Shown in pieces: positions 1 through 40,004 of a stretch of 40,004 bases of DNA. Numbering within the stretch: the stretch's first letter is position 1; each line of letters opens with the position of its first letter. The DNA is from a virus. The translations under genes and the position numbers were made by a program. Location of the stretch: positions 1 through 40,004 of the IMG/VR virus record IMGVR_UViG_3300025087_000178; one strand, given 5' to 3'. Below the pieces are notes generated by a model. The model did no database searches and was not told the origin of the DNA. It worked only from the letters and a program-made list of their open reading frames with translations.

Positions 1-1
1 G

Positions 2-541
2 CTTTTTGACTGTCCGCGCTGGACTTCAACGAGGTTATATGGACGAACGGCATCTGATAAATCCGCTGGGGATACGACTGGCTTGCTCAGTGGCAATGAT
101 TGCGATGGGCGCGGCGTTAGCTATAACGCTCTGCGATTGGCACGCACGGAAATTCAAAAAGCTCACGCTCTCGCTACGGACAAACTCCTAGCCTCACAGC
201 CCTGGGTTGAGAAGGAACAATGTCACCTTTCGGCGGCGCATCCTGAGGCTGATGAATGCGATGATGTGATTGCAGGCGGTGAGAACGGTCAGGGCATTTA
301 TGAAGTAGGCACAATTGAGTACCCGCTTCATCCGCAATGTTTTTGTTATAAGACTGCGGTGGTGATGGATGAGAAGGCTTTTACAGATCAACTCAATGGC
401 TGGTTGAATGGCGGAAGTTACCCCGAGATGGATTCGTACAAGTCCATGATCGGCGGGGATGTGAATGTTTCATTAATGCCGAATGCGTACAGCCTAGCGG
501 TCTGGTTGTTCGGCGATGAATTGAAAGGATTACTGCAATGA
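2..541 (+). CDS. MuF-like minor head protein, C-terminal part (gene continues from 39270)
   Basis: The frame is open from base 2. Through the terminal repeat it joins the gene starting at 39270, giving about 380 aa in the circle. This part holds the phage Mu F / SPP1 gp7 head morphogenesis region: an ARTEIQKAHA helix, a W-x-C segment, an acidic C-containing stretch, and a HPQCFC motif near the end of the conserved domain. Such proteins sit beside the portal inside the capsid and help head assembly or DNA ejection. Its place directly after the portal gene fits. An ATG nearer the left end (83) is only an internal methionine. The stop overlaps the next ATG (ATGA). Confidence 0.85.
   Translation, partial: LFDCPRWTSTRLYGRTASDKSAGDTTGLLSGNDCDGRGVSYNALRLARTEIQKAHALATDKLLASQPWVEKEQCHLSAAHPEADECDDVIAGGENGQGIYEVGTIEYPLHPQCFCYKTAVVMDEKAFTDQLNGWLNGGSYPEMDSYKSMIGGDVNVSLMPNAYSLAVWLFGDELKGLLQ
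8..133. repeat. Terminal direct repeat, left copy (circular junction)
   Basis: This 126-bp stretch is identical to 39879-40004. It lies inside one reading frame (MuF-like protein) that continues across the join, so the sequence closes into a circle of about 39,871 bp. Bases 1-7 do not match the sequence before the right copy and are probably an assembly edge. The repeat may be an overlap left by the assembler or reflect circular permutation; the sequence alone cannot tell these apart. Confidence 0.9.
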
Positions 542-951
542 CATTATCCAGTGACCTGAAAGCAGCCTTGACCGCAGACACAGCATTGATGGCTTTGTTG
601 ACGGGCGGCATTTTCGTGGATGTGGAGGAAATTTCACTCCAGAAGACGGCGGCGGCGTTTGATAGCAATAAAGAGATCAAGCCCTGCGCGTTGATCAAGC
701 TGCCGAATGAGGTGCCCACTGGACCGTATAAAACCAGCGTGCGGACGACGTTCGTGATCTATTTTTATCAGCGCTCGGGCTATGCCACAATCGCAAGCGC
801 AATGGCGCTGGCATACGCCGATTTGAACGAGAAACAAATTGGAACCAATGTTTGGAATATTGAGTTCGTTTCAGCAGTGCATCAACAGCGAGACCAGGCT
901 TTGGATTGTCCGCTTGGGTCGTTGAGATTTTCAGCAGTCCGCAAATTATAG
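538..951 (+). CDS. Tail completion / terminator-like protein
   Basis: This 137-aa protein starts with an amphipathic LKAALTADTALMALL helix typical of DUF3168-like or tail terminator proteins, followed by a beta-rich half. Its size and its position between the MuF-like protein and the major tail protein suggest that it caps the tail tube at the head end. The start codon overlaps the previous stop in an ATGA, implying coupled translation. The family call rests on position, length and general pattern, not on a decisive motif. Confidence 0.55.
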   Translation: MTLSSDLKAALTADTALMALLTGGIFVDVEEISLQKTAAAFDSNKEIKPCALIKLPNEVPTGPYKTSVRTTFVIYFYQRSGYATIASAMALAYADLNEKQIGTNVWNIEFVSAVHQQRDQALDCPLGSLRFSAVRKL

Positions 952-967
952 ACAAGGAGAATAGGTT

Positions 968-1801
968 ATGACAATAGGAACTGATGGTAAGCCGTTTGGT
1001 CTCAAAGAGATCGTGGTGGTTTCCTACGACGGCGTGACTGCAATTTCATTGCCCGCAGCTTTGGAATTGGAGTTTGAGGAAACCGTGGTGAGCGGTGAGT
1101 TTTTCGGCAATGATGAATTGCAGGGACTCGTCACCCAGCCTCTTGGCGTGAAAGGCAAGTTCAAGGCGGGCGGTATTCCGCTCGATGCGTATGCCCTGAT
1201 GACGGGGCACACGTTTTCCCCGACTGGGGTCACTCCCAATCAGGTGGGCACGCTCGAAGGCGATTCGCCCACCTTCCCGTATTTCAAAGCCTATGGCAAA
1301 TCCCTGGGTGATGTGGGTGATGACATCCACGTCAAGTTGTTGAAGATCAAGCTGACTGGCTCGCCGAAAGGTTCATTCAAGCGCGGTGAGTTCTTCATGC
1401 TTGAGGCGGAGTTTGCGGGCGTGAAAGTTGGCGGTAAGGCGTATGAGATCGCCGCCAATGAGACCACGACCGCCCTGCCTGGTGCGACCGCTTCGGCTCC
1501 CGCGTTCACGTTGACCCCTGTCCCAGCGGATGCGGCAACTGGAATCGTGGTTTCCTCGAATATCGTCCTCACCTTCAGCAATGCGCTGAGAGTTGGCGCT
1601 GAGAATGCAATTGTGATGACCACTGTGGCGGGCGTGCCGAAGGCTTGCGCTCGTACCATTGACGCGGCACGCAAGGTTGTGACGTTGAACCCGTCAACCG
1701 ATATGGCTGGGGCAACCGAGTATTTGATCGTGGTGCCTGGTGTGGTGGATTCGTTCGGTCAGACGTTGGCTGATACCGTGGTGAATTTCACAACGGCGTA
1801 A
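968..1801 (+). CDS. Major tail (tube) protein with C-terminal Ig-like domain
   Basis: This is a 277-aa protein with a good AAGGAG ribosome site upstream. Residues 1-170 look like a beta-rich tail tube subunit. After an Ala/Thr-rich linker, residues 180-277 form a Big_5-type bacterial Ig-like domain (TPVPADAATGI start, TFSNAL strand, LNPSTDMAGATEYLIVVPG, FTTA end). Tail tube proteins often carry one Ig-like domain displayed on the tail surface. It sits two genes before the tail chaperones, the expected place. A perfect hairpin follows the gene. Confidence 0.8.
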   Translation: MTIGTDGKPFGLKEIVVVSYDGVTAISLPAALELEFEETVVSGEFFGNDELQGLVTQPLGVKGKFKAGGIPLDAYALMTGHTFSPTGVTPNQVGTLEGDSPTFPYFKAYGKSLGDVGDDIHVKLLKIKLTGSPKGSFKRGEFFMLEAEFAGVKVGGKAYEIAANETTTALPGATASAPAFTLTPVPADAATGIVVSSNIVLTFSNALRVGAENAIVMTTVAGVPKACARTIDAARKVVTLNPSTDMAGATEYLIVVPGVVDSFGQTLADTVVNFTTA

Positions 1802-1807
1802 AAGTGC

Positions 1808-1852
1808 AAGGATGAATTATGAAGGATGAATGATGAAAGTCATTCATCCTTC
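1808..1852 (+). repeat. GGATGAAT repeat ending in a perfect 13-bp hairpin
   Basis: The gap after the major tail gene is built from degenerate copies of AAGGATGAAT. The last copy (1821-1833) pairs perfectly with 1840-1852 around a 6-nt loop. There is no clear T-run, so it is a weak terminator candidate; it may act as a 3'-end stabiliser or attenuator. A 23-bp stretch starting at 1808 recurs exactly at 37955-37977, before the portal gene. Confidence 0.7.
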
Positions 1853-1869
1853 GGAAAGTAGAAAAAGCA

Positions 1870-2319
1870 ATGAATAAAAATACCAAAAGTTTAGAACAGT
1901 CACAAACTGCAAAACGGATAAACCTAGCTGATTGGCGCGCTTCGCGTTTGCATGAGTTGACCCTGCCCAGCGGACTGACCGCAACCGTGCGCGATGTGAC
2001 GATGACCGATTTGTTGCTCACTGGCAAACTACCCGCCTCGTTTGTTGAGATGGCAACTGATGCCGCAGAGAGCGGTGCAAGCGGATTGGACTTGAAAGCG
2101 CTTGCCGAGAATGGCGCGGAGTTCAAGACCATGCTCGATGCGCTGGTAAACATTGCGCTGGTTTCGCCACAGATCGGCACAGTGGCTGATGACAGCCACA
2201 TCACGCTCGATGAGCTTCCCAACGATGACAAGATGGAGATCTTCAATCATGTCAATCGGGAGGTAACTGCTTTGCAGTCCTTTCGTGAAGGACAAGACCA
2301 ACCTGTGGCGGCTGTATAG
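1870..2319 (+). CDS. Tail assembly chaperone, first frame (gpG-like)
   Basis: This 149-aa protein lies between the major tail protein and the tape measure gene, where tail chaperones are found. It contains RLHELTLPSGLTATVRDVTMTDLLLTGKLP, typical of phage tail assembly chaperones (described here by positions 28-57 rather than a family search). The next gene overlaps its last 35 bases in another frame, the usual sign of a G/GT pair. Function is inferred from this arrangement and the sequence style. Confidence 0.65.
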   Translation: MNKNTKSLEQSQTAKRINLADWRASRLHELTLPSGLTATVRDVTMTDLLLTGKLPASFVEMATDAAESGASGLDLKALAENGAEFKTMLDALVNIALVSPQIGTVADDSHITLDELPNDDKMEIFNHVNREVTALQSFREGQDQPVAAV

Positions 2320-2554
2320 TTCTGCGACCGCTTACGGAAAACGCCCGAGTGATTTCGTGCAATTGGAAACCGAGATCGCGGCGTGGGCGTTGGATGAAGC
2401 CTGTTTGATGACGGGCAGAAAATTTGAGAATATGCTGAACGAAGGCAAGAACCCATTCAGTGATTTGTCAAAGGTCGAAGGTCAAAGGTCTTATGCGCCT
2501 GTGGCGAGCGGACAGATCAAACGAGTGAAGATCAACCCAAATGGAACGTGGTGA
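2285..2554 (+). CDS. Tail assembly chaperone, second frame (T-like extension)
   Basis: The 89-codon frame overlaps the end of the upstream chaperone gene and lies in the +1 (equivalently -2) frame. Its only early start is a GTG with no nearby Shine-Dalgarno site. The frame is closed upstream by a TAA at 2264-2266, so any ribosomal frameshift must happen between 2267 and 2319. It could be made as a G-T fusion or by coupled re-initiation; no standard slippery heptamer is obvious. Residues around DLSKVEGQRS are encoded by a short tandem repeat (2468-2490). Confidence 0.6.
   Translation: MKDKTNLWRLYSSATAYGKRPSDFVQLETEIAAWALDEACLMTGRKFENMLNEGKNPFSDLSKVEGQRSYAPVASGQIKRVKINPNGTW
2468..2490 (+). repeat. 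Short tandem repeat AAGGTC(A/G) inside a tail gene
   Basis: Three near-identical AAGGTC units with TCA/GA joints sit inside the second chaperone frame and keep it open. The motif resembles short tandem repeats scattered through Chloroflexota genomes (from memory, not checked). Confidence 0.55.
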
Positions 2555-2561
2555 GTGAACT

Positions 2562-4220
2562 ATGGCAATTCAATTAGGTAGTGCCTACGGAAAAGTAAAT
2601 ATTGACTCAAGCGGTGTGAAGAAAGGCGTTGGGGAAGCCAATCAGAGCCTGGGTTCACTGGAGAATTCCGCCAAGAAACTTGGAGCGACCTTGCAGAATA
2701 TAGGCAAGGCGATGACTGTTGCCATTACCATACCGATGGCTTTGATGGCAAAAGAAGCGGTGATGACGGCTTCCGCTTATGAAGAAAGCCTGAATAAAAT
2801 GAATGTGGTATTTGGCGAAAATTCCGATGTGATAAAGGAATGGTCACTGGACGCCGCTAAAAATCTAGGTATGTCACAACAACAGGCGCTTGAGGCGACT
2901 GGCACCTTTGGAAATCTATTTACGTCCATGGGGCTTGGCAGGAAACCCGCAGCGGATATGTCAATGGGTTTAGTGCAACTGGCTGCTGACCTGGCTTCGT
3001 TCAATAATTTAGATCCAGCTTTAGTATTAGAAAAATTGCGTTCAGGCTTAGTCGGTGAAGTTGAACCTTTGCGAACATTGGGTATCAACCTTACGATGGC
3101 AGCCACAAAAACAAAAGCACTTGAGATGGGGCTGGCAGATGCAAATGGTGAACTTTCACAATCAGCATTATTACAGGCACGTTACGCGTTGATGCTTGAA
3201 CAATCTACGAATGCGCAAGGCGATTTTGCTCGTACCTCTGAGGGACTTGCAAATTCACTGAAAACATTCAAGGCGACATGGGGAGATACTCTCAAGATTT
3301 TAGGCGAGCAACTTGTGCCGATTGTTACCAAAGTGTTGACAAAACTGAATGAATGGCTAGATTGGTTCAATAAAGCTGATCCTAAAACTCAAAAGTTTAT
3401 TGAAATAATCTTATTGATTGTTTTTGTTGCTGGTCCGCTTTTATTTCTATTTGGAAAAGCATTGCCATTGGCGTTTAGTGGTGCAACTAAAAGTCTCAAT
3501 CCATTCTCAGGTGGGATATTTGGATTGGTTGGAACATTTGTCAAATGGGTTGGTATCGCCGCAACAGTTGTAAAGGTTCTGGGTTTTTTAGGGATTTCAA
3601 CAGGTGCAGCGGGAACATTCATAACTGGACTTGCGACAGCAATTGGAGGCGTTGGATTATCAATCGCGGCAGTTGTTGGTCCCATACTATTGATTATTGG
3701 CACGCTTGTTTTGCTTTATCTGGCATTCAAAAATAATTGGTTCGGCATCACCGATACGGTCAAACAGGCATGGTTTTTGATCGGCTATTACCTGAATCAA
3801 ATGGTGCAAAAGATCGGAGATTTCTTCAAAAAGATCGATTGGAAGGCTTTTGGACGGTGGATGCTGCAAGGGCTTGCCAATGGAATGCTTGGCGGTATTC
3901 CGATGATCGTTTCAGCGGCAATGCAGGCAGGACAGGCGGCATTAGCGGCGATAAAAAGGTCGCTTGGGATATCTTCACCTTCCAAAGAATTTATGAAACT
4001 TGGCATTTTCAGCGGTGAAGGATTTCAGAACGGGTTGAGAAACGCGATGAACCCGAATGATATTGCGCGCACCATGGCGAAGCCTGTACAGAACATGAGT
4101 TCCAACAATTCAACGCGCACCACCATCAATTTGAGCGGCGGTCTGACCCTCAATGATGTGGATCGGCTGATGGATGCGAAGATCAACCGCTTTGCAAAGA
4201 ACGCACTGGGAGGCATCTAA
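2562..4220 (+). CDS. Tail tape measure protein
   Basis: This is a 552-aa protein. The N-terminal 60 residues are a Gly/Ala-rich start followed by SLENSAKKLGATLQNIG, then a long helical region with TMP-type segments (SAYEESLNKMNVVFGE, QALEATGTFGNLFTSMG, EKLRSGLVGEVEPLRTLGI). Two or three hydrophobic helices lie at about 285-305 and 325-390. The C-terminus is Ser/Asn-rich. Tape measure proteins fix tail length and span the tube; 552 aa implies a fairly short siphovirus tail. It follows the chaperones and precedes the tail tip genes, the standard order. Confidence 0.9.
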   Translation: MAIQLGSAYGKVNIDSSGVKKGVGEANQSLGSLENSAKKLGATLQNIGKAMTVAITIPMALMAKEAVMTASAYEESLNKMNVVFGENSDVIKEWSLDAAKNLGMSQQQALEATGTFGNLFTSMGLGRKPAADMSMGLVQLAADLASFNNLDPALVLEKLRSGLVGEVEPLRTLGINLTMAATKTKALEMGLADANGELSQSALLQARYALMLEQSTNAQGDFARTSEGLANSLKTFKATWGDTLKILGEQLVPIVTKVLTKLNEWLDWFNKADPKTQKFIEIILLIVFVAGPLLFLFGKALPLAFSGATKSLNPFSGGIFGLVGTFVKWVGIAATVVKVLGFLGISTGAAGTFITGLATAIGGVGLSIAAVVGPILLIIGTLVLLYLAFKNNWFGITDTVKQAWFLIGYYLNQMVQKIGDFFKKIDWKAFGRWMLQGLANGMLGGIPMIVSAAMQAGQAALAAIKRSLGISSPSKEFMKLGIFSGEGFQNGLRNAMNPNDIARTMAKPVQNMSSNNSTRTTINLSGGLTLNDVDRLMDAKINRFAKNALGGI

Positions 4221-4609
4221 TGGCAAGTGACTTCAAAATCGGCACAACCGCAGGCGGTATCACCAGCCTGGATGCGCTGGCGACGCCCTGCCCTGACCCG
4301 CAATGGGAGTTCCAGCAATATCGCAAGATGGATAAGCTGGCGGATGGCTCCATGCGCGGGCGCGGTCCCATCACCATCACCTGGACGTTTCCCCTGATCT
4401 CTGATGCGCAAGTTGCGGTATTGGCGGCGTTTATTTCAACCAGCGCGGTCTACATCCAAAGTAAAAAACGCGACGGCACAACCGCCATTTACGAAACGAC
4501 CATGAACTGGACTGATCCGCGGCAAGACGGCGATCACATGAACGGGTTAGTGGGCTACCGTACCAACATTGCAATCGAATTTCTGGCGTGGGCAGTGGTG
4601 ACACCATGA
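4220..4609 (+). CDS. Tail protein after the tape measure (distal tail-like)
   Basis: A 129-aa beta-rich protein that starts at the stop of the tape measure gene (TAATG) and is followed by another overlapping gene. Visible features are FKIGTTAGGITSLDAL, a WEFQQY segment and a YQ/YRTNIAIEFLAW end. Its position suggests a distal tail or tail-tip subunit. No family motif is conclusive. Confidence 0.55.
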   Translation: MASDFKIGTTAGGITSLDALATPCPDPQWEFQQYRKMDKLADGSMRGRGPITITWTFPLISDAQVAVLAAFISTSAVYIQSKKRDGTTAIYETTMNWTDPRQDGDHMNGLVGYRTNIAIEFLAWAVVTP

Positions 4610-7335
4610 GCAACTTCGCCGCGCGCGCCGCAACCGCTCCCGAGCTGGTCAAATTCCGCAGTGCGAATCAGGCTGTGAAATTGGGCTTGGCAATTCAGCA
4701 CCCTGCCATGGTCTACACGGCGCGAGTCAACCAAACATTTACCACGCTCGACGGCGTGGCGCAGCTTACCTACGACAGCGCACTTGGCACGCTGGCTGAT
4801 GTATTGGCAGGCATGACCGTTTACATCGGGTCGAGCGCAGGCGCAAGCGATAAGGGCATTTGCCGCGTGCGTAAACTGCCCACGGCTGATACGCTCTACA
4901 TCAACCAGGTCAGCGATATTCAATTTGCTGATAATGATTACCTAACCATCGTCAATGCCTTCGGCTTATGGCAAAAAGACATCACGCTCACCGGCGGCGT
5001 GATCCGCATGGATTTTGACATTGAGTTTGGAGCCTACACCAACGGCGGAGTCATTCCACGCATTGCGCCGCAGGTGGCTGTTTTGCATCTGGCGGCGGGC
5101 GTGGCTGAATTCATTCCGCCTGACCCGACACTTTCGGCATGTTACGACGATGAAACCGTTGTCAGTTATTTGTACGAAGCCCCGGGCGCAGCCGATACCT
5201 ACGATATGGACACATCCGCCCCCAGTTGGACTTATGAAGCGGCGGGCGAATATCGCTGGAGCTGTTCCATCACAGACAGCGCAGGGCGCGTTTCTACATC
5301 CTATAGATGGATTTTTGTAGACCCTGACCCCATTCCTTTCAGACTGGAGGCTTGCAGCGGCGATTATGGCGAAGGCGGCTGGACTTTCGAAGTGAAGTGC
5401 CTGGCTGATGTGGCAAAGACCGAAGTGGTTGACCGCGCGTTGTGTGTGCTGTATGCCACCGATTATTATGACGGCGTGGAAGGTTCGGTGGGCAAGATCG
5501 CGGGCTATGAAAATATCGTCTGCATTGGCTGGATAGACGGCGAATCGATCAGCTTTGACAGTGGCAGCGGTGAGGTAACTTTCAGCGTCAAGAGCGCGGC
5601 GCATTGGATGAACAAGATCCGCGCATTCCCGTTTGAATTGCAGGATGTGAGCGGCGTGCCTGCCAACTGGAAACAGATCAAAGAAATGACAGTGGATAAA
5701 GCCCTGGCGCATTTGCTGTATTGGACATCCACGGCAACCAGCGTGATGGATTGTTTCTTCACCGATGATATTACGCGGCTCAAAGTGCTGGCAAAGCCTG
5801 TGGGGTCGCTCTATGAACAGATCAGCGCGATTGCGTTGAATACCATTTTTGCAACTCCGCTGGTGAATTCATACGGTCAGTTATACGTGGAGATTGACAG
5901 TCAAATGATCGCCGCCAGTGAGCGCGCATCCCTGCCGGTGGTGATGGACATCACCGAATTAGACCGCGGGGACGGCTTGGAGATCATCCGCAACACCAGC
6001 GCCAAGACAGCCATGATCGAGCTTTCAGCCGCTTCGGATTATGATGGCGCCACCGCCGCCCCGATCTATTCACATGCGCCGGGCGTCATCCCAAAAACGC
6101 ATGGAGATATTGCCTCCTTCGACGATTACATTATCTTCGACCAGGATGAATGCAACCGCATTGCAGGCTGTTTGATGGCGGTCAGCAATAACGATTACGA
6201 GCCGTTGGATGCGAGCCTCGCGGAAAATAACCGCCTGCTGGATATTGCTCCGCGCATGTATTGCACGCTGACGATTGACTCGGCGGACAATCCGCGTGGG
6301 GTGGGGCTGACAGCCGCCCGCTTGATTCCGCGCAAGGTGGAACTGGTGCAAGATGAAAACAGTTTGCAGACGCATGTCACATTTGAACTTGAAGCCATCG
6401 GCGTGGATGGCGTGACCTATTATCCTCCGCCCGTGGTGCAAAACAATCTTGGCGATTATGGCATTGGCGATGTGGGTTTTGACTTCCCGAATGCAAACCT
6501 CGGCGATTGGTTTCCAGACACTGTTCCAAATCCAGTGCCAGGCGCGGGTTGTGGCAGTGAATTCAATTCCTTTGGCGTTAGTTGGGATAAGAGCGAGATT
6601 CGTGGCGATGATGTTCCACCCGTGGCGAAAATATATTTTCCGTGCCGCGTGCGCCCGAAATCATACAACTACGCATCTCCAAGTAAATTAGTTATTGACC
6701 TGCATTATTACGGTGATGCGGCTGGCAAGGTCGCTTTATACGGGGTCAAAAGTGGGGCGCGTGTGGTGACTGCGGGCGCAAACTTTGAGTTTGATCCAAT
6801 CTCACCAGTAGAGGTTGATGGATTTGAACTGGAATTACAAGCAGGTCTAGGCTCGCCTGTGGCATACGTTCCTATGGAGGTAATTTCAAGCGGCAGTGTG
6901 CAAGCTGTCAATGATAGCGGCGTCACGATCAACGGTTTGGAAGTTGGTAAATATTACGCGGTTGAAGGTTTGGGTGGTCCCTGGGATAACGATATTGTCA
7001 CCCCGATCAACGGCATACTTTATACCTATTCGGCTGATGTAGATGGCGGTGGGTTCAGCGGTAGTGTGGGCTGGGTCACATGGAATGGATTTCAAAGTAA
7101 TATTTTCGCAAATGCCAATCCCAATGGGTGTATCTTCTCAGAACGCATTGGGTCAACGCATTATGGAAGATCTTATTTTCTGGCTGGGCAGACTTCCATA
7201 GCCTACCGTGTTGCAGACTCTTTATTTACAGATAATGGCGGTTCGCTTGGTTATTTGTTGCGCAATGTGCGCGTTGATGGACGCAGGGTGACACTTGGCA
7301 GTACCAGCGTCAATAATGTTTGTCCGTTGGAGTGA
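4606..7335 (+). CDS. Large tail tip / hub protein
   Basis: A 909-aa protein. The ATG at 4606 overlaps the previous stop (ATGA) and is preferred over an in-frame GTG at 4588. The sequence is beta-rich with many Asp/Gly/Tyr. A PKD- or Ig-like stretch lies at about 190-245 (WTYEAAGEYRWSC, VSTSYRWIFVD). Residues 245-640 resemble a baseplate hub region, and the Gly-rich C-terminal third looks like a separate domain. It probably forms the tail tip that contacts the cell. No peptidase or lysozyme motif was noticed. Confidence 0.65.
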   Translation: MSNFAARAATAPELVKFRSANQAVKLGLAIQHPAMVYTARVNQTFTTLDGVAQLTYDSALGTLADVLAGMTVYIGSSAGASDKGICRVRKLPTADTLYINQVSDIQFADNDYLTIVNAFGLWQKDITLTGGVIRMDFDIEFGAYTNGGVIPRIAPQVAVLHLAAGVAEFIPPDPTLSACYDDETVVSYLYEAPGAADTYDMDTSAPSWTYEAAGEYRWSCSITDSAGRVSTSYRWIFVDPDPIPFRLEACSGDYGEGGWTFEVKCLADVAKTEVVDRALCVLYATDYYDGVEGSVGKIAGYENIVCIGWIDGESISFDSGSGEVTFSVKSAAHWMNKIRAFPFELQDVSGVPANWKQIKEMTVDKALAHLLYWTSTATSVMDCFFTDDITRLKVLAKPVGSLYEQISAIALNTIFATPLVNSYGQLYVEIDSQMIAASERASLPVVMDITELDRGDGLEIIRNTSAKTAMIELSAASDYDGATAAPIYSHAPGVIPKTHGDIASFDDYIIFDQDECNRIAGCLMAVSNNDYEPLDASLAENNRLLDIAPRMYCTLTIDSADNPRGVGLTAARLIPRKVELVQDENSLQTHVTFELEAIGVDGVTYYPPPVVQNNLGDYGIGDVGFDFPNANLGDWFPDTVPNPVPGAGCGSEFNSFGVSWDKSEIRGDDVPPVAKIYFPCRVRPKSYNYASPSKLVIDLHYYGDAAGKVALYGVKSGARVVTAGANFEFDPISPVEVDGFELELQAGLGSPVAYVPMEVISSGSVQAVNDSGVTINGLEVGKYYAVEGLGGPWDNDIVTPINGILYTYSADVDGGGFSGSVGWVTWNGFQSNIFANANPNGCIFSERIGSTHYGRSYFLAGQTSIAYRVADSLFTDNGGSLGYLLRNVRVDGRRVTLGSTSVNNVCPLE

Positions 7336-7336
7336 G

Positions 7337-8248
7337 ATGAACGCGATCAAAATATTCTCGAACAAAATCAAGCTGCGTTTGGCGCTCAAACAGGATGAGA
7401 CCCAGCGTCAGCCTGGCGTGTTGGGTGATGGCTTTGGCGCTGTGACGGTGCCCGGACTGAGTAATTTCAACTATGTCACCATCGGCGATAAGGTTCTGCC
7501 TGTGTTCAATAACCGCGTGCCTGCCCAGGCGGGCATCAAGATTTGGGTGGGATACGAGCCAGACCAAAGCGATAAGGTTTACAAAAATAAATTATTTCAG
7601 GTGCTTTCCACACGAAGCGAAACTCCTGCGGGTGTGGAAGTTGGCTATGTGGGTTATGCCCCCGCGAAACGTTATGAATGGAACGCCTCGGGCGGCGGGC
7701 AGGATCCGCTGAGTGTGCATCTGCGCGCATTCTCTCCGCTGAAGCTGGGCGTTTCGAGCGCTGGCGGAATGAACGTTGAGCTTTACAAAGGCAACGTCAA
7801 CGATGGGACTGATTTCATCCCGATTGCGCGCCAAAATATAAACTTGAGCGCGCACATTCCCACCACGGCGGGCAAGGCGGCGCTGGTGATGATCAGCATT
7901 GACAACACAGGCGCAATCATTCAGACCAAGGGCAGTGAGGTAGACATCACTGCGCTGGCTCCGAGTGACCGTCCTTCAGTTCCAGCCGATACATTGTTTG
8001 TCTGCGGCTGCGTGCGCGTCTATTATGGTCAAACTGCGATTCAAGAAGGACGCATCAATACTGATTTTGATGATCTACGTTTTCCAGGACTGTTTGGCGG
8101 TGGAGGCGGCGGTTCTGTAATCTTCCAACGTAACCTAACCGCAGATTTATCACTGGCGGATGGGGAAAGCCTAGTCGTGGCTGATTATATAAACTATGGA
8201 AATTATGCGATCACCTTTATTGGTGACGCGGAGGTAATGCTACTATGA
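7337..8248 (+). CDS. Tail tip / appendage protein
   Basis: This 303-aa protein starts at an ATG preceded by TTGGAGTGAG, just after the previous stop. It is beta-rich, with ATTAGKAALVMISIDNTGAII-like strands at about 195-220 and a Gly-run (GGGGGGS-type) hinge at about 258-264 before a short C-terminal beta region. This pattern occurs in upper tail-fibre or baseplate periphery proteins of siphoviruses. The exact role is inferred from position between the hub and the fibre genes. Confidence 0.5.
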   Translation: MNAIKIFSNKIKLRLALKQDETQRQPGVLGDGFGAVTVPGLSNFNYVTIGDKVLPVFNNRVPAQAGIKIWVGYEPDQSDKVYKNKLFQVLSTRSETPAGVEVGYVGYAPAKRYEWNASGGGQDPLSVHLRAFSPLKLGVSSAGGMNVELYKGNVNDGTDFIPIARQNINLSAHIPTTAGKAALVMISIDNTGAIIQTKGSEVDITALAPSDRPSVPADTLFVCGCVRVYYGQTAIQEGRINTDFDDLRFPGLFGGGGGGSVIFQRNLTADLSLADGESLVVADYINYGNYAITFIGDAEVMLL

Positions 8249-9153
8249 CAGCAGGGATAAGTAAATTAAGATTGTACGTGGAAGAATACGCGGCAGGCGA
8301 ATCGCCAGCTACTCCTGGAGTTGGTGAATGGGCGTTATTTTTTCGTCCCGATGGGGCATACACAAAGGACGACGCTGGTACTGTCGCAGGACCGCTCGGA
8401 ACAGGGGGTAGTGGGATATCAGATGGGGATAAGGGTGACCTTACCGTATCAGTGGGCGGAACTGTCTGGACAATTGACGCTGGTGTAATAACATTGGCAA
8501 AAATGGCAAATATGGCGACTGCGTCATTGCTTGGACGAAGTACCGCAGGTGATGGGGCGCCAGAAATATTATCAGCGAGTACTGTGCGTACCCTGCTTGA
8601 TTTGGTTGTTGGCACAAATATCCAGGCATACAATTCCGTACTTACCACCCTTGCTGGAGCGAGCGCAAACGGGCAGAGCCTAATTACCGCCGCCGATTAT
8701 GCAGCCATGAAAGCCCTTCTCGATTTGGAGATTGGTATTGATGTACAGGCGTATGATGCAGACCTTACTGCATGGGCAGGCAAGACTGCGCCAACAGGGA
8801 CTGTACTTGGAGAAACCGACATACAGACCCTGACCAATAAACGAATCACAAAACGAGTTGCAAGCGCGACCGATGACGCGACCGCTGTTATTGATTCGGA
8901 CAGTTACGATGAGTATTATTTGACCGCCGTTGCAAATGCGACTGAAATATCTGTGGCTGGCACACCAACAACAGGGCAGACAATATTTATTGGATTGAAA
9001 GATGCTGGGGTATCCAAAGCCCTGACATGGACAGGTATTACAGCATTAGGGGTAACGCTGCCAACCGCTACCACTGCGGGAAAACAACATATCATCGGAG
9101 TGAAATATATCGCGTCTGCATGGCGAGCAATTGCAGTAGGAGTGGAGGCTTAG
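8245..9153 (+). CDS. Tail fibre protein
   Basis: A 302-aa protein with an N-terminal GEWALFFRPDGAYTKDDAGTVAGP segment, then GDKGDLTVSVGGTVWTID, a glycine-rich fibre-shaft sequence seen in many phage tail fibres. Imperfect repeats follow (NIQAYNSVLTTLAG and DVQAYDADLTAWAG). The C-terminal 110 residues form a beta-rich domain. Four bases overlap the previous gene. It is likely the shaft of a receptor-binding fibre. Confidence 0.75.
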   Translation: MTAGISKLRLYVEEYAAGESPATPGVGEWALFFRPDGAYTKDDAGTVAGPLGTGGSGISDGDKGDLTVSVGGTVWTIDAGVITLAKMANMATASLLGRSTAGDGAPEILSASTVRTLLDLVVGTNIQAYNSVLTTLAGASANGQSLITAADYAAMKALLDLEIGIDVQAYDADLTAWAGKTAPTGTVLGETDIQTLTNKRITKRVASATDDATAVIDSDSYDEYYLTAVANATEISVAGTPTTGQTIFIGLKDAGVSKALTWTGITALGVTLPTATTAGKQHIIGVKYIASAWRAIAVGVEA

Positions 9154-9154
9154 A

Positions 9155-9862
9155 ATGGCAGTAGATGATGCCTATACAGTAGCGTTATTGCACATGGACG
9201 GAGCAGATGGCTCTACAACCTTCACGGATGAGGCAGGTAACGTATTTACAGCCGCAGGAAACGCGCAAATTGATACAGCTCAAAGCAAATTTGGCGGCGC
9301 GTCTGGTTTGTTTGACGGAGCGGGAGATTATATATCCGCACCTGATTCAAGTGATTGGACATTAGATGATAGTTCAGGCTCGAATAAATGGACAGTGGAT
9401 TTCTGGGTGCGCTTCAACGTAGACCCAGGAACGACAATAGCCACATTAGTTGGTCAGCTTGTGGACACAGCCAATTTTTGGATTATCCGACTAAACGCAA
9501 ACATATTACAGTTCATTGTCGTAAGCAGTGGCACTACGATTATCAATATTGCTCCTGCCTGGAATCCAGTAGCAGCGCAATGGTATCATGTAGCTATTGT
9601 CAAGGACGGGACTAATGGATACATGCATTTCATAGACGGAACTCAAATAGGACCTACGACAACGGACGTAAGCACAATACCAAACTTTACAGCGCCGCTT
9701 TCCATAGGTCAGGTTGCTAGCGCGAATTATTTCAATGGCTGGATGGACGAGCTAAGAATTAGTAAGGGCGTGGCTCGGTGGACGGCTAATTTTACGCCGC
9801 CCACAAGCGCGTATGCGCCAGCGGTTGGCGCAGATACAGATAAATTCTTTGCATTTTTTTAG
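9155..9862 (+). CDS. LamG / concanavalin-like receptor-binding protein
   Basis: A 235-aa protein that is almost wholly one LamG-like jelly-roll domain: LLHMDGADGSTTFTDEAG at the start, KFGGASGLFDGAGDYIS, WTVDFWVRF, WYHVAIVKDGT, and WMDELRISKGVARWTANFTPP at the end. Such domains bind carbohydrate and often form the tips of phage tail fibres. It starts 1 base after the fibre gene stop. It probably recognises surface glycans of the host. It ends at a TAG. Confidence 0.8.
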   Translation: MAVDDAYTVALLHMDGADGSTTFTDEAGNVFTAAGNAQIDTAQSKFGGASGLFDGAGDYISAPDSSDWTLDDSSGSNKWTVDFWVRFNVDPGTTIATLVGQLVDTANFWIIRLNANILQFIVVSSGTTIINIAPAWNPVAAQWYHVAIVKDGTNGYMHFIDGTQIGPTTTDVSTIPNFTAPLSIGQVASANYFNGWMDELRISKGVARWTANFTPPTSAYAPAVGADTDKFFAFF

Positions 9863-9869
9863 GTCGCAC

Positions 9870-10757
9870 ATGGGACACGCTGTCAAAGGGAAAAAAAATG
9901 CCAGACGTTTTGGCATTGCGGAGATACGAAAAACAGTAGAGGATGAAGGTTTTGCATTAGGCTATGGCACGACCTCCGTTTATCATCTGGAGGAGTTGTA
10001 CGGGAAGATTTTATCGTTGTCCGCAAAAGTAAAAGTTCTTGAAACTTGCAGAGAGGAATTGTCAGCCTTAGTGCAAGAGCAAGAAAAGGAGACAATAAAA
10101 ATGGCTAGACCAAAAAATGATAATAAACGTAAATCCGCGATTGCATTGGTAATCGCAATTGCGGCGGCGGGAACGTTTCTTGTTGCGCGTCCTGAAAGCA
10201 AGAGATATGTAATCGCCACCCCCCCGTATGATAGCCGCGAGGTGTTCACGGTTATTGACACGAACACGATTCCTGGCTGGATTGAAATAACGCCAGGGGT
10301 ATATCAGGAAAATCCTGACGGTGATAAATATGTTAGGCAGGATTTAGATGGCGGAATGTGGCAGGGGGATATATTCAGGACTGCGACTCCGTCTGCGACA
10401 TCATCTATCACGCCCCCGCCGACAGTCACATCTACGCCGACTATAACATTGACGCCGAGCCTGACGCCGCTCGTGCCTGTGATTTATACATTGACATTCA
10501 CGCCAACAGCCGCGCCGTCTGTGGTTAGCCAGATACCGTTTTTTGTGGAGGTGCTAGTAGATAAACTGTCCATCTATGGATACGCATCGTGCGCGGGTGC
10601 AGTGAAAGGCAATCTCGCCAAACATGGGACGATTGAAATTTTGGAGGTGACGAGCCATAACGGGAAAGATTATTGCGGCAAAATTGGGAATAAATTGTTT
10701 ATCCCGTTGGTGGTTGGTGGTGTGTCGTTTACGAGTTGGAGCTATGGAGAAGAATGA
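9870..10757 (+). CDS. Thr/Pro-rich membrane-anchored protein with two candidate starts
   Basis: The long form (295 aa from 9870) has a basic N-terminus and a coiled-coil stretch. It is followed by an in-frame ATG at 10101 with a much stronger AAAAGGAGA site, giving a 218-aa short form that begins just before a basic patch and a membrane helix (SAIALVIAIAAAGTFLVA). A Thr/Pro linker of TxTxTPS type follows, then a C-terminal domain of about 75 residues with two Cys. The linker is typical of exported Anaerolineae proteins (knowledge of the group). It sits between the receptor-binding genes and the lysogeny module, ending at a bidirectional terminator. Role unknown; lysis, envelope modification or adhesion are all possible. 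Confidence 0.6.
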   Translation: MGHAVKGKKNARRFGIAEIRKTVEDEGFALGYGTTSVYHLEELYGKILSLSAKVKVLETCREELSALVQEQEKETIKMARPKNDNKRKSAIALVIAIAAAGTFLVARPESKRYVIATPPYDSREVFTVIDTNTIPGWIEITPGVYQENPDGDKYVRQDLDGGMWQGDIFRTATPSATSSITPPPTVTSTPTITLTPSLTPLVPVIYTLTFTPTAAPSVVSQIPFFVEVLVDKLSIYGYASCAGAVKGNLAKHGTIEILEVTSHNGKDYCGKIGNKLFIPLVVGGVSFTSWSYGEE

Positions 10758-10825
10758 TGAAAAAACATGATAAACCTATAAAAATTTTGGAACGATGGAT
10801 AATCGAACACCTAAAAAAAGAAACA

Positions 10826-10854
10826 AAAAGACCACGTTATGAGCGTGGTCTTTT
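10826..10854. terminator. Bidirectional rho-independent terminator
   Basis: The stem AAAAGACCACG pairs perfectly with CGTGGTCTTTT around a 7-nt loop. It is A-rich on the left and T-rich on the right, so it can work for the rightward tail operon and for the leftward recombinase gene. The recombinase stop codon lies in the loop. Confidence 0.85.
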
Positions 10855-12486
10855 GTGTCTTCGGTTAGCGATGGGTAAATCCGCCTCGAAGGAAATACTG
10901 TGTCTATAGAGAGGTGCCCCCACGGGGGCAGAGGATAAAGACACAGTATTACTTATGACTTTTTTTTTATCAGACGGCTGGTGAAAGAATGTGATCGTGC
11001 CGTAAATGTGGTGTTTTTCGCGGGTGGATGTGATTTCGTAGATGGCGCCGAGCAGGATGCGGTGGACAAATTCACGGTCTTTGGAGCGTAGGTCTTGGTC
11101 AATTTTATGGGCGGCGGCGCGGGCTTGTTCGATGGTTGGGATAATAACAGGCGGGATGATTTGCGTTTTTAGTTTTTCGATCTTTGACAGCAGTTCGGTT
11201 TCCTGTGCTTCGGAGTTCTTCAGCCGTTTGAGCAGCGCAGGGGTATGACCTGATTCGGCGATGGCATTTGTCAGATTGGTAATTGCCTTTCGGACGGGAC
11301 CAAGCTGGGCGGCGGTCGAGGCGAGTTCTTCATCCACTAAAGTTTGATGGTTTGAATTATCCTCCTGAAAAGCTGTCATGGCGTTGATCAAGTTTTGAGG
11401 GTCGGAAAAGAATTGATGTACTTTGTCCAGGATGGTCTGTTCGAGAAAACTTGCGGAGATGGGTTTTGCGTTGCAATCATGGCGGCGCTGGGCGCGGGTG
11501 CAGGCGTAGCGCAGATAGGCGCTGCCATCGCGTTGATTGGATGTGAGACCATAATGAGGCGAGCCGCACAGCCCGCATTTTGAAATTCCCGAAAGGATGT
11601 ACACGCCGCTTTGCCTGCGCGGATGTCGTTTGCTGGTGGTCGTTTTTTGTTTTTGCGCCAGGTCTTTGATGATGACTTGCACTTTATCCCATGTTTCTTT
11701 TGTGACCATTGGTTTGCAATACTTGGGGATGACAAGATCAGAATAATGCAGCTCGCCCTTGTAAAGTGGATTTGTGAAAAACGTGAGATACGAATTGCTT
11801 GAGCCGAATAGCTGGGTCTCTGCGTGGATGAATTTGAGCGGCTGTCCCTGGGCGCGCATTTGAAATGCTTTTCTCACTCGCGTTTTGAAGGCAGGGTCGG
11901 GAACCCATTTATGCGCCACGTGTTCAGATTTGTCACGCCGCTCGCCGATGTGGACAGGTTCACGCATGAAGCCGCGCGGAGGTGTGCCAGGCACGCATCC
12001 ATATTTTTGCACCAGGTCATGCAAGCCGCGCTTTGCATCGACGCTGGTCTGATGGCGTTTTTCTTCATTGCTCATATCAATAAAAAATTCAACGAAGCGT
12101 CCGTAATTGCCTTCAGGCACTTGATCGTTGAGCGAGTGAATCACGATCCCCAATCGGCGGATGTTTATTTTATGGAGCTGCGCGTCATCAATGTCACGCG
12201 CAAAGCGGGCATAGTTCCAGAGGATGATTCCACTCGGGCGTTGATCTGGCGATAGGTACGCATCGATCATTGCCTTGAACTGGTCCCGTCCATCGGTAGT
12301 TCCCCCGCTTTTGGCATCGTCACAATAATTATTGCGCAGGATAAGACCATGCAGATTGCAAAACGCTGTGATCTCTGCGAGTTGCTGTTCTGTGGATTGG
12401 TCTTGCTTCATGCCGCCGCTGTCACGGCGATAGCTGTCAACGATTGAGCCAGGCGGAAGTGTAGATGGGGGAGGAAGGTAGGTCAT
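10837..12486 (-). CDS. Large serine recombinase (phage integrase)
   Basis: A 549-aa enzyme. The N-terminal resolvase domain has Y19-R20-x-D22-S23, with Ser23 the expected nucleophile, then GRDQFKAM and WNYARFARD. A recombinase domain follows at about 165-260, and a zinc ribbon with C304, C307, C329 and C338. A coiled-coil stretch lies at about 370-460. Length and order match large serine integrases, which recombine attP and attB in one direction. Its ATG overlaps the stop of the upstream gene (TAATG). It is the last gene of the leftward lysogeny operon and ends in a shared terminator. All key residues are present. Confidence 0.93.
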   Translation of the reverse strand: MTYLPPPSTLPPGSIVDSYRRDSGGMKQDQSTEQQLAEITAFCNLHGLILRNNYCDDAKSGGTTDGRDQFKAMIDAYLSPDQRPSGIILWNYARFARDIDDAQLHKINIRRLGIVIHSLNDQVPEGNYGRFVEFFIDMSNEEKRHQTSVDAKRGLHDLVQKYGCVPGTPPRGFMREPVHIGERRDKSEHVAHKWVPDPAFKTRVRKAFQMRAQGQPLKFIHAETQLFGSSNSYLTFFTNPLYKGELHYSDLVIPKYCKPMVTKETWDKVQVIIKDLAQKQKTTTSKRHPRRQSGVYILSGISKCGLCGSPHYGLTSNQRDGSAYLRYACTRAQRRHDCNAKPISASFLEQTILDKVHQFFSDPQNLINAMTAFQEDNSNHQTLVDEELASTAAQLGPVRKAITNLTNAIAESGHTPALLKRLKNSEAQETELLSKIEKLKTQIIPPVIIPTIEQARAAAHKIDQDLRSKDREFVHRILLGAIYEITSTREKHHIYGTITFFHQPSDKKKVISNTVSLSSAPVGAPLYRHSISFEADLPIANRRHKRPRS

Positions 12487-13163
12487 TATTCGTATAATTT
12501 GATGTCAAGTAAATTCCAAAACTTAGGGTCTCCCTCTTCATCTTCCACTGTGCCTATATATTGAATTTTGCAATACCAGTTTGTGCGAATGACTGCGCCA
12601 AATGAGTTTTGTGCGTCAACGTAAGAATTGACTTCAAATATATTGTTTCCTAAATCTCGAATATTCGAACTTGATGAAGATGGAAAATCTGCGGTTGATG
12701 GAGATTTGAGCATGTTTTCCACATAAAGCTCGCACATGATTAACGACATAGTTTTGTAGTCTTTTGGACCAGCAGGAGGCTCGTACATTGTAAAAGCGCA
12801 GATGCAAATAAAGCAAACAAGAACAATTGAGCCAATGCCGATCAACGTATTTATTTGTTGAATAGGGTCTGGCTTTTTGGTTTCTATTTTTTGCGCTGGT
12901 GCTGGAGTTTGTGGGGGGGATTGTTCAGGTGGAGGTGCTAATAATTTATCAAGTAACTCTTTTGCCTTTCCATTCTGCGGATTGATCGCCACGACCTTTT
13001 TCAGCGCTTGAATTCTTTCATTATCATTATTCGATACTTGATACAGACAGCCCCAAACATTCTCATCGTTTGGGGTTTCTTTCATTGCGGCAATAAATAG
13101 TTTTCGCGCCTCGTCACGTTTGCCAGCTTTGAAGGCGGCTATTCCATTTTGAAGATTATCCAT
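12486..13163 (-). CDS. TPR membrane protein
   Basis: A 225-aa protein. Residues 1-75 are tetratricopeptide-like (LQNGIAAFKAGKRDEARKLFIAAMKETPNDENVW, split here by unit). A Pro/Gln-rich linker and one membrane helix at about 107-128 follow, then a C-terminal domain with SPSTADFP and VDAQNSFGAVIRTNWYC. That C-terminal pattern recurs in small exported or membrane proteins. The ribosome site AAAGGA lies before the ATG. It is co-transcribed with the integrase. A lysogenic-conversion or exclusion role is possible but unproven. Confidence 0.6.
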   Translation of the reverse strand: MDNLQNGIAAFKAGKRDEARKLFIAAMKETPNDENVWGCLYQVSNNDNERIQALKKVVAINPQNGKAKELLDKLLAPPPEQSPPQTPAPAQKIETKKPDPIQQINTLIGIGSIVLVCFICICAFTMYEPPAGPKDYKTMSLIMCELYVENMLKSPSTADFPSSSSSNIRDLGNNIFEVNSYVDAQNSFGAVIRTNWYCKIQYIGTVEDEEGDPKFWNLLDIKLYE

Positions 13164-13178
13164 TGTTTTTCCTTTTAT

Positions 13179-13745
13179 TTATGGCAAATTTTCACAGGCA
13201 AGACCTTTGACGCCCCCTCCATCAAGGTTGTGAATGTCGCCAGCGCCTTGCGCGATGCAGTAGTCCATACATGCCTGTGCTGAATTTTGAGTTGAGAAAT
13301 CTCCGCAATTGAGCATATCACCCGAACAAGGACAAACCTCATCGCCTGATGGAGGTTCTATAATGATTCCATCGTCTGTTGGATAAATGAAAGGCGTAAT
13401 TGTTGGAGTTGGGTTGGCGTAATAAGTAGCCCATGCCTGCGCTGTTTGTATTTTCAATTCAGACAATGTGGCAGTTGGCAGCATGGTTACGGTTGGAGTA
13501 AAAGTCAGGGTAAATAATGGCTCAGGTGTTGGCGTGAATAATGCCTGCGTTTGAATTTGCGCCGCGCTATATGTTTGAGCAATAACGGTCGAGAGGTTGA
13601 CTTCTGGCAATCGTAATGCTGGGGTCGGAGTTGAAATAGTTGAATCGCTGGAATAAACGGCAAGAGAAAGAACTGAACAAACACAACAGAAACTGAAAAA
13701 GACAGCAAGTGAATAGCCCAATAACTTGCGAAGTCGCTTATTCAT
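13179..13745 (-). CDS. Membrane-anchored protein with Thr/Pro linker and Excalibur-like domain
   Basis: A 188-aa protein starting at the ATG that overlaps the previous stop. An N-terminal membrane helix or signal anchor (LLGYSLAVFFSFCCVCSVLSLAVY) is followed by a long TPTP/FTPT linker. The C-terminal part (about 140-188) has CPCSGDMLNCGDFSTQ, AQACMDYC and HNLDGGGVKGLACENLP. This matches the Excalibur extracellular calcium-binding domain, although its DxDxDG loop is degenerate (DGGGVKG). It is probably displayed outside the membrane of the lysogen. The linker style points to an Anaerolineae host. Confidence 0.6.
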   Translation of the reverse strand: MNKRLRKLLGYSLAVFFSFCCVCSVLSLAVYSSDSTISTPTPALRLPEVNLSTVIAQTYSAAQIQTQALFTPTPEPLFTLTFTPTVTMLPTATLSELKIQTAQAWATYYANPTPTITPFIYPTDDGIIIEPPSGDEVCPCSGDMLNCGDFSTQNSAQACMDYCIAQGAGDIHNLDGGGVKGLACENLP

Positions 13746-13969
13746 TTCACCCAATGCGCATGCACAATCTTCCGATCAATCCAGCGCAAATAAAAATATT
13801 TGATGTGTTCGATCATCTGGTAAAGCGTGGGAGTGGAATGCCACAACGCGCGCGCATAGATCCATGCTTTCTGAATGGGGGAGAGGTATTGCCAAGACCT
13901 ATTTAGGTTTTGTAACCTTTCGCGGCTTTGAAACTCTGTGAATCCGCTCAGTGACGTTCTGCGTTTCAT
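13742..13969 (-). CDS. Small basic Trp-rich protein
   Basis: A 75-aa frame that fills the gap between the repressor and the Excalibur-like gene. It overlaps the end of the repressor gene by 71 bases in another frame and its stop overlaps the next start (ATGA). The sequence (NLNRSWQYLSPIQKAWIYAR, then IEHIKYFYLRWI) looks like a real helical protein. The start at 13969 has a GAGG site about 10 bases upstream. Function not recognised. Confidence 0.45.
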   Translation of the reverse strand: MKRRTSLSGFTEFQSRERLQNLNRSWQYLSPIQKAWIYARALWHSTPTLYQMIEHIKYFYLRWIDRKIVHAHWVK

Positions 13970-14276
13970 ATTTTTCTGCCTCTTCGGAAAATCTCTTTTG
14001 TATCTCTTCAGGAAGGAATTCCCATACACGATTTAGTTTTTGCAAATATGGATTGGGGCGGGGGAGGTCAAGAACATCATAGATTTCATTGCCAAACAAT
14101 TCTGCCAATATATTTATATTTTCTCTGCCTGGCTTTTTGTTGCCATTCATCCACATATTTACAAGCGGGCGACTGGTGCCGAGATAGGCGGCAAAGTCCT
14201 CTATTGTTTTTCTTCTCCCCTCTTTGGCTTGCCATTCAACAAATTTTCGAGTTATCCAATCAGGGAATTTTTCCAT
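13899..14276 (-). CDS. XRE-family HTH repressor (CI-like)
   Basis: This 125-aa protein starts at an ATG preceded by GGAAG; an alternative in-frame ATG lies at 14288. Its helix-turn-helix is KTIEDFAAYLGTSRPLVNMWM followed by NGNKKPGRENINILAEL. The helical C-terminus has no LexA-type peptidase, and the tail is basic. It is the first gene of the leftward lysogeny operon and is divergent from a Cro-like gene across a region with palindromic operators, so it is probably the immunity repressor and autoregulated. The lack of a self-cleaving domain suggests induction by another route. Confidence 0.8.
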   Translation of the reverse strand: MEKFPDWITRKFVEWQAKEGRRKTIEDFAAYLGTSRPLVNMWMNGNKKPGRENINILAELFGNEIYDVLDLPRPNPYLQKLNRVWEFLPEEIQKRFSEEAEKYETQNVTERIHRVSKPRKVTKPK

Positions 14277-14306
14277 ATTTACTTCCATTCTATATTGAAT
14301 GACTTC

Positions 14307-14372
14307 CTTATGTAAGACCCTTGACATTCTAGTCAAAGTGGTTACAATGTAACCGTAGTTACATAATGAAAC
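14307..14372. promoter_or_regulatory. Divergent lysogeny/early control region with operators
   Basis: Rightward promoter: TTGACA (14321-14326), 16-nt spacer, TACAAT (14343-14348). The 15-bp palindrome GGTTACAATGTAACC (14340-14354) covers the -10. A related imperfect palindrome GTTACATAATGAAAC lies at 14358-14372, and CTTATGTAAG at 14307-14316. The 16-bp palindrome TTGACATTCTAGTCAA (14321-14336) supplies a -35 on both strands; leftward, TTGACT is followed after 16 nt by TACATA. Expected binding partners are the flanking repressor and Cro-like proteins (inference). Confidence 0.75.
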
Positions 14373-14388
14373 CGCGACGGAGCAGAGA

Positions 14389-14685
14389 ATGCAAGAAGCA
14401 ACCAAAGTCAACGAAGTGATGAAACAATATTTGGAAAGCTACGACCTGACGCAGGAGAAATTTGCGGCGCAGATCACAGCCAGCCTGGTCAACACAAATA
14501 TCAGCCGTGTCTCGGTCACGAATTGGTGCAATTCCAAATCGTCACCCAGCACGGATTTTTTATTGATCTGCGCGGTCGTGTATGAAGACTGGCGCCGCTC
14601 ATGGGCAATGTCCTGTCTCAAAGCCAAATTGCCCGAAGTTTTTGAAACTGGCGTCATCACCTTCAACCTCCCGATAGCTGAATAA
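14389..14685 (+). CDS. Cro-like HTH protein
   Basis: A 98-aa protein, first gene of the rightward early operon, with a CGGAG site 6 bases before the ATG. Residues 10-60 resemble an XRE helix-turn-helix: LTQEKFAAQI, then VSVTNWCNSKSSPSTDFLLIC. It faces the repressor gene across shared operators, the layout of a cI/cro switch. It probably represses the lysogeny promoter. The HTH is looser than in the repressor, so confidence is moderate. Confidence 0.65.
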   Translation: MQEATKVNEVMKQYLESYDLTQEKFAAQITASLVNTNISRVSVTNWCNSKSSPSTDFLLICAVVYEDWRRSWAMSCLKAKLPEVFETGVITFNLPIAE

Positions 14686-14696
14686 CCCAACGATGA

Positions 14697-14864
14697 ATGT
14701 GGACAGCCGAATTTGCGGTGAAATTCACGCCCGTACCTCCCGAAATGGAAGAAGCCTACTGGTTCGCAATCCACTATCTGGCACATGTCATGTTTGACGA
14801 TTTATTGAAAGAGCAAGAATACAACGAAACTTCGGAATTGTCAGAACTTGGAGTACTAAATTGA
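14697..14864 (+). CDS. Small conserved-looking protein (55 aa)
   Basis: Begins with MWTAEFAVKFTPVPPEMEEA and continues as an aromatic helix (YWFAIHYLAHVMFDDLL). The PVPPE..EAYW pattern is of a kind seen in short phage proteins of Chloroflexota-like elements (recollection). It lies in the early operon right after the Cro-like gene. Its TGA overlaps the TTG start of the next tiny gene. Function unknown. Confidence 0.6.
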   Translation: MWTAEFAVKFTPVPPEMEEAYWFAIHYLAHVMFDDLLKEQEYNETSELSELGVLN

Positions 14865-14938
14865 AAGCAAAAATATATGCCGCAATCATCATTATCGGCA
14901 CAATCCTCTTGGTGGCTTTGGTGGTCTTATGGAAATAA
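14861..14938 (+). CDS. Tiny membrane peptide (25 aa, TTG start)
   Basis: The TTG start overlaps the upstream stop (TTGA). The product is almost a single membrane helix (YAAIIIIGTILLVALVVLW). The next gene starts inside its last codons. Overlaps on both sides suggest translational coupling. It is speculative because of its size and start codon. Confidence 0.35.
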   Translation: MKAKIYAAIIIIGTILLVALVVLWK

Positions 14939-15228
14939 AACTCACACTCAGTTTATTGATCGGACTGCTCATCGTCATTTCCACAATTTTATTTTTTTAC
15001 GAACACATGAACTTGAAAAATAAAGTCAGTGAAATTGAAAAGCGCATGGTCAAACTTGAACAGGCAAAAAACAAGCGGATGCCCTACGAAGCCTTTGAAA
15101 GCATTTTGGATGCCCGCGCCGCGCTCAATAAAGAAAAGGAAGAATTTCAATTCTTTATTTCATTGATCGAGAATGCCGAAGCACATTTGGAAAAAGCAGT
15201 CACAGTTGGAACGAAACGCGAAAGCTAA
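14929..15228 (+). CDS. Membrane protein with coiled coil
   Basis: A 99-aa protein: an N-terminal membrane helix (LSLLIGLLIVISTILFFY), then a charged coiled coil (KNKVSEIEKRMVKLEQAKNK) and a helical C-terminus. It overlaps the genes before and after it. It resembles small early phage membrane proteins in general layout only. Function not recognised. Confidence 0.6.
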   Translation: MEIKLTLSLLIGLLIVISTILFFYEHMNLKNKVSEIEKRMVKLEQAKNKRMPYEAFESILDARAALNKEKEEFQFFISLIENAEAHLEKAVTVGTKRES

Positions 15229-15425
15229 TGTTTCCCATCATTTATTTCATCTTGTTTTTATGGTCAATCACATCCCTGCTTTATGCACTCATCAAACGGG
15301 ATGAAACAGCCATCGAAACATTTGTCATCTTGATCCCAATTCTCTACATCACACTCAGCGACCTAATATTCCAATCCGCAAGCGTTATTTATTCGCCGCT
15401 CATTTCAAATTTATTTGCACCATAA
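15228..15425 (+). CDS. Small two-helix membrane protein
   Basis: A 65-aa, strongly hydrophobic protein with two membrane segments (about 3-20 and 32-50). It starts on the last base of the previous stop (TAATG), so it is coupled. No family recognised. Confidence 0.5.
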   Translation: MFPIIYFILFLWSITSLLYALIKRDETAIETFVILIPILYITLSDLIFQSASVIYSPLISNLFAP

Positions 15426-15448
15426 GCCGAAACTAAAAGGAGAACAGC

Positions 15449-16093
15449 GTGAACGAACAAACAGTCAAAGCAATGCTCAGGAAGGCAGATCCACAAAGCA
15501 ACTCTTCCATGCATGAGCGCAAGTCCGCTTTACAGATGGCTGAGCGTGAGATGGATAAAAACGGTTGGTCATTTGCATCCCTCGGGTTTTCGATGGATGA
15601 GGCGGAGCGGATCGCAAATCAGTTTTCTGTGACAGCTCCACGAAGCACAGCACCACGCGAGAAAGTATCGTCCTTGGGCATCTTCCGCGGACAAAGAAGC
15701 GAAGCGATCAAACCAGCTAGGCGTGACACTGTATATAGTCAACCTGCACCGAAGAAAAAAGAGCCGAAGCCAGTTGAACATCAAGAAACTTATACCGAGC
15801 AATGCGAACGGTTGGACTATGAGGAACGCACGAGAAAGTATGAGGCATGGGAAGCCCATCGGCGTGAGGAAAAAGCGTTGGAGGAGGAGGCTTCAAAGAT
15901 TGCCGTAATACTTCAATATGTGTTTTTAGGCATTGTCATCGTTGTTGTTGGGATAGTTGCATACAGCCTCGGGCTGGATACGTTTGATGAATTGACAACG
16001 CTTCTGGGTCAAATAATTGCTGGAGCAATCCTCTTGGGAATTGCATATTTGATCTATCGTTTTGTTCGTGGATTTGTTGGGTTGTTTCGATAA
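15449..16093 (+). CDS. DUF2786-like N-terminus with two C-terminal membrane helices
   Basis: A 214-aa protein with a GTG start and a strong AAAAGGAG site. Residues 5-50 (MLRKADPQSNSS then HERKSALQMAEREMDKNGW) match the DUF2786 helical pattern found in phage and plasmid proteins. A charged Lys/Glu middle region follows, and two membrane helices lie at about 150-175 and 185-205. A DUF2786 head on a membrane anchor is unusual. Function unknown. Confidence 0.6.
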   Translation: MNEQTVKAMLRKADPQSNSSMHERKSALQMAEREMDKNGWSFASLGFSMDEAERIANQFSVTAPRSTAPREKVSSLGIFRGQRSEAIKPARRDTVYSQPAPKKKEPKPVEHQETYTEQCERLDYEERTRKYEAWEAHRREEKALEEEASKIAVILQYVFLGIVIVVVGIVAYSLGLDTFDELTTLLGQIIAGAILLGIAYLIYRFVRGFVGLFR

Positions 16094-16114
16094 GTCAATC
16101 AAAAGGAGAAAACC

Positions 16115-16261
16115 ATGTACGTCTACCATAGAGATATAGCAGGCAACCAATGGAACGTTTTCAAAAAAGTGAACGGGAACGAGGAATATGTCTGCTCGTA
16201 CCTGTCACTGGCTGATGCAAAGGGGTTTTGTGACCGTGAGAATGGAGCACGCCATGTATAA
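16115..16261 (+). CDS. Small protein, paralogue A (48 aa)
   Basis: It has a strong AAAGGAG site. The sequence pattern QWNVFKKVNGNEEYVCSYL followed by DAKGFCDRENGA aligns with the next gene: WNVF, G, E, CS, DA, CD, NGA are shared in order. The two are tandem duplicates overlapping by 8 bases. Function unknown. Confidence 0.6.
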   Translation: MYVYHRDIAGNQWNVFKKVNGNEEYVCSYLSLADAKGFCDRENGARHV

Positions 16262-16412
16262 ATTTGATTACGACTTTCTCTATGGTCGTTGGAATGTATT
16301 TTTTGTCCACGACGGCAAAGAAGATTTTCAATGCTCATTTACCGATGTTCAAGATGCACATGATTATTGTGATATGAAAAATGGGGCGTTGGTCAGTGTG
16401 GGAGGTGAGTAA
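16254..16412 (+). CDS. Small protein, paralogue B (52 aa)
   Basis: The start is the ATG at 16254, with GGAG 6 bases upstream; an in-frame upstream start at 16188 would lie inside paralogue A and is rejected. The sequence GRWNVFFVHDGKEDFQCSF then DAHDYCDMKNGA aligns with paralogue A. The stop overlaps the next start (TAATG). Function unknown. Confidence 0.6.
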   Translation: MYKFDYDFLYGRWNVFFVHDGKEDFQCSFTDVQDAHDYCDMKNGALVSVGGE

Positions 16413-16588
16413 TGTTTTCGATTGGAAATCCAGAAACAGGCAAACGCACAGACATGCGATATGAGACACAGGAGCTTGCTGATATTGCGGCAATCGAAGC
16501 CAGCATAGATGATCACATTTGGGCGGTATGGGATGAGGATGATGGGGAATTGGTCGCATTGGCATTTCAAGATAGATTATTTGATTGA
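16412..16588 (+). CDS. Small acidic protein (58 aa)
   Basis: Reads MFSIGNPETGKRTDMRYETQ then an acidic helix and WAVWDEDDGELVALAFQDRL. The start overlaps the previous stop. The alternating WAVWDE.DGELVAL strands suggest a small alpha/beta fold. No family recognised. Confidence 0.55.
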   Translation: MFSIGNPETGKRTDMRYETQELADIAAIEASIDDHIWAVWDEDDGELVALAFQDRLFD

Positions 16589-16595
16589 GGAAATC

Positions 16596-17555
16596 ATGAA
16601 CACAATTACCAATTACCAATCACCAATTACCCTGCAACTTCACTGGCTCGATCAATTCCAGTCATATCTTGAAACTGACTACCGCAAAATCACACATCGC
16701 CAGTTGAGTGGCAGTTCTATTAAAACTGCAATCCAACGTGTGCGCGAATTTGCCTTGTGGTATGAAGCCGAATTCAAACAAAGCTTCAACCCTGCCGAAC
16801 TGGTCAACTACCATTTCATCGCATTCCGCAAACATTCTCTTAACGAGGCAAAGGTCAAAGCGCGGACGTGGAATTCACGTCTATGGGCGCTCACCATTCT
16901 GTGCCAATGGATAGATGTGCCCGAATTGATCGAAGGCGTAACGGGCAAAAAACATGACCAGCTTTCAGAGAAATACCGCTCCCTGACCAAAAAAGAACGC
17001 AATGATTTGATCGTGACCTGCCAGAAGGATGTTCGCGGCTCTGTCACCCAATTTGATTATTACTGCGCTGTACGCGACTATGCCATGATCGCCGTGATGC
17101 TTGAAGCAGGTCTGCGCGTGGCTGAATGCGCGGCTCTCGACGTGGATGATATTGTCATCGGCGAACGTTCGGGGCATGTGCTGGTGCGTGATGGCAAGGG
17201 AGAGAAGGAACGCAAAGTGCCGCTGACTGTGGAACTTGTCCGCCCTGCATTAAAAGCGTGGATCGAAGTGCGCGGCGCGGCTCAAACCTCCGCCCTGTGG
17301 CTGGGCAAAACAACCGAGCGACTCAGCGCCCGAAGCATGGAGCGCATCGTCAAAGGCATCTCTTCTCGAATTAGTTCGCCTGAAATTACCCCCCATTGCC
17401 TGCGCTACGAGTTTGAGAAGAACCTCCAGCGCAGCAAAGGCATGGACATTGTAGACATCAGCCGCTTGCTGGGTCACAACTCCATCGAAGTCACCAAACG
17501 CTATCTGCGCTCTTCGATGGATGATCTACTGTCCGCTATGGAAGGGGTGATGTGA
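16596..17555 (+). CDS. Tyrosine recombinase / integrase
   Basis: A 319-aa protein with all catalytic residues visible: R174 (AGLRVAECAAL), K201 or K204 (GKGEKERKVPL), H267 and R270 (PHCLRYEF), H294 (LLGHNS) and Y303 (KRYL). The N-terminal 120 residues fit a SAM-like core-binding domain. GAGG precedes the ATG at 16596; an in-frame start at 16509 lies inside the previous gene. It sits in the early region, away from the serine integrase, so it may act as an accessory recombinase, for example in dimer resolution, or as a second integrase. Its first codons are made of an AATTACC tandem repeat. Confidence 0.9.
   Translation: MNTITNYQSPITLQLHWLDQFQSYLETDYRKITHRQLSGSSIKTAIQRVREFALWYEAEFKQSFNPAELVNYHFIAFRKHSLNEAKVKARTWNSRLWALTILCQWIDVPELIEGVTGKKHDQLSEKYRSLTKKERNDLIVTCQKDVRGSVTQFDYYCAVRDYAMIAVMLEAGLRVAECAALDVDDIVIGERSGHVLVRDGKGEKERKVPLTVELVRPALKAWIEVRGAAQTSALWLGKTTERLSARSMERIVKGISSRISSPEITPHCLRYEFEKNLQRSKGMDIVDISRLLGHNSIEVTKRYLRSSMDDLLSAMEGVM
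16604..16631 (+). repeat. AATTACCA short tandem repeat within recombinase start
   Basis: Four units of the ATTACCA/TCACCA type encode ITNYQSPIT at the N-terminus of the tyrosine recombinase. Similar repeats are widespread in cyanobacterial and Chloroflexota genomes (from memory). In-frame invasion of the N-terminus by the repeat seems likely. Confidence 0.5.
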
Positions 17556-17839
17556 TGGCTGCTGGACAATTACCGAGACCTGGAAGTGAATTTGGACCTT
17601 GTTTGACCGAGGAGTGCGGTCACATTGATTGCGGACAAACGCGAGAAATGGCAAAGCAGGAATGCAGATATTGCCGCAAGCCAATTGGATACGACCGTCG
17701 TTTTTATATTCTGCCGTCAGAGCAGAATGCAACGCGCGGCGAGTTGGTTCATGCCACATGTCATGAAGACGCGATTGTTACTGAGCAAGAAAAACAAATA
17801 CTCGCGGAAATATTGAATGAGGGAGCAATAAAGCAATGA
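17555..17839 (+). CDS. Small zinc-binding protein
   Basis: A 94-aa protein whose ATG overlaps the recombinase stop. Cys pairs at CLTEECGHIDCGQ and CRYCRKPIG, followed by HATCHED, suggest a zinc ribbon or treble-clef fold. The pattern CRxCRKPIGYxRRF is of a type common in small phage proteins. It is co-transcribed with the Toprim gene, whose start it overlaps (ATGA). Role unknown. Confidence 0.6.
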   Translation: MAAGQLPRPGSEFGPCLTEECGHIDCGQTREMAKQECRYCRKPIGYDRRFYILPSEQNATRGELVHATCHEDAIVTEQEKQILAEILNEGAIKQ

Positions 17840-18735
17840 AAGAAAAATTTGTTGATCACAAGTTCAACGCCGCAAGCCTCAAAGTGATTGAGATTGCAAA
17901 CGGCATTTTGAATGAATATCGCGCGATGGGGTATCGTCTGAGTCTACGCCAGTTGTATTACCAACTTGTGGCACGCGACTATATCGAGAATTCGGTCAAG
18001 TCCTATAAACGGATTGGCAACCTGATCAGCGATGCGCGCCTGGCTGGATTAGTCGATTGGGGAATGATAGAAGATCGTGGGCGTGAGACGGTCATCCCGA
18101 CTGCGTGGACATCACCTGCGCAGATCGTGCGAGCTGCAGCAAGTCAATTCCGTGTGGATCGCTGGCAGGGTCAGCCTTGTCATGTGGAGGTCATGGTTGA
18201 GAAGGACGCACTGAGCGGCATTCTGGAGCCAGTCTGCAGAGAGATGCACGTAAGGTTTACAGCCAATAAAGGCTACAGCTCGTCATCGGCAATGTATGAA
18301 GCGGGAAAGCGCATTGGCGATGCGATGAATAAATACGGCAGGATAGTCCATTTGTTTTATTTGGGAGATCACGATCCCAGCGGGATTGATATGACACGTG
18401 ATATTCGAGAGCGCCTTGGCATGTTTGCTGAGAGCGATGGGATTCAAGTCCATCGGCTGGCGCTCAATTATGACCAGGTAGAGCAGTGGCAACCACCAGA
18501 GAACCCCGCAAAGGAAACAGATAGTCGGTATCAAGCTTATGCAGAGAAGTTTGGAGAATCGTCCTGGGAACTGGACGCAGTCGAGCCGCGCACGCTGGCT
18601 GACCTTGTACGTGATGGTATTACAGACTTGATAGACCAAGATCAGTGGGACGAAGTCATGCAAGAAGAGAAGCGAATGCGTGATGAGTTGCAGAGTTTTG
18701 CTGATGAATATGAAAACAGAGAAGATGGCGAGTAA
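17836..18735 (+). CDS. Stand-alone Toprim protein (Spo11/TopoVI-A-like)
   Basis: A 299-aa protein. Residues 30-75 contain LSLRQLYYQLVARDYIENSV and a winged-helix-like stretch. The Toprim core follows: VEKDALSGIL (acid Glu), then YLGDHDPSGIDM (DxD) at about 176-187. The C-terminus is acidic. This combination resembles the topoisomerase VI A / Spo11 Toprim module used alone in phages. There is no clear catalytic Tyr domain, so cleavage like Spo11 is not claimed. It lies just upstream of the primase-helicase, pointing to DNA replication or repair. Confidence 0.65.
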   Translation: MKEKFVDHKFNAASLKVIEIANGILNEYRAMGYRLSLRQLYYQLVARDYIENSVKSYKRIGNLISDARLAGLVDWGMIEDRGRETVIPTAWTSPAQIVRAAASQFRVDRWQGQPCHVEVMVEKDALSGILEPVCREMHVRFTANKGYSSSSAMYEAGKRIGDAMNKYGRIVHLFYLGDHDPSGIDMTRDIRERLGMFAESDGIQVHRLALNYDQVEQWQPPENPAKETDSRYQAYAEKFGESSWELDAVEPRTLADLVRDGITDLIDQDQWDEVMQEEKRMRDELQSFADEYENREDGE

Positions 18736-19101
18736 TTAATATCAACCGCCAATAATCACAGGTCAGTTCGCCATGTCCACCCGCCGCGCCAATCACTCTG
18801 TATCAGTAGTAGAAAGAATCCCAATGTTCACCATATTCATGTGCGTATGGTGGCATGGGCAGGCACACCACCAGAAACGCGCGGCTGTGTCAGTAATAGG
18901 CATTATGCGACACAAAGTGCGTGATAGCGGGCATACCTGGCGGTTAGATTGGGCTGTAAGGCAAACATTATCTGTCGCATAAGGTAGAGAGGCAAGGGGG
19001 GTGGGGGTGTTCGGCGAATTGTTTTGGTTTTGCGGGTAGGTGTGTGGCAGCACGGCTCGGATAGTTATAAAAATTCTGGAAAAACGCTGGAGAAAATGTT
19101 C
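18736..19101. other. Intergenic region with 10-bp inverted repeat before the primase gene
   Basis: About 365 bases with no convincing gene. TTATGCGACA at 18903-18912 pairs with TGTCGCATAA at 18973-18982, enclosing 60 nt. AACCGCCAATAA at 18744-18755 resembles two copies downstream of the parR-like gene. A G-rich stretch lies near 18994-19010. It may hold a promoter, a structured RNA or a regulatory site. A 69-codon frame at 18773-18982 is not credible as a gene. Confidence 0.45.
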
Positions 19102-22100
19102 ATGGATAACTTTGTGGCAGAGTTGAAAAAAAGGATCAGAATTGAAGATGTCATCAGCGAGACTGTTGAGTTGGATAAAGGCAACAGGCGTGGATATACG
19201 CGCGGGGCGAAACGCGGCGCAGGCGAACATGGCTTGGTTGTTGATCTGGACGGTCAGCGTTTTTCGTGGAATGGGAATGCTGAATATGGTGGCGGCAGAT
19301 ACAACGATGTGATCTATTGGGTGATGGTTCGTGACCGTGTTGACTTCAAACATGCGTTGGAAACGCTTGCACGCAAGGCGGGGATGGAATTACCGAAGTG
19401 GAATGAAGAGCAACAAGTGAAATTCGCCGCTGTGCGCAAGCAGGAAGATGTATTGGAAACCGCCCAGCGTATTTTTGCTGAATGGCTTTGGAAAGATGAG
19501 AAGGCATTGGCATATGTGCGCGGTCGTAGGTGGACAGATGAGACGATTAAGGCGGCAGGGCTAGGCTTCACTGGATATGGGACGACCACTGAATATGAAC
19601 TTATGAAGAACGCTATTGCTGCTACTGAGGATTTGCACTCGCCCGCGGCGGTTGCGATTCTGGGACTGCGGGGCGGCGTGAAGAGTTGGTGCGAGAAGCG
19701 CGGCATACAGCCAAAAATCAACTGGGAGGAAAAAGATTTCATACCGTCCATGTTGGGATGGAAAGATAAATTCGGTCTTATTTACCCATGTATTTATTTT
19801 GGGAGAACCACTTATTTATATCGCCGCCATCTGATGCTGAATGAAGATAAATCTGCATTGATCGGTTCGGATGAGCCGAAAAGCTATAACCTACCAGAGG
19901 CATTGATTGGCAATCGCCAATTATTTTTCAATCATGTTTATTCGCCGCGTGCTGAGCGAGTTGTGTTTGTTGAGGGACCTGGGGACGCGGTGACGCTCGG
20001 ACAGTGGGGGGTGGATGCTGTTGCTATCGCTGGAACAGCCTGGGGCGATCACGAAGCAGCTCTTCGTCAATTGAGGGAAGCGAAGTTTGGGGATGCTCCC
20101 GCACACGAGGCTTTGTATATCGCGTTGGATTCGGATAAGGCAGGGAGTGAATCGGTGCGCGGCAAAAACGGTGAGTGGCCGTTGGTCGAAATCCTTGGAC
20201 CCATGTGCAGAGTGATCGAGTGGCCAGAGAAGGATGCAAATGACTGGCTGCAGATGATGGTCAAAAGCGAGATCGTACTGGACGATCAAAAGATAATGGC
20301 GGCGCAACAAATCGGAGCGGCGAAGCCTTTGGCGCTGCAGGTGGCAAAGTGGGCAGGCTTGCAAACCGATGACCATTCAAAGAGCAAGGCATTGACACGC
20401 GCGTTTCAGGTCATTGCGCAAATGGGTGATGAGAATTTGGTCATGCAATACGTTGGTGATTTCCTCGGAGCGTTTCGACCTTTGGGCGAGACCGTGAAGG
20501 GCGTGCGCGAATTCACACGGCTGCTTAAGAAGGCAATGGGTAAGAGTGAAGAGGGCGATGAGCGGAAAGAAGAGGTCATTTACACCTACGGCGGGCGGAT
20601 CGGTGATTGGCTGTTGGAATATTGCTATGATGATGAAAAGGGTAAGGCGCGATTCGCCTATCGAGATCCAAATGGAAAGGTTGATGAGGCTGACGATCTA
20701 TTGATCGATGGTAAACGTTATAAGCCGAAATTCCCAGACGACAAAATGATAACGAAGGGCGCGATCCAATTCCCTTCGGGGCTGGCGCGGCGTGAGGATG
20801 GAAGCATCGACCGCAAGAGCACGCGCGAATTGACCACCATCATTGCGATCACGGTCCGCAAGAATTACTTGTTTCGAGATATGAAGTGGCCGCAGCTCGC
20901 ATCCTATTGGATCATGGGAACGTGGATGTATGACAATTTCAGCGAGTTGGTGTACCTGCGCATGGTGGGCGATGCTGGAGCGGGAAAGAGCGCGTTGTTG
21001 AATCTGATTGGCGGCATGTGTTACCGCTCGATCAAGATGAGCGGTGCGGACAGCGAAAGCACGTTCTTCCGGGTGGTGGATGATTTTCGGGGGACCATCC
21101 TTTTTGAAGAGGCTGACCTGCCCGATAACAGCGGGGCGGATAACCCAATCGTCAAATTCGTGAATCTGGGTGCGATGCGCGGGAATTACATCTATCGCAA
21201 TGAAGAGTTTATTGATGGTGATGGAAATAAAGGCTGGCGTCCGACACCGTTTGAGACCTACTGTCCAAAGATGTTTGCTATGCGCGGGGACTTCATGGAT
21301 AACGCTGTTGCCAGCCGTGCGATCTCGTTGAAGTTGACTTCAGCAGAGACTTCTGAACTGCGTGATGCGGGCATTCCATTGCGTTTGTCGCGGCTGGTGA
21401 TGCGGAGCCTGAAACGAATTCAGAACCTGTGTTTGACATGGCGCTTGCATGAATATTCTTTAGAGGAACGTGAATTAGGCTGGGACCTTGTGGACGTGGA
21501 GATCCCCGCACGCTTCAACCAGGTGACGATGCCAATGAAAAGTTTGGCGATGAATGTGGACGGTTCGCGCGATGAAGAATTTTTGAACCAGATCACGATG
21601 CTGCTGCGTAGCCATTACCAGGACATCGTGGGCGAGAATTCAACGACGTGGGAAGCGCGTGTGGCGGAAGCTATTTGGAAGATGTACACCTACTCAGATC
21701 TGCGGTCTCGCATGGTAATCAAGGATGATGGCGAGATCTATATCAAGGTTGGGGATGTATCTGCATTGGCAAACAATATCGCTGATGAAATGAACGAGGA
21801 AGGCGCGGACTTGCGGATCAAGAAAGATGAAGGCGCGGAAGATGGGTCGCCCGCTGCGCGGAAAGGCAAGAAGAATTTTGACCTTTCAGCCCAGCGTGTG
21901 GGCAGGATCATCCGCGATAAATTTCAACTTTATACGCCTCCCCGAACTGGCAAAGGTATTTACTTCCTTTGGGACGATGGAAAGATGATGGCTATTGGAA
22001 AGAAATATGGGGCACTGCCTGCAATGGAGAAAATCGAGAAAGCGCGGCAGGAAATGGCGGCTTTACGGGCCAAGAAGGCAGTCACGCTGCCATTGATCGT

Positions 22101-22161
22101 GGATGAAACAGATCCTTCGACTGCGCTCCTCTCCGCTCAGGACGAAGAGGAAGCGGTGTAG
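19102..22161 (+). CDS. Primase-helicase fusion
   Basis: A 1019-aa protein from the ATG at 19102, 9 bases after GGAG; an ATG at 19096 is also possible. Residues 1-95 resemble a DnaG-type N-terminal domain but have no Cys zinc ligands. The Toprim core lies at about 285-345 (VFVEGPGDAVTL and IALDSDKAGSES). A helicase ATPase follows at about 620: GDAGAGKS (Walker A), TILFEEAD (Walker B), then NLGAMRGNYIYRN. Both activities needed to prime and unwind phage DNA are therefore in one chain. It is directly followed by the iteron cluster, consistent with origin-linked replication. Confidence 0.88.
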   Translation: MDNFVAELKKRIRIEDVISETVELDKGNRRGYTRGAKRGAGEHGLVVDLDGQRFSWNGNAEYGGGRYNDVIYWVMVRDRVDFKHALETLARKAGMELPKWNEEQQVKFAAVRKQEDVLETAQRIFAEWLWKDEKALAYVRGRRWTDETIKAAGLGFTGYGTTTEYELMKNAIAATEDLHSPAAVAILGLRGGVKSWCEKRGIQPKINWEEKDFIPSMLGWKDKFGLIYPCIYFGRTTYLYRRHLMLNEDKSALIGSDEPKSYNLPEALIGNRQLFFNHVYSPRAERVVFVEGPGDAVTLGQWGVDAVAIAGTAWGDHEAALRQLREAKFGDAPAHEALYIALDSDKAGSESVRGKNGEWPLVEILGPMCRVIEWPEKDANDWLQMMVKSEIVLDDQKIMAAQQIGAAKPLALQVAKWAGLQTDDHSKSKALTRAFQVIAQMGDENLVMQYVGDFLGAFRPLGETVKGVREFTRLLKKAMGKSEEGDERKEEVIYTYGGRIGDWLLEYCYDDEKGKARFAYRDPNGKVDEADDLLIDGKRYKPKFPDDKMITKGAIQFPSGLARREDGSIDRKSTRELTTIIAITVRKNYLFRDMKWPQLASYWIMGTWMYDNFSELVYLRMVGDAGAGKSALLNLIGGMCYRSIKMSGADSESTFFRVVDDFRGTILFEEADLPDNSGADNPIVKFVNLGAMRGNYIYRNEEFIDGDGNKGWRPTPFETYCPKMFAMRGDFMDNAVASRAISLKLTSAETSELRDAGIPLRLSRLVMRSLKRIQNLCLTWRLHEYSLEERELGWDLVDVEIPARFNQVTMPMKSLAMNVDGSRDEEFLNQITMLLRSHYQDIVGENSTTWEARVAEAIWKMYTYSDLRSRMVIKDDGEIYIKVGDVSALANNIADEMNEEGADLRIKKDEGAEDGSPAARKGKKNFDLSAQRVGRIIRDKFQLYTPPRTGKGIYFLWDDGKMMAIGKKYGALPAMEKIEKARQEMAALRAKKAVTLPLIVDETDPSTALLSAQDEEEAV

Positions 22162-22435
22162 GTGAACAAGTGAACAGAAAATGCCTGCTGAGGGTGCAAT
22201 ACATTATGTTTTGTATCCTGTGGCTGAAAAGTGCTTCACTTGTTCATTGGACGGTAAAAATGGCTTTTTTGAGGCTTTTACCCTTGTTTTTGGTCACTTA
22301 CTTCATTATTTACTATCTATATATATATGAAGAAGTGAATAAGTATGAACAACATGGTAACAGTATGCGTCAATTTGCCTTGTATGTAATGAACAAGTGA
22401 ACTTCAAAAAAATGGCATGTTCATAGACGTTCACT
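22162..22435. other. Iteron-like repeats: candidate replication origin
   Basis: The 12-mer TGAACAAGTGAA occurs exactly at 22163-22174 (+), 22235-22246 (-) and 22390-22401 (+). It occurs with one mismatch at 22328-22339 (+) and in a degenerate form at 22294-22305 (-). GTTCA half-sites lie at 22419 and 22429. An AT-rich run (TACTATCTATATATATATG, about 22312-22329) lies in the middle. The cluster directly follows the primase-helicase gene. This is the layout of an iteron origin, though no RepA-like initiator was recognised. A 76-codon hydrophobic frame across it (22170-22400) is probably not a gene. Confidence 0.65.
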
Positions 22436-22502
22436 AAATTCCTGTTACTTAGGCACTTACTACCCCAAAAATGGCGAAATTGTCAGACAATTGGAGCAAA
22501 AT

Positions 22503-22790
22503 ATGGATAAACATTTTGTTGGTCAAGGTCAAAATTCGGGCGGGGATTCTCCTGCTTCGGTTTCTGGTGGAACATCTTTGGTGGTGCGGTTGTTTATGGA
22601 GTTCGTTTGTGGGCGGGTGGCTGTACATGTGCCGCAGAATGAGTTCGTTACTGTGGCTGTGGGAGTTGAGGAGCGGTATTGCCTGAAATGTTTTGTGACT
22701 GGACTGTGGGATGTTTGGATTGGACGGCATGACGGGCTGAGTTTCAGGCTAGGGCGCTGCCGTGTGTGCGGAAAGGAGAAGACGTTATGA
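22503..22790 (+). CDS. Small zinc-ribbon-like protein
   Basis: This 95-aa protein starts at the ATG 8 bases after GGAG. Two CxxC pairs (CLKC and CRVC near the C-terminus) suggest zinc binding. The N-terminus is Gly/Ser-rich and disordered-looking. The stop overlaps the next start (ATGA). It is the first gene after the putative origin. Function unknown. Confidence 0.5.
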   Translation: MDKHFVGQGQNSGGDSPASVSGGTSLVVRLFMEFVCGRVAVHVPQNEFVTVAVGVEERYCLKCFVTGLWDVWIGRHDGLSFRLGRCRVCGKEKTL

Positions 22791-23083
22791 ATTCCGTTTT
22801 GGTAAATAACCCGGCGTTGGATCGCTATTTTGTGGACCAAGATCTGAGGGAGTGGTGTGATGGTTGGTGGATGAAATTCCGCTTTGGTGATGTGCTGGTG
22901 TTGATTTTGAATGAGTACCAGTATTTTACCGAGATGTGGGTGTGGCACATGGGAAGTTTGAAATTTATTGAATATGTGAACTATGCGGATGTGATGGACA
23001 TTTTGAACCTGTTGGCGCAAGAGGTTGAGAAGGTGCCCAGCCTGGAATATCCGTTGGTTGTGGAGGGAGTTTGCGATGAATAG
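22787..23083 (+). CDS. Hypothetical protein (98 aa)
   Basis: It starts at the ATG overlapping the previous stop, with GGAG 9 bases upstream. Aromatic-rich: DLREWCDGWWMKFRFGDVLV and YFTEMWVWHMGSLKFIEYV. It looks like a compact alpha/beta protein. It belongs to the gene run leading to the ParM-like gene and overlaps the next gene by 8 bases. No family recognised. Confidence 0.55.
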   Translation: MNSVLVNNPALDRYFVDQDLREWCDGWWMKFRFGDVLVLILNEYQYFTEMWVWHMGSLKFIEYVNYADVMDILNLLAQEVEKVPSLEYPLVVEGVCDE

Positions 23084-23948
23084 TGAGCCGCGTGTTTGGA
23101 AGTGGATGGTGCCTGCGATGGCGATGGTGGCGATGATCCCGCTGGCGATGTGGGTGACGATGATTGCGGAGCGGAATACGTGGGAGTGGTTTGGGTTTTG
23201 CAGTTATCTAGTTTATGGTCTGATGCCAGTGTTTGGCTTGCAGGCTTGGGCGGCGTACCAGGCATATTATCGCCATTTGTCTGTGCAGGATTACATTGAT
23301 AAGCGGAATGCGATGACAACCACGGCGGAGACTCGTTTGTTTGATTATGCACACACAATGCACCCCGACACAGTAAAGATGCTGTTGATGCATAGGAAGT
23401 CGAAGTGGCGGGTGAAGGAAACAAAATTGACTGAGTTGGTGGATTGGGTATTGGATGCTGATCCGCGAATTCATGCGGGATTGGTTGAGTATGTGCTTGA
23501 GCATTCGACACAATATGCGATGATGGCAATGAGCAATCATTTCAGTGACAAGGCTTTTTCTTTTGACCCTGAAAAACTGATCACGGACTATGAGCAATAT
23601 CGGGCGTTCCATCGGTTGTTGGTGAATCGGATGATGGCGACTGAGGCATTGGGTAATCAGCCGGGGCAGTGGATCGAGCCATGGAATCCTGAGTTGGTGG
23701 CAAGACAGTTTGGGATTGGGCTGGAGGAGGATGCAGAGGAGGCGGTGATGATGGAGGTGCCGAAGGTTGATGAGGCACAGAAGATGGTTGCAGTTCAACC
23801 TCGGGCAGTTGTAGAGGAAGAGGATGTAGCGACTGATGCGGAGATGGCAAAGGTCAGAGAGCTGCAAGAAGAACATAGGCGCAGGTTTGGAATGGACGTA
23901 AGGCAATATTTGGAATTGAAAAACAACCAATTAAAAAAGGAGAAATAA
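23076..23948 (+). CDS. Membrane protein upstream of parM-like gene
   Basis: A 290-aa protein from the ATG at 23076 with GGAG upstream. Two membrane helices lie at about 10-32 and 40-65 (VWKWMVPAMAMVAMIPLAMW and FCSYLVYGLMPVFGLQAW). A cytoplasmic helical domain follows, with an acidic C-terminus rich in Val/Glu and a final REL..EHRRRFGMDV region. It ends 3 bases before the ParM-like gene. A membrane link to partition or replication is conceivable; no family recognised. Confidence 0.55.
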   Translation: MNSEPRVWKWMVPAMAMVAMIPLAMWVTMIAERNTWEWFGFCSYLVYGLMPVFGLQAWAAYQAYYRHLSVQDYIDKRNAMTTTAETRLFDYAHTMHPDTVKMLLMHRKSKWRVKETKLTELVDWVLDADPRIHAGLVEYVLEHSTQYAMMAMSNHFSDKAFSFDPEKLITDYEQYRAFHRLLVNRMMATEALGNQPGQWIEPWNPELVARQFGIGLEEDAEEAVMMEVPKVDEAQKMVAVQPRAVVEEEDVATDAEMAKVRELQEEHRRRFGMDVRQYLELKNNQLKKEK

Positions 23949-23951
23949 GCA

Positions 23952-24926
23952 ATGGAAACAAAAACAATGATCTCGGTTGGTTTCGACGGTGGGTTTGGCG
24001 GCATGAAAATGTGGAGTCATGCTGGCGGGTTGGAGATGCTTTCTCAAGTGGCTACCAATGGCGGCGGGCATTTCGAAGGGATGATCGGTCTGAAACAAAC
24101 GGAGCGTCCGTTGATGATCGAGACTACAGACGGCCAATTCTATGTTGGGGCGCGGTCGCACAATTACGGGCGGCGGGTTGAGAACATGAGTTTTGATCGT
24201 TTCGGTGGAAGTCCTGAGATGCGGGCGATGGTGTACGGTATTTTCACGAAATATATCGAAACCAACGGCGCTTTCGATGCTCCGCTTTCGGTGATGGTGG
24301 GTCTTCCGCTGGCGATGATGGGTGAGGATTTGAAGGAAAGCCGTCTTGCCATTCGCCGCTGGATGATCGGGCGGCATGATTGGGAGGCAAACGGCAAGCC
24401 TTACAGTGTGGAAGTGGGGCGGGTGCGCTGGAATTCGCAACCTGTGGGCGCGCTGTTTGATTATGTGATGAATTTTGACGGTCAGCCTGTGGCAGGGCAT
24501 GAGCGCGCTTTGCGTGAGCGCATTGGCGTTTTGAGCGTTGGAATGAACACAGTTGAAAAGATGGTGATCGATAACCAGACGTTGAATGAGGCTTTGACTG
24601 ACAGCGATAAACTCGGCGTCCGTCGCCTACTGGAATTGACTGGTGTGAAAATGTCGATTGGTGAGCGGGATGTGATGCTGCGCAATGGAAACCTAAAATA
24701 TAAAGATAAATTGCCTGTGTGGGCGAGTGAGGTCAACGGGTGTATCGAGCGAAAATGGGGAGAGGATTTGGAGAGCTTTTCAGCGGTGCTGGTGGTTGGG
24801 GGCGGGGCGCTGTTGCTGGGTAATATGCTCAATCTGGTTGCAGGCGGTGTGAATAAGGCAGTTGTTACTGAGAACCCTGTCCTTTCGATTGCGAGCGGGC
24901 TTTATAAACTGGATAAGGCAAAATAA
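23952..24926 (+). CDS. parM: ParM/StbA-like actin ATPase (plasmid partition)
   Basis: A 324-aa protein with actin-family features. The phosphate-1 loop is GFDGGFGGMKM at 10-20 (DxGxGxxK with D12, G14, G16, K19). Phosphate-2 is weak (VLSVGMNTVEKMV, without the usual DIG). The adenosine motif is VVGGGALLLG near 285-295. Length matches ParM (about 320 aa). The gene directly downstream has the right size for the adaptor ParR. Such filaments push sister plasmids apart. On a phage genome this points to an extrachromosomal, plasmid-like prophage state (inference). The symbol is by family similarity only. Confidence 0.7.
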   Translation: METKTMISVGFDGGFGGMKMWSHAGGLEMLSQVATNGGGHFEGMIGLKQTERPLMIETTDGQFYVGARSHNYGRRVENMSFDRFGGSPEMRAMVYGIFTKYIETNGAFDAPLSVMVGLPLAMMGEDLKESRLAIRRWMIGRHDWEANGKPYSVEVGRVRWNSQPVGALFDYVMNFDGQPVAGHERALRERIGVLSVGMNTVEKMVIDNQTLNEALTDSDKLGVRRLLELTGVKMSIGERDVMLRNGNLKYKDKLPVWASEVNGCIERKWGEDLESFSAVLVVGGGALLLGNMLNLVAGGVNKAVVTENPVLSIASGLYKLDKAK

Positions 24927-24928
24927 AA

Positions 24929-25228
24929 ATGGCGGCTCCGAAGAAACCCGGCAAGGTACGACATTTTCATATTGATCCTTATTTGAGGGTCAAGCATGAT
25001 GATCTATCAATGTCGTTTGCCAATGATAAAAGGGTTGATCGTTTTCTAATCTGGTGGGATGGATTGCCATCCCGCCAGCGGACGAAAATGGCGCTGGAGT
25101 TGTTGGTTGCCGCGTGTAATGGTGAGCTGGGGATTGCGCCTGGTGTCGTGATGGAAGGTAACGAGAGCGCGGAGAATAAGTCTGCGCTGGATGAGTTATT
25201 GAAGAATATGGTGTTTGATGAAGAATGA
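24929..25228 (+). CDS. Candidate ParR-like partition adaptor
   Basis: A 99-aa protein starting 2 bases after the ParM-like gene. It has a basic N-terminus, a possible ribbon-helix-helix segment (RHFHIDPYLRVKHDDLSM), helices with RVDRFLIWWDGLPSRQRTKMALELLV, and an acidic tail. ParR proteins are small DNA-binding RHH proteins encoded right after ParM, and this fits in size and position. The RHH assignment is tentative. Confidence 0.5.
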   Translation: MAAPKKPGKVRHFHIDPYLRVKHDDLSMSFANDKRVDRFLIWWDGLPSRQRTKMALELLVAACNGELGIAPGVVMEGNESAENKSALDELLKNMVFDEE

Positions 25229-25250
25229 TCCTGGTTTTGATTTGCTTTTG

Positions 25251-25376
25251 AATTTAACCGTCAATAATGGAAAATTTCAATTTAACCGCTAATAACCCCC
25301 CTCCCCCAGTTGCGTGTTTTGTGCGTGCGCTGGCTGTGGACATAGAAATGGACATCCTCCCTTGATGGGGGAGGGG
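25251..25376. repeat. Direct repeats and inverted repeat downstream of parR-like gene
   Basis: AATTTAACCGTCAATAA (25251-25267) and AATTTAACCGCTAATAA (25279-25295) are direct repeats 28 bp apart. CCCCTCCCCCA (25298-25308) pairs with TGGGGGAGGGG (25366-25376). The gap 25229-25392 holds no gene. The direct repeats could be part of a partition centromere (parC-like) or operator, though two copies are few. The C/G-rich hairpin resembles the one after the capsid gene. Confidence 0.5.
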
Positions 25377-25392
25377 AGAAGATCGAGGTGCA

Positions 25393-25848
25393 ATGAAAGA
25401 AGTTACTGTCAACGAACTGACACACAATGGAATGCGGCGAGTGAAAATCATTGGTGATGTGGTGATCGATGCGGCGCAATATCAGGATTTGATTCCATTG
25501 GTGGCGCGGGATCGAGTGGTGTGTATGCCTGGTTGCGATGATCTGCTTGGGATATTTTCGCTGGAGATAACTTGGCCTGTATATGGTCCGTGGGAGGTTG
25601 CTTATTTATCGCCCAAGAAGTTTCGCAGGTTTATGTTTGTCCATTTTGCTTATGCTGCGCGCGTGAGCAGTTGCATTGAATTAGCGCGGACTGAGTTTTT
25701 TGCACGAACCCGTTTTGCTCCGCGTGATGCGTATGTTCAGGTTGGTCCGCAGAATGCCGAGATCGGAATGGATGTGCATGGTTGTATCTTACAGGTAGCC
25801 GAATGGATGCCTGCCCAATGTGTTGCAGTTGGAGGTCGCGATGGATGA
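25393..25848 (+). CDS. Hypothetical protein (151 aa)
   Basis: Starts at an ATG after GAGGTGCA. The sequence is mixed alpha/beta with three Cys. Noticeable features: VIDAAQYQDLIPLVARDRVV near residues 24-43 and a basic PKKFRRFMF patch. It overlaps the next gene by 8 bases. No family recognised. Confidence 0.55.
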   Translation: MKEVTVNELTHNGMRRVKIIGDVVIDAAQYQDLIPLVARDRVVCMPGCDDLLGIFSLEITWPVYGPWEVAYLSPKKFRRFMFVHFAYAARVSSCIELARTEFFARTRFAPRDAYVQVGPQNAEIGMDVHGCILQVAEWMPAQCVAVGGRDG

Positions 25849-26167
25849 AAAGAAAATGAAACAATGGCGTTGTAGGAATAACCATATCCTCGGATTTATC
25901 CGCTGGAATGGGAATGGCTTGCCGCAGCTGATGGTACTGCGGGAGGCGTTGGATATGGATGTGGAGCATCCGCATGATGTGGATTCGTTGGGTCCGCTGG
26001 ATGGGCGGATGCCGATCAGGTGCTCAATTTGCGAAGACGTGCAGGTGTGGCAGATCAATGCGTTGAGTCTGGTTTCTCTGTTTATTCAGTTGGATGATGC
26101 AGAGATGTTCAAGTTTTCGCAGACGTTGTTAGAGTTGAATAGAAAGTCAGAGGCGAGTGATGGCTAA
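25841..26167 (+). CDS. Small zinc-finger-like protein
   Basis: A 108-aa protein starting at the ATG 6 bases after GGAGG. WRCRNNHILGFIRWNGNGLP near the start and RCSICEDVQVW near residue 65 form a C..H..CxxC set compatible with one zinc site. This layout (CRN.H.LG..RxNG followed by VRCxxC) is frequent in small phage proteins. Function unknown, probably nucleic acid binding. Confidence 0.6.
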   Translation: MDEKKMKQWRCRNNHILGFIRWNGNGLPQLMVLREALDMDVEHPHDVDSLGPLDGRMPIRCSICEDVQVWQINALSLVSLFIQLDDAEMFKFSQTLLELNRKSEASDG

Positions 26168-26918
26168 GAATTCTACAATCAATTGGACAGACCATACTGC
26201 GAATTTTTGGTGGGGTTGTCAAAAGGTAAGCGACGGATGCAAAAATTGTTATGCCGAAACATTTTCAAAGCGTTTTGGAAAACACATCTGGGGTCCCGTT
26301 GAGACGACGAGCCGCGAACGTAAGAAGGCGATTTGGAATGATATTTTGAGGTGGGATAGGGAAGCGAAGACTGACGGAATTCGGCGGCGCGTGTTTGTTT
26401 CGAGCATGAGTGATTTTCTTGAGGATCATCCGCAGGTTTTTGAGTGGCGTGAAGAGGCAATGAATATTATTGAGCGATTGGAGTATCTGGATGTATTGTT
26501 ATTGACAAAACGCCCAGAAAATGCTTATTTGTTGGGTGATTGGAATGAGTTTGGATTACCCGCGCATGTATGGTTTGGAACGACAATCGAAAACAACAAG
26601 CAAATGCAAAGAATGATTGATGCGTTGACTGTGCCAGCGAAGATCCATTTTTTTAGTGTGGAGCCGATGCTTGAATTTGTGAATATGAATTTTCCGTCCC
26701 AGCCAAACTCTAAACGCGATACATGGGTGATTTGCGGTGGTGAGAGCGGAGCGGGTTGCAGACCGTTTGATTATATGTGGGCGCGTGATCTGCGCGATCA
26801 ATGCAAGCTGGCGAATGTACCGTTTTGGATGAAGCAGGCGGGTGGGCATCCGTATGCGCGGCATCAGATGGAGGATTTTCCGAACGATCTAAAAATTAGG
26901 GAGTTGCCTAATGAGTAA
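26160..26918 (+). CDS. DUF5131 / phage Gp37-Gp68-like Cys-cluster protein
   Basis: This 252-aa protein starts at the ATG at 26160. It has INWTDHTANFWWGC, then SDGCKNCYAE (C-x6-C-x2-C), the hallmark of the DUF5131 phage Gp37/Gp68 family, followed by VFVSSMSDFLED, LLLTKRPEN, HVWFGTTIENN, and VICGGESGAGCRPF. The family has a radical-SAM-like barrel and Cys cluster; its substrate is not established to my knowledge. It lies directly upstream of the integron integrase, overlapping its start. Confidence 0.8.
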   Translation: MAKNSTINWTDHTANFWWGCQKVSDGCKNCYAETFSKRFGKHIWGPVETTSRERKKAIWNDILRWDREAKTDGIRRRVFVSSMSDFLEDHPQVFEWREEAMNIIERLEYLDVLLLTKRPENAYLLGDWNEFGLPAHVWFGTTIENNKQMQRMIDALTVPAKIHFFSVEPMLEFVNMNFPSQPNSKRDTWVICGGESGAGCRPFDYMWARDLRDQCKLANVPFWMKQAGGHPYARHQMEDFPNDLKIRELPNE

Positions 26919-27897
26919 GTTGATGGATGAAGTTGTGGATAAGATGCGGATGTTGCATTTGTCACGCAAAACTATAAAGGCATATTCTGCAAAGATCCAT
27001 GAATATGTTCTTTTCACTGGCGCAAAACAACGAAGCGATTTGAACGATACAAGCAAAATCGAGAAGTATTTGACTTATCTGGCGACTGCGAGACGTGTGA
27101 GCGCGTCATCACAAAATCAGGCATTTTATGCGGTGTTGTTTTTATATCGTGAGGTGTTGAAAATCGAGGTGGGGAATGTCCAATCATTGCGCGCTCAAGA
27201 AGGTAAAAGACTTCCAACAGTTTTGAGCAAAGCAGATACGATGCGCGTTTTGAACTGTGTACATGGCGATCCATATCATTTGATCTCACAATTATTGTAT
27301 GGTTCGGGAATGAGGTTGAGCGAAGTGCAACAATTGCGCATCAAGGATATTGGTTTTTCCGCTTATGTGATTATGGTCCGCGCTGGAAAGGGCGATAAAG
27401 ATCGGACGGTGCCACTTCCAAGAAGTTTGGAGAAACCTCTGCGAGATCAGATTGGGATTGCACGGAATTTACATAATATCGATGTCCAGCGTGGTATGCC
27501 TGGCGTTTATGTGCCGAATGCGTTAGATGTGAAGTACCCAAATGTTGGAACTGAATGGGGATGGTTTTAGGTTTTTCCTGCGGAGAATTATTCGACTGAT
27601 CCTGAGACGAAAATTTATCGCAGGCACCATATTTATGAAACTGGAATTCAGCGCGCGGTAAAGGCGGCACGGCTTGAGGCTGGTGTCGCAGGTCATGTGA
27701 CGCCGCACACATTTCGCCATTGTTTTGCCACCCATCTTTTACAGGATGGATACAACATTCGAGTTGTGCAGGAGTTGCTTGGACATAAAGACGTGAAAAC
27801 TACCATGATCTATACCCATATCATGATGCCTGGTGGTCAGGCTGGTGTTGTCAGCCCGCTGGATAAGATGCCAGTGGAGGACATTATCCGTTTGTAG
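26911..27897 (+). pseudogene. intI: IntI-family integron integrase with one in-frame TAG
   Basis: The frame would encode 328 aa but has a TAG at codon 220 (27568-27570). Upstream are R135 (GSGMRLSEVQQLRIKDI) and K160/K163 (GKGDKDR). Downstream, in the same frame, are [21 protein letters not shown]266 and R269 (PHTFRH), H292 (LLGHKDV) and Y301 (TTMIYTH), ending [10 protein letters not shown]. The stretch YPNVGTEWGWF-stop-VFPA aligns with WPWFWVF of IntI1, so the TAG replaces Trp, one G-to-A change. The IntI-specific insert (STDP..RRHH) sets it apart from ordinary XerC/D. Without suppression the product lacks the second half of the active site. It is followed by attI and cassettes. Annotated as a probable recent pseudogene. 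Confidence 0.88.
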
Positions 27898-27920
27898 ATG
27901 GATAATGATAGTTCGGCGGC
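27898..27920 (+). other. attI / first cassette junction
   Basis: GTTCGGCGGC at 27911-27920 directly follows the integrase gene. Its reverse complement is found exactly as the R'' side of the first attC (28333-28342), as expected when cassette 1 was inserted at G27911. The attI half left of the cut is short and follows the integrase stop directly. The matching right half of the original attI should now lie after attC3 (from 29802). Confidence 0.8.
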
Positions 27921-28458
27921 TTCGTGGCTGTCCGAAGTAAAGGAAAAACAAAATGGAACTTTGCGGAATATCTGGTCAGCCATACGATGAATGTGATGGC
28001 TTGCATGAAGATGAGTGCGTTTGGCAATGTGGTCAATGTGGCGGGAATGTTTATAACTGCATTTGTCCCGAAGAAACCGCGCCATTCATAGGCGTTGATG
28101 TTGCGTCTGGTAAAGATAAAACCGTAACAATGGTTATTGAGAAATGTTCGTTTGATGGCTGTGGCGAATTGGTCTGTGAAGCGGATAAAGAATCCCCCGA
28201 CCGTATGCACTTTTGCCAGAGTCATCACGACCAACTGGCGCAATATGTGAAAGATAATGCCATCCCTAAAATCATAGGTTTTTGGGTCAAGGCAAACGGT
28301 GGCGCAAAGAAACTTGCATCTACATTCTAAACGCCGCCGAACACAGCGTGCAGCCGACGTGTGGGATTCGGCGGCATTTACAGGGCTGATACTAGCCCCA
28401 GCAGTTTACTAATCTCAATCATTTGCCTAGCCCGCCCACACGCGGCTAACGCAAACCG
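27912..28458 (+). mobile_element. Integron gene cassette 1 (547 bp)
   Basis: Begins TTCGGCGGC and ends at G28458 of attC1. Contains one gene in the same direction. The start and the R'' box of its attC are reverse complements over 10 bp. A second copy of TTCGGCGGC lies inside the attC1 loop (28367-28375). Confidence 0.85.
27953..28330 (+). CDS. Cys-rich protein of cassette 1
   Basis: A 125-aa protein with an AAAGGA site upstream. It has many Cys, including CGQCGGNVYNCIC and CSFDGCGELVCE, then HFCQSHH, consistent with one or two zinc sites. Around residue 45 PFIGVDVASGKDKTVTMVIE resembles a beta-hairpin found in some phage RuvC-like starts, but the protein is too short for a nuclease. Ends 5 bases before the attC1 R'' box. 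Function unknown. Confidence 0.65.
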   Translation: MELCGISGQPYDECDGLHEDECVWQCGQCGGNVYNCICPEETAPFIGVDVASGKDKTVTMVIEKCSFDGCGELVCEADKESPDRMHFCQSHHDQLAQYVKDNAIPKIIGFWVKANGGAKKLASTF

Positions 28459-28464
28459 TTGGAA
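28336..28464 (+). other. attC1 recombination site
   Basis: R'' GCCGAAC (28336-28342), 9-nt spacer, L'' AGCCGAC (28352-28358), long central part, L' GCGGCTA (28442-28448), 9-nt spacer, R' GTTGGAA (28458-28464). GCCG-A-CGTGTGGG pairs with CCCACACGCGGC, leaving A28357 extrahelical, the attC polarity signal. The L boxes match the AGCCGAC/GCGGCT form of well-known attC sites such as aadA1. A small hairpin (28383-28398) lies in the central part. The 129-bp length is within the attC range. Confidence 0.9.
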
Positions 28465-28857
28465 GGCACTTGCAAAATGATTACTCTTAAACACAATGAA
28501 GTTCCCGATATTCCTGGTTGGATGTTTGAATGTCCGAAATGTGGCGATCTGCTCACTTGCGAAATTGACGAATGGGAGCAAATGGAAGATGGCTCTTGGC
28601 GCGTCAGCGAGTGCGGCTTGAAATTGTCGTGTGCATCCGAGCCAGAAATCGGAAGTAAAAATTGGCATGAATGGCACAATTGGCATTTTGATATGCCGTA
28701 TGTGTATTGGCTTCCACTGCAAATAAAGGTGTGGGCATGGTTCAATGAGTCTTTTCGCTTTGAGCCTTCCAACATTGCGTGCAGTGGACAAGAGACGGGC
28801 GCGGCAAAATCTGACGGTGAATCTACATCCGCCGTCTCTTGCCACTAACGCTCGCCG
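28459..28857 (+). mobile_element. Integron gene cassette 2 (399 bp)
   Basis: Begins TTGGAAGGC and ends at G28857. GTTGGAAGGC at its start is the exact reverse complement of GCCTTCCAAC (28764-28773) in its own attC. One gene fills almost the whole cassette. Confidence 0.9.
28477..28848 (+). CDS. Zinc-ribbon-like protein of cassette 2
   Basis: A 123-aa protein from the ATG at 28477; GGAAGG of the cassette end serves as ribosome site. An in-frame TTG at 28459 belongs to the R' box and is not used as start. Features: MFECPKCGDLLTCE (CxxC), then a Trp-rich middle (WHEWHNWHFDMPYVYWLP, WAWF). The last 25 codons and the stop are encoded by attC2 itself, so the C-terminus is shaped by the recombination site. 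Function unknown. Confidence 0.65.
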   Translation: MITLKHNEVPDIPGWMFECPKCGDLLTCEIDEWEQMEDGSWRVSECGLKLSCASEPEIGSKNWHEWHNWHFDMPYVYWLPLQIKVWAWFNESFRFEPSNIACSGQETGAAKSDGESTSAVSCH

Positions 28858-28863
28858 TTATGC
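28767..28863 (+). other. attC2 recombination site
   Basis: R'' TTCCAAC (28767-28773), 9-nt spacer, L'' AGTGGAC (28783-28789), L' GCCACTA (28841-28847), 9-nt spacer, R' GTTATGC (28857-28863). AGTGG-A-CAAGAGACGG pairs with CCGTCTCTTGCCACT over 15 bp, with A28788 extrahelical. Box spacing is identical to attC1 and attC3. The site overlaps the end of the cassette 2 gene. Confidence 0.92.
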
Positions 28864-28875
28864 CCCTTTTTCTAC

Positions 28876-28904
28876 TTGACATAGTACGCTGATTAGCGTA
28901 CACT
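28876..28904 (+). promoter_or_regulatory. Cassette 3 promoter with palindromic operator
   Basis: TTGACA (28876-28881), 17-nt spacer, TACACT (28899-28904). The spacer contains GTACGCTGATTAGCGTAC (28884-28901), a perfect 7-bp inverted repeat around GATT. The small HTH protein of the same cassette is the natural candidate to bind it (inference). An AAAGGAG site follows before the first gene. Confidence 0.8.
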
Positions 28905-28924
28905 TGAATAAAGGAGATTATAAA

Positions 28925-29536
28925 ATGCCAATCGAAATCAAAAAACACGTTCGTGAGTTTGTCCATAAGTACCTTGATGTCACCGCAGAGCAGGAACACG
29001 CCATCGTTGATTACGCTCTTGATACATGGCAAGCACTGCCACCGCAGGTAAAGTATTTGCATTTTGTCGGTGACTTTGCCACAGGCAAAACCCGTGCAGG
29101 GAAAATCATGGAGTACATTTGCCATAATCCCATTGTGGCGCGTGGCACTGCTTCCCCGTTTTCTGTGGCGATGATGATTGACCAGAGCCAGCCATGCACT
29201 TTGATTTTGGATGAAGCAGACATTTTGCCTGAGCAAGAGCCTGATGAAGATGGTTATGTCGCCCCAAATCTTTTTGAAACCATTTTGAATGTTGGGGCGA
29301 TGAAAGGCAACTTCATCACCAACAGCGCAGGAAATGCAATGAATGTTTTCGGCTATAAAGTCATTATGAGCCGTAAGCAATTTTCAGACCCTGCCAAAGC
29401 GTCAAAATGTATCGTTATTCGCTTGAAGGAAAAGAAGCGGCTTGAAATACCGCCTGTTTTGAATGGCGACTTCACCAGCGACGGCGAGAAAATCAGGTCA
29501 TTGCTTCAGCAGCATTCTGAATATGTCACCTGCTGA
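28925..29536 (+). CDS. P-loop ATPase of cassette 3
   Basis: A 203-aa protein starting 9 bases after AAAGGAG. Walker A is GDFATGKT at 49-56, Walker B CTLILDEAD at 91-99, followed by ILNVGAMKGNFITNSAG and a basic stretch with R at about 135-160. The order Walker A, Walker B, (N)xGAM+GN(Y/F)I is also seen in this phage's own primase-helicase, so it looks like a stripped helicase-type ATPase without a primase part. Paired with an HTH regulator under one operator, it could be a defence or interference unit. Function is not known. Confidence 0.75.
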   Translation: MPIEIKKHVREFVHKYLDVTAEQEHAIVDYALDTWQALPPQVKYLHFVGDFATGKTRAGKIMEYICHNPIVARGTASPFSVAMMIDQSQPCTLILDEADILPEQEPDEDGYVAPNLFETILNVGAMKGNFITNSAGNAMNVFGYKVIMSRKQFSDPAKASKCIVIRLKEKKRLEIPPVLNGDFTSDGEKIRSLLQQHSEYVTC

Positions 29537-29768
29537 GTTTCTCGAATACTTGTCCAAAGAAATGGCAGCGGCAGGCGGTCAAACGCTTTACGCCGTCCAC
29601 GTTGGTATCAGCAAGCAATATTTGAATGACATCTTGAAAGGCAGAAAAGAGCCAGGTATGAAACTTCTCAAAGCAATCGGCTTCAAAAAGATTGTCACTT
29701 ATGAACCCACACGGGGCATAACACTGCTTGCACCTGACGCCGCTAAGGCTGCGGCTGAATCATCGTAA
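29523..29768 (+). CDS. Small HTH regulator of cassette 3
   Basis: An 81-aa protein that overlaps the ATPase gene by 14 bases. The helix-turn-helix is GQTLYAVHVGISKQYLNDIL followed by KGRKEPGMKLLKAIG and KIVTYE, a common small XRE-like form. It probably binds the palindrome in the cassette promoter. Its last 15-20 codons (GITLLAPDAAKAAAESS) are encoded within attC3, ending in the loop of that site. Confidence 0.75.
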   Translation: MSPAEFLEYLSKEMAAAGGQTLYAVHVGISKQYLNDILKGRKEPGMKLLKAIGFKKIVTYEPTRGITLLAPDAAKAAAESS

Positions 29769-29807
29769 TTTTATAAATCGCGGCGCAGGTAAAGCGCGCC
29801 GTTCGGC
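29716..29807 (+). other. attC3 recombination site
   Basis: R'' GCATAAC (29716-29722), 9-nt spacer, L'' ACCTGAC (29732-29738), L' GCAGGTA (29785-29791), 9-nt spacer, R' GTTCGGC (29801-29807). ACCTG-A-CGCCGC pairs with GCGGCGCAGGT, with A29737 extrahelical. No further GCGCCGAAC was seen downstream, so the array appears to end here and bases from 29802 are the original attI flank. Confidence 0.9.
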
Positions 29808-29841
29808 GCATTTTGATTTATTAGAATCTGTGTTCTAACCC

Positions 29842-29870
29842 TTGTTAAATTTTTGAAATTGTTTTAAAAT
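29842..29870 (+). promoter_or_regulatory. Sigma70-like promoter for the late operon
   Basis: TTGTTA (29842-29847), 17-nt spacer, TAAAAT (29865-29870) in an AT-rich stretch just after the integron and before the structural operon. It is the best promoter candidate in the gap 29808-30021. Confidence 0.6.
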
Positions 29871-29896
29871 ACACTTACAAATAAATACTTTGCACA

Positions 29897-29966
29897 GCCC
29901 GCCTTTTATGGCAGGCATTCTCGGAGACAAGCGCCCGATGTTGACTTAGGTCAGCATCGGGCGCTT
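29897..29966 (+). terminator. Leader hairpins (possible attenuator) before the late operon
   Basis: Small hairpin 29897-29916 (GCCCGCC/GGCAGGC, one mismatch). A long one follows, 29929-29945 pairing with 29950-29966 over 17 bp with one G-T wobble and a TTAG loop, followed by TCGCG rather than a T-run. A third short stem CCCC/GGGG lies near 29973-29988. Stacked hairpins between promoter and first gene suggest attenuation, antitermination or a stable 5' leader. Confidence 0.5.
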
Positions 29967-30021
29967 TCGCGTTCCCCGTAAAGGGGACCTTGTAATCCAC
30001 TTAGTTCAAAAGGAGATTTGC

Positions 30022-30453
30022 ATGAAACGTTTTTTGAATATTCTGTTGGTTGGTGTGTTTATGGTAGTGATGCTTTCAGCTTGTGCGATTGCGCCTGCTG
30101 ATGGTGCTGCCGATCCCTCAAATGTGACGGAAGTGCAGATGTATGTGATCGGCGTCATTGCTTCCGCATTGCTGTATGGATTGAAATTGCTTGCGGCGCG
30201 TTTTCCGAAGATCGTCATCAAGCGCGAATGGCTGAGTGTCTTGCTGTATGGCGTGGCGTTGGGACTGTCTTTATTTTGGGGCGGCGCGGTTATTCCTGCC
30301 TTCGCTCAATTCAGTGACCCCGTGACATTTGTGGCTGCAGTTTTTGGCTGGATCACTGCGCTATTGATTGCCCTGGCGCCGTCCGTTTCGTTTGCGACGT
30401 TGATCTACAACACTTTGCTCAAGCGCGTTTTTGATAACTGGACTGGAAAATAA
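30022..30453 (+). CDS. Membrane protein, possible holin
   Basis: A 143-aa protein with an AAAGGAG site. The N-terminal signal-like helix ends in LSAC, a possible lipobox. Two or three more membrane helices lie at about 40-60, 70-95 and 105-125. Small multi-helix membrane proteins next to a one-helix coiled-coil protein are typical of holin pairs. It sits just before the packaging genes. Holin function is a guess from topology. Confidence 0.45.
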   Translation: MKRFLNILLVGVFMVVMLSACAIAPADGAADPSNVTEVQMYVIGVIASALLYGLKLLAARFPKIVIKREWLSVLLYGVALGLSLFWGGAVIPAFAQFSDPVTFVAAVFGWITALLIALAPSVSFATLIYNTLLKRVFDNWTGK

Positions 30454-30458
30454 TTTTT

Positions 30459-30827
30459 ATGGAAACGTTCCTCCAGCAAAACGGCTGGATCGGTTTTTTG
30501 ATCTATATCCTGTGGAAGGAGTTTTTCCCTTTTCTTCGGGACCGTGTATATCCCGAGAACTTGAGGCGGATCAATGCTGATCGAGAGCGGCTGAAAAAAC
30601 TGGAGGAACGGACCCTTGAGAATGATGAACGCCAGACGCGCGTGATTGAAAGCATGAATAACGCAGTGCATGAAATGACAGTTGCAATTTCAACCAATAA
30701 TGAGCGTCTTTCTGTATTGTCTATCAACCACAACGAACATGCGCGATTTGTGCAGGATAGCATCACGATCATGCGCGAGAGATCAGCAGAGCAAGCTGGC
30801 ATGAAGCGCCGCAAAGAAGATATGTAA
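30459..30827 (+). CDS. Membrane-anchored coiled-coil protein
   Basis: A 122-aa protein with one N-terminal membrane helix (WIGFLIYILWKEFFPFL), then a long heptad-rich coiled coil (ERLKKLEERTLENDERQTRV onward). Topology resembles spanin-like or haemolysin XhlA-like partners of holins. It lies 5 bases after the previous gene without a strong ribosome site. Role inferred only from context. Confidence 0.5.
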   Translation: METFLQQNGWIGFLIYILWKEFFPFLRDRVYPENLRRINADRERLKKLEERTLENDERQTRVIESMNNAVHEMTVAISTNNERLSVLSINHNEHARFVQDSITIMRERSAEQAGMKRRKEDM

Positions 30828-30838
30828 AAGGAAATAAT

Positions 30839-31195
30839 ATGCCTAATCTAACTGATGGAATGTACGAAGCTGTGAGTAATGTAAATATTCGCCGCGAGCC
30901 GAGGATTGTTGAATACAAGTTAGGGAAAAACTTTGTTACAAATCGCATTGGTGGTATTGGCGCTGGAACGCAACGCATGATCTATAGCCTGCTTACCAAT
31001 AAAGCTAACGAAACCTGGGGACGTATTTCTGAGGCGGATTCAACTGGCATTGCAGGATGGGTTTGCATTCAGAACATTAATCGCGTTTTCATGAAACCTG
31101 TGGATGAGCAGCCTCAAGTTGTAGTTTTACCGTCGGGGTTGGAGTCGCGCGTTACTTCGCTCGAAGCACGTGTTGCCACGCTCGAAGGAAAATAA
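30839..31195 (+). CDS. SH3b-like protein with C-terminal coiled coil
   Basis: A 118-aa protein. Residues 8-90 resemble a bacterial SH3 domain (VNIRREPRI, TWGRISEADSTGIAGWVCI), usually involved in cell-wall or glycan binding. Then a short coiled coil (LESRVTSLEARVATLEGK), which suggests oligomers. It could be part of the lysis or adhesion set. No hydrolase domain is fused to it. Its stop overlaps the next start. Confidence 0.55.
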   Translation: MPNLTDGMYEAVSNVNIRREPRIVEYKLGKNFVTNRIGGIGAGTQRMIYSLLTNKANETWGRISEADSTGIAGWVCIQNINRVFMKPVDEQPQVVVLPSGLESRVTSLEARVATLEGK

Positions 31196-31980
31196 TGAAC
31201 AACGGACGTTTGGAAAAACCAGTTTATCAATTGCCGCTTGGTTTTGACCTGGTTGGCATCGAGGAAGCCGCACAGCAGGATGAAAGGCTTTCGAGTGAAG
31301 CCGCGCTTACGGCTCTTTCGGCTTTGCGGATGAAAGAGCCGATCATTCAAAAAATTCGCGCCAAAGATATTGAAACCAATAAGGTCATTGAAAAGGATGA
31401 GGTTATTGGCGAGCGCGAAGTTGAGCCGCGCTGGATGGATTTATTCAAACGTTTGAATCAAGGCGGTTGGAAGTGGCGCGTGGCTGTTTATATCGCCTGG
31501 GCTTCGCAACCGAAGAAATACCGCTGGCCAGAGACTCAGGAAGAGCTTGCAGTCAAATGCCTTGGACTGACTTCAGACCGCGCGATTGCCACATGGCGCA
31601 AGAAAAACGACACGATTGACGAAACGATATCCATGCTTCAAGGCTCGATCATCTTCGACGCATTGCCCGATGCGTTGAATGCGATGGTGGAGGTTGCAAC
31701 TGAGGCTGATTACAAGGGTCATGCGGACCGCAAGTTGATGTTTGAGATGGGCGGCATTTATACGCCGTCCTCGAAGATCACGGCGGAAATTGCGAAGAAA
31801 CTCAGCAAGAGCAATATGGATGAAAACGATTTGAGCGACGCTGAGTTGCGGGATATTGCAGGTGCGGCACAGCATGAGTTGGAAAGGCGAGCCACCCCCC
31901 TGCCTCTGAGTACAGAGGCATCCCCCCAAATCGAAGAACACGATTTGGAGGGAGAAGAGCCGAGCGAGGAACTTGAATAA
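31195..31980 (+). CDS. terS: Terminase small subunit
   Basis: A 261-aa protein directly before the large terminase, overlapping by one base. The pattern WRVAVYIAWASQPKKYRWPETQEELAVKCLG followed by a TWRKKN helix (given here in parts: residues 100-145) fits the HTH of phage terminase small subunits of the phBC6A51 type. The C-terminus is acidic and disordered. It should recognise packaging sites on phage DNA. Confidence 0.75.
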   Translation: MNNGRLEKPVYQLPLGFDLVGIEEAAQQDERLSSEAALTALSALRMKEPIIQKIRAKDIETNKVIEKDEVIGEREVEPRWMDLFKRLNQGGWKWRVAVYIAWASQPKKYRWPETQEELAVKCLGLTSDRAIATWRKKNDTIDETISMLQGSIIFDALPDALNAMVEVATEADYKGHADRKLMFEMGGIYTPSSKITAEIAKKLSKSNMDENDLSDAELRDIAGAAQHELERRATPLPLSTEASPQIEEHDLEGEEPSEELE

Positions 31981-33581
31981 TGGCAAATGCGGCGACACGA
32001 TTGAAGGTATCACCAAATAGCGCACGGGCAGAAATGGCTCGGCGTGAATTGGCGCGTCGTCATTTGATTGATTACAGTGTTTATGTTGCGCCTTGGTATC
32101 AACCTGCAAAACATCATATTTATCTAGCTGAAAAACTTGAGCAGGTGAAGCGATTTATTGAAACAAAAGGCGCTGAGGGTATCGGGCGGTTGTTGATCTG
32201 TGAGCCTGCGCAATATGGGAAGACCGAACAGGCAAGCCGCTTATTTCCTTCGTGGTTGCTTGGTGATTTACCCGATACGCGCATCATTCTCACATCCTAT
32301 GGCGCTGACCTGGCTACGGAAAACAGCCGTTATACGCGGAATTATGTGGGTAGTGATGCTTATGCAAATATCTTTGGCGCGCGCTCTGCGGTTGACGAAC
32401 CCGTCGAACTCAGCCCCGAGAGCAGATCTGTGGTTTCCTGGAACTTGAAGGGCCATCGTGGATCTGTTTTTGCGGCTGGTGTTGGCGGTGGTATCACGGG
32501 GCGCCCTGCGAACCTGGTCGTGATCGATGACCCGTTCAAAAGCCGCGAAGATGCGGAGAGTGAATCGTATCGCAAGAAGGTAATGAGTTGGTATCGCTCG
32601 GTCATTTATCCGCGTGTTGCGAATACGCCAGGCGCGGCGATCATCATCATGCATACGCGTTGGGATCAGGAAGATTTGGCGGGTCAACTATTGACCCAGA
32701 TGATCGGCGATTCTGAATCAGATCAGTGGGATGTTGTGTTCCTGCCCGCTTTAGCTTTGGATGAGGATAAATATCCGAAGACAGAAGCAGAATACCGCGA
32801 GAATTTATTACGCGGAATTTACATTCCCATGGCTGCGGATGGCGATCCTTTGGGGCGTGCGCCAGGTGAACCGTTGTGGCCAGAACGATCTGACGCGAAG
32901 AAACTTGCGAACACACGCGCAAACATGATGGATCAGGATTTTGAGTCCATCTTCCAGCAGATGCCGCGTATGGCGGAAGGCGAGTTCTTCGATGATAAGG
33001 ATTTTGGAATTATCGAGAAGGCGCCCGAAGGCTTGCAGTGGTATCGCTATTGCGACCTGGCGTTGGGAATGTCGCAAACCAGCGATAAGAATTCAAGCAT
33101 CGCTGTGGCTTTCGATGACAAAACGGGCGACCTGATTTTACGTGATCGGATCAAGGTACGCGAGTTAGACGAGTTCATGGCACAGGTCAAAACCGCCATG
33201 CTTTCGGATGATGAACTCAATACCGAATGGGGCATTGAAGAGAATGCTTTTCAGTTGCTGGTAGTAAAGGATTTTTTGAAAGACCGCACATTGGTGCGAG
33301 TGCGTATCCGCGGCGTGAAGGCTGTTGGAGATAAGGTGGAACGGGCACGCCCCTGGCAGCGTCGCGCAAAGCAGGGACATGTGAAGCTGGTACGCGGGAT
33401 ATGGAATTTGGATTTTATCCGCGAGGTAACTTCATTTTCGCCAACATGCCGCCATGATGATGATGCGGATTCGGTCAGCGGCGGCGTGCAGATGATCGAG
33501 GATGACGGCGGGGATATGAAGACTGCGAGCAGTGAAGCGATTGTTGTGAGTGCGGAAGATTTATTTTCAATGCAAGTATGA
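31980..33581 (+). CDS. terL: Terminase large subunit
   Basis: A 533-aa packaging ATPase-nuclease. The Walker A-like motif is CEPAQYGKT at 74-82 (deviant, as in many phage terminases), Walker B LVVIDDP at 179-185, then MHTRWDQEDLAGQL. The nuclease domain has CDLALG with an acidic start near 355, IEENAF near 420 and CRHDDDADS near 495. It follows the small subunit and precedes the capsid genes. All expected regions are present. Confidence 0.93.
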   Translation: MANAATRLKVSPNSARAEMARRELARRHLIDYSVYVAPWYQPAKHHIYLAEKLEQVKRFIETKGAEGIGRLLICEPAQYGKTEQASRLFPSWLLGDLPDTRIILTSYGADLATENSRYTRNYVGSDAYANIFGARSAVDEPVELSPESRSVVSWNLKGHRGSVFAAGVGGGITGRPANLVVIDDPFKSREDAESESYRKKVMSWYRSVIYPRVANTPGAAIIIMHTRWDQEDLAGQLLTQMIGDSESDQWDVVFLPALALDEDKYPKTEAEYRENLLRGIYIPMAADGDPLGRAPGEPLWPERSDAKKLANTRANMMDQDFESIFQQMPRMAEGEFFDDKDFGIIEKAPEGLQWYRYCDLALGMSQTSDKNSSIAVAFDDKTGDLILRDRIKVRELDEFMAQVKTAMLSDDELNTEWGIEENAFQLLVVKDFLKDRTLVRVRIRGVKAVGDKVERARPWQRRAKQGHVKLVRGIWNLDFIREVTSFSPTCRHDDDADSVSGGVQMIEDDGGDMKTASSEAIVVSAEDLFSMQV

Positions 33582-33605
33582 ATGATGAATGATGAAGGAT
33601 AAAGG

Positions 33606-33869
33606 ATGAAACCAATTCAATTTGAGCAAGCAAATAAAAATCTTTTGAAGCCAGAAGGAATGACTGATGAGGAATGTGGAAGCCTCCCCGTTTTTACTGA
33701 TGGGAAGGTTTGCATTTCGCTTTGGCAGATGACATGGCGTGAGAGATTATCGGCATTATTTTTCGGAAAGGTTTGGTTATTTGTAACTAGCGGAACCACC
33801 CAGCCGCCTGTTGGATTGATGGCGGAGAAACAAATTTTCGGCAAGGAGATAAGCCATGAAAATCGGTAA
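33606..33869 (+). CDS. Small conserved-looking phage protein between terL and capsid gene
   Basis: An 87-aa protein with KPEGMTDEECGSLPVFTDGK, then SLWQMTWRERLSALFFGKVWL and TTQPPVGLMAEKQIF. This pattern is familiar from short proteins beside terminase genes in many phages (recollection). The start lies in a GGATGAAT repeat that provides the AAGGAT ribosome site. It overlaps the next gene by 14 bases. Function unknown. Confidence 0.65.
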   Translation: MKPIQFEQANKNLLKPEGMTDEECGSLPVFTDGKVCISLWQMTWRERLSALFFGKVWLFVTSGTTQPPVGLMAEKQIFGKEISHENR

Positions 33870-36483
33870 AGGCAAGTTGATCACAGAGTTGGTGAAGGGG
33901 AGCATGGATTACACAATGCAGATGATCCGTGATGCGTTTAGGGCGCAGTTTTCAGTGCCTGACCCAACGGGCGGAATGATGCTGTCGTTTTACATTGTTG
34001 AGTGCTTTGCGGATTATGTGATCGTGACCGAATGGGGCAGCACAAGCAAGCTGAAAACCGATGAGTATTACAAGGTGGCGTATTCGCGGAATGGCGAGGT
34101 TGTTACGTTCGCAACCCATGATGCTTGGGAAATTGTCGAACTTGCATACCAGCCTCAGAGCGCCATTACCGAAAGCAAGAAGAAAGGCGGCACGCGCTTT
34201 GAGGAAGCCATCGAGCCAGGGCGGATCGAGTTGCTTGAGGCGAAGGACGAAAAGAAGGGGACGCGCCGAATTCGGATCAATGAGTTGATCGTGGCGAGTG
34301 TTGTGAATGGAAATAAGCGTCTTTATGAACCCGAGATCGTCGAGGCGATGGTTGCCGATTGGCAAACTCATCTTCACGAATCGGCGGGGCAGGGACGTTT
34401 GAAAGTACTGACGGGTGAGGCTGATCATCCAACCGATAAAGGCAAGAAACGTACAGAGTTCCTTGAGACAGTTGTCCGCTGGGACAAATTGGATTGGGAC
34501 GGTAAGCGGCTCGATATTGAGGGCGATCTTATCCTGACCAGCAAGGGACGCGACGTTGAGATCCTGATGGAGGCTGGCGTTAGACCAGGCGGCAGTATTC
34601 GTGGCATTGGCGAAAGCAAAGTTGAAAAGGTCAACGGGCAGAAGGTCGAGAAGGTTTTATGGCTCTCGATGAATGGCGTTGATCTGGTTGGTGATCCGTC
34701 ATTCAAAAACGTGGCGGAATTATCTGAATCAATCAAATCACAAGGAGATGAGGCAATGAACCTCGAAGAATTATTGAAACTTTTACGTGAGAACCCTGAT
34801 GCGTTTGCAGGTATCACGGAAGCCCAGATGAAGAAAATGGGCGCGGAACAATTGACCAAACTTGAAGAGCAGGTGCGCTCTGCTTTGGGCATTGGCGCTG
34901 GTGAGAATATCGCCGAGTCGTTGAAGTCGCTCAAAGATAAGGCTGGCAAGTTTGATGCAAGCCAGGCGCGCGGCGAAGTTGAAACCGCCATCACCGAGGC
35001 GACCAAGGAATTGCCGTTTGGCAAGGAATTGAACGAAGCCTTTGTTGAATCCATCAAGGATGCGAAGTTTGGCAGCGCGGATGAGGTGAAGGTGTTTGCC
35101 GAAAGTCAGCGCAAGGTGTTTGGGAAGCTCGCGGCCAACGTAAAGCTGAAAGGCATGGGCTTCACTGGTAAGACCGGATTGCAAGTGATCGGTGATGTGC
35201 TGGAGACCGAGACTGGCACGCCCGATTTTGCGCGTGTTTCTTTTGAGCTGATGGAATCGGTTCGCAAGCATGAGATGCGCTCCAAGCGGACGCTGGTCTT
35301 ACGCGCTGAATCCCCCGCCGCTGTGATGACCGAGATTTTGCTGGCGAAATTCGACAAACAGTTTCAGCATCAGTTGATGAATGAAGCTCGCATTTTTGAA
35401 GAGGCTGAAACCACAAGCGACCTGAACCTGCCGTACTCGGTCAGCCGCGCCGTGATCGCTGAGGCGTACCCGAACTTGGTGGCTGCCAATGTCTTCGATT
35501 TTGGGATCATGGAACAATCCCCGATGAATATTTTTTATGAAACCTTCTCGGGCGAGACAGGTTTCAGCGGTGCCATTACCGATGAAGTTGAAACCGCTGG
35601 AGCGGAGGATGTTTGGTATGACCTCGCCCATCCCAACATCATCCCTGGCACAGTTGTTGTGACCAGCAATCCCGCAGGCACGACTTACATCGAAGGCACC
35701 GACTTCGTGATCGATTACGAATTGGGCAAGATCAAGGCGTTGACCGCTGGTGACATCGGCGCAAACGATGTGCTGGTGGATTACACCTACCACGCCACAC
35801 GGCAGGGCGAGAATGCCGAGATCGAGCGCGCGAAGACCACGCTGGCTTACCAGACCATCACCGCCGCCGCTGACCGCCTGGCTGATTCCATTACCAACGA
35901 GGCGGTTGTTTTCAGCCGTTCCCAGATCGGTTGGGATGCGACTGGTCGCACGATGGCAAATCTCATCCGCGAATTGCGCCGTGATAAGGATCGCCGCCTG
36001 ATCGAAAAAGGTTTGATGGCTGCGCTTTCTGTTGCGAGCAATAAGACCGCCGCATGGGATGTCAGTGATGCGGTTTATCTTGATTTTGTGAAGCGGATCG
36101 GCGAAGCCAGGGTCAAGGTGGTCAATCGTAATTACACCCCCACATCCCTGTTGATGAGCGCAACCAATTCAGATTACCTGAGCAATTGGGATGGTTTCAA
36201 GCGCGATGGTTTCCCGAATGCCCTGCTGAATGCGGCTGGGTTTGTTGGCAGAGTAAAGAGCTTGGATGTCTTTGAAAGCCCTGAAATGCGCGATGCGTTC
36301 AACCTGGTGTTGGCTCGTGAACTCGTGATGCACCGCGTCTTCTCGCCGATGACCGTGAAGGGTCCGTTCCCGATTTACAGCAACGGCAAACTTGTTGCTG
36401 GCGAACAATATTATGCCGAGGAATACAACGCTTCACTGGCGCCGATTGGCGGCAAGGGCAGTGTTGTCCCGACTCAGGCGTAA
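33856..36483 (+). CDS. Fused prohead protease - scaffold - major capsid protein
   Basis: An 875-aa protein. Residues 130-290 are an S80/U35-type prohead protease: GEADHP (H191), GVRPGGSIRG (S247) and NGVDLVGDPSF (D276, D280). Residues 301-430 are a helical, Lys/Glu-rich scaffold-like part (MNLEELLKLLRENPDAF, LTKLEEQVRSAL). The rest is a major capsid fold with an inserted beta domain (TYIEGTDFVIDYELGKIKAL) and a MADxLADSI-type helix. The start has AAGGAG. An internal ATG at 34756 has its own strong site, so a 575-aa scaffold-capsid form is probably made in excess. Fusion of the protease to the capsid protein is uncommon. Confidence 0.85.
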   Translation: MKIGKGKLITELVKGSMDYTMQMIRDAFRAQFSVPDPTGGMMLSFYIVECFADYVIVTEWGSTSKLKTDEYYKVAYSRNGEVVTFATHDAWEIVELAYQPQSAITESKKKGGTRFEEAIEPGRIELLEAKDEKKGTRRIRINELIVASVVNGNKRLYEPEIVEAMVADWQTHLHESAGQGRLKVLTGEADHPTDKGKKRTEFLETVVRWDKLDWDGKRLDIEGDLILTSKGRDVEILMEAGVRPGGSIRGIGESKVEKVNGQKVEKVLWLSMNGVDLVGDPSFKNVAELSESIKSQGDEAMNLEELLKLLRENPDAFAGITEAQMKKMGAEQLTKLEEQVRSALGIGAGENIAESLKSLKDKAGKFDASQARGEVETAITEATKELPFGKELNEAFVESIKDAKFGSADEVKVFAESQRKVFGKLAANVKLKGMGFTGKTGLQVIGDVLETETGTPDFARVSFELMESVRKHEMRSKRTLVLRAESPAAVMTEILLAKFDKQFQHQLMNEARIFEEAETTSDLNLPYSVSRAVIAEAYPNLVAANVFDFGIMEQSPMNIFYETFSGETGFSGAITDEVETAGAEDVWYDLAHPNIIPGTVVVTSNPAGTTYIEGTDFVIDYELGKIKALTAGDIGANDVLVDYTYHATRQGENAEIERAKTTLAYQTITAAADRLADSITNEAVVFSRSQIGWDATGRTMANLIRELRRDKDRRLIEKGLMAALSVASNKTAAWDVSDAVYLDFVKRIGEARVKVVNRNYTPTSLLMSATNSDYLSNWDGFKRDGFPNALLNAAGFVGRVKSLDVFESPEMRDAFNLVLARELVMHRVFSPMTVKGPFPIYSNGKLVAGEQYYAEEYNASLAPIGGKGSVVPTQA
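34742..34758 (+). promoter_or_regulatory. Internal ribosome site and start for scaffold-capsid form
   Basis: AAGGAG at 34742-34747 is followed 8 bases later by an in-frame ATG (34756), codon 301, right at the border between protease and scaffold. The arrangement mirrors the nested protease/scaffold genes of lambda (C/Nu3), extended to the capsid protein. Confidence 0.75.
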
Positions 36484-36508
36484 TCAAATAACCCTCGCCC
36501 CCACCCTG

Positions 36509-36542
36509 CCCTCCCCCAAATAAAAAGATATTTGGGGGAGGG
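36509..36542 (+). terminator. Perfect 14-bp hairpin after the capsid gene
   Basis: CCCTCCCCCAAATA pairs with TATTTGGGGGAGGG around AAAAGA. There is no T-run, so it may be a partial terminator or an mRNA end stabiliser after the most abundant protein. CCCTCCCCC/GGGGGAGGG palindromes also occur at 25298-25376. Confidence 0.7.
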
Positions 36543-36560
36543 TTCAACGGAGATTTTTTT

Positions 36561-37202
36561 ATGACAACTCTTGCGGCTCTTATAGCTGAATTGCAATCGG
36601 AAGTTCCAGCGGTGAACAGTGTGCCTACGACCGCGCAATATACACAGGCGGTGAAGGATGCGGTGTTGGAGTTTTCGCGCAGGTGTGGGTTGGTGAAGAT
36701 GGCAGATCTGAGCATTGTCGCAAATACTGCGACCTATTCATTGCCTGATGATTTTTTGAAGCTGATCTCTCTTGATAGCCTGACAGGCATGGATGGAGTA
36801 ATCCTTTCCAATAGCGGGATCATTCCTGTGTCTGCGGATTGGACTGAGGAATATACGATTGCGAATAAACAAATCACATTCAAACCGACTCCGACCTATA
36901 CCTTGACCCGTGGCTATCAATATAAAGCTGGCTGGGTCTTGACTGGTACAAATCCCAACGAAACGTATGCCATGATAGGCGATGATGAAAAGCAGATCGT
37001 GATGATTAAGGCGAAGGGATTGGCGACTGAAAAAATATCCAATGCACAGGCATCCGCTGGTGGGATGAAATACTCCTTCGGCGCTGTGAGCGTGGATAAG
37101 GGCGCAGGCGTGGATTCGCTCACGAAGCAAATTTTCGAATTGCATGGCGCTTTCGTGAAGGCGTGTGAGACATATAACGGCGCGACGCTGGGGATTTCGT
37201 AA
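36561..37202 (+). CDS. Head-tail adaptor / connector protein
   Basis: A 213-aa protein. The N-terminal helices (LAALIAELQSEVP, YTQAVKDAVLEFSRRCG) and the strand pattern ATYSLPDDFLKLISL are typical of adaptor proteins that dock under the portal. Its position after the capsid gene and before the stopper fits. The homologue family was not confirmed. Confidence 0.6.
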   Translation: MTTLAALIAELQSEVPAVNSVPTTAQYTQAVKDAVLEFSRRCGLVKMADLSIVANTATYSLPDDFLKLISLDSLTGMDGVILSNSGIIPVSADWTEEYTIANKQITFKPTPTYTLTRGYQYKAGWVLTGTNPNETYAMIGDDEKQIVMIKAKGLATEKISNAQASAGGMKYSFGAVSVDKGAGVDSLTKQIFELHGAFVKACETYNGATLGIS

Positions 37203-37519
37203 TGGCATTTGATTGGGCGCAGGCTCAAGCGGACATGCGCGCCATCCGCGCGGATAACGAGGTGTCGGTGGCGTTGAGGCGTGATGCAACGACACTGGCG
37301 GCTCAATTGATGCGGATCGAATATGCGGGCGTGCGTGGGTTTCGTTTGCAATCTGATGCGGCGCGACAGGCGAACCAGGCTGTGTTTATTTTGGGTGAGC
37401 CTGATATGAATGTGGCGCTCGATGACCGACTGACATACGGCGGCGTTTTGTTCAAGGTCGTTTTTATCCAGCCGAATCGGTTGGCTTGCACCATTGCCGA
37501 GGCAATCGCAATCGAATGA
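37202..37519 (+). CDS. Head closure / stopper protein
   Basis: A 105-aa beta-barrel-like protein with RRDATTLAAQLMRIE at the start, VFILGEPDMNVALDDRLTYGGVLFKV in the middle (residues 60-85) and a CTIAEAIAIE end. This is the pattern of SPP1 gp16-like stoppers that plug the head exit. It starts on the last base of the previous stop (TAATG) and overlaps the next gene (ATGA). Confidence 0.65.
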   Translation: MAFDWAQAQADMRAIRADNEVSVALRRDATTLAAQLMRIEYAGVRGFRLQSDAARQANQAVFILGEPDMNVALDDRLTYGGVLFKVVFIQPNRLACTIAEAIAIE

Positions 37520-37956
37520 CAAATTCTTCTGGTTTTCAATGGGTTGTGGCTCCAAGCCAGCAGTTGATGCCTGCGATTGAAAAATATGGGCGTGATGTGC
37601 TGGTGGCAATTCAAGCGGTAGCAAATTACTGGGGGCAGTCCATTCAGGATGCGGCGCGGCAGGATGCAGTTTGGGAAGACCGCACAGGCAATGCGCGTGG
37701 CGGAATCTTCTTCGCGGTGGATGGCTTTGGTCTAAGTCCGCTGATGGGTGAGGTGACGCCCGAGGCAAAGAGCGAGATGAGCGATGTGGCAATCGAAAGC
37801 GGCGATAAGGATACGTTGATCATCACCCTGGCGTACACGGTATTTTACGGAAAATATTTGGAAACATCGAACGGCGAAACATATGCAATTATTATGACGA
37901 CCATTGAACAAAACCTTCCCGCGTTGGAACGAATGATACAGGAAATACTGCGCTAA
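37516..37956 (+). CDS. HK97 gp10-like tail completion protein
   Basis: This 146-aa protein starts at the ATG in an ATGA overlap; an in-frame start at 37486 is rejected. AVWEDRTGNARGGIFF at about 52-67 is the hallmark of HK97 gp10-like neck or tail completion proteins. The end has TVFYGKYLETSNGETYAII, also typical. It joins the connector and the tail. Confidence 0.75.
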   Translation: MTNSSGFQWVVAPSQQLMPAIEKYGRDVLVAIQAVANYWGQSIQDAARQDAVWEDRTGNARGGIFFAVDGFGLSPLMGEVTPEAKSEMSDVAIESGDKDTLIITLAYTVFYGKYLETSNGETYAIIMTTIEQNLPALERMIQEILR

Positions 37957-37989
37957 GGATGAATTATGAAGGATGAAGGATGAATTATG
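37955..37989 (+). repeat. GGATGAAT repeat supplying the portal ribosome site
   Basis: Degenerate AAGGATGAATT units fill the gap and provide AAGGAT 5 bases before the portal ATG. The first 23 bases are identical to 1808-1830 after the major tail gene. A related repeat lies at 33579-33607. Such arrays are common between genes in Chloroflexota (recollection). Confidence 0.65.
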
Positions 37990-39270
37990 CCCACCTTGCT
38001 TGATCGGATCAACGCATTTATGAAACCGCCAGTTGTAACCAGCGCCACCACTGCCGAGGGACCTGTGACCAGTTCGGCGGATGCGAGCATTGCGTTCTAT
38101 GAAAAAATGAAATCAGACCGTGACCGTATGGCGATCATCAAGACCTGCCGCAGAATGTATGACGGCGATCCGCGTGTGAAGAAAGCATTGCGGACCTACG
38201 CGACCGATGTGGTGCGCTCTGGCTATTTCGTAAAGACCGAAGACGCGCAGGCTTTGGATGTGGCGCAGGCTTTGCAGAAGCGGCTGGGGCTGAATAAAAA
38301 ATTACAGGACGCCACCCGCCTGACTGGACGCGATGGCGATTCGTTCTATGAGATCGTGGTGGATGAAAATCTTGACATCGTAAAACTATCGCGCAAACCC
38401 ACTTTGCAAATACGCCGCAACAGCAATTCGTATGATGAATTCGATAATCCGCAAAAGGCATTTTGGATGACGAACGAAAATTATATGATGGCGGAGCCTC
38501 CCAAAGATGCAATCTGGTTTTCAAACTGGCAGATCATTCATATTCGCTTTGAGCACGATGAAGAAAAAAGATATGGAACTCCCATGTGGGCTTCCGCAAC
38601 TGGCGCATTCAAGCGCGTGACTGAGGGCGAGATCGATATTTCTGTGCGGCGCAAGGTGCGCGCGGGAATGATCTTGCATCATGTGGTTGAGGGCGCGGCT
38701 TCGGATGTTGAAACCTATAAAGAAAAGAATAAAGCCGCTGAAGATAACCCGTTCGCGGCGATTAGAAATTATTACACCAATAAGCCAGGCTCGATCACTG
38801 CCATTCAAGGCGACGCCCATTTGAGCGAGATCGCGGATATTACGCATCATATCGAAACCATGTTTACTGCCAGCGACATCCCGATGGAGTTGGTCGCTTA
38901 TGGCGGGGACCTGAACCGCGATGTGCTGGGCGAGAAAAAAGAAGAGTATGACGAAACGCTCAACGATGGGCGCGAGTGGTTGGGCGAAGAATTCTTGAAG
39001 CCGTTGCTCGAATTGCAATGGCTTTTGAAAGGCATTTTGCCCGAGAACATCAAGTATGAAATTGTGTGGCGCAAGGCAAAGAATTTGACTCCGATCATGC
39101 TGCGCGACCTGGCGGATGGTTTGATGCGTCTGCGGGTGCTGGGCGTGAAAGAGGAGTTGATCCAATCCCTGCTGGCGACGTTTGTGCCTGGCATTGATAT
39201 TGACATCCTCGGCGGCGATGGCATGGACAGCACGGCGTTTGCAAATAACTTGAAGGGATTATCCATCTAA
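37987..39270 (+). CDS. Portal protein
   Basis: A 427-aa protein with the phage portal layout: RRMYDGDPRVKKALRTYATDVV, RDGDSFYEIVVDENLDIVKL, WQIIHIRFEHDEEKRYGTP, a long GVKEEL-type stem helix region and MELVAYGGDLNRDVL near 300. Portals form the ring through which DNA enters. It is located after the capsid and connector genes, not before the protease as is usual, and directly before the MuF-like gene, with which it overlaps by one base. Confidence 0.88.
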   Translation: MPTLLDRINAFMKPPVVTSATTAEGPVTSSADASIAFYEKMKSDRDRMAIIKTCRRMYDGDPRVKKALRTYATDVVRSGYFVKTEDAQALDVAQALQKRLGLNKKLQDATRLTGRDGDSFYEIVVDENLDIVKLSRKPTLQIRRNSNSYDEFDNPQKAFWMTNENYMMAEPPKDAIWFSNWQIIHIRFEHDEEKRYGTPMWASATGAFKRVTEGEIDISVRRKVRAGMILHHVVEGAASDVETYKEKNKAAEDNPFAAIRNYYTNKPGSITAIQGDAHLSEIADITHHIETMFTASDIPMELVAYGGDLNRDVLGEKKEEYDETLNDGREWLGEEFLKPLLELQWLLKGILPENIKYEIVWRKAKNLTPIMLRDLADGLMRLRVLGVKEELIQSLLATFVPGIDIDILGGDGMDSTAFANNLKGLSI

Positions 39271-40004
39271 TGTTTATCATGGAAAGTAAGACCACGAAGT
39301 TGATCGAAAGGCTTGATGAAGTGGCTTTGGGCAATTTGGACAAGGCTTCTTTCAAAGCTCTTTTGCGGTTGCAGGTTTATTTCACTGGAAGAACGCATGA
39401 GCTAATGATCGAGTTCGGCAAGCAGGCGCGCGCGGTGATCGTGGATTATGGCGGGGCGGATGGAACGTTGGGTGGCTCCACTGGCTTTCAGGCTCAGACC
39501 AAATTGCTGAAACTTTGGGGCGATACATTCAAGACCTGGGTGGATGAGTTTTTGCAGGCGCGGCGTGAGGCTGTGAGTTTGCCGTTTGGGGTGCTGGCGG
39601 TGAGGCACGAAAGGCTAGTAAGACCAGTGATTAGTGATCAGTTATCAGTGATCAGTGAAAGCATTGAAGACGGTGTGTTCAAGCCGCAGATTGAGATTTT
39701 GTTGACGGCGGCGGGGGAGCATTTGTATGGTGACTCGTTGAATATCTCTTCGCGCATCTGGCAGATCGATGGGTTGGGACGCGATGCGATCAACCAGGTC
39801 ATCATGCAGGGCATTACCGATGGGGATTCAGCTTGGAACATTGCGAAGAAGTTGGAAGAATTTTTGGGCGCGGGGCAGGACTGTCCGCGCTGGACTTCAA
39901 CGAGGTTATATGGACGAACGGCATCTGATAAATCCGCTGGGGATACGACTGGCTTGCTCAGTGGCAATGATTGCGATGGGCGCGGCGTTAGCTATAACGC
40001 TCTG
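39270..40004 (+). CDS. MuF-like minor head protein, N-terminal part (continues at base 8)
   Basis: The gene starts on the last base of the portal stop and runs off the right end; the last 126 bases equal 8-133, and the frame continues to 541 in the circle. The N-terminal 200 residues are helical with LLRLQVYFTGRTHELMIEFG and a GITDGDSAWNIAKKLEEFLG segment typical of SPP1 gp7 / MuF proteins. A TGATCAGT repeat is inserted in frame at 39626-39658. Confidence 0.85.
   Translation, partial: MFIMESKTTKLIERLDEVALGNLDKASFKALLRLQVYFTGRTHELMIEFGKQARAVIVDYGGADGTLGGSTGFQAQTKLLKLWGDTFKTWVDEFLQARREAVSLPFGVLAVRHERLVRPVISDQLSVISESIEDGVFKPQIEILLTAAGEHLYGDSLNISSRIWQIDGLGRDAINQVIMQGITDGDSAWNIAKKLEEFLGAGQDCPRWTSTRLYGRTASDKSAGDTTGLLSGNDCDGRGVSYNAL
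39626..39658 (+). repeat. In-frame AGTGATCAGTTATC-type repeat in MuF-like gene
   Basis: About 33 bases of palindromic AGTGATTAGTGATCAGTT units encode VISDQLSVISES. The same repeat type is found in cyanobacterial and Chloroflexota genomes (recollection). It fits an exact multiple of codons, so the gene stays open. Confidence 0.6.
39879..40004. repeat. Terminal direct repeat, right copy (circular junction)
   Basis: Identical over 126 bp to 8-133. See the left copy; together they show that the molecule is circular or circularly permuted. Confidence 0.9.

Follow-up and report, generated by a model that had tools for sequence, protein, structure and literature searches.

The region at 22161-22435 of the 40,004-nt virus record IMGVR_UViG_3300025087_000178 (the whole of this stretch being referred to as the window) is very likely the replication origin of a phage, probably recognised through the predicted winged helix at the C-terminus of the primase-helicase whose gene adjoins it. 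An iteron cluster that is conserved, locked in position and co-diverging follows the genes of this primase family, together with an unwinding element. The iteron-origin reading put forward in a first-pass annotation is thus strongly supported by the conservation of the cluster, its genome-wide uniqueness and the unwinding element.

That annotation had described three exact, one single-mismatch and one degenerate copy of a repeat after the primase-helicase gene, all of which were located. A motif search of the whole record finds exact copies of TGAACAAGTGAA at 22163(+), 22235(-) and 22390(+) and a single-mismatch copy at 22328(+), these four copies spanning 239 bp directly 3' of the primase-helicase gene, and a degenerate inverted copy of the unit is present at 22418-22435. 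Each 12-mer resolves into a tandem pair of octamers with a period of 8 (GTGAACA-A-GTGAACA), the iteron unit of the window being 8 bp, (A/G)GTGAACA, in tandem pairs. The first octamer begins on the final base of the stop codon of the primase gene and five boxes, in the orientations ++ / -- / ++ / ++ / --, are spread over the 275 bp of the region, which contains the following elements:

22161-22176, + strand: iteron box 1 (++), GGTGAACAAGTGAACA, with a one-base overlap with the stop codon of the primase
22191-22219, no strand: AT-rich hairpin/palindrome with a CAAtACATtATGTtTTG core, between boxes 1 and 2
22233-22248, - strand: iteron box 2 (--), from the motif search and the relatives' weight matrix
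22295-22354, no strand: probable DNA unwinding element, where the 40-kb record has its lowest stability over 60 bp
22327-22341, + strand: iteron box 3 (++, one mismatch), ATGAAGAAGTGAATA, from the motif search and the weight matrix
22362-22379, no strand: 18-bp spacer AGTATGCGTCAATTTGCC ahead of box 4, conserved in close relatives
22389-22403, + strand: iteron box 4 (++), ATGAACAAGTGAACT, better conserved than any other box here
22418-22435, - strand: iteron box 5 (--, degenerate), TGTTCATAGACGTTCACT

With no more than one mismatch allowed, the four TGAACAAGTGAA copies are the sole matches in the 40,004-bp record, so that the whole-genome count proposed earlier as a check places no copy outside the cluster; a control motif read backwards gives 2 matches at the same threshold, versus these 4. 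With two mismatches allowed, there are 9 matches against a shuffle mean of 4.7, and at least 9 were reached in 6 of 100 shuffles, which is not clearly above chance; the significance of the motif therefore rests on the clustering and on the exact copies. In addition, when the window was scanned with a weight matrix trained on relatives alone, the four sites took ranks 1 to 4 (scores 27, 20, 16, and 16), with rank 5 scoring 9. An Rfam search returned no credible match.

Comparison with related phages, also suggested in the first-pass annotation, finds the cluster at the same place. Two virus contigs with primases 73-77% identical to that of the window carry the same boxes with the same spacing, directly 3' of the primase gene. 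A search of 2.9 million virus contigs with the DNA layout only (box 2, gap, box 4) recovered six contigs, every one of which has a homologous primase directly upstream of the cluster, and the same search with a reversed control motif found none. In each of the seven close genomes, the iteron motif with up to one mismatch is confined to the place after the primase. Boxes 1-3 are also recognisable behind an 84% identical primase on an Anaerolineales genome contig, which ends 207 bp downstream. A search of viral contigs for triple tandem octamers gave unrelated simple-repeat or coding matches only.

More distant loci, with primases as little as about 30% identical, were gathered via the primase profile alone; since many of the relatives are closely related among themselves, the loci are not independent. 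Clusters are found behind primases that are 30-84% identical, on virus contigs and on the one Anaerolineales genome contig. The most repeated hexamer, determined without reference to any motif, has its locus-wide peak within a few hundred bp after the primase stop codon in 16 of 18 loci (two of the 16 being ties with background), the exceptions being L030, in which no iteron cluster is visible after the primase (after 7829), and the truncated L036. Octamers are enriched 8- to 95-fold behind the primase in the relatives, and the orientation order ++ / -- / ++ / +(+) / -- is recognisable in most distant loci, at similar distances. The iteron itself differs between loci:

GTGAACA: window clade and L033
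GGTGAACT: L026
GGTGTACA (GTGTACA type): L027
GATGAACC: L028 and L029
ATGAGG: L031
AACGTT: L032
GGTGAACA: L035

In the primase tree, iteron type tracks well-supported clades. The topoisomerase of L029 is 88% identical to that of the window, yet its primase is only 33-34% identical and its iterons are GATGAACC; similarly, L035 has a terminase 80% identical to that of the window, yet a distant primase. This is what swapping of primase and origin as one cassette would look like.

The putative initiator is the primase-helicase itself:

19102-22161, + strand: primase-helicase, probable initiator (Pfam/PHROG/NCBIfam, profile match to DnaG structures, alignments)
21634-22026, + strand: predicted C-terminal winged helix (AlphaFold model, residues 42-172, mean pLDDT 70)
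about 21889-21921, + strand: putative recognition helix SAQRVGRIIRDKF, within the predicted winged helix

The listed open reading frame starts at a TTG at 19024, while the start conserved in relatives lies near the ATG at 19102. The domain order is a DnaG-type zinc-ribbon region, a Toprim domain, an AAA+ helicase and a probable C-terminal winged helix. A 15-member primase profile matches the solved DnaG primase 2au3 at 3e-22, and the zinc ligands of the zinc ribbon (about 19102-19400) are largely lost in the window clade and kept in L031 and L032. The helicase part displays Walker A and B motifs and matched no Pfam family; kinship with MCM was considered and discarded, the match being weak (E 0.1-0.7) and confined to the Walker A region. 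A second match to the helicase region (26% identical) was seen at 38-1054 of the L002 record (G002) and at 1397-1831 of the L016 record (G005). The fold of the full-length protein was poor (pLDDT 41) and was left out of the analysis. For the C-terminal model, the best informative matches in VIA-align were the winged helices of ORC1, archaeal Cdc6/Orc1 and CRP (Z about 7), and Foldseek gave no match at E<=0.001; with a middling model, these values support a winged-helix fold of the C-terminus, if not decisively. The solved origin-binding domain of P4 alpha is absent among the structural matches listed, which is no evidence either way. As for the reach of the family, the primase had no tblastn match and window positions 1-24000 no megablast match in the Phage GenBank collection, and a first single-protein query of genome contigs yielded no relative.

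The first-pass annotation had recognised no known initiator nearby and proposed that it could be new; the adjoining Toprim/AAA+ protein with its probable winged helix is the likelier initiator. Many plasmids use a separate Rep and, the winged-helix assignment being moderate, the iterons could form an origin that is bound by a distinct, unrecognised initiator, which would then recruit the primase-helicase. This is improbable, since no compared gene of the window adjoins the cluster in all the relatives' loci and the iteron shifts along with the primase lineage, whereas the neighbouring topoisomerase of L029 is still 88% identical; moreover, no Rep-family initiator was found among the neighbouring genes tested with Pfam, PHROG and NCBIfam. 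The co-divergence of primase and iteron instead lends indirect support to an iteron-binding specificity that would reside in the C-terminus of the helicase.

The AT-rich segment noticed early on between the repeats proved to include the least stable stretch of the record, 22295-22354, which sits between boxes 2 and 4 with box 3 inside. Likewise, in 11 of 16 loci the cluster contains the locus-wide least stable 60 bp, which mostly lies at +113 to +151; the window is among these 11, counted over its whole 40 kb. Between boxes 1 and 2, the hairpin is weak in the window (z of -1.8) and clear in relatives (-2.8 to -5.1), in which it is kept and built from a different sequence in each lineage; counterparts lie at about 7866-7899 in L026 and about 3262-3316 in L031. 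This hairpin may serve as a priming site, form a cruciform or act as a terminator; a terminator scan that included it found no standard intrinsic terminator. The skew check gave a divided answer, with a detrended GC skew minimum at 18.0 kb, 4 kb off the cluster, and a TA skew minimum at 22.18 kb; skew largely tracks gene strand, however, so neither minimum counts for much.

A cluster that is intergenic, palindromic in arrangement and placed between the primase and downstream genes might, instead of being an origin, also consist of operators through which transcription of the downstream operon is controlled or the primase regulates its own gene. Such a role is very unlikely: operators would hardly account for five boxes across 275 bp around the least stable stretch of the genome, the region yields promoter-like matches at a rate no higher than chance (2 versus 1.0 expected), and the downstream genes vary among relatives while the cluster stays. 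Further downstream lie the elements of what is probably a separate partition module:

23952-24926, + strand: ParM-like actin (phrog_691 at 1.9e-24, ALP_N)
24929-25228, + strand: 99-aa gene directly 3' of the ParM gene, candidate ParR by position alone
25247-25295: two imperfect 21-nt direct repeats just 3' of the 99-aa gene, candidate parC

The product of the 99-aa gene has no family match in Pfam, PHROG or NCBIfam. Although parC sites are likewise made of short repeats and a ParM-like actin followed by a small gene lies nearby, there is barely any chance that the cluster is the ParR-bound parC centromere of this system, which is encoded 1.8 kb further on, as six cluster-bearing records (L024, L026, L027, L031, L032, and L033), some of them fragments, have no phrog_691 match, the cluster in relatives follows the primase and not parM, and the 21-nt repeat pair is better placed as parC. 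The link to ParM drawn in the first-pass annotation is hence not needed.

For a replication origin read by the adjoining primase-helicase, we infer by analogy a mechanism that covers winged-helix binding, self-loading, priming and replication direction. The predicted C-terminal winged helix would bind the tandem (A/G)GTGAACA octamers in the five boxes, the AAA+ part would open the AT-rich 22295-22354 between boxes 2 and 4 and load itself there, and the Toprim part would synthesise the initial primers, from which a polymerase would then continue.

The closest parallel in arrangement is phage P4 (X51522), in which about 50 bp separate the alpha gene from crr, an element made of octamers GGTGAACA (TGTTCACC) in the orientations + / -- / ++ / + / -- / ++, read in the alpha sense. 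The window octamer (A/G)GTGAACA matches this type I iteron GGTGAACA; in both systems, octamers in both orientations directly follow the gene for alpha or the primase, with similar order and span, and a Toprim primase is fused to a helicase in one protein. P4 alpha binds its own repeats via a winged helix (PMC4234260). However, profile comparisons detect no sequence homology between the window protein and P4 alpha beyond Walker A, and the former has a DnaG-type zinc-ribbon region. Whole-record scans found a single iteron cluster in the window genome and no separate ori1 and crr elements, in contrast to P4, which has both; the iteron period is 8 in the window and 9-11 in P4, and the 120-bp repeat of P4 is absent. 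Finally, the window is a tailed phage with its own packaging genes, whereas P4 is a satellite. The window protein would thus work like P4 alpha, yet it is not filed as a member of the P4 alpha family, as no homology was detected and the two-element ori1/crr arrangement is lacking.

Two further systems are comparable. SaPI Rep helicases read iterons located directly downstream of their own gene via their C-terminal domain, and the SCCmec Cch2 protein reads downstream iterons with its C-terminal domain in vitro (PMC7581432). The window similarly has short iterons directly downstream of the gene for a putative initiator-helicase. In contrast, SaPI primases are of the AEP type and the priming enzyme of SCC is a separate polymerase (PMC7581432). 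The SaPI and SCC helicases are of the DUF927 or D5/Primase_Cterm type and these elements belong to Firmicutes, while the window protein matched neither helicase family and none of the 15 relatives has a Pfam match to DUF927 or D5_N/Primase_Cterm. ORF904 of pRN1 is also a primase-helicase-winged-helix protein with an essential origin sequence downstream of its gene, but it combines an AEP primase with an SF3 helicase, acts in an archaeal plasmid and has a stem-loop origin without iterons (PMC4234260). The novelty earlier suspected for the initiator thus holds for its sequence lineage and not for the arrangement, which is known from P4 alpha and SaPI Rep.

Taken together, these comparisons make it reasonably probable that the window protein represents a family of self-contained initiator-primase-helicases in Anaerolineales phages, with no detectable sequence kinship to P4 alpha. 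Its iteron specificity would have been rewired several times (GTGAACA, GTGTACA, GATGAACC, ATGAGG, AACGTT) on a constant plan of five boxes, a central unwinding element and an AT-rich hairpin, protein and origin travelling and evolving as one cassette. An anonymous repeat cluster of an uncultured phage becomes a specific initiator-origin pair that can be tested, and this in a host group of which few phages have been studied. The relatives would form a natural series in which DNA-binding domain and target changed together on a fixed scaffold, which opens the recognition code of such initiators to direct testing. That octamer and layout match P4 crr despite unrelated-looking proteins also prompts one to ask whether deep homology or convergence is behind it.

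The record ends in a 126-bp direct repeat (1-133 and 39879-40004, with a 7-base offset at the start due to an extra GCTTTTT) and is, on this ground, very probably a complete circular genome of ~39.87 kb with an untrimmed overlap. The host probably belongs to Anaerolineales (Chloroflexota), as judged from the 84% identical primase on the contig assigned to an Anaerolineales genome. The term plasmid-like, used earlier for its replication, is only partly apt: the genome encodes terminase, portal/head and tail genes. Three recombinase genes are also present in the 40 kb, at 10837-12486 (-), 16509-17555 (+) and 26911-27570 (+); one is large and serine integrase-like and two are tyrosine recombinase-like, one of these being short (219 aa).

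Follow-up and report, generated by a model that had tools for sequence, protein, structure and literature searches.

Does a ParM/ParR-like gene pair on a phage genome mean that the phage persists in its host as a plasmid? The question is raised by the IMG/VR virus contig IMGVR_UViG_3300025087_000178, whose entire 40,004 bp are referred to here as the window. An earlier note on this DNA had recognised the layout of a type II plasmid partition system and, together with circular ends and an iteron cluster, had taken it to imply a lysogenic state as a low-copy plasmid. We favour another reading, to which we assign a probability of roughly 55%: the genes form a ParMRC/AlpACS-like cassette that acts on the excised circular DNA of an integrating temperate Anaerolineae phage. 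Such a cassette is not proof of plasmid life, because close relatives sit in host chromosomes, and it probably serves to move or anchor DNA after excision. The features on which the argument rests are collected in Table 1.

Table 1. Features of the window relevant to partition, replication and integration (positions in bp of the 40,004-bp contig).
Feature	Position	Strand	Evidence or remark
Large serine recombinase (Resolvase, Recombinase and zinc ribbon), 549 aa	10837..12486	-	Family matches
XerC-like tyrosine recombinase, 348 aa	16509..17555	+	Family matches
DnaG-like primase with Toprim domain, 1045 aa	19024..22161	+	C-terminal part has a weak ATPase-like match
Iteron cluster, TGAAC-type repeats, G+C 36%	22163..22440		Between primase gene and partition operon
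Protein with hydrophobic N-terminus, 5' of actin gene	23076..23948	+	Conserved in most relatives
ParM-type actin-like protein, 324 aa	23952..24926	+	Pfam, PHROG, PDB profile, AlphaFold2 model
ParR-like small protein, 99 aa	24929..25228	+	Basic N-terminus, predicted helices, conserved C-terminus
Candidate parC, two direct sites TTTGAATTTAACCGTCAATAA and TTTCAATTTAACCGCTAATAA	25247..25295	+	TTAACCG pair, conserved
Inverted repeat CCTCCCCCA...TGGGGGAGG around conserved GTGCGTGCGCT	25300..25376	+	Adjoins candidate parC in about half of relatives
Terminase large subunit	31980..33581	+	Used for finding relatives and host

The first gene of the pair is an ATG-initiated ORF of 324 codons. Its product matches Pfam ALP_N (2.4e-8) and PHROG 691, annotated 'partition protein' (1.9e-24), as well as the NCBIfam ParM model at 4.7e-9, a value under the curated cut-off of that model. 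A profile of 12 relatives compared with the PDB recovered pCBH ParM (1.2e-9), CorM (4e-6), Alp12 and pSK41 ParM. The AlphaFold2 model, built from 11 aligned sequences, adopts an actin fold (pLDDT 83, pTM 0.84) and is closest among solved structures to pSK41 ParM (E 1.2e-17, TM 0.73); the next 27 rows of fold matches are all ParM-type actins (ParM, Alp12, Alp7A, AlfA, CorM) or Ta0583. By both sequence and fold the protein is a ParM-family actin, as the earlier note had proposed from its length, and the structure prediction that it had suggested as a check bears this out.

Two bases downstream, on the same strand, lies the ParR-sized ORF, likewise ATG-initiated and with 99 codons, again as previously described. 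Each of the 17 loci compared has a small ORF on the 3' side of its actin gene, either directly or past one inserted gene (G009, G011 and the virus Rctr41k). The inserted gene, in ORFs read by eye, is methyltransferase-like in each of these (L034, L038 and L002, respectively). In the small protein of the window the N-terminus is basic and may form a strand (VRHFHIDPYL), helices are predicted at residues 34-44 and 48-63, and the C-terminus is a conserved hydrophobic helix, ALDELLKNMVFDEE. Alignments reaching down to about 20% identity keep the basic N-terminus, the helical pair and the C-terminal helix, examples of the last being ALDELLKNMV, AAKDIMANFVVE and SAIDDFLK, and it is possible that this C-terminal tail binds the actin. 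A ribbon-helix-helix (RHH) fold is plausible. The monomer model, of low confidence (pLDDT 68, pTM 0.44), places two helices in the RHH positions and has no strand; the RHH strand forms only in the dimer. Searches with the small protein returned no family, profile or fold match. The ParRs of chromosomal ParMs are likewise too divergent to be compared by sequence (PMC12270681). Of the type II layout, the actin fold and the ParM-ParR gene order thus stand, while the RHH fold of the second protein is not demonstrated.

Directly 3' of the small gene are two 21-bp direct repeats (25247-25267 and 25275-25295), with TTAACCG at 25254 and 25282, 28 bp from start to start. A TTAACCG pair 27-28 bp apart adjoins the actin and small genes in 12 of 15 phage genomes or contigs; the rest of the 471,439 bp examined contains no further such pair, and none arose in first-order Markov simulations of those genomes. 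The pair is 5' of the actin gene in G002, where the spacing is again 28 bp. One exact and one altered copy are present in G009, G016 has an altered arrangement, and in G027 the only copy is located 20 bp ahead of the actin gene. Centromere-like repeats beside the partition genes are a mark of type II (ParMRC) systems, and on its sequence the paired TTAACCG is a candidate for such a site (parC). Where relatives share the neighbouring inverted repeat, it reads CTCCCCCAC...GTGGGGGAG with a GTGCGTGCGCT-like core; a consensus RNA fold of this element gave no convincing structure common to all its members.

The iteron cluster reported by the earlier note exists, and its position is conserved, although it is modest. 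It contains three exact copies of TGAACAAGTGAA and one with a single mismatch (22163-22401) and is the second most repeat-dense 350-bp segment of the record; allowing up to two mismatches, the genome-wide count of TGAACAAGTGAA is 9 against 4.7 expected, which is not significant. In G001, G004, G012, G016 and G026, as here, the most or second most repeat-dense segment is found some 1.7-2.1 kb upstream of the actin gene. The TGAAC-type motifs differ between genomes (TGAACAAGTGAA, ATGTTCATA, AGTGAACATC, ATGAACCAGATGA) and their position is constant. Since the cluster is directly behind the primase gene, it is probably the replication origin. We also considered it as a centromere, which is not our first choice: a motif that drifts at a fixed position right behind a primase gene behaves as an origin would, and it is the TTAACCG pair instead that tracks the ParM/ParR genes.

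The departure from plasmid ParMs lies in the active site. The window actin retains Asp12 of the phosphate-1 motif and has the adenosine motif VLVVGGGALLL, but its phosphate-2 motif is LSVGMNTVE, with Ser195 in place of the catalytic Asp of ParM (xSxGxxTxE here versus xDxGxxTxD in ParM). This Ser aligns onto the Asp of pCBH ParM. The Asp, linked to hydrolysis in type II (ParMRC) systems, is absent from all 17 members of the clade (Ser in 14, Trp in two, Thr in one). It is present in all four distant ParM-like actins found in Chloroflexota genomes (L152-L155, in G220, G100, G425 and G346). R1 ParM carrying the D170A substitution keeps static filaments and loses their dynamics (cited in PMC5539076). 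With the phosphate-2 Asp gone, we predict slow or static filaments here and no dynamic instability. Gln163 is invariant and may correspond to the second catalytic position. With the catalytic Asp lacking and the adaptor fold unproven, we do not class the system as a canonical ParMRC. The clade amounts to a natural series of ParM relatives that have lost a residue thought essential for filament dynamics and yet retain adaptor and DNA sites, and would allow a direct test of whether DNA positioning needs dynamic instability.

How the phage probably lysogenises is indicated by its full-length large serine recombinase (Resolvase 1.7e-14, zinc ribbon 1.5e-10), a probable phage integrase conserved in G001, G002, G009, G011, G014 and G016 and present in a short form in Rctr41k. 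Two Anaerolineae bins contain junctions between a related integrase gene and the chromosome, at the point at which a circular phage map would be expected to open. In GS16 (G022), most of whose phage pieces share 70-85% identity with the window, only one gene is a close relative of the integrase gene; about 30 bp separate its end from a gene for a membrane protein that all 61 of the searched genomes of the family possess, and M19 peptidase and S1-domain genes come next. The tail genes, sought in GS16 for the second junction, were not found, and the usual neighbour gene is located elsewhere. In SURF_68 (G027), contig C107 runs through HhH-GPD, asparaginase II, integrase, XerC-like recombinase, topoisomerase and residues 27-588 of the primase, while contig C22 picks up the primase at residue 616, with actin, small protein and terminase following. 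The two contigs appear, from their sequences, to be joined through the same primase gene with a break of about 30 codons, and on that inferred join SURF_68 has actin and adaptor genes on a chromosomally integrated prophage, as in AlpACS. The chromosome is on the 3' side of the integrase gene in both bins, and attP is therefore expected in the 80-bp gap between the tail gene and the integrase (10757-10837). These junctions represent one side per insertion, in relatives rather than in a lysogen of the window phage itself, and MAG contigs can be mis-binned. More distantly related prophages in G024 and on G025 contig C7 sit beside apparent host genes and have no actin gene; integration as such can therefore proceed without the cassette. 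The 3' side of the conserved Anaerolineales membrane-protein gene looks like an attachment hot spot in two genomes (L195, on G022 contig C413; L208 and L211, in G188): in G188 a related integrase with a short element, which looks only a few kb long and may be a remnant or a satellite, lies behind the same gene.

As the earlier note had held, the record closes circularly: a 126-bp direct repeat joins its ends (8-133 is identical to 39879-40004). The relative G002 closes with exactly 127 bp. Repeats of such length in two different genomes suggest an overlap left by assembly with k-mers of 127 bases, and not a terminal repeat of biological origin. A contig that closes on itself is equally what one would see of a plasmid, of a replicating circle or of terminally redundant packaged DNA, and the literature has the general caveat that circularity of a phage contig does not separate these states (PMC8026635). 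Terminase relatives at 94% and 84% are located in Anaerolineae bins (L064, L065), which supports Chloroflexota as the host, in agreement with the earlier assignment. When IMG/VR was scanned with the actin as a single protein, true relatives were overlooked; an alignment and the terminase brought them to light.

A true phage-plasmid would maintain its lysogen as a low-copy circle by means of ParM/ParR, with the XerC-like enzyme resolving dimers and the serine recombinase used rarely or for another purpose. The ParM-ParR layout, the XerC-like recombinase, the iteron cluster beside a primase gene and the circularly closing contigs in two records (the window and G002) are all consistent with this, the window phage does combine partition with replication functions, and there is precedent in the Bacillus phages IEBH and B83, which encode a ParM-like protein together with an RHH adaptor and whose prophages are proven plasmids (PMC8026635). 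On the other side, the large serine integrase is conserved and lies at chromosomal junctions in GS16 and SURF_68, where the prophage of a phage-plasmid would be extrachromosomal; the end repeats look like the overlap of an assembler k-mer; and none of 72,556 plasmid records contains a close homologue. We consider this explanation improbable and, because relatives are found integrated, do not class the phage as a phage-plasmid, so that the proposed plasmid lysogen is not supported, although a dual life style is possible. The earlier note would have given up its reading had such a protein always been found integrated in chromosomes; integrated relatives do exist in two bins, but two cases do not make 'always'. 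No work on phage-plasmids of Chloroflexota came up in the literature searched.

A further explanation accepts the cassette but denies it a role in segregation. Static, Asp-less filaments would keep phage DNA at one site during its replication, possibly at the membrane with the aid of the product of the gene upstream of the actin gene (also listed from a TTG at 23025). That product has a hydrophobic N-terminal segment in 10 of 10 phages examined and, judging from this segment, is possibly membrane-anchored. The replacement of Asp throughout the clade and its retention in the four distant relatives favour a scaffold, as do the static filaments of ParM D170A and the proposal that AlpC brings phage DNA to the membrane (PMC4446434). 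However, another residue could supply catalysis, with the invariant Gln163 at hand, and several relatives have a different gene, in some of them an FtsK/HerA-like one, at the place of the upstream gene. Loss of the catalytic Asp and the presence of the upstream protein make an anchoring scaffold a serious alternative to active segregation, but on balance we consider it improbable. Its more specific form, in which a ParM actin has turned into a hydrolysis-poor scaffold that holds excised DNA for replication by means of a two-site centromere and a membrane-anchored partner, is similarly improbable; if true, it would give integrating Chloroflexota phages a dedicated cytoskeleton. It is very improbable that the locus has nothing to do with partition, the actin serving another role and the paired sites being an operator or promoter element of the operon. 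The RHH fold is unproven, the sites are intergenic and could be regulatory, and they stay unchanged while the small proteins diverge to about 20% identity; yet actin, small protein and sites occur together in 12 of 15 phages, the sites switch to the other side of the operon in G002, and the C-terminal tail of the small protein is conserved.

We therefore return to a partition-like cassette on an integrating phage. The phage would lysogenise through insertion into the chromosome by its serine integrase. The small protein would bind the two TTAACCG sites just 3' of its own gene, and its C-terminal tail would tie the resulting DNA complex to actin filaments. Following excision or infection, the cassette would act on the circular phage DNA, either positioning it or splitting copies between daughter cells, in the manner of AlpACS on prophage CGP3 and SrpMRC on SXT/R391, two integrating elements. 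We infer the DNA binding, the filaments and the stage of action by analogy with such systems.

Of the systems compared, virus Rctr41k (KX853513, from a DAMO/AAA enrichment) belongs to the same phage lineage and is collinear over most of its genome. It shares the actin (59%), small protein (51%), terminase (55%) and paired TTAACCG sites, and differs in having another ORF between the actin and small genes, an intact second tyrosine recombinase and a short serine-recombinase ORF (220 aa). Its sequence is public, with the actin and small protein annotated only as hypothetical. AlpACS of prophage CGP3 in Corynebacterium glutamicum likewise combines an actin, a small DNA-binding adaptor and repeated sites on an integrated prophage (PMC4446434, PMC5539076), and its alpS consensus TTAAnnG fits TTAACCG, which may be chance. 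In AlpACS, however, the adaptor gene comes first and the sites are upstream, in the promoter region, whereas the order here is actin, small gene, sites; AlpC, moreover, is aligned in the paper with the conserved actin residues D156 and G158, and the Asp is lost in the window clade. SrpMRC of the SXT/R391 ICEs also places ParM-like and ParR-like genes on an integrating element and has been shown to act as a partition system that reduces loss (PMC4489591), but that element is conjugative rather than a phage, and its centromere is upstream with four repeats. Plasmid ParMRC systems (R1, pSK41, pCBH) share the actin fold and the parM-parR order, and in the PDB the window actin is best matched in sequence by pCBH ParM and in fold by pSK41 ParM; the window cassette differs from them in lacking the catalytic Asp, in having only two sites, 3' of the small gene, and in residing on an integrating phage. 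The Bacillus phage-plasmids B83 and IEBH are phages with a ParM-like protein and a small adaptor, B83 also having Xer recombinases (PMC8026635), but they are plasmid prophages for which no large serine integrase is listed. In a phylum whose phages have been little studied, the window offers a clear case against treating the presence of partition genes as evidence enough that a phage lives as a plasmid.

Several observations concern neighbouring genes and related loci. On contigs C3 of G025 (L168-L169) and C15 of G056 (L173-L174), actin and small-protein genes lie beside an FtsK/HerA-like ATPase and a XerC-like recombinase at loci without phage structural genes; they probably represent integrative elements, or islands resembling plasmids, that share these partition genes. 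A gene for a DUF5131 protein (9.6e-59, 26157-26918) separates the partition genes of the window from those for a second tyrosine recombinase (26911-27897, + strand), which is 67-82% identical to the Rctr41k protein. The latter is a clear integron-integrase homologue (TIGR02249, 9e-115), and an integron-type integrase on a phage is itself worth attention. In the window this second recombinase is interrupted by one in-frame TAG (27568-27570), the single such stop, just past the EWGWF motif.

Follow-up and report, generated by a model that had tools for sequence, protein, structure and literature searches.

The record IMGVR_UViG_3300025087_000178, whose 40,004 nucleotides constitute the window analyzed here, is a phage genome bearing an integron-integrase gene (intI) and three gene cassettes. 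Integrons are gene-capture devices that are normally bacterial. The comparison of the two ends of the record disclosed an exact terminal overlap of 126 nt (positions 8–133 being identical to 39879–40004), so that the window is circular, as the original prediction had maintained; the terminase, portal, head, and tail genes of a tailed phage are located on this same closed molecule, in agreement with the companion claim that phage structural genes and integron share one contig. The features of the locus are reported in Table 1.

Table 1. Features of the integron and of the flanking phage genes in the window.
Feature	Coordinates	Strand	Remarks
Small conserved gene of the phage group, flanking the slot on the left	25393..25848	+	Same order in L005, L012, L003, and others
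115-aa conserved phage gene, left slot edge	25820..26167	+	Homologs upstream of TerL
DUF5131 gene	26157..26918	+	PF07505, E 9.6e-59; overlaps intI start by 8 nt
intI, integron-integrase gene	26911..27898	+ (strand of cassettes)	TIGR02249, split by amber
attI candidate	27899..27913	+	Insertion-point GTT at 27911, shortly past intI stop
Cassette 1	27911..28457	+	ORF 27953-28330, 125-aa Cys-rich protein without known family
attC1	28336..28464	+	Covariance model 60.6 bits, E 8.4e-14
Cassette 2	28458..28856	+	ORF 28477-28848, 123-aa protein without confident family
attC2	28767..28863	+	Covariance model 52.0 bits, E 1.5e-11
Cassette 3	28857..29800	+	ORFs 28925-29536 and 29463-29768
Promoter candidate, cassette 3	28876..28904	+	TTGACA-17-TACACT, palindrome in spacer
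attC3, array end	29716..29807	+	Covariance model 57.2 bits, E 6.5e-13
Terminator-like hairpin, array end	29796..29809	+	6 such sites, shuffle mean 6.7
Candidate small subunit of the terminase, flanking the slot on the right	31195..31980	+	Weak phrog_2538, E 4.6e-4
Terminase large subunit (TerL)	31980..33581	+	phrog_38, E 5.8e-87

For the attC search, a covariance model was built from an alignment of 30 out of 43 trimmed attCs, all retrieved from other contigs and none from the window. Its matches in the window are precisely the three attCs (52–61 bits), the next best scoring 16.5 bits (E 0.033). The search with filters off was weaker, yielding only partial matches to attC3 (28.6 bits) and attC2 (24.7 bits) and missing the whole attC1; Rfam, at the gathering score, gave no match in the window. 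A motif-plus-stem scanner detected exactly the same three sites in the window and none in 812,750 bases of block-shuffled sequence from the window and from Rctr41k, a record carrying a related integron; since this scanner was designed after inspecting the window sites, the independent test is represented by our own out-of-sample covariance model, which scores all three. Each site displays the R''/L''/L'/R' anatomy with an extrahelical base; the layout and coordinates originally proposed are correct except for the L'–R' spacer, which is 10 rather than 9 nt long. When folded as DNA, both strands of attC1 and attC2, including the bottom strand that the original prediction had proposed to fold, form a stem with a single unpaired base, while attC3 does so on the top strand only; as to folding energy by itself, only attC2 stands out (z −2.5/−3.4, versus −1.7/−1.9 for attC1 and 0.0/−0.4 for attC3). 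In the aligned stems, whose sites were picked partly for stem quality, 98.6% of 510 cells are paired (at most 33.9% in slid controls) and 11 of the 17 pairs are altered on both sides; the further pair types (24 versus a shuffle mean of 23.4) are not in excess over shuffles.

In all three cases, the 10 nt with which the cassette starts (GTTCGGCGGC at 27911, GTTGGAAGGC at 28458, and GTTATGCCCC at 28857) agree exactly with the reverse complement of the R'' side of its own attC, just as had been claimed. The same comparison embraced 42 cassettes, i.e., those lying between successive detected attCs in 19 array stretches (including the window and the bacterial contig L092): a match of at least 7 nt was found in 33 of them, versus 159 of 1722 mismatched pairs, and some of the nine cassettes without a match are explained by attCs overlooked by the scanner, as in one case in Rctr41k. 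These matches, together with the homology between shared cassettes, which starts at the junction (see below), reveal that the cassettes were once circular. On the basis of the attCs scored by the covariance model and of the exact cassette start/R'' matches, the phage genome of the window harbors a real integron, and its three cassettes are genuine, which confirms the central claim of the original prediction. Since the window is a metagenomic contig, the joining of phage and bacterial integron sequences during assembly might be invoked; this is extremely improbable, given that the circle is closed by the terminal overlap, that the independent record Rctr41k shows the same neighbors with a homologous integrase and cassette, and that the related contig G033 retains an intI remnant at the same place.

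An in-frame amber codon at 27568–27570 (codon 220) splits the intI gene into two ORFs, matching TIGR02249 with 226.2 bits before the amber and 149.7 bits after it, each below the cut-off of 265. Among the residues that we take to be catalytic in tyrosine recombinases, R135 and K160 precede the amber and H266, R269, H292, and Y301 follow it, so that they are not comprised within one open frame. Since the amber precedes most of the catalytic residues, this copy of intI is probably dead, and recently so, and the array is probably frozen, barring the action in trans of some other IntI; an IntI-family gene does precede the cassettes, as predicted, but this codon had been overlooked. Amber recoding was considered and rejected, as TAG terminates 5 of the 40 ORFs examined and the tRNA scan of the window was empty, so that no suppressor tRNA was seen. 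The window IntI is 72% identical to the open IntI of Rctr41k, and the profile of the two sequences (with the amber read through) aligns with PDB 2a3v over positions 2–319. The dN/dS ratio between the two genes is 0.087, and 0.098 for the part that follows the amber, although their synonymous sites are close to saturation. Searches of the viral_contigs set with the window IntI, and searches with the IntI patch, confirmed no relatives.

The phage intI is oriented toward its cassettes. The junction at the attI candidate, ATGGATAATnAnAGTT, is common to the window and Rctr41k and marks the point beyond which their homology ends; comparable junctions exist in G033, G056, G064, L050, G849, and G837. 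Cassette 1 shares 84.8% of its nucleotides over 488 positions with the first cassette of L050, a phage with a different terminase family found in a Chloroflexi MAG, the homology beginning exactly at the recombination point, i.e., at base 1 of the cassette. Its protein has no Pfam or PDB match up to E 1 and one PHROG match (E 0.06), and the cassette was found in none of 337 genomes in a host search run without a positive control. A place in L266 is 38.5% identical to the cassette-2 protein over 96 aa. Cassette 3 and the first cassette of Rctr41k are homologous (55% and 83% aa identity, with nucleotide homology from base 1); in the window, cassettes 1 and 2 sit on the attI side of cassette 3. 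Of its two ORFs, 28925–29536 appears P-loop-like by eye, its PDB search being empty up to E 1, and 29463–29768 gave a weak HTH_3 match (E 2.7e-4), under the curated cut-off. The promoter candidate of cassette 3 is the top of nine promoter-like sites and is conserved in Rctr41k; since shuffled sequences contain 8.7 such sites on average, it is by itself not above chance, and neither is the number of terminator-like hairpins (Table 1). For 51 of 60 cassettes, the longest ORF reaching 70 aa or more was scanned: most of these 51 proteins have no Pfam family, seven match DNA-methyltransferase Pfams (none from the window), and no resistance family occurs among the Pfam matches, which bears out the prediction of non-resistance cassettes.

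Relatives of the window phage were located by a TerL search, from whose 572 confirmed places the 80 best were kept. With the window counted, the small conserved gene (iterated profile) is present in 32 of 91 loci, the 115-aa gene lies upstream of TerL in 35, and the small terminase subunit candidate has a homolog in 83. attCs were detected in 15 of the 90 related loci, a count that includes two loci fetched by attC pattern (L116 and L121) and two sharing sites (L141 and L142); several of the attC-bearing contigs also provided training sites for the model (L004, L013, L126, L150, and L174 did not). All 54 attC matches at TerL loci are in sense orientation and upstream of TerL. Since 28 of the 35 loci spanning the slot are devoid of attCs, and among the other seven the attC of L150 lies outside it, the integron represents a minority state; in G064 and G837, it is located elsewhere.

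The whole records of 40 of the 58 new TerL loci were searched for IntI. Matches above the 265-bit cut-off are those of Rctr41k (383), G064 (421), G849 (428), and G837 (411); the open IntI of G075 (204) and G846 (257) fall below it and were called integrases by length coverage and neighboring attCs. Other weak TIGR02249 matches were not counted, because sub-cut-off matches occur in all 14 control genomes. In G033, where a DUF5131 homolog also precedes the remnant, only the two ends of intI are left, joined at an 11-nt repeat of which both copies persist in the window; the intI of G056 bears an internal deletion; G054 and G023 have attCs and no IntI above the cut-off, the G023 contig ending within the array. 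These cases, together with the window amber, are what one would expect if the arrays were passive cargo, devoid of a working integrase and simply inherited and deleted by the phages. Nevertheless, this reading is rather doubtful: intI is full length and open in Rctr41k, G064, G075, G837, and G849, its dN/dS is low, and, apart from the attC itself, just three pairs among the 60 cassettes compared are common to different arrays, which implies that their content turns over (for this comparison, one attC of Rctr41k was placed by eye; the model later found it, at L003 8415–8545).

In the bacterial class examined, integrases are frequent (91 of 396 genomes), and 45 of 337 genomes of the class contain attCs recognized by the phage model; since, moreover, the window intI is broken, the integron might have no special role in the phage and be the outcome of a one-time uptake of a piece of host chromosomal integron, as in Vibrio and Shewanella prophages. 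This is quite improbable in view of the cassette arrays recurring in relatives, in sense orientation and upstream of TerL, of the cassettes shared by different phages, and of the layout, which is opposite in seven of the eight bacterial contigs with intI and nearby attCs (judged by eye). Phylogenetic analysis points in the same direction: the eight phage IntI rows require two changes on the tree versus a shuffled mean of 7.7 (on a quick tree with a weak backbone), and the window and Rctr41k form one clade without close grouping with the bacterial integrases, which were partially sampled; in the same partial sampling, bacterial matches of the Rctr41k IntI reach 50% identity at full length and 54% over shorter stretches. 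The integrases of the P1, Vibrio, and Shewanella phages, the three published cases placed, fall among the bacterial ones. From the 65 rows extracted for these trees, those shorter than 250 aa were left out; one tree also lacks, by length, L068 and one class row, and the other, for which 15 class rows were chosen, lacks L068, L086, L082, L084, L088, L052, L057, L097, L095, and L076. The grouping of G075 with G846 was not trusted owing to long branches. Among 396 genomes of the class to which G079 belongs (the MAG holding L065, Anaerolineae by its title), TerL was matched weakly (35–40%) in 4, and the portal in none of 400 genomes of its phylum, in a search without a positive control. L092 (Candidatus Aquicultor) was rejected as a phage, as it has a transposase and no phage structural match in the three proteins tested; its attCs have the type and strand of those of the phages.

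The integron thus recurs in the phage group of the window, which is new here: some relatives have an integron or a cassette array in the slot used by the window, and cassettes are shared with other phages. Since similar integrons, with different or shared cassettes, are borne by these relatives and also by one or more phages of another kind, the integron looks like a recurring phage part rather than a one-off accident. Very probably, an IntI-type tyrosine recombinase, with attI at the 3' end of its gene, captures circular cassettes by attI × attC recombination, so that new cassettes would enter adjacent to intI; the block occupies a variable slot, between the small conserved gene and the terminase genes, and would often be gained, reloaded, exchanged, and lost within the group, several members having a broken integrase and still keeping their cassettes. 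Because slot genes and cassettes lie on one strand, the latter are probably read from phage transcription, and sometimes perhaps from a promoter of their own. The likely role of the integron is the collection of anti-restriction and other accessory genes, which might aid the phage against its hosts. A broader proposal is tentative and falls just short of probable, i.e., that a viral integron type exists, with phage-only integrase lineages and intI reading into attI, which resides in a recurrent slot by the terminase, passes between unrelated (probably Chloroflexota) phages, and collects methyltransferases and other counter-defense genes. A phage group whose integrons are gained, lost, and reshuffled in their cassettes, one of them common to different terminase families, would mean that phages can gather accessory genes by site-specific and not only by general recombination; this offers a route, open to testing, by which anti-restriction genes could move from phage to phage and between phage and host.

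The class 1 integron shares with the one described here the IntI family, the attC layout, and the GTT junction, the Rctr41k IntI being about 46% identical to IntI1 (45.5–45.8%); its intI has the opposite orientation to the phage layout, and, unlike in class 1, no resistance family was found among the Pfam matches of the cassette proteins. If the amber is a stop, the window array resembles a CALIN in having no working integrase, from which it differs in that an intI, although interrupted, and a candidate attI are still in place. An intI directed toward attI is described for the Treponema-type integrons (PMC3607928), which are bacterial and chromosomal, whereas the block described here resides in phages and its insertion point abuts the intI stop or shortly follows it. 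The original prediction had considered phage-borne integrons "very rare or undescribed", which can no longer be maintained, since they were published in 2023: according to the main text of Qi et al. (PMC9892861), where KX853513 does not appear, 10,705 phage genomes contained three complete integrons, one In0, and 17 CALINs, and five of the six phage attCs tested recombined with IntI1. Published phage integrons are few and mostly resemble host captures. As far as that text describes them, the phages of Qi et al. share with ours IntI, attC sites, and cassettes, including methyltransferase ones; however, their complete cases look like host captures, whereas here the integron recurs at one slot and its cassettes are shared between phages.

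The ends of the window, a virus record of IMG/VR, overlap by 126 nt and the genome is thus a circle of about 39.9 kb, as in the original prediction; it encodes terminase, head-protease, portal, tail, and tape-measure genes, a ParB-like partition gene, and one serine and one tyrosine recombinase. The predicted integron with three cassettes proved to be real: every cassette begins with 10 nt that form the exact reverse complement of the R'' side in its attC, and the phage structural genes lie on the same circle. The start of the integron-integrase gene (intI) is overlapped for 8 nt by a DUF5131 gene. A serine integrase, an XerC/D-like recombinase, and the partition gene are found together in this genome (see table). 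The phage is probably temperate and is perhaps a plasmid-prophage.

Positions of the features discussed in the text
Feature	Sequence	Positions
intI, junction, and three cassettes	window	26911-29807
Cassette-3 promoter-like sequence and palindrome	window	28876-28904
The same, second copy	Rctr41k (L003)	~5700-5730
Cassette-3 P-loop-like protein	window	28925-29536
Primase part	window	20944-21360
Serine integrase	window	10837-12486
XerC/D-like recombinase	window	16509-17555
Partition gene	window	23952-24926
Integrase beside own tyrosine recombinase	G064	25878-26804
Integrase beside own tyrosine recombinase	G837	20370-21347
Divergent integrase gene in cassette array	G846 (L291)	877-1905
Integrase, attCs, HNH, TerS, TerL	L050 (JACRBL010000028.1)	7197-12539
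Partial integrase and attCs	L092	900-5200
First G054 cassette	L198 (G054)	14762-15440
Contigs with two names: G023 = L026; G025 = L028; G033 = L116 (same contig as L041); G036 = L121; G054 = L139; G056 = L141; G058 = L143; G064 = L149; G075 = L169; G834 = L251; G837 = L254; G846 = L264; G849 = L268; Rctr41k = Virus Rctr41k = KX853513 = L003.

The predicted attC sites were searched with a covariance model trained on 30 sites, all from contigs other than the window. With default filters, all three were recovered (60.6, 57.2, and 52.0 bits, everything else scoring at most 16.5), but with filters off the model gave partial matches alone at attC3 and attC2 and missed the whole of attC1; the default run was given more weight because its matches cover the whole model. 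The stem covaries, with 98.6% of 510 cells paired and both sides changed in 11 of 17 pairs, in sites preselected by stem score and hence biased toward this result; further pair types were no more numerous than in shuffles. The GTTRRRY consensus is that of PMC9892861.

TIGR02249 matches both pieces of intI, at 226.2 and 149.7 bits (cut-off 265 bits), the gene being interrupted between them at codon 220 by an in-frame amber. TAG serves the phage as an ordinary stop codon, ending 5 of the 40 ORFs examined, and a tRNA scan of the window found no tRNA genes. Virus Rctr41k, which comes from an enrichment culture, shares the neighbouring genes and has six attCs by the model and an open intI whose product is 72% identical, with a sense codon at the amber position. 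Given the low dN/dS between the two genes (0.087 for the whole gene at dS 2.4, 0.098 downstream of the amber at dS 1.3; synonymous sites are close to saturation, and saturated upstream of the amber), the break looks recent. In contig G033, only the two ends of intI are left, fused at an 11-nt repeat of which the window retains both copies, and G056 harbors a different internal deletion; together with the amber, these deletions indicate that the integrase is repeatedly broken and the cassettes stay. The window copy is probably inactive and the system probably active in some relatives. The first cassette of Rctr41k is a homolog of window cassette 3, so that two extra cassettes lie on the attI side in the window, the order that entry at attI would produce.

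Relatives were retrieved through TerL: a first round gave 29 loci, and from the 572 of a second round the best 80 were kept, 58 being new. The model disclosed attC sites in 15 of 90 TerL loci, two of which (L116 and L121) had originally been fetched by attC pattern; many loci are short fragments, whose lack of attCs means little. All 54 matches (E <=0.1) lie upstream of TerL and on its strand. Among the 35 loci spanning the slot, i.e., the variable region between a conserved 115-aa phage gene and the terminase genes, attCs occur in 7 and are absent from 28; the attC site of L150, one of the 7, is outside it. On a quick TerL tree (46 rows, 16 with attC), attC state changes 11 times versus a shuffled mean of 13.5, and 50 of 500 shuffles gave equally few changes; integron gain and loss look frequent in the group.

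In whole records, TIGR02249 scored 383 bits in Rctr41k (the sole one above the cut-off among 30), 421 in G064 (the sole one among 40), and 428 and 411 in G849 and G837 (2 of 30), with 204 in G075 and 257 in G846. Since sub-cut-off matches occurred in 14/14 control genomes, weak matches were left uncounted; the calls for G075 and G846 are based on full-length coverage and adjoining attCs. The G849 and G075 integrases occupy the window's slot, the former by wrapping round the contig ends. The group has another integron place, next to the tyrosine recombinase that the phages themselves encode, used in G064 and G837. The G846 gene has attCs on both sides, one strand being used throughout. Rctr41k IntI matched 10 annotated phage records (tblastn, E 1e-20): Rctr41k itself, P1, one Salmonella record, two Vibrio and two Shewanella entries, two Acinetobacter fragments, and one Enterococcus record at 34%.

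Cassettes are also shared between phages. Contig L050, part of a Chloroflexi MAG, has HNH, TerS, and a TerL of another terminase family; its IntI is 78% identical to that of G064, and its first cassette matches window cassette 1 (84.8% over 488 nt), the homology beginning exactly at the junction. Its integrase, attCs, HNH, and terminase genes stand in a row, in a phage or prophage; in G834, 8 attCs lie upstream of a related terminase block. One cassette is common to G056 and G032 and another to G034 and L267, each from base 1. G034, G030, G031, and G032 are partial contigs with phage genes, in which no window-type TerL was matched. Three exact attC patterns match 7, 20, and 15 viral-contig stretches, some contigs being common to several. 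The same attC type, oriented like a partial integrase gene beside it, is present in L092, a bacterial contig (Candidatus Aquicultor primus) in which no phage structural gene was found among the three proteins tested.

On a quick integrase tree of 65 rows, with L050 counted as phage, the 8 phage IntI rows require 2 changes versus a shuffled mean of 7.7 (0/500 shuffles as low). SH-aLRT is 99 for G849, G064, G837, and L050, and 95 (100 in another tree) for the window and Rctr41k; deep branches are mostly weak, and the join of G075 and G846, both long branches, may be false. Three published phage integron cases fall among bacterial integrases. Only some of the bacterial diversity was sampled (64 contig loci and 30 class loci before the length cut lowered these numbers), hence phage-only IntI clades are not proven. 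In the window, Rctr41k, G064, G075, G837, G849, and L050, intI points at downstream attCs. In the bacterial class scanned, 8 contigs carry intI near a model attC (positions judged by eye): in 7 (G382, G125, G220, G411, G103, G164, and G185), the attCs are upstream on the opposite strand, and one (G178) shows the phage-like layout; a ninth, G188, was omitted, its intI and attC being >500 kb apart. PMC3607928 describes intI in the same direction in Treponema as well.

Concerning cassette contents, a Pfam scan of 51 proteins, each 70 aa or longer, detected methyltransferase domains in 7 (three N6_N4, two C5, one of them under the curated cut-off, one MT-A70, and one D12), none from window cassettes. 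Among the 25 shown of the 133 PADLOC families matched, 24 are methyltransferase models and one is mad2; Qi et al. 2023 (PMC9892861) already note five methyltransferases in phage cassettes. The first G054 cassette, outside the 51 scanned, seems cytosine-methyltransferase-like by eye. Window cassettes 1 and 2 matched no known protein family; cassette 3 encodes a P-loop-like, ATPase-like protein and one with a sub-threshold HTH match. The former shows a weak resemblance (27% over 147 aa, E 6e-10) to a region of the primase that the phage itself encodes; it might serve as a replication decoy or in exclusion. Cassette 3 also contains a promoter-like sequence, kept in both copies: TTGACA, a 17-nt spacer with a palindrome and partly holding GTACGCTnATTAGCGTAC, and a -10-like hexamer; a possible role is self-repression by the HTH gene.

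As for the host, Chloroflexota is a guess. Besides the MAG origin of L050, integrases occur in 91/396 genomes of the class of an Anaerolineae MAG, attCs recognised by the phage model in 45/337 (strict filters, only 16 candidates scored per genome), and weak TerL relatives in 4/396; a portal search of the phylum, run with no positive control, gave 0/400 genomes. In the titles, abstract starts, and passages searched, with few subscription papers, preprints, and supplements covered, no description was found of an integron slot that recurs within a phage group. The integron finding is real and broader than originally supposed, and the window integron is a variant of a known integron kind, the variant itself being new.

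Follow-up and report, generated by a model that had tools for sequence, protein, structure and literature searches.

Operons of the acr-aca type, with the HTH families Aca1-Aca10, place a variable gene ahead of a small helix-turn-helix (HTH) gene, and an inverted repeat was found in the core promoter for each Aca family analysed (PMC9410906). The two genes overlap in the case of acrF1 and aca1 of Pseudomonas phage JBD30, as do the two genes of the cassette described here. In archaeal viruses, conserved regulatory sequences situated before unrelated genes mark anti-defence genes, and this property has been used for their discovery (PMC11065993). Integrons and attC clusters, methyltransferase cassettes included, have already been described from phages by Qi et al. 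(2023, PMC9892861), whose main text mentions neither the present phage group nor Rctr41k, helix-turn-helix or ATPase. Phage integrons as a whole are barely described and their cassette genes are mostly uncharacterised.

We analysed a virus record of 40,004 bases, the whole of which is referred to below as the window, and which carries genes for terminase, prohead protease and primase. In this record a gene for an integron integrase is followed by an array of cassettes, the third of which combines a P-loop ATPase gene with an overlapping HTH gene behind a promoter of their own. The relevant features are the following:

19024..22161, plus strand: phage primase-helicase, whose ATPase module (residues 641-779) is a distant homologue of the cassette ATPase
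26911..27897, plus strand: integron integrase gene (TIGR02249, 391.6 bits; cut-off 265)
27568-27570, plus strand: in-frame TAG of the integron integrase gene
27912..28458, plus strand: gene cassette 1, with a 125-aa gene (27953-28330) and attC1
28459..28857, plus strand: gene cassette 2, with a 129-aa open frame (28459-28848) and attC2
28858..29801, plus strand: gene cassette 3, crossover to crossover (G^TT boundaries, R'/R'' match)
28876..28904, plus strand: sigma-70-type promoter TTGACA-N17-TACACT, aligned with five relatives
28884..28901, no strand assigned: operator-like palindrome GTACGCTGATTAGCGTAC, lying between the -35 and -10 elements and conserved in five relatives
28910..28916, plus strand: ribosome-binding site AAAGGAG, kept in relatives
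28925..29536, plus strand: cargo gene for a stand-alone P-loop ATPase of 203 aa (ATG 28925, TGA 29534-29536)
29523..29768, plus strand: HTH (XRE-type) gene of 81 aa, a presumed autorepressor (ATG 29523; stop ends 29768)
29713..29807, no strand assigned: attC3 recombination site (R'' GGGGCATAAC at 29713, R' GTTCGGC from 29801)

The integron array and its integrase

Both 28858 and 29801 are G^TT crossover points, and the coordinates that the original prediction had assigned to the third cassette thus proved exact. The cassettes begin, after the G, with TTCGGCGGC (cassette 1), TTGGAAG (cassette 2) and TTATGCCCC (cassette 3), and each of these starts is exactly the reverse complement of the R'' box in the attC site of the same cassette; in cassette 3 the match extends over 10 nt between R' GTTATGCCCC (28857-28866) and R'' GGGGCATAAC (29713-29722). 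A search applying this same rule recovers a chain of three head-to-tail cassettes in the window, against a longest chain of one in 300 dinucleotide shuffles. The arms of attC2 and attC3 pair into a long stem of the usual kind, with an extrahelical base, attC3 possessing an L''/L' stem besides its complementary R'' and R' boxes, while the stem of attC1 is visible in the arm alignment only, the minimum-energy fold of the whole site being a different one. The array lies head-to-tail behind the integrase gene, which scores above the TIGR02249 cut-off despite its TAG. By all features tested, the stretch from 28858 to 29801 constitutes a complete integron gene cassette. As the R'' box of this cassette lies inside the HTH gene, the 3' end of that gene is made of attC3.

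The codon interrupted by TAG in the integrase gene corresponds to a tryptophan in the integrase of Rctr41k (WGWF*VFP in the window versus FGWFWVFP). Recoding of TAG was considered and set aside, given this tryptophan and the use of TAG as the stop of 5 of the 34 genes counted in the window, the integrase gene included; since genes in the window also end normally in TAG, this phage probably has a broken or truncated integrase. Another tyrosine recombinase gene, of a more ordinary kind, is found at 16509-17555, scoring well under the integron-integrase cut-off, and the phage may accordingly own an integrase besides IntI. Immediately upstream of the integron integrase gene, and overlapping it, is a gene of the DUF5131 family (199 bits; 26157-26918). 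The products of the first two cassettes (27953-28330 and 28459-28848) are Cys-rich, match no family above cut-off and are possibly zinc-binding. Just 3' of the array there is a strong inverted repeat (29929-29966) with 17-nt arms that are 94% complementary and a 4-nt loop, a possible terminator or boundary element.

Promoter, operator-like palindrome and HTH gene

When viral contigs and phage records were searched at the protein and DNA levels, the HTH gene was recovered in five other records, namely G002 (L003), G001 (L007), the nearly identical G003 and G004 (L005 and L006) and Virus Rctr41k (KX853513). The sample therefore comprises six records with the window, four or five of them independent and all reached via the HTH gene or the operator; scanning viral contigs for the integrase added no relative to these. 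Four of the records include the start of the cassette, and in them homology sets in precisely at GTTATGCCCC, that is, at the crossover G^TTATGCCCC, and spans TTGACA, the palindrome, the -10 element and the ribosome-binding site, whereas the sequence of L005 starts just upstream of the operator. The HTH proteins of the relatives are 81-92% identical to that of the window, and attC arrays are present in the relative records too. Rctr41k (L009, KX853513) holds a complete integron at 4680-10095, with a stop-free integrase annotated only as xerD-like. Its six chained head-to-tail cassettes occupy 5680-10095, the join at 8539-8807 having been picked up by a stem scan while the length rule of the chain search missed it.

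The stretch 28876-28904 is the top sigma-70-like match within 26000-33000 (10/12), yet this match alone is not evidence for a promoter, since the whole scan gave 10 sites as compared to 9.7 in shuffles. About 0.5% of the 29-mers in the window contain an inverted repeat as good as that at 28884-28901. It is the conservation of both elements in five other phage records that raises promoter and palindrome above chance, and that bears out the promoter of its own with which the cassette had originally been credited. The spacer palindrome, GTACGCT-GATT-AGCGTAC (28884-28901), had been described as perfect: its 7-bp arms are indeed so and are conserved, but one pair at the centre is mismatched, making the description slightly generous for the window copy; in G002 and Rctr41k the palindrome is fully perfect (GTACGCTAATTAGCGTAC). 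The operator has a single match in the window and, within the 26 kb of Rctr41k that were read, a single occurrence, in the promoter of that phage's own cassette. As it occurs once per phage, in its own promoter, the predicted target of the HTH protein is its own operon, the one obvious target. The autoregulatory layout of the original prediction, in the form of an operator-like palindrome in the unit's own promoter together with an HTH gene, is supported.

In Pfam, the HTH_3 model gives 21.8 bits for the window protein, below its cut-off of 23, and 24.2 bits for the Rctr41k copy, which passes. PADLOC models yield only weak generic HTH matches, and a dN/dS of 0.24 against the G002 copy indicates purifying selection. 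Similarity to Aca1 was not detectable, nor was any found to solved Aca structures, the comparison covering Aca1 and those families for which a structure has been solved. The sole plasmid match to the HTH protein (42%), on a Rhodovastum plasmid, was discarded as a different unit, with a DnaB-like helicase gene downstream and no such ATPase adjoining.

The ATPase and other cargo genes

The gene lodged between promoter and HTH gene is of three unrelated types: the ATPase in the window, in G002 (89% identical protein) and in Rctr41k (56%), a 92-aa gene in G003 and G004, and a 153-aa gene in G001. When the cassettes are aligned with one another, their first 60 bases are 77-93% identical and their HTH genes 86-91% identical in DNA (pairs measured), whereas the DNA identity of the middle gene between the three kinds of cargo is at background level. 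Such comparisons establish the conservation of the promoter-operator-HTH scaffold around unrelated cargos. The HTH and ATPase genes differ in age, also in a pair of phages that both possess the ATPase: dS between the window and Rctr41k is 0.39 for the HTH gene and saturated for the ATPase gene. Furthermore, the window and G002 share ATPases that are 89% identical and HTH proteins that are 92% identical, although identity between their large terminases is only 32%; the cassette, originally described as a mobile one carried on a phage, therefore moves between distant phages. None of the cargos of the scaffold in the six records is a known anti-defence gene. One further cassette of Rctr41k, a neighbour of the scaffold cassette, codes for a C5 cytosine methyltransferase, which is plausibly an anti-restriction gene.

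The ATPase gene had been singled out as an uncharacterised P-loop ATPase overlapped by an HTH gene, and both points hold: the protein carries Walker A (GDFATGKT) and Walker B (TLILDEAD) motifs, its gene overlaps the HTH gene by 14 nt, and searches of Pfam, PHROG, NCBIfam and PADLOC gave the protein no family match. Its dN/dS against the G002 copy is 0.11, again indicative of purifying selection. Outside cassettes, relatives were detected only in phage primase-helicases, namely their ATPase modules, both in the window and in related phages; the module in the window (residues 641-779) is about 27% identical to the cassette protein, which retains both Walker motifs along with a conserved SR motif. 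In view of these remote relatives and of the absent family matches, sequence comparison identifies the protein as a stand-alone one related to a phage replication ATPase, and not a known toxin. Scans of bacterial and archaeal genome contigs recovered no relative of either the ATPase or the HTH protein, plasmid searches gave no ATPase match, and sequence searches against solved structures returned nothing usable. Structure prediction for the ATPase reached a mean pLDDT of 38, both with the G002 homologue and with the primase modules added, a low confidence that reflects lack of alignment depth. The Rctr41k ATPase ends in a C-terminal tail, RVVIVEGQAQAMALNEQGIPAVSVG (L009 6370-6443), which resembles a Toprim motif of the window primase (46% over 24 residues), hinting at an origin from a primase-like gene.

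Possible functions and comparison with described systems

With slightly more confidence than doubt, we propose that cassette 3 is an Aca-like autorepressed, self-contained mobile unit with exchangeable and probably counter-defence cargo, the latter being favoured because the layout is closest to that of acr-aca operons. The precedent from archaeal viruses and the methyltransferase cassette of Rctr41k speak for the same view. Operator binding, the timing of expression and the role of the ATPase are what we infer in the following scheme. Upon entry into a cell without the repressor the promoter would fire at once; as the HTH protein builds up it would bind the palindrome between -35 and -10 and shut the unit off, giving an early burst of cargo followed by silencing, as in an acr-aca operon. 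By the same analogy the ATPase would most likely act early in infection against a host defence. The entire unit would be carried from phage to phage by the integron machinery, while its cargo would be swapped through recombination between the promoter and the HTH gene. A more far-reaching version, to which we lend somewhat less than even credence, is that the HTH protein founds a new integron-borne family of Aca-like repressors and that the ATPase and the 92-aa and 153-aa cargos are novel counter-defence proteins. If true, the phage integron would be an exchangeable magazine of anti-defence genes, with one self-regulated slot in which the cargo is swapped.

The original prediction had proposed a new anti-phage or phage-competition system, and the balance only leans from these towards counter-defence; the distant relationship of the ATPase to phage primase-helicases keeps competition between phages in contention. 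Here the ATPase would mimic the primase-helicase module and poison or modulate the replication of a competitor, for instance through mixed oligomers, while the HTH protein would otherwise keep it at a low level. Such a role accords with the retention of Walker A, Walker B and the SR motif and with primase-helicase modules being the sole relatives outside cassettes; however, the ATPase is only about 27% identical to these modules, and two further unrelated cargos, neither linked to replication, occupy the same slot, leaving this an unlikely explanation. The kinship with a replication protein and the purifying selection on the ATPase could also be read as those of an ordinary replication accessory protein that is in the cassette by chance, which we consider very improbable, as unrelated genes take the place of the ATPase in this slot in related phages and G001 has the primase-helicase module only, with no ATPase cassette gene. 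The original prediction had named as its counter-case homologues that are well-known replication or housekeeping genes lacking the HTH partner; such replication homologues exist, but only as remote ones at about 27% identity, and each of the three known close copies of the ATPase is accompanied by the HTH gene.

Integron cassettes with a promoter of their own are often toxin-antitoxin pairs, and the original prediction had likened the layout to such a unit. The first gene would then be a toxin and the HTH protein both antitoxin and autorepressor, stabilizing the array or aborting the infections of other phages; two overlapping genes, an own promoter and an operator are compatible with this. 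Nevertheless, the HTH protein is 81-92% identical to that of the window in cassettes whose first genes are of three unrelated types, so that the co-variation of partners seen in type II toxin-antitoxin systems is absent, and no toxin family is matched in Pfam, NCBIfam or PADLOC. Being near-constant while its partners are unrelated, the HTH protein is better seen as a shared autorepressor than as an antitoxin matched to each of them. For want of this co-variation the toxin-antitoxin view was dropped as the leading idea, and we regard it as quite improbable. The ATPase likewise has no match among the PADLOC models of known anti-phage defence systems.

The constant promoter-repressor shell around interchangeable genes has a consequence of its own: it shows how regulated operons can be exchanged in their entirety by phages over large evolutionary distances. 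The combination of HTH gene, operator and attC boundary further offers a handle for finding additional cargo genes by association. If the cargo does serve counter-defence, this handle would supply candidate anti-defence genes from phages that infect uncultured bacteria, for which similarity finds none.

Set against described systems, cassette 3 shares with acr-aca operons an arrangement in which a variable gene precedes the HTH gene of the same operon, a single promoter with an inverted repeat in its core (28884-28901, conserved in five relatives), a near-constant HTH protein with many unrelated partners, and carriage by phages. It departs from them in that its HTH protein is not detectably related to Aca1 or to the solved Aca structures, its cargo is a P-loop ATPase or another uncharacterised gene for which an anti-CRISPR role is putative, and the unit is carried as an integron cassette. 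The Acr proteins known so far are mostly small non-enzymes, and an ATPase would be an unusual cargo of this kind. With the toxin-antitoxin cassettes of integrons it has in common two genes and an own promoter, and it differs in lacking both a toxin family match and co-variation of the HTH protein with its partner. Finally, like the phage integrons described previously (PMC9892861), the group considered here combines an integron integrase, attC sites and cassettes, including methyltransferase cassettes, in a phage genome; what sets it apart is a regulated two-gene cassette in which a conserved shell encloses an exchangeable cargo.
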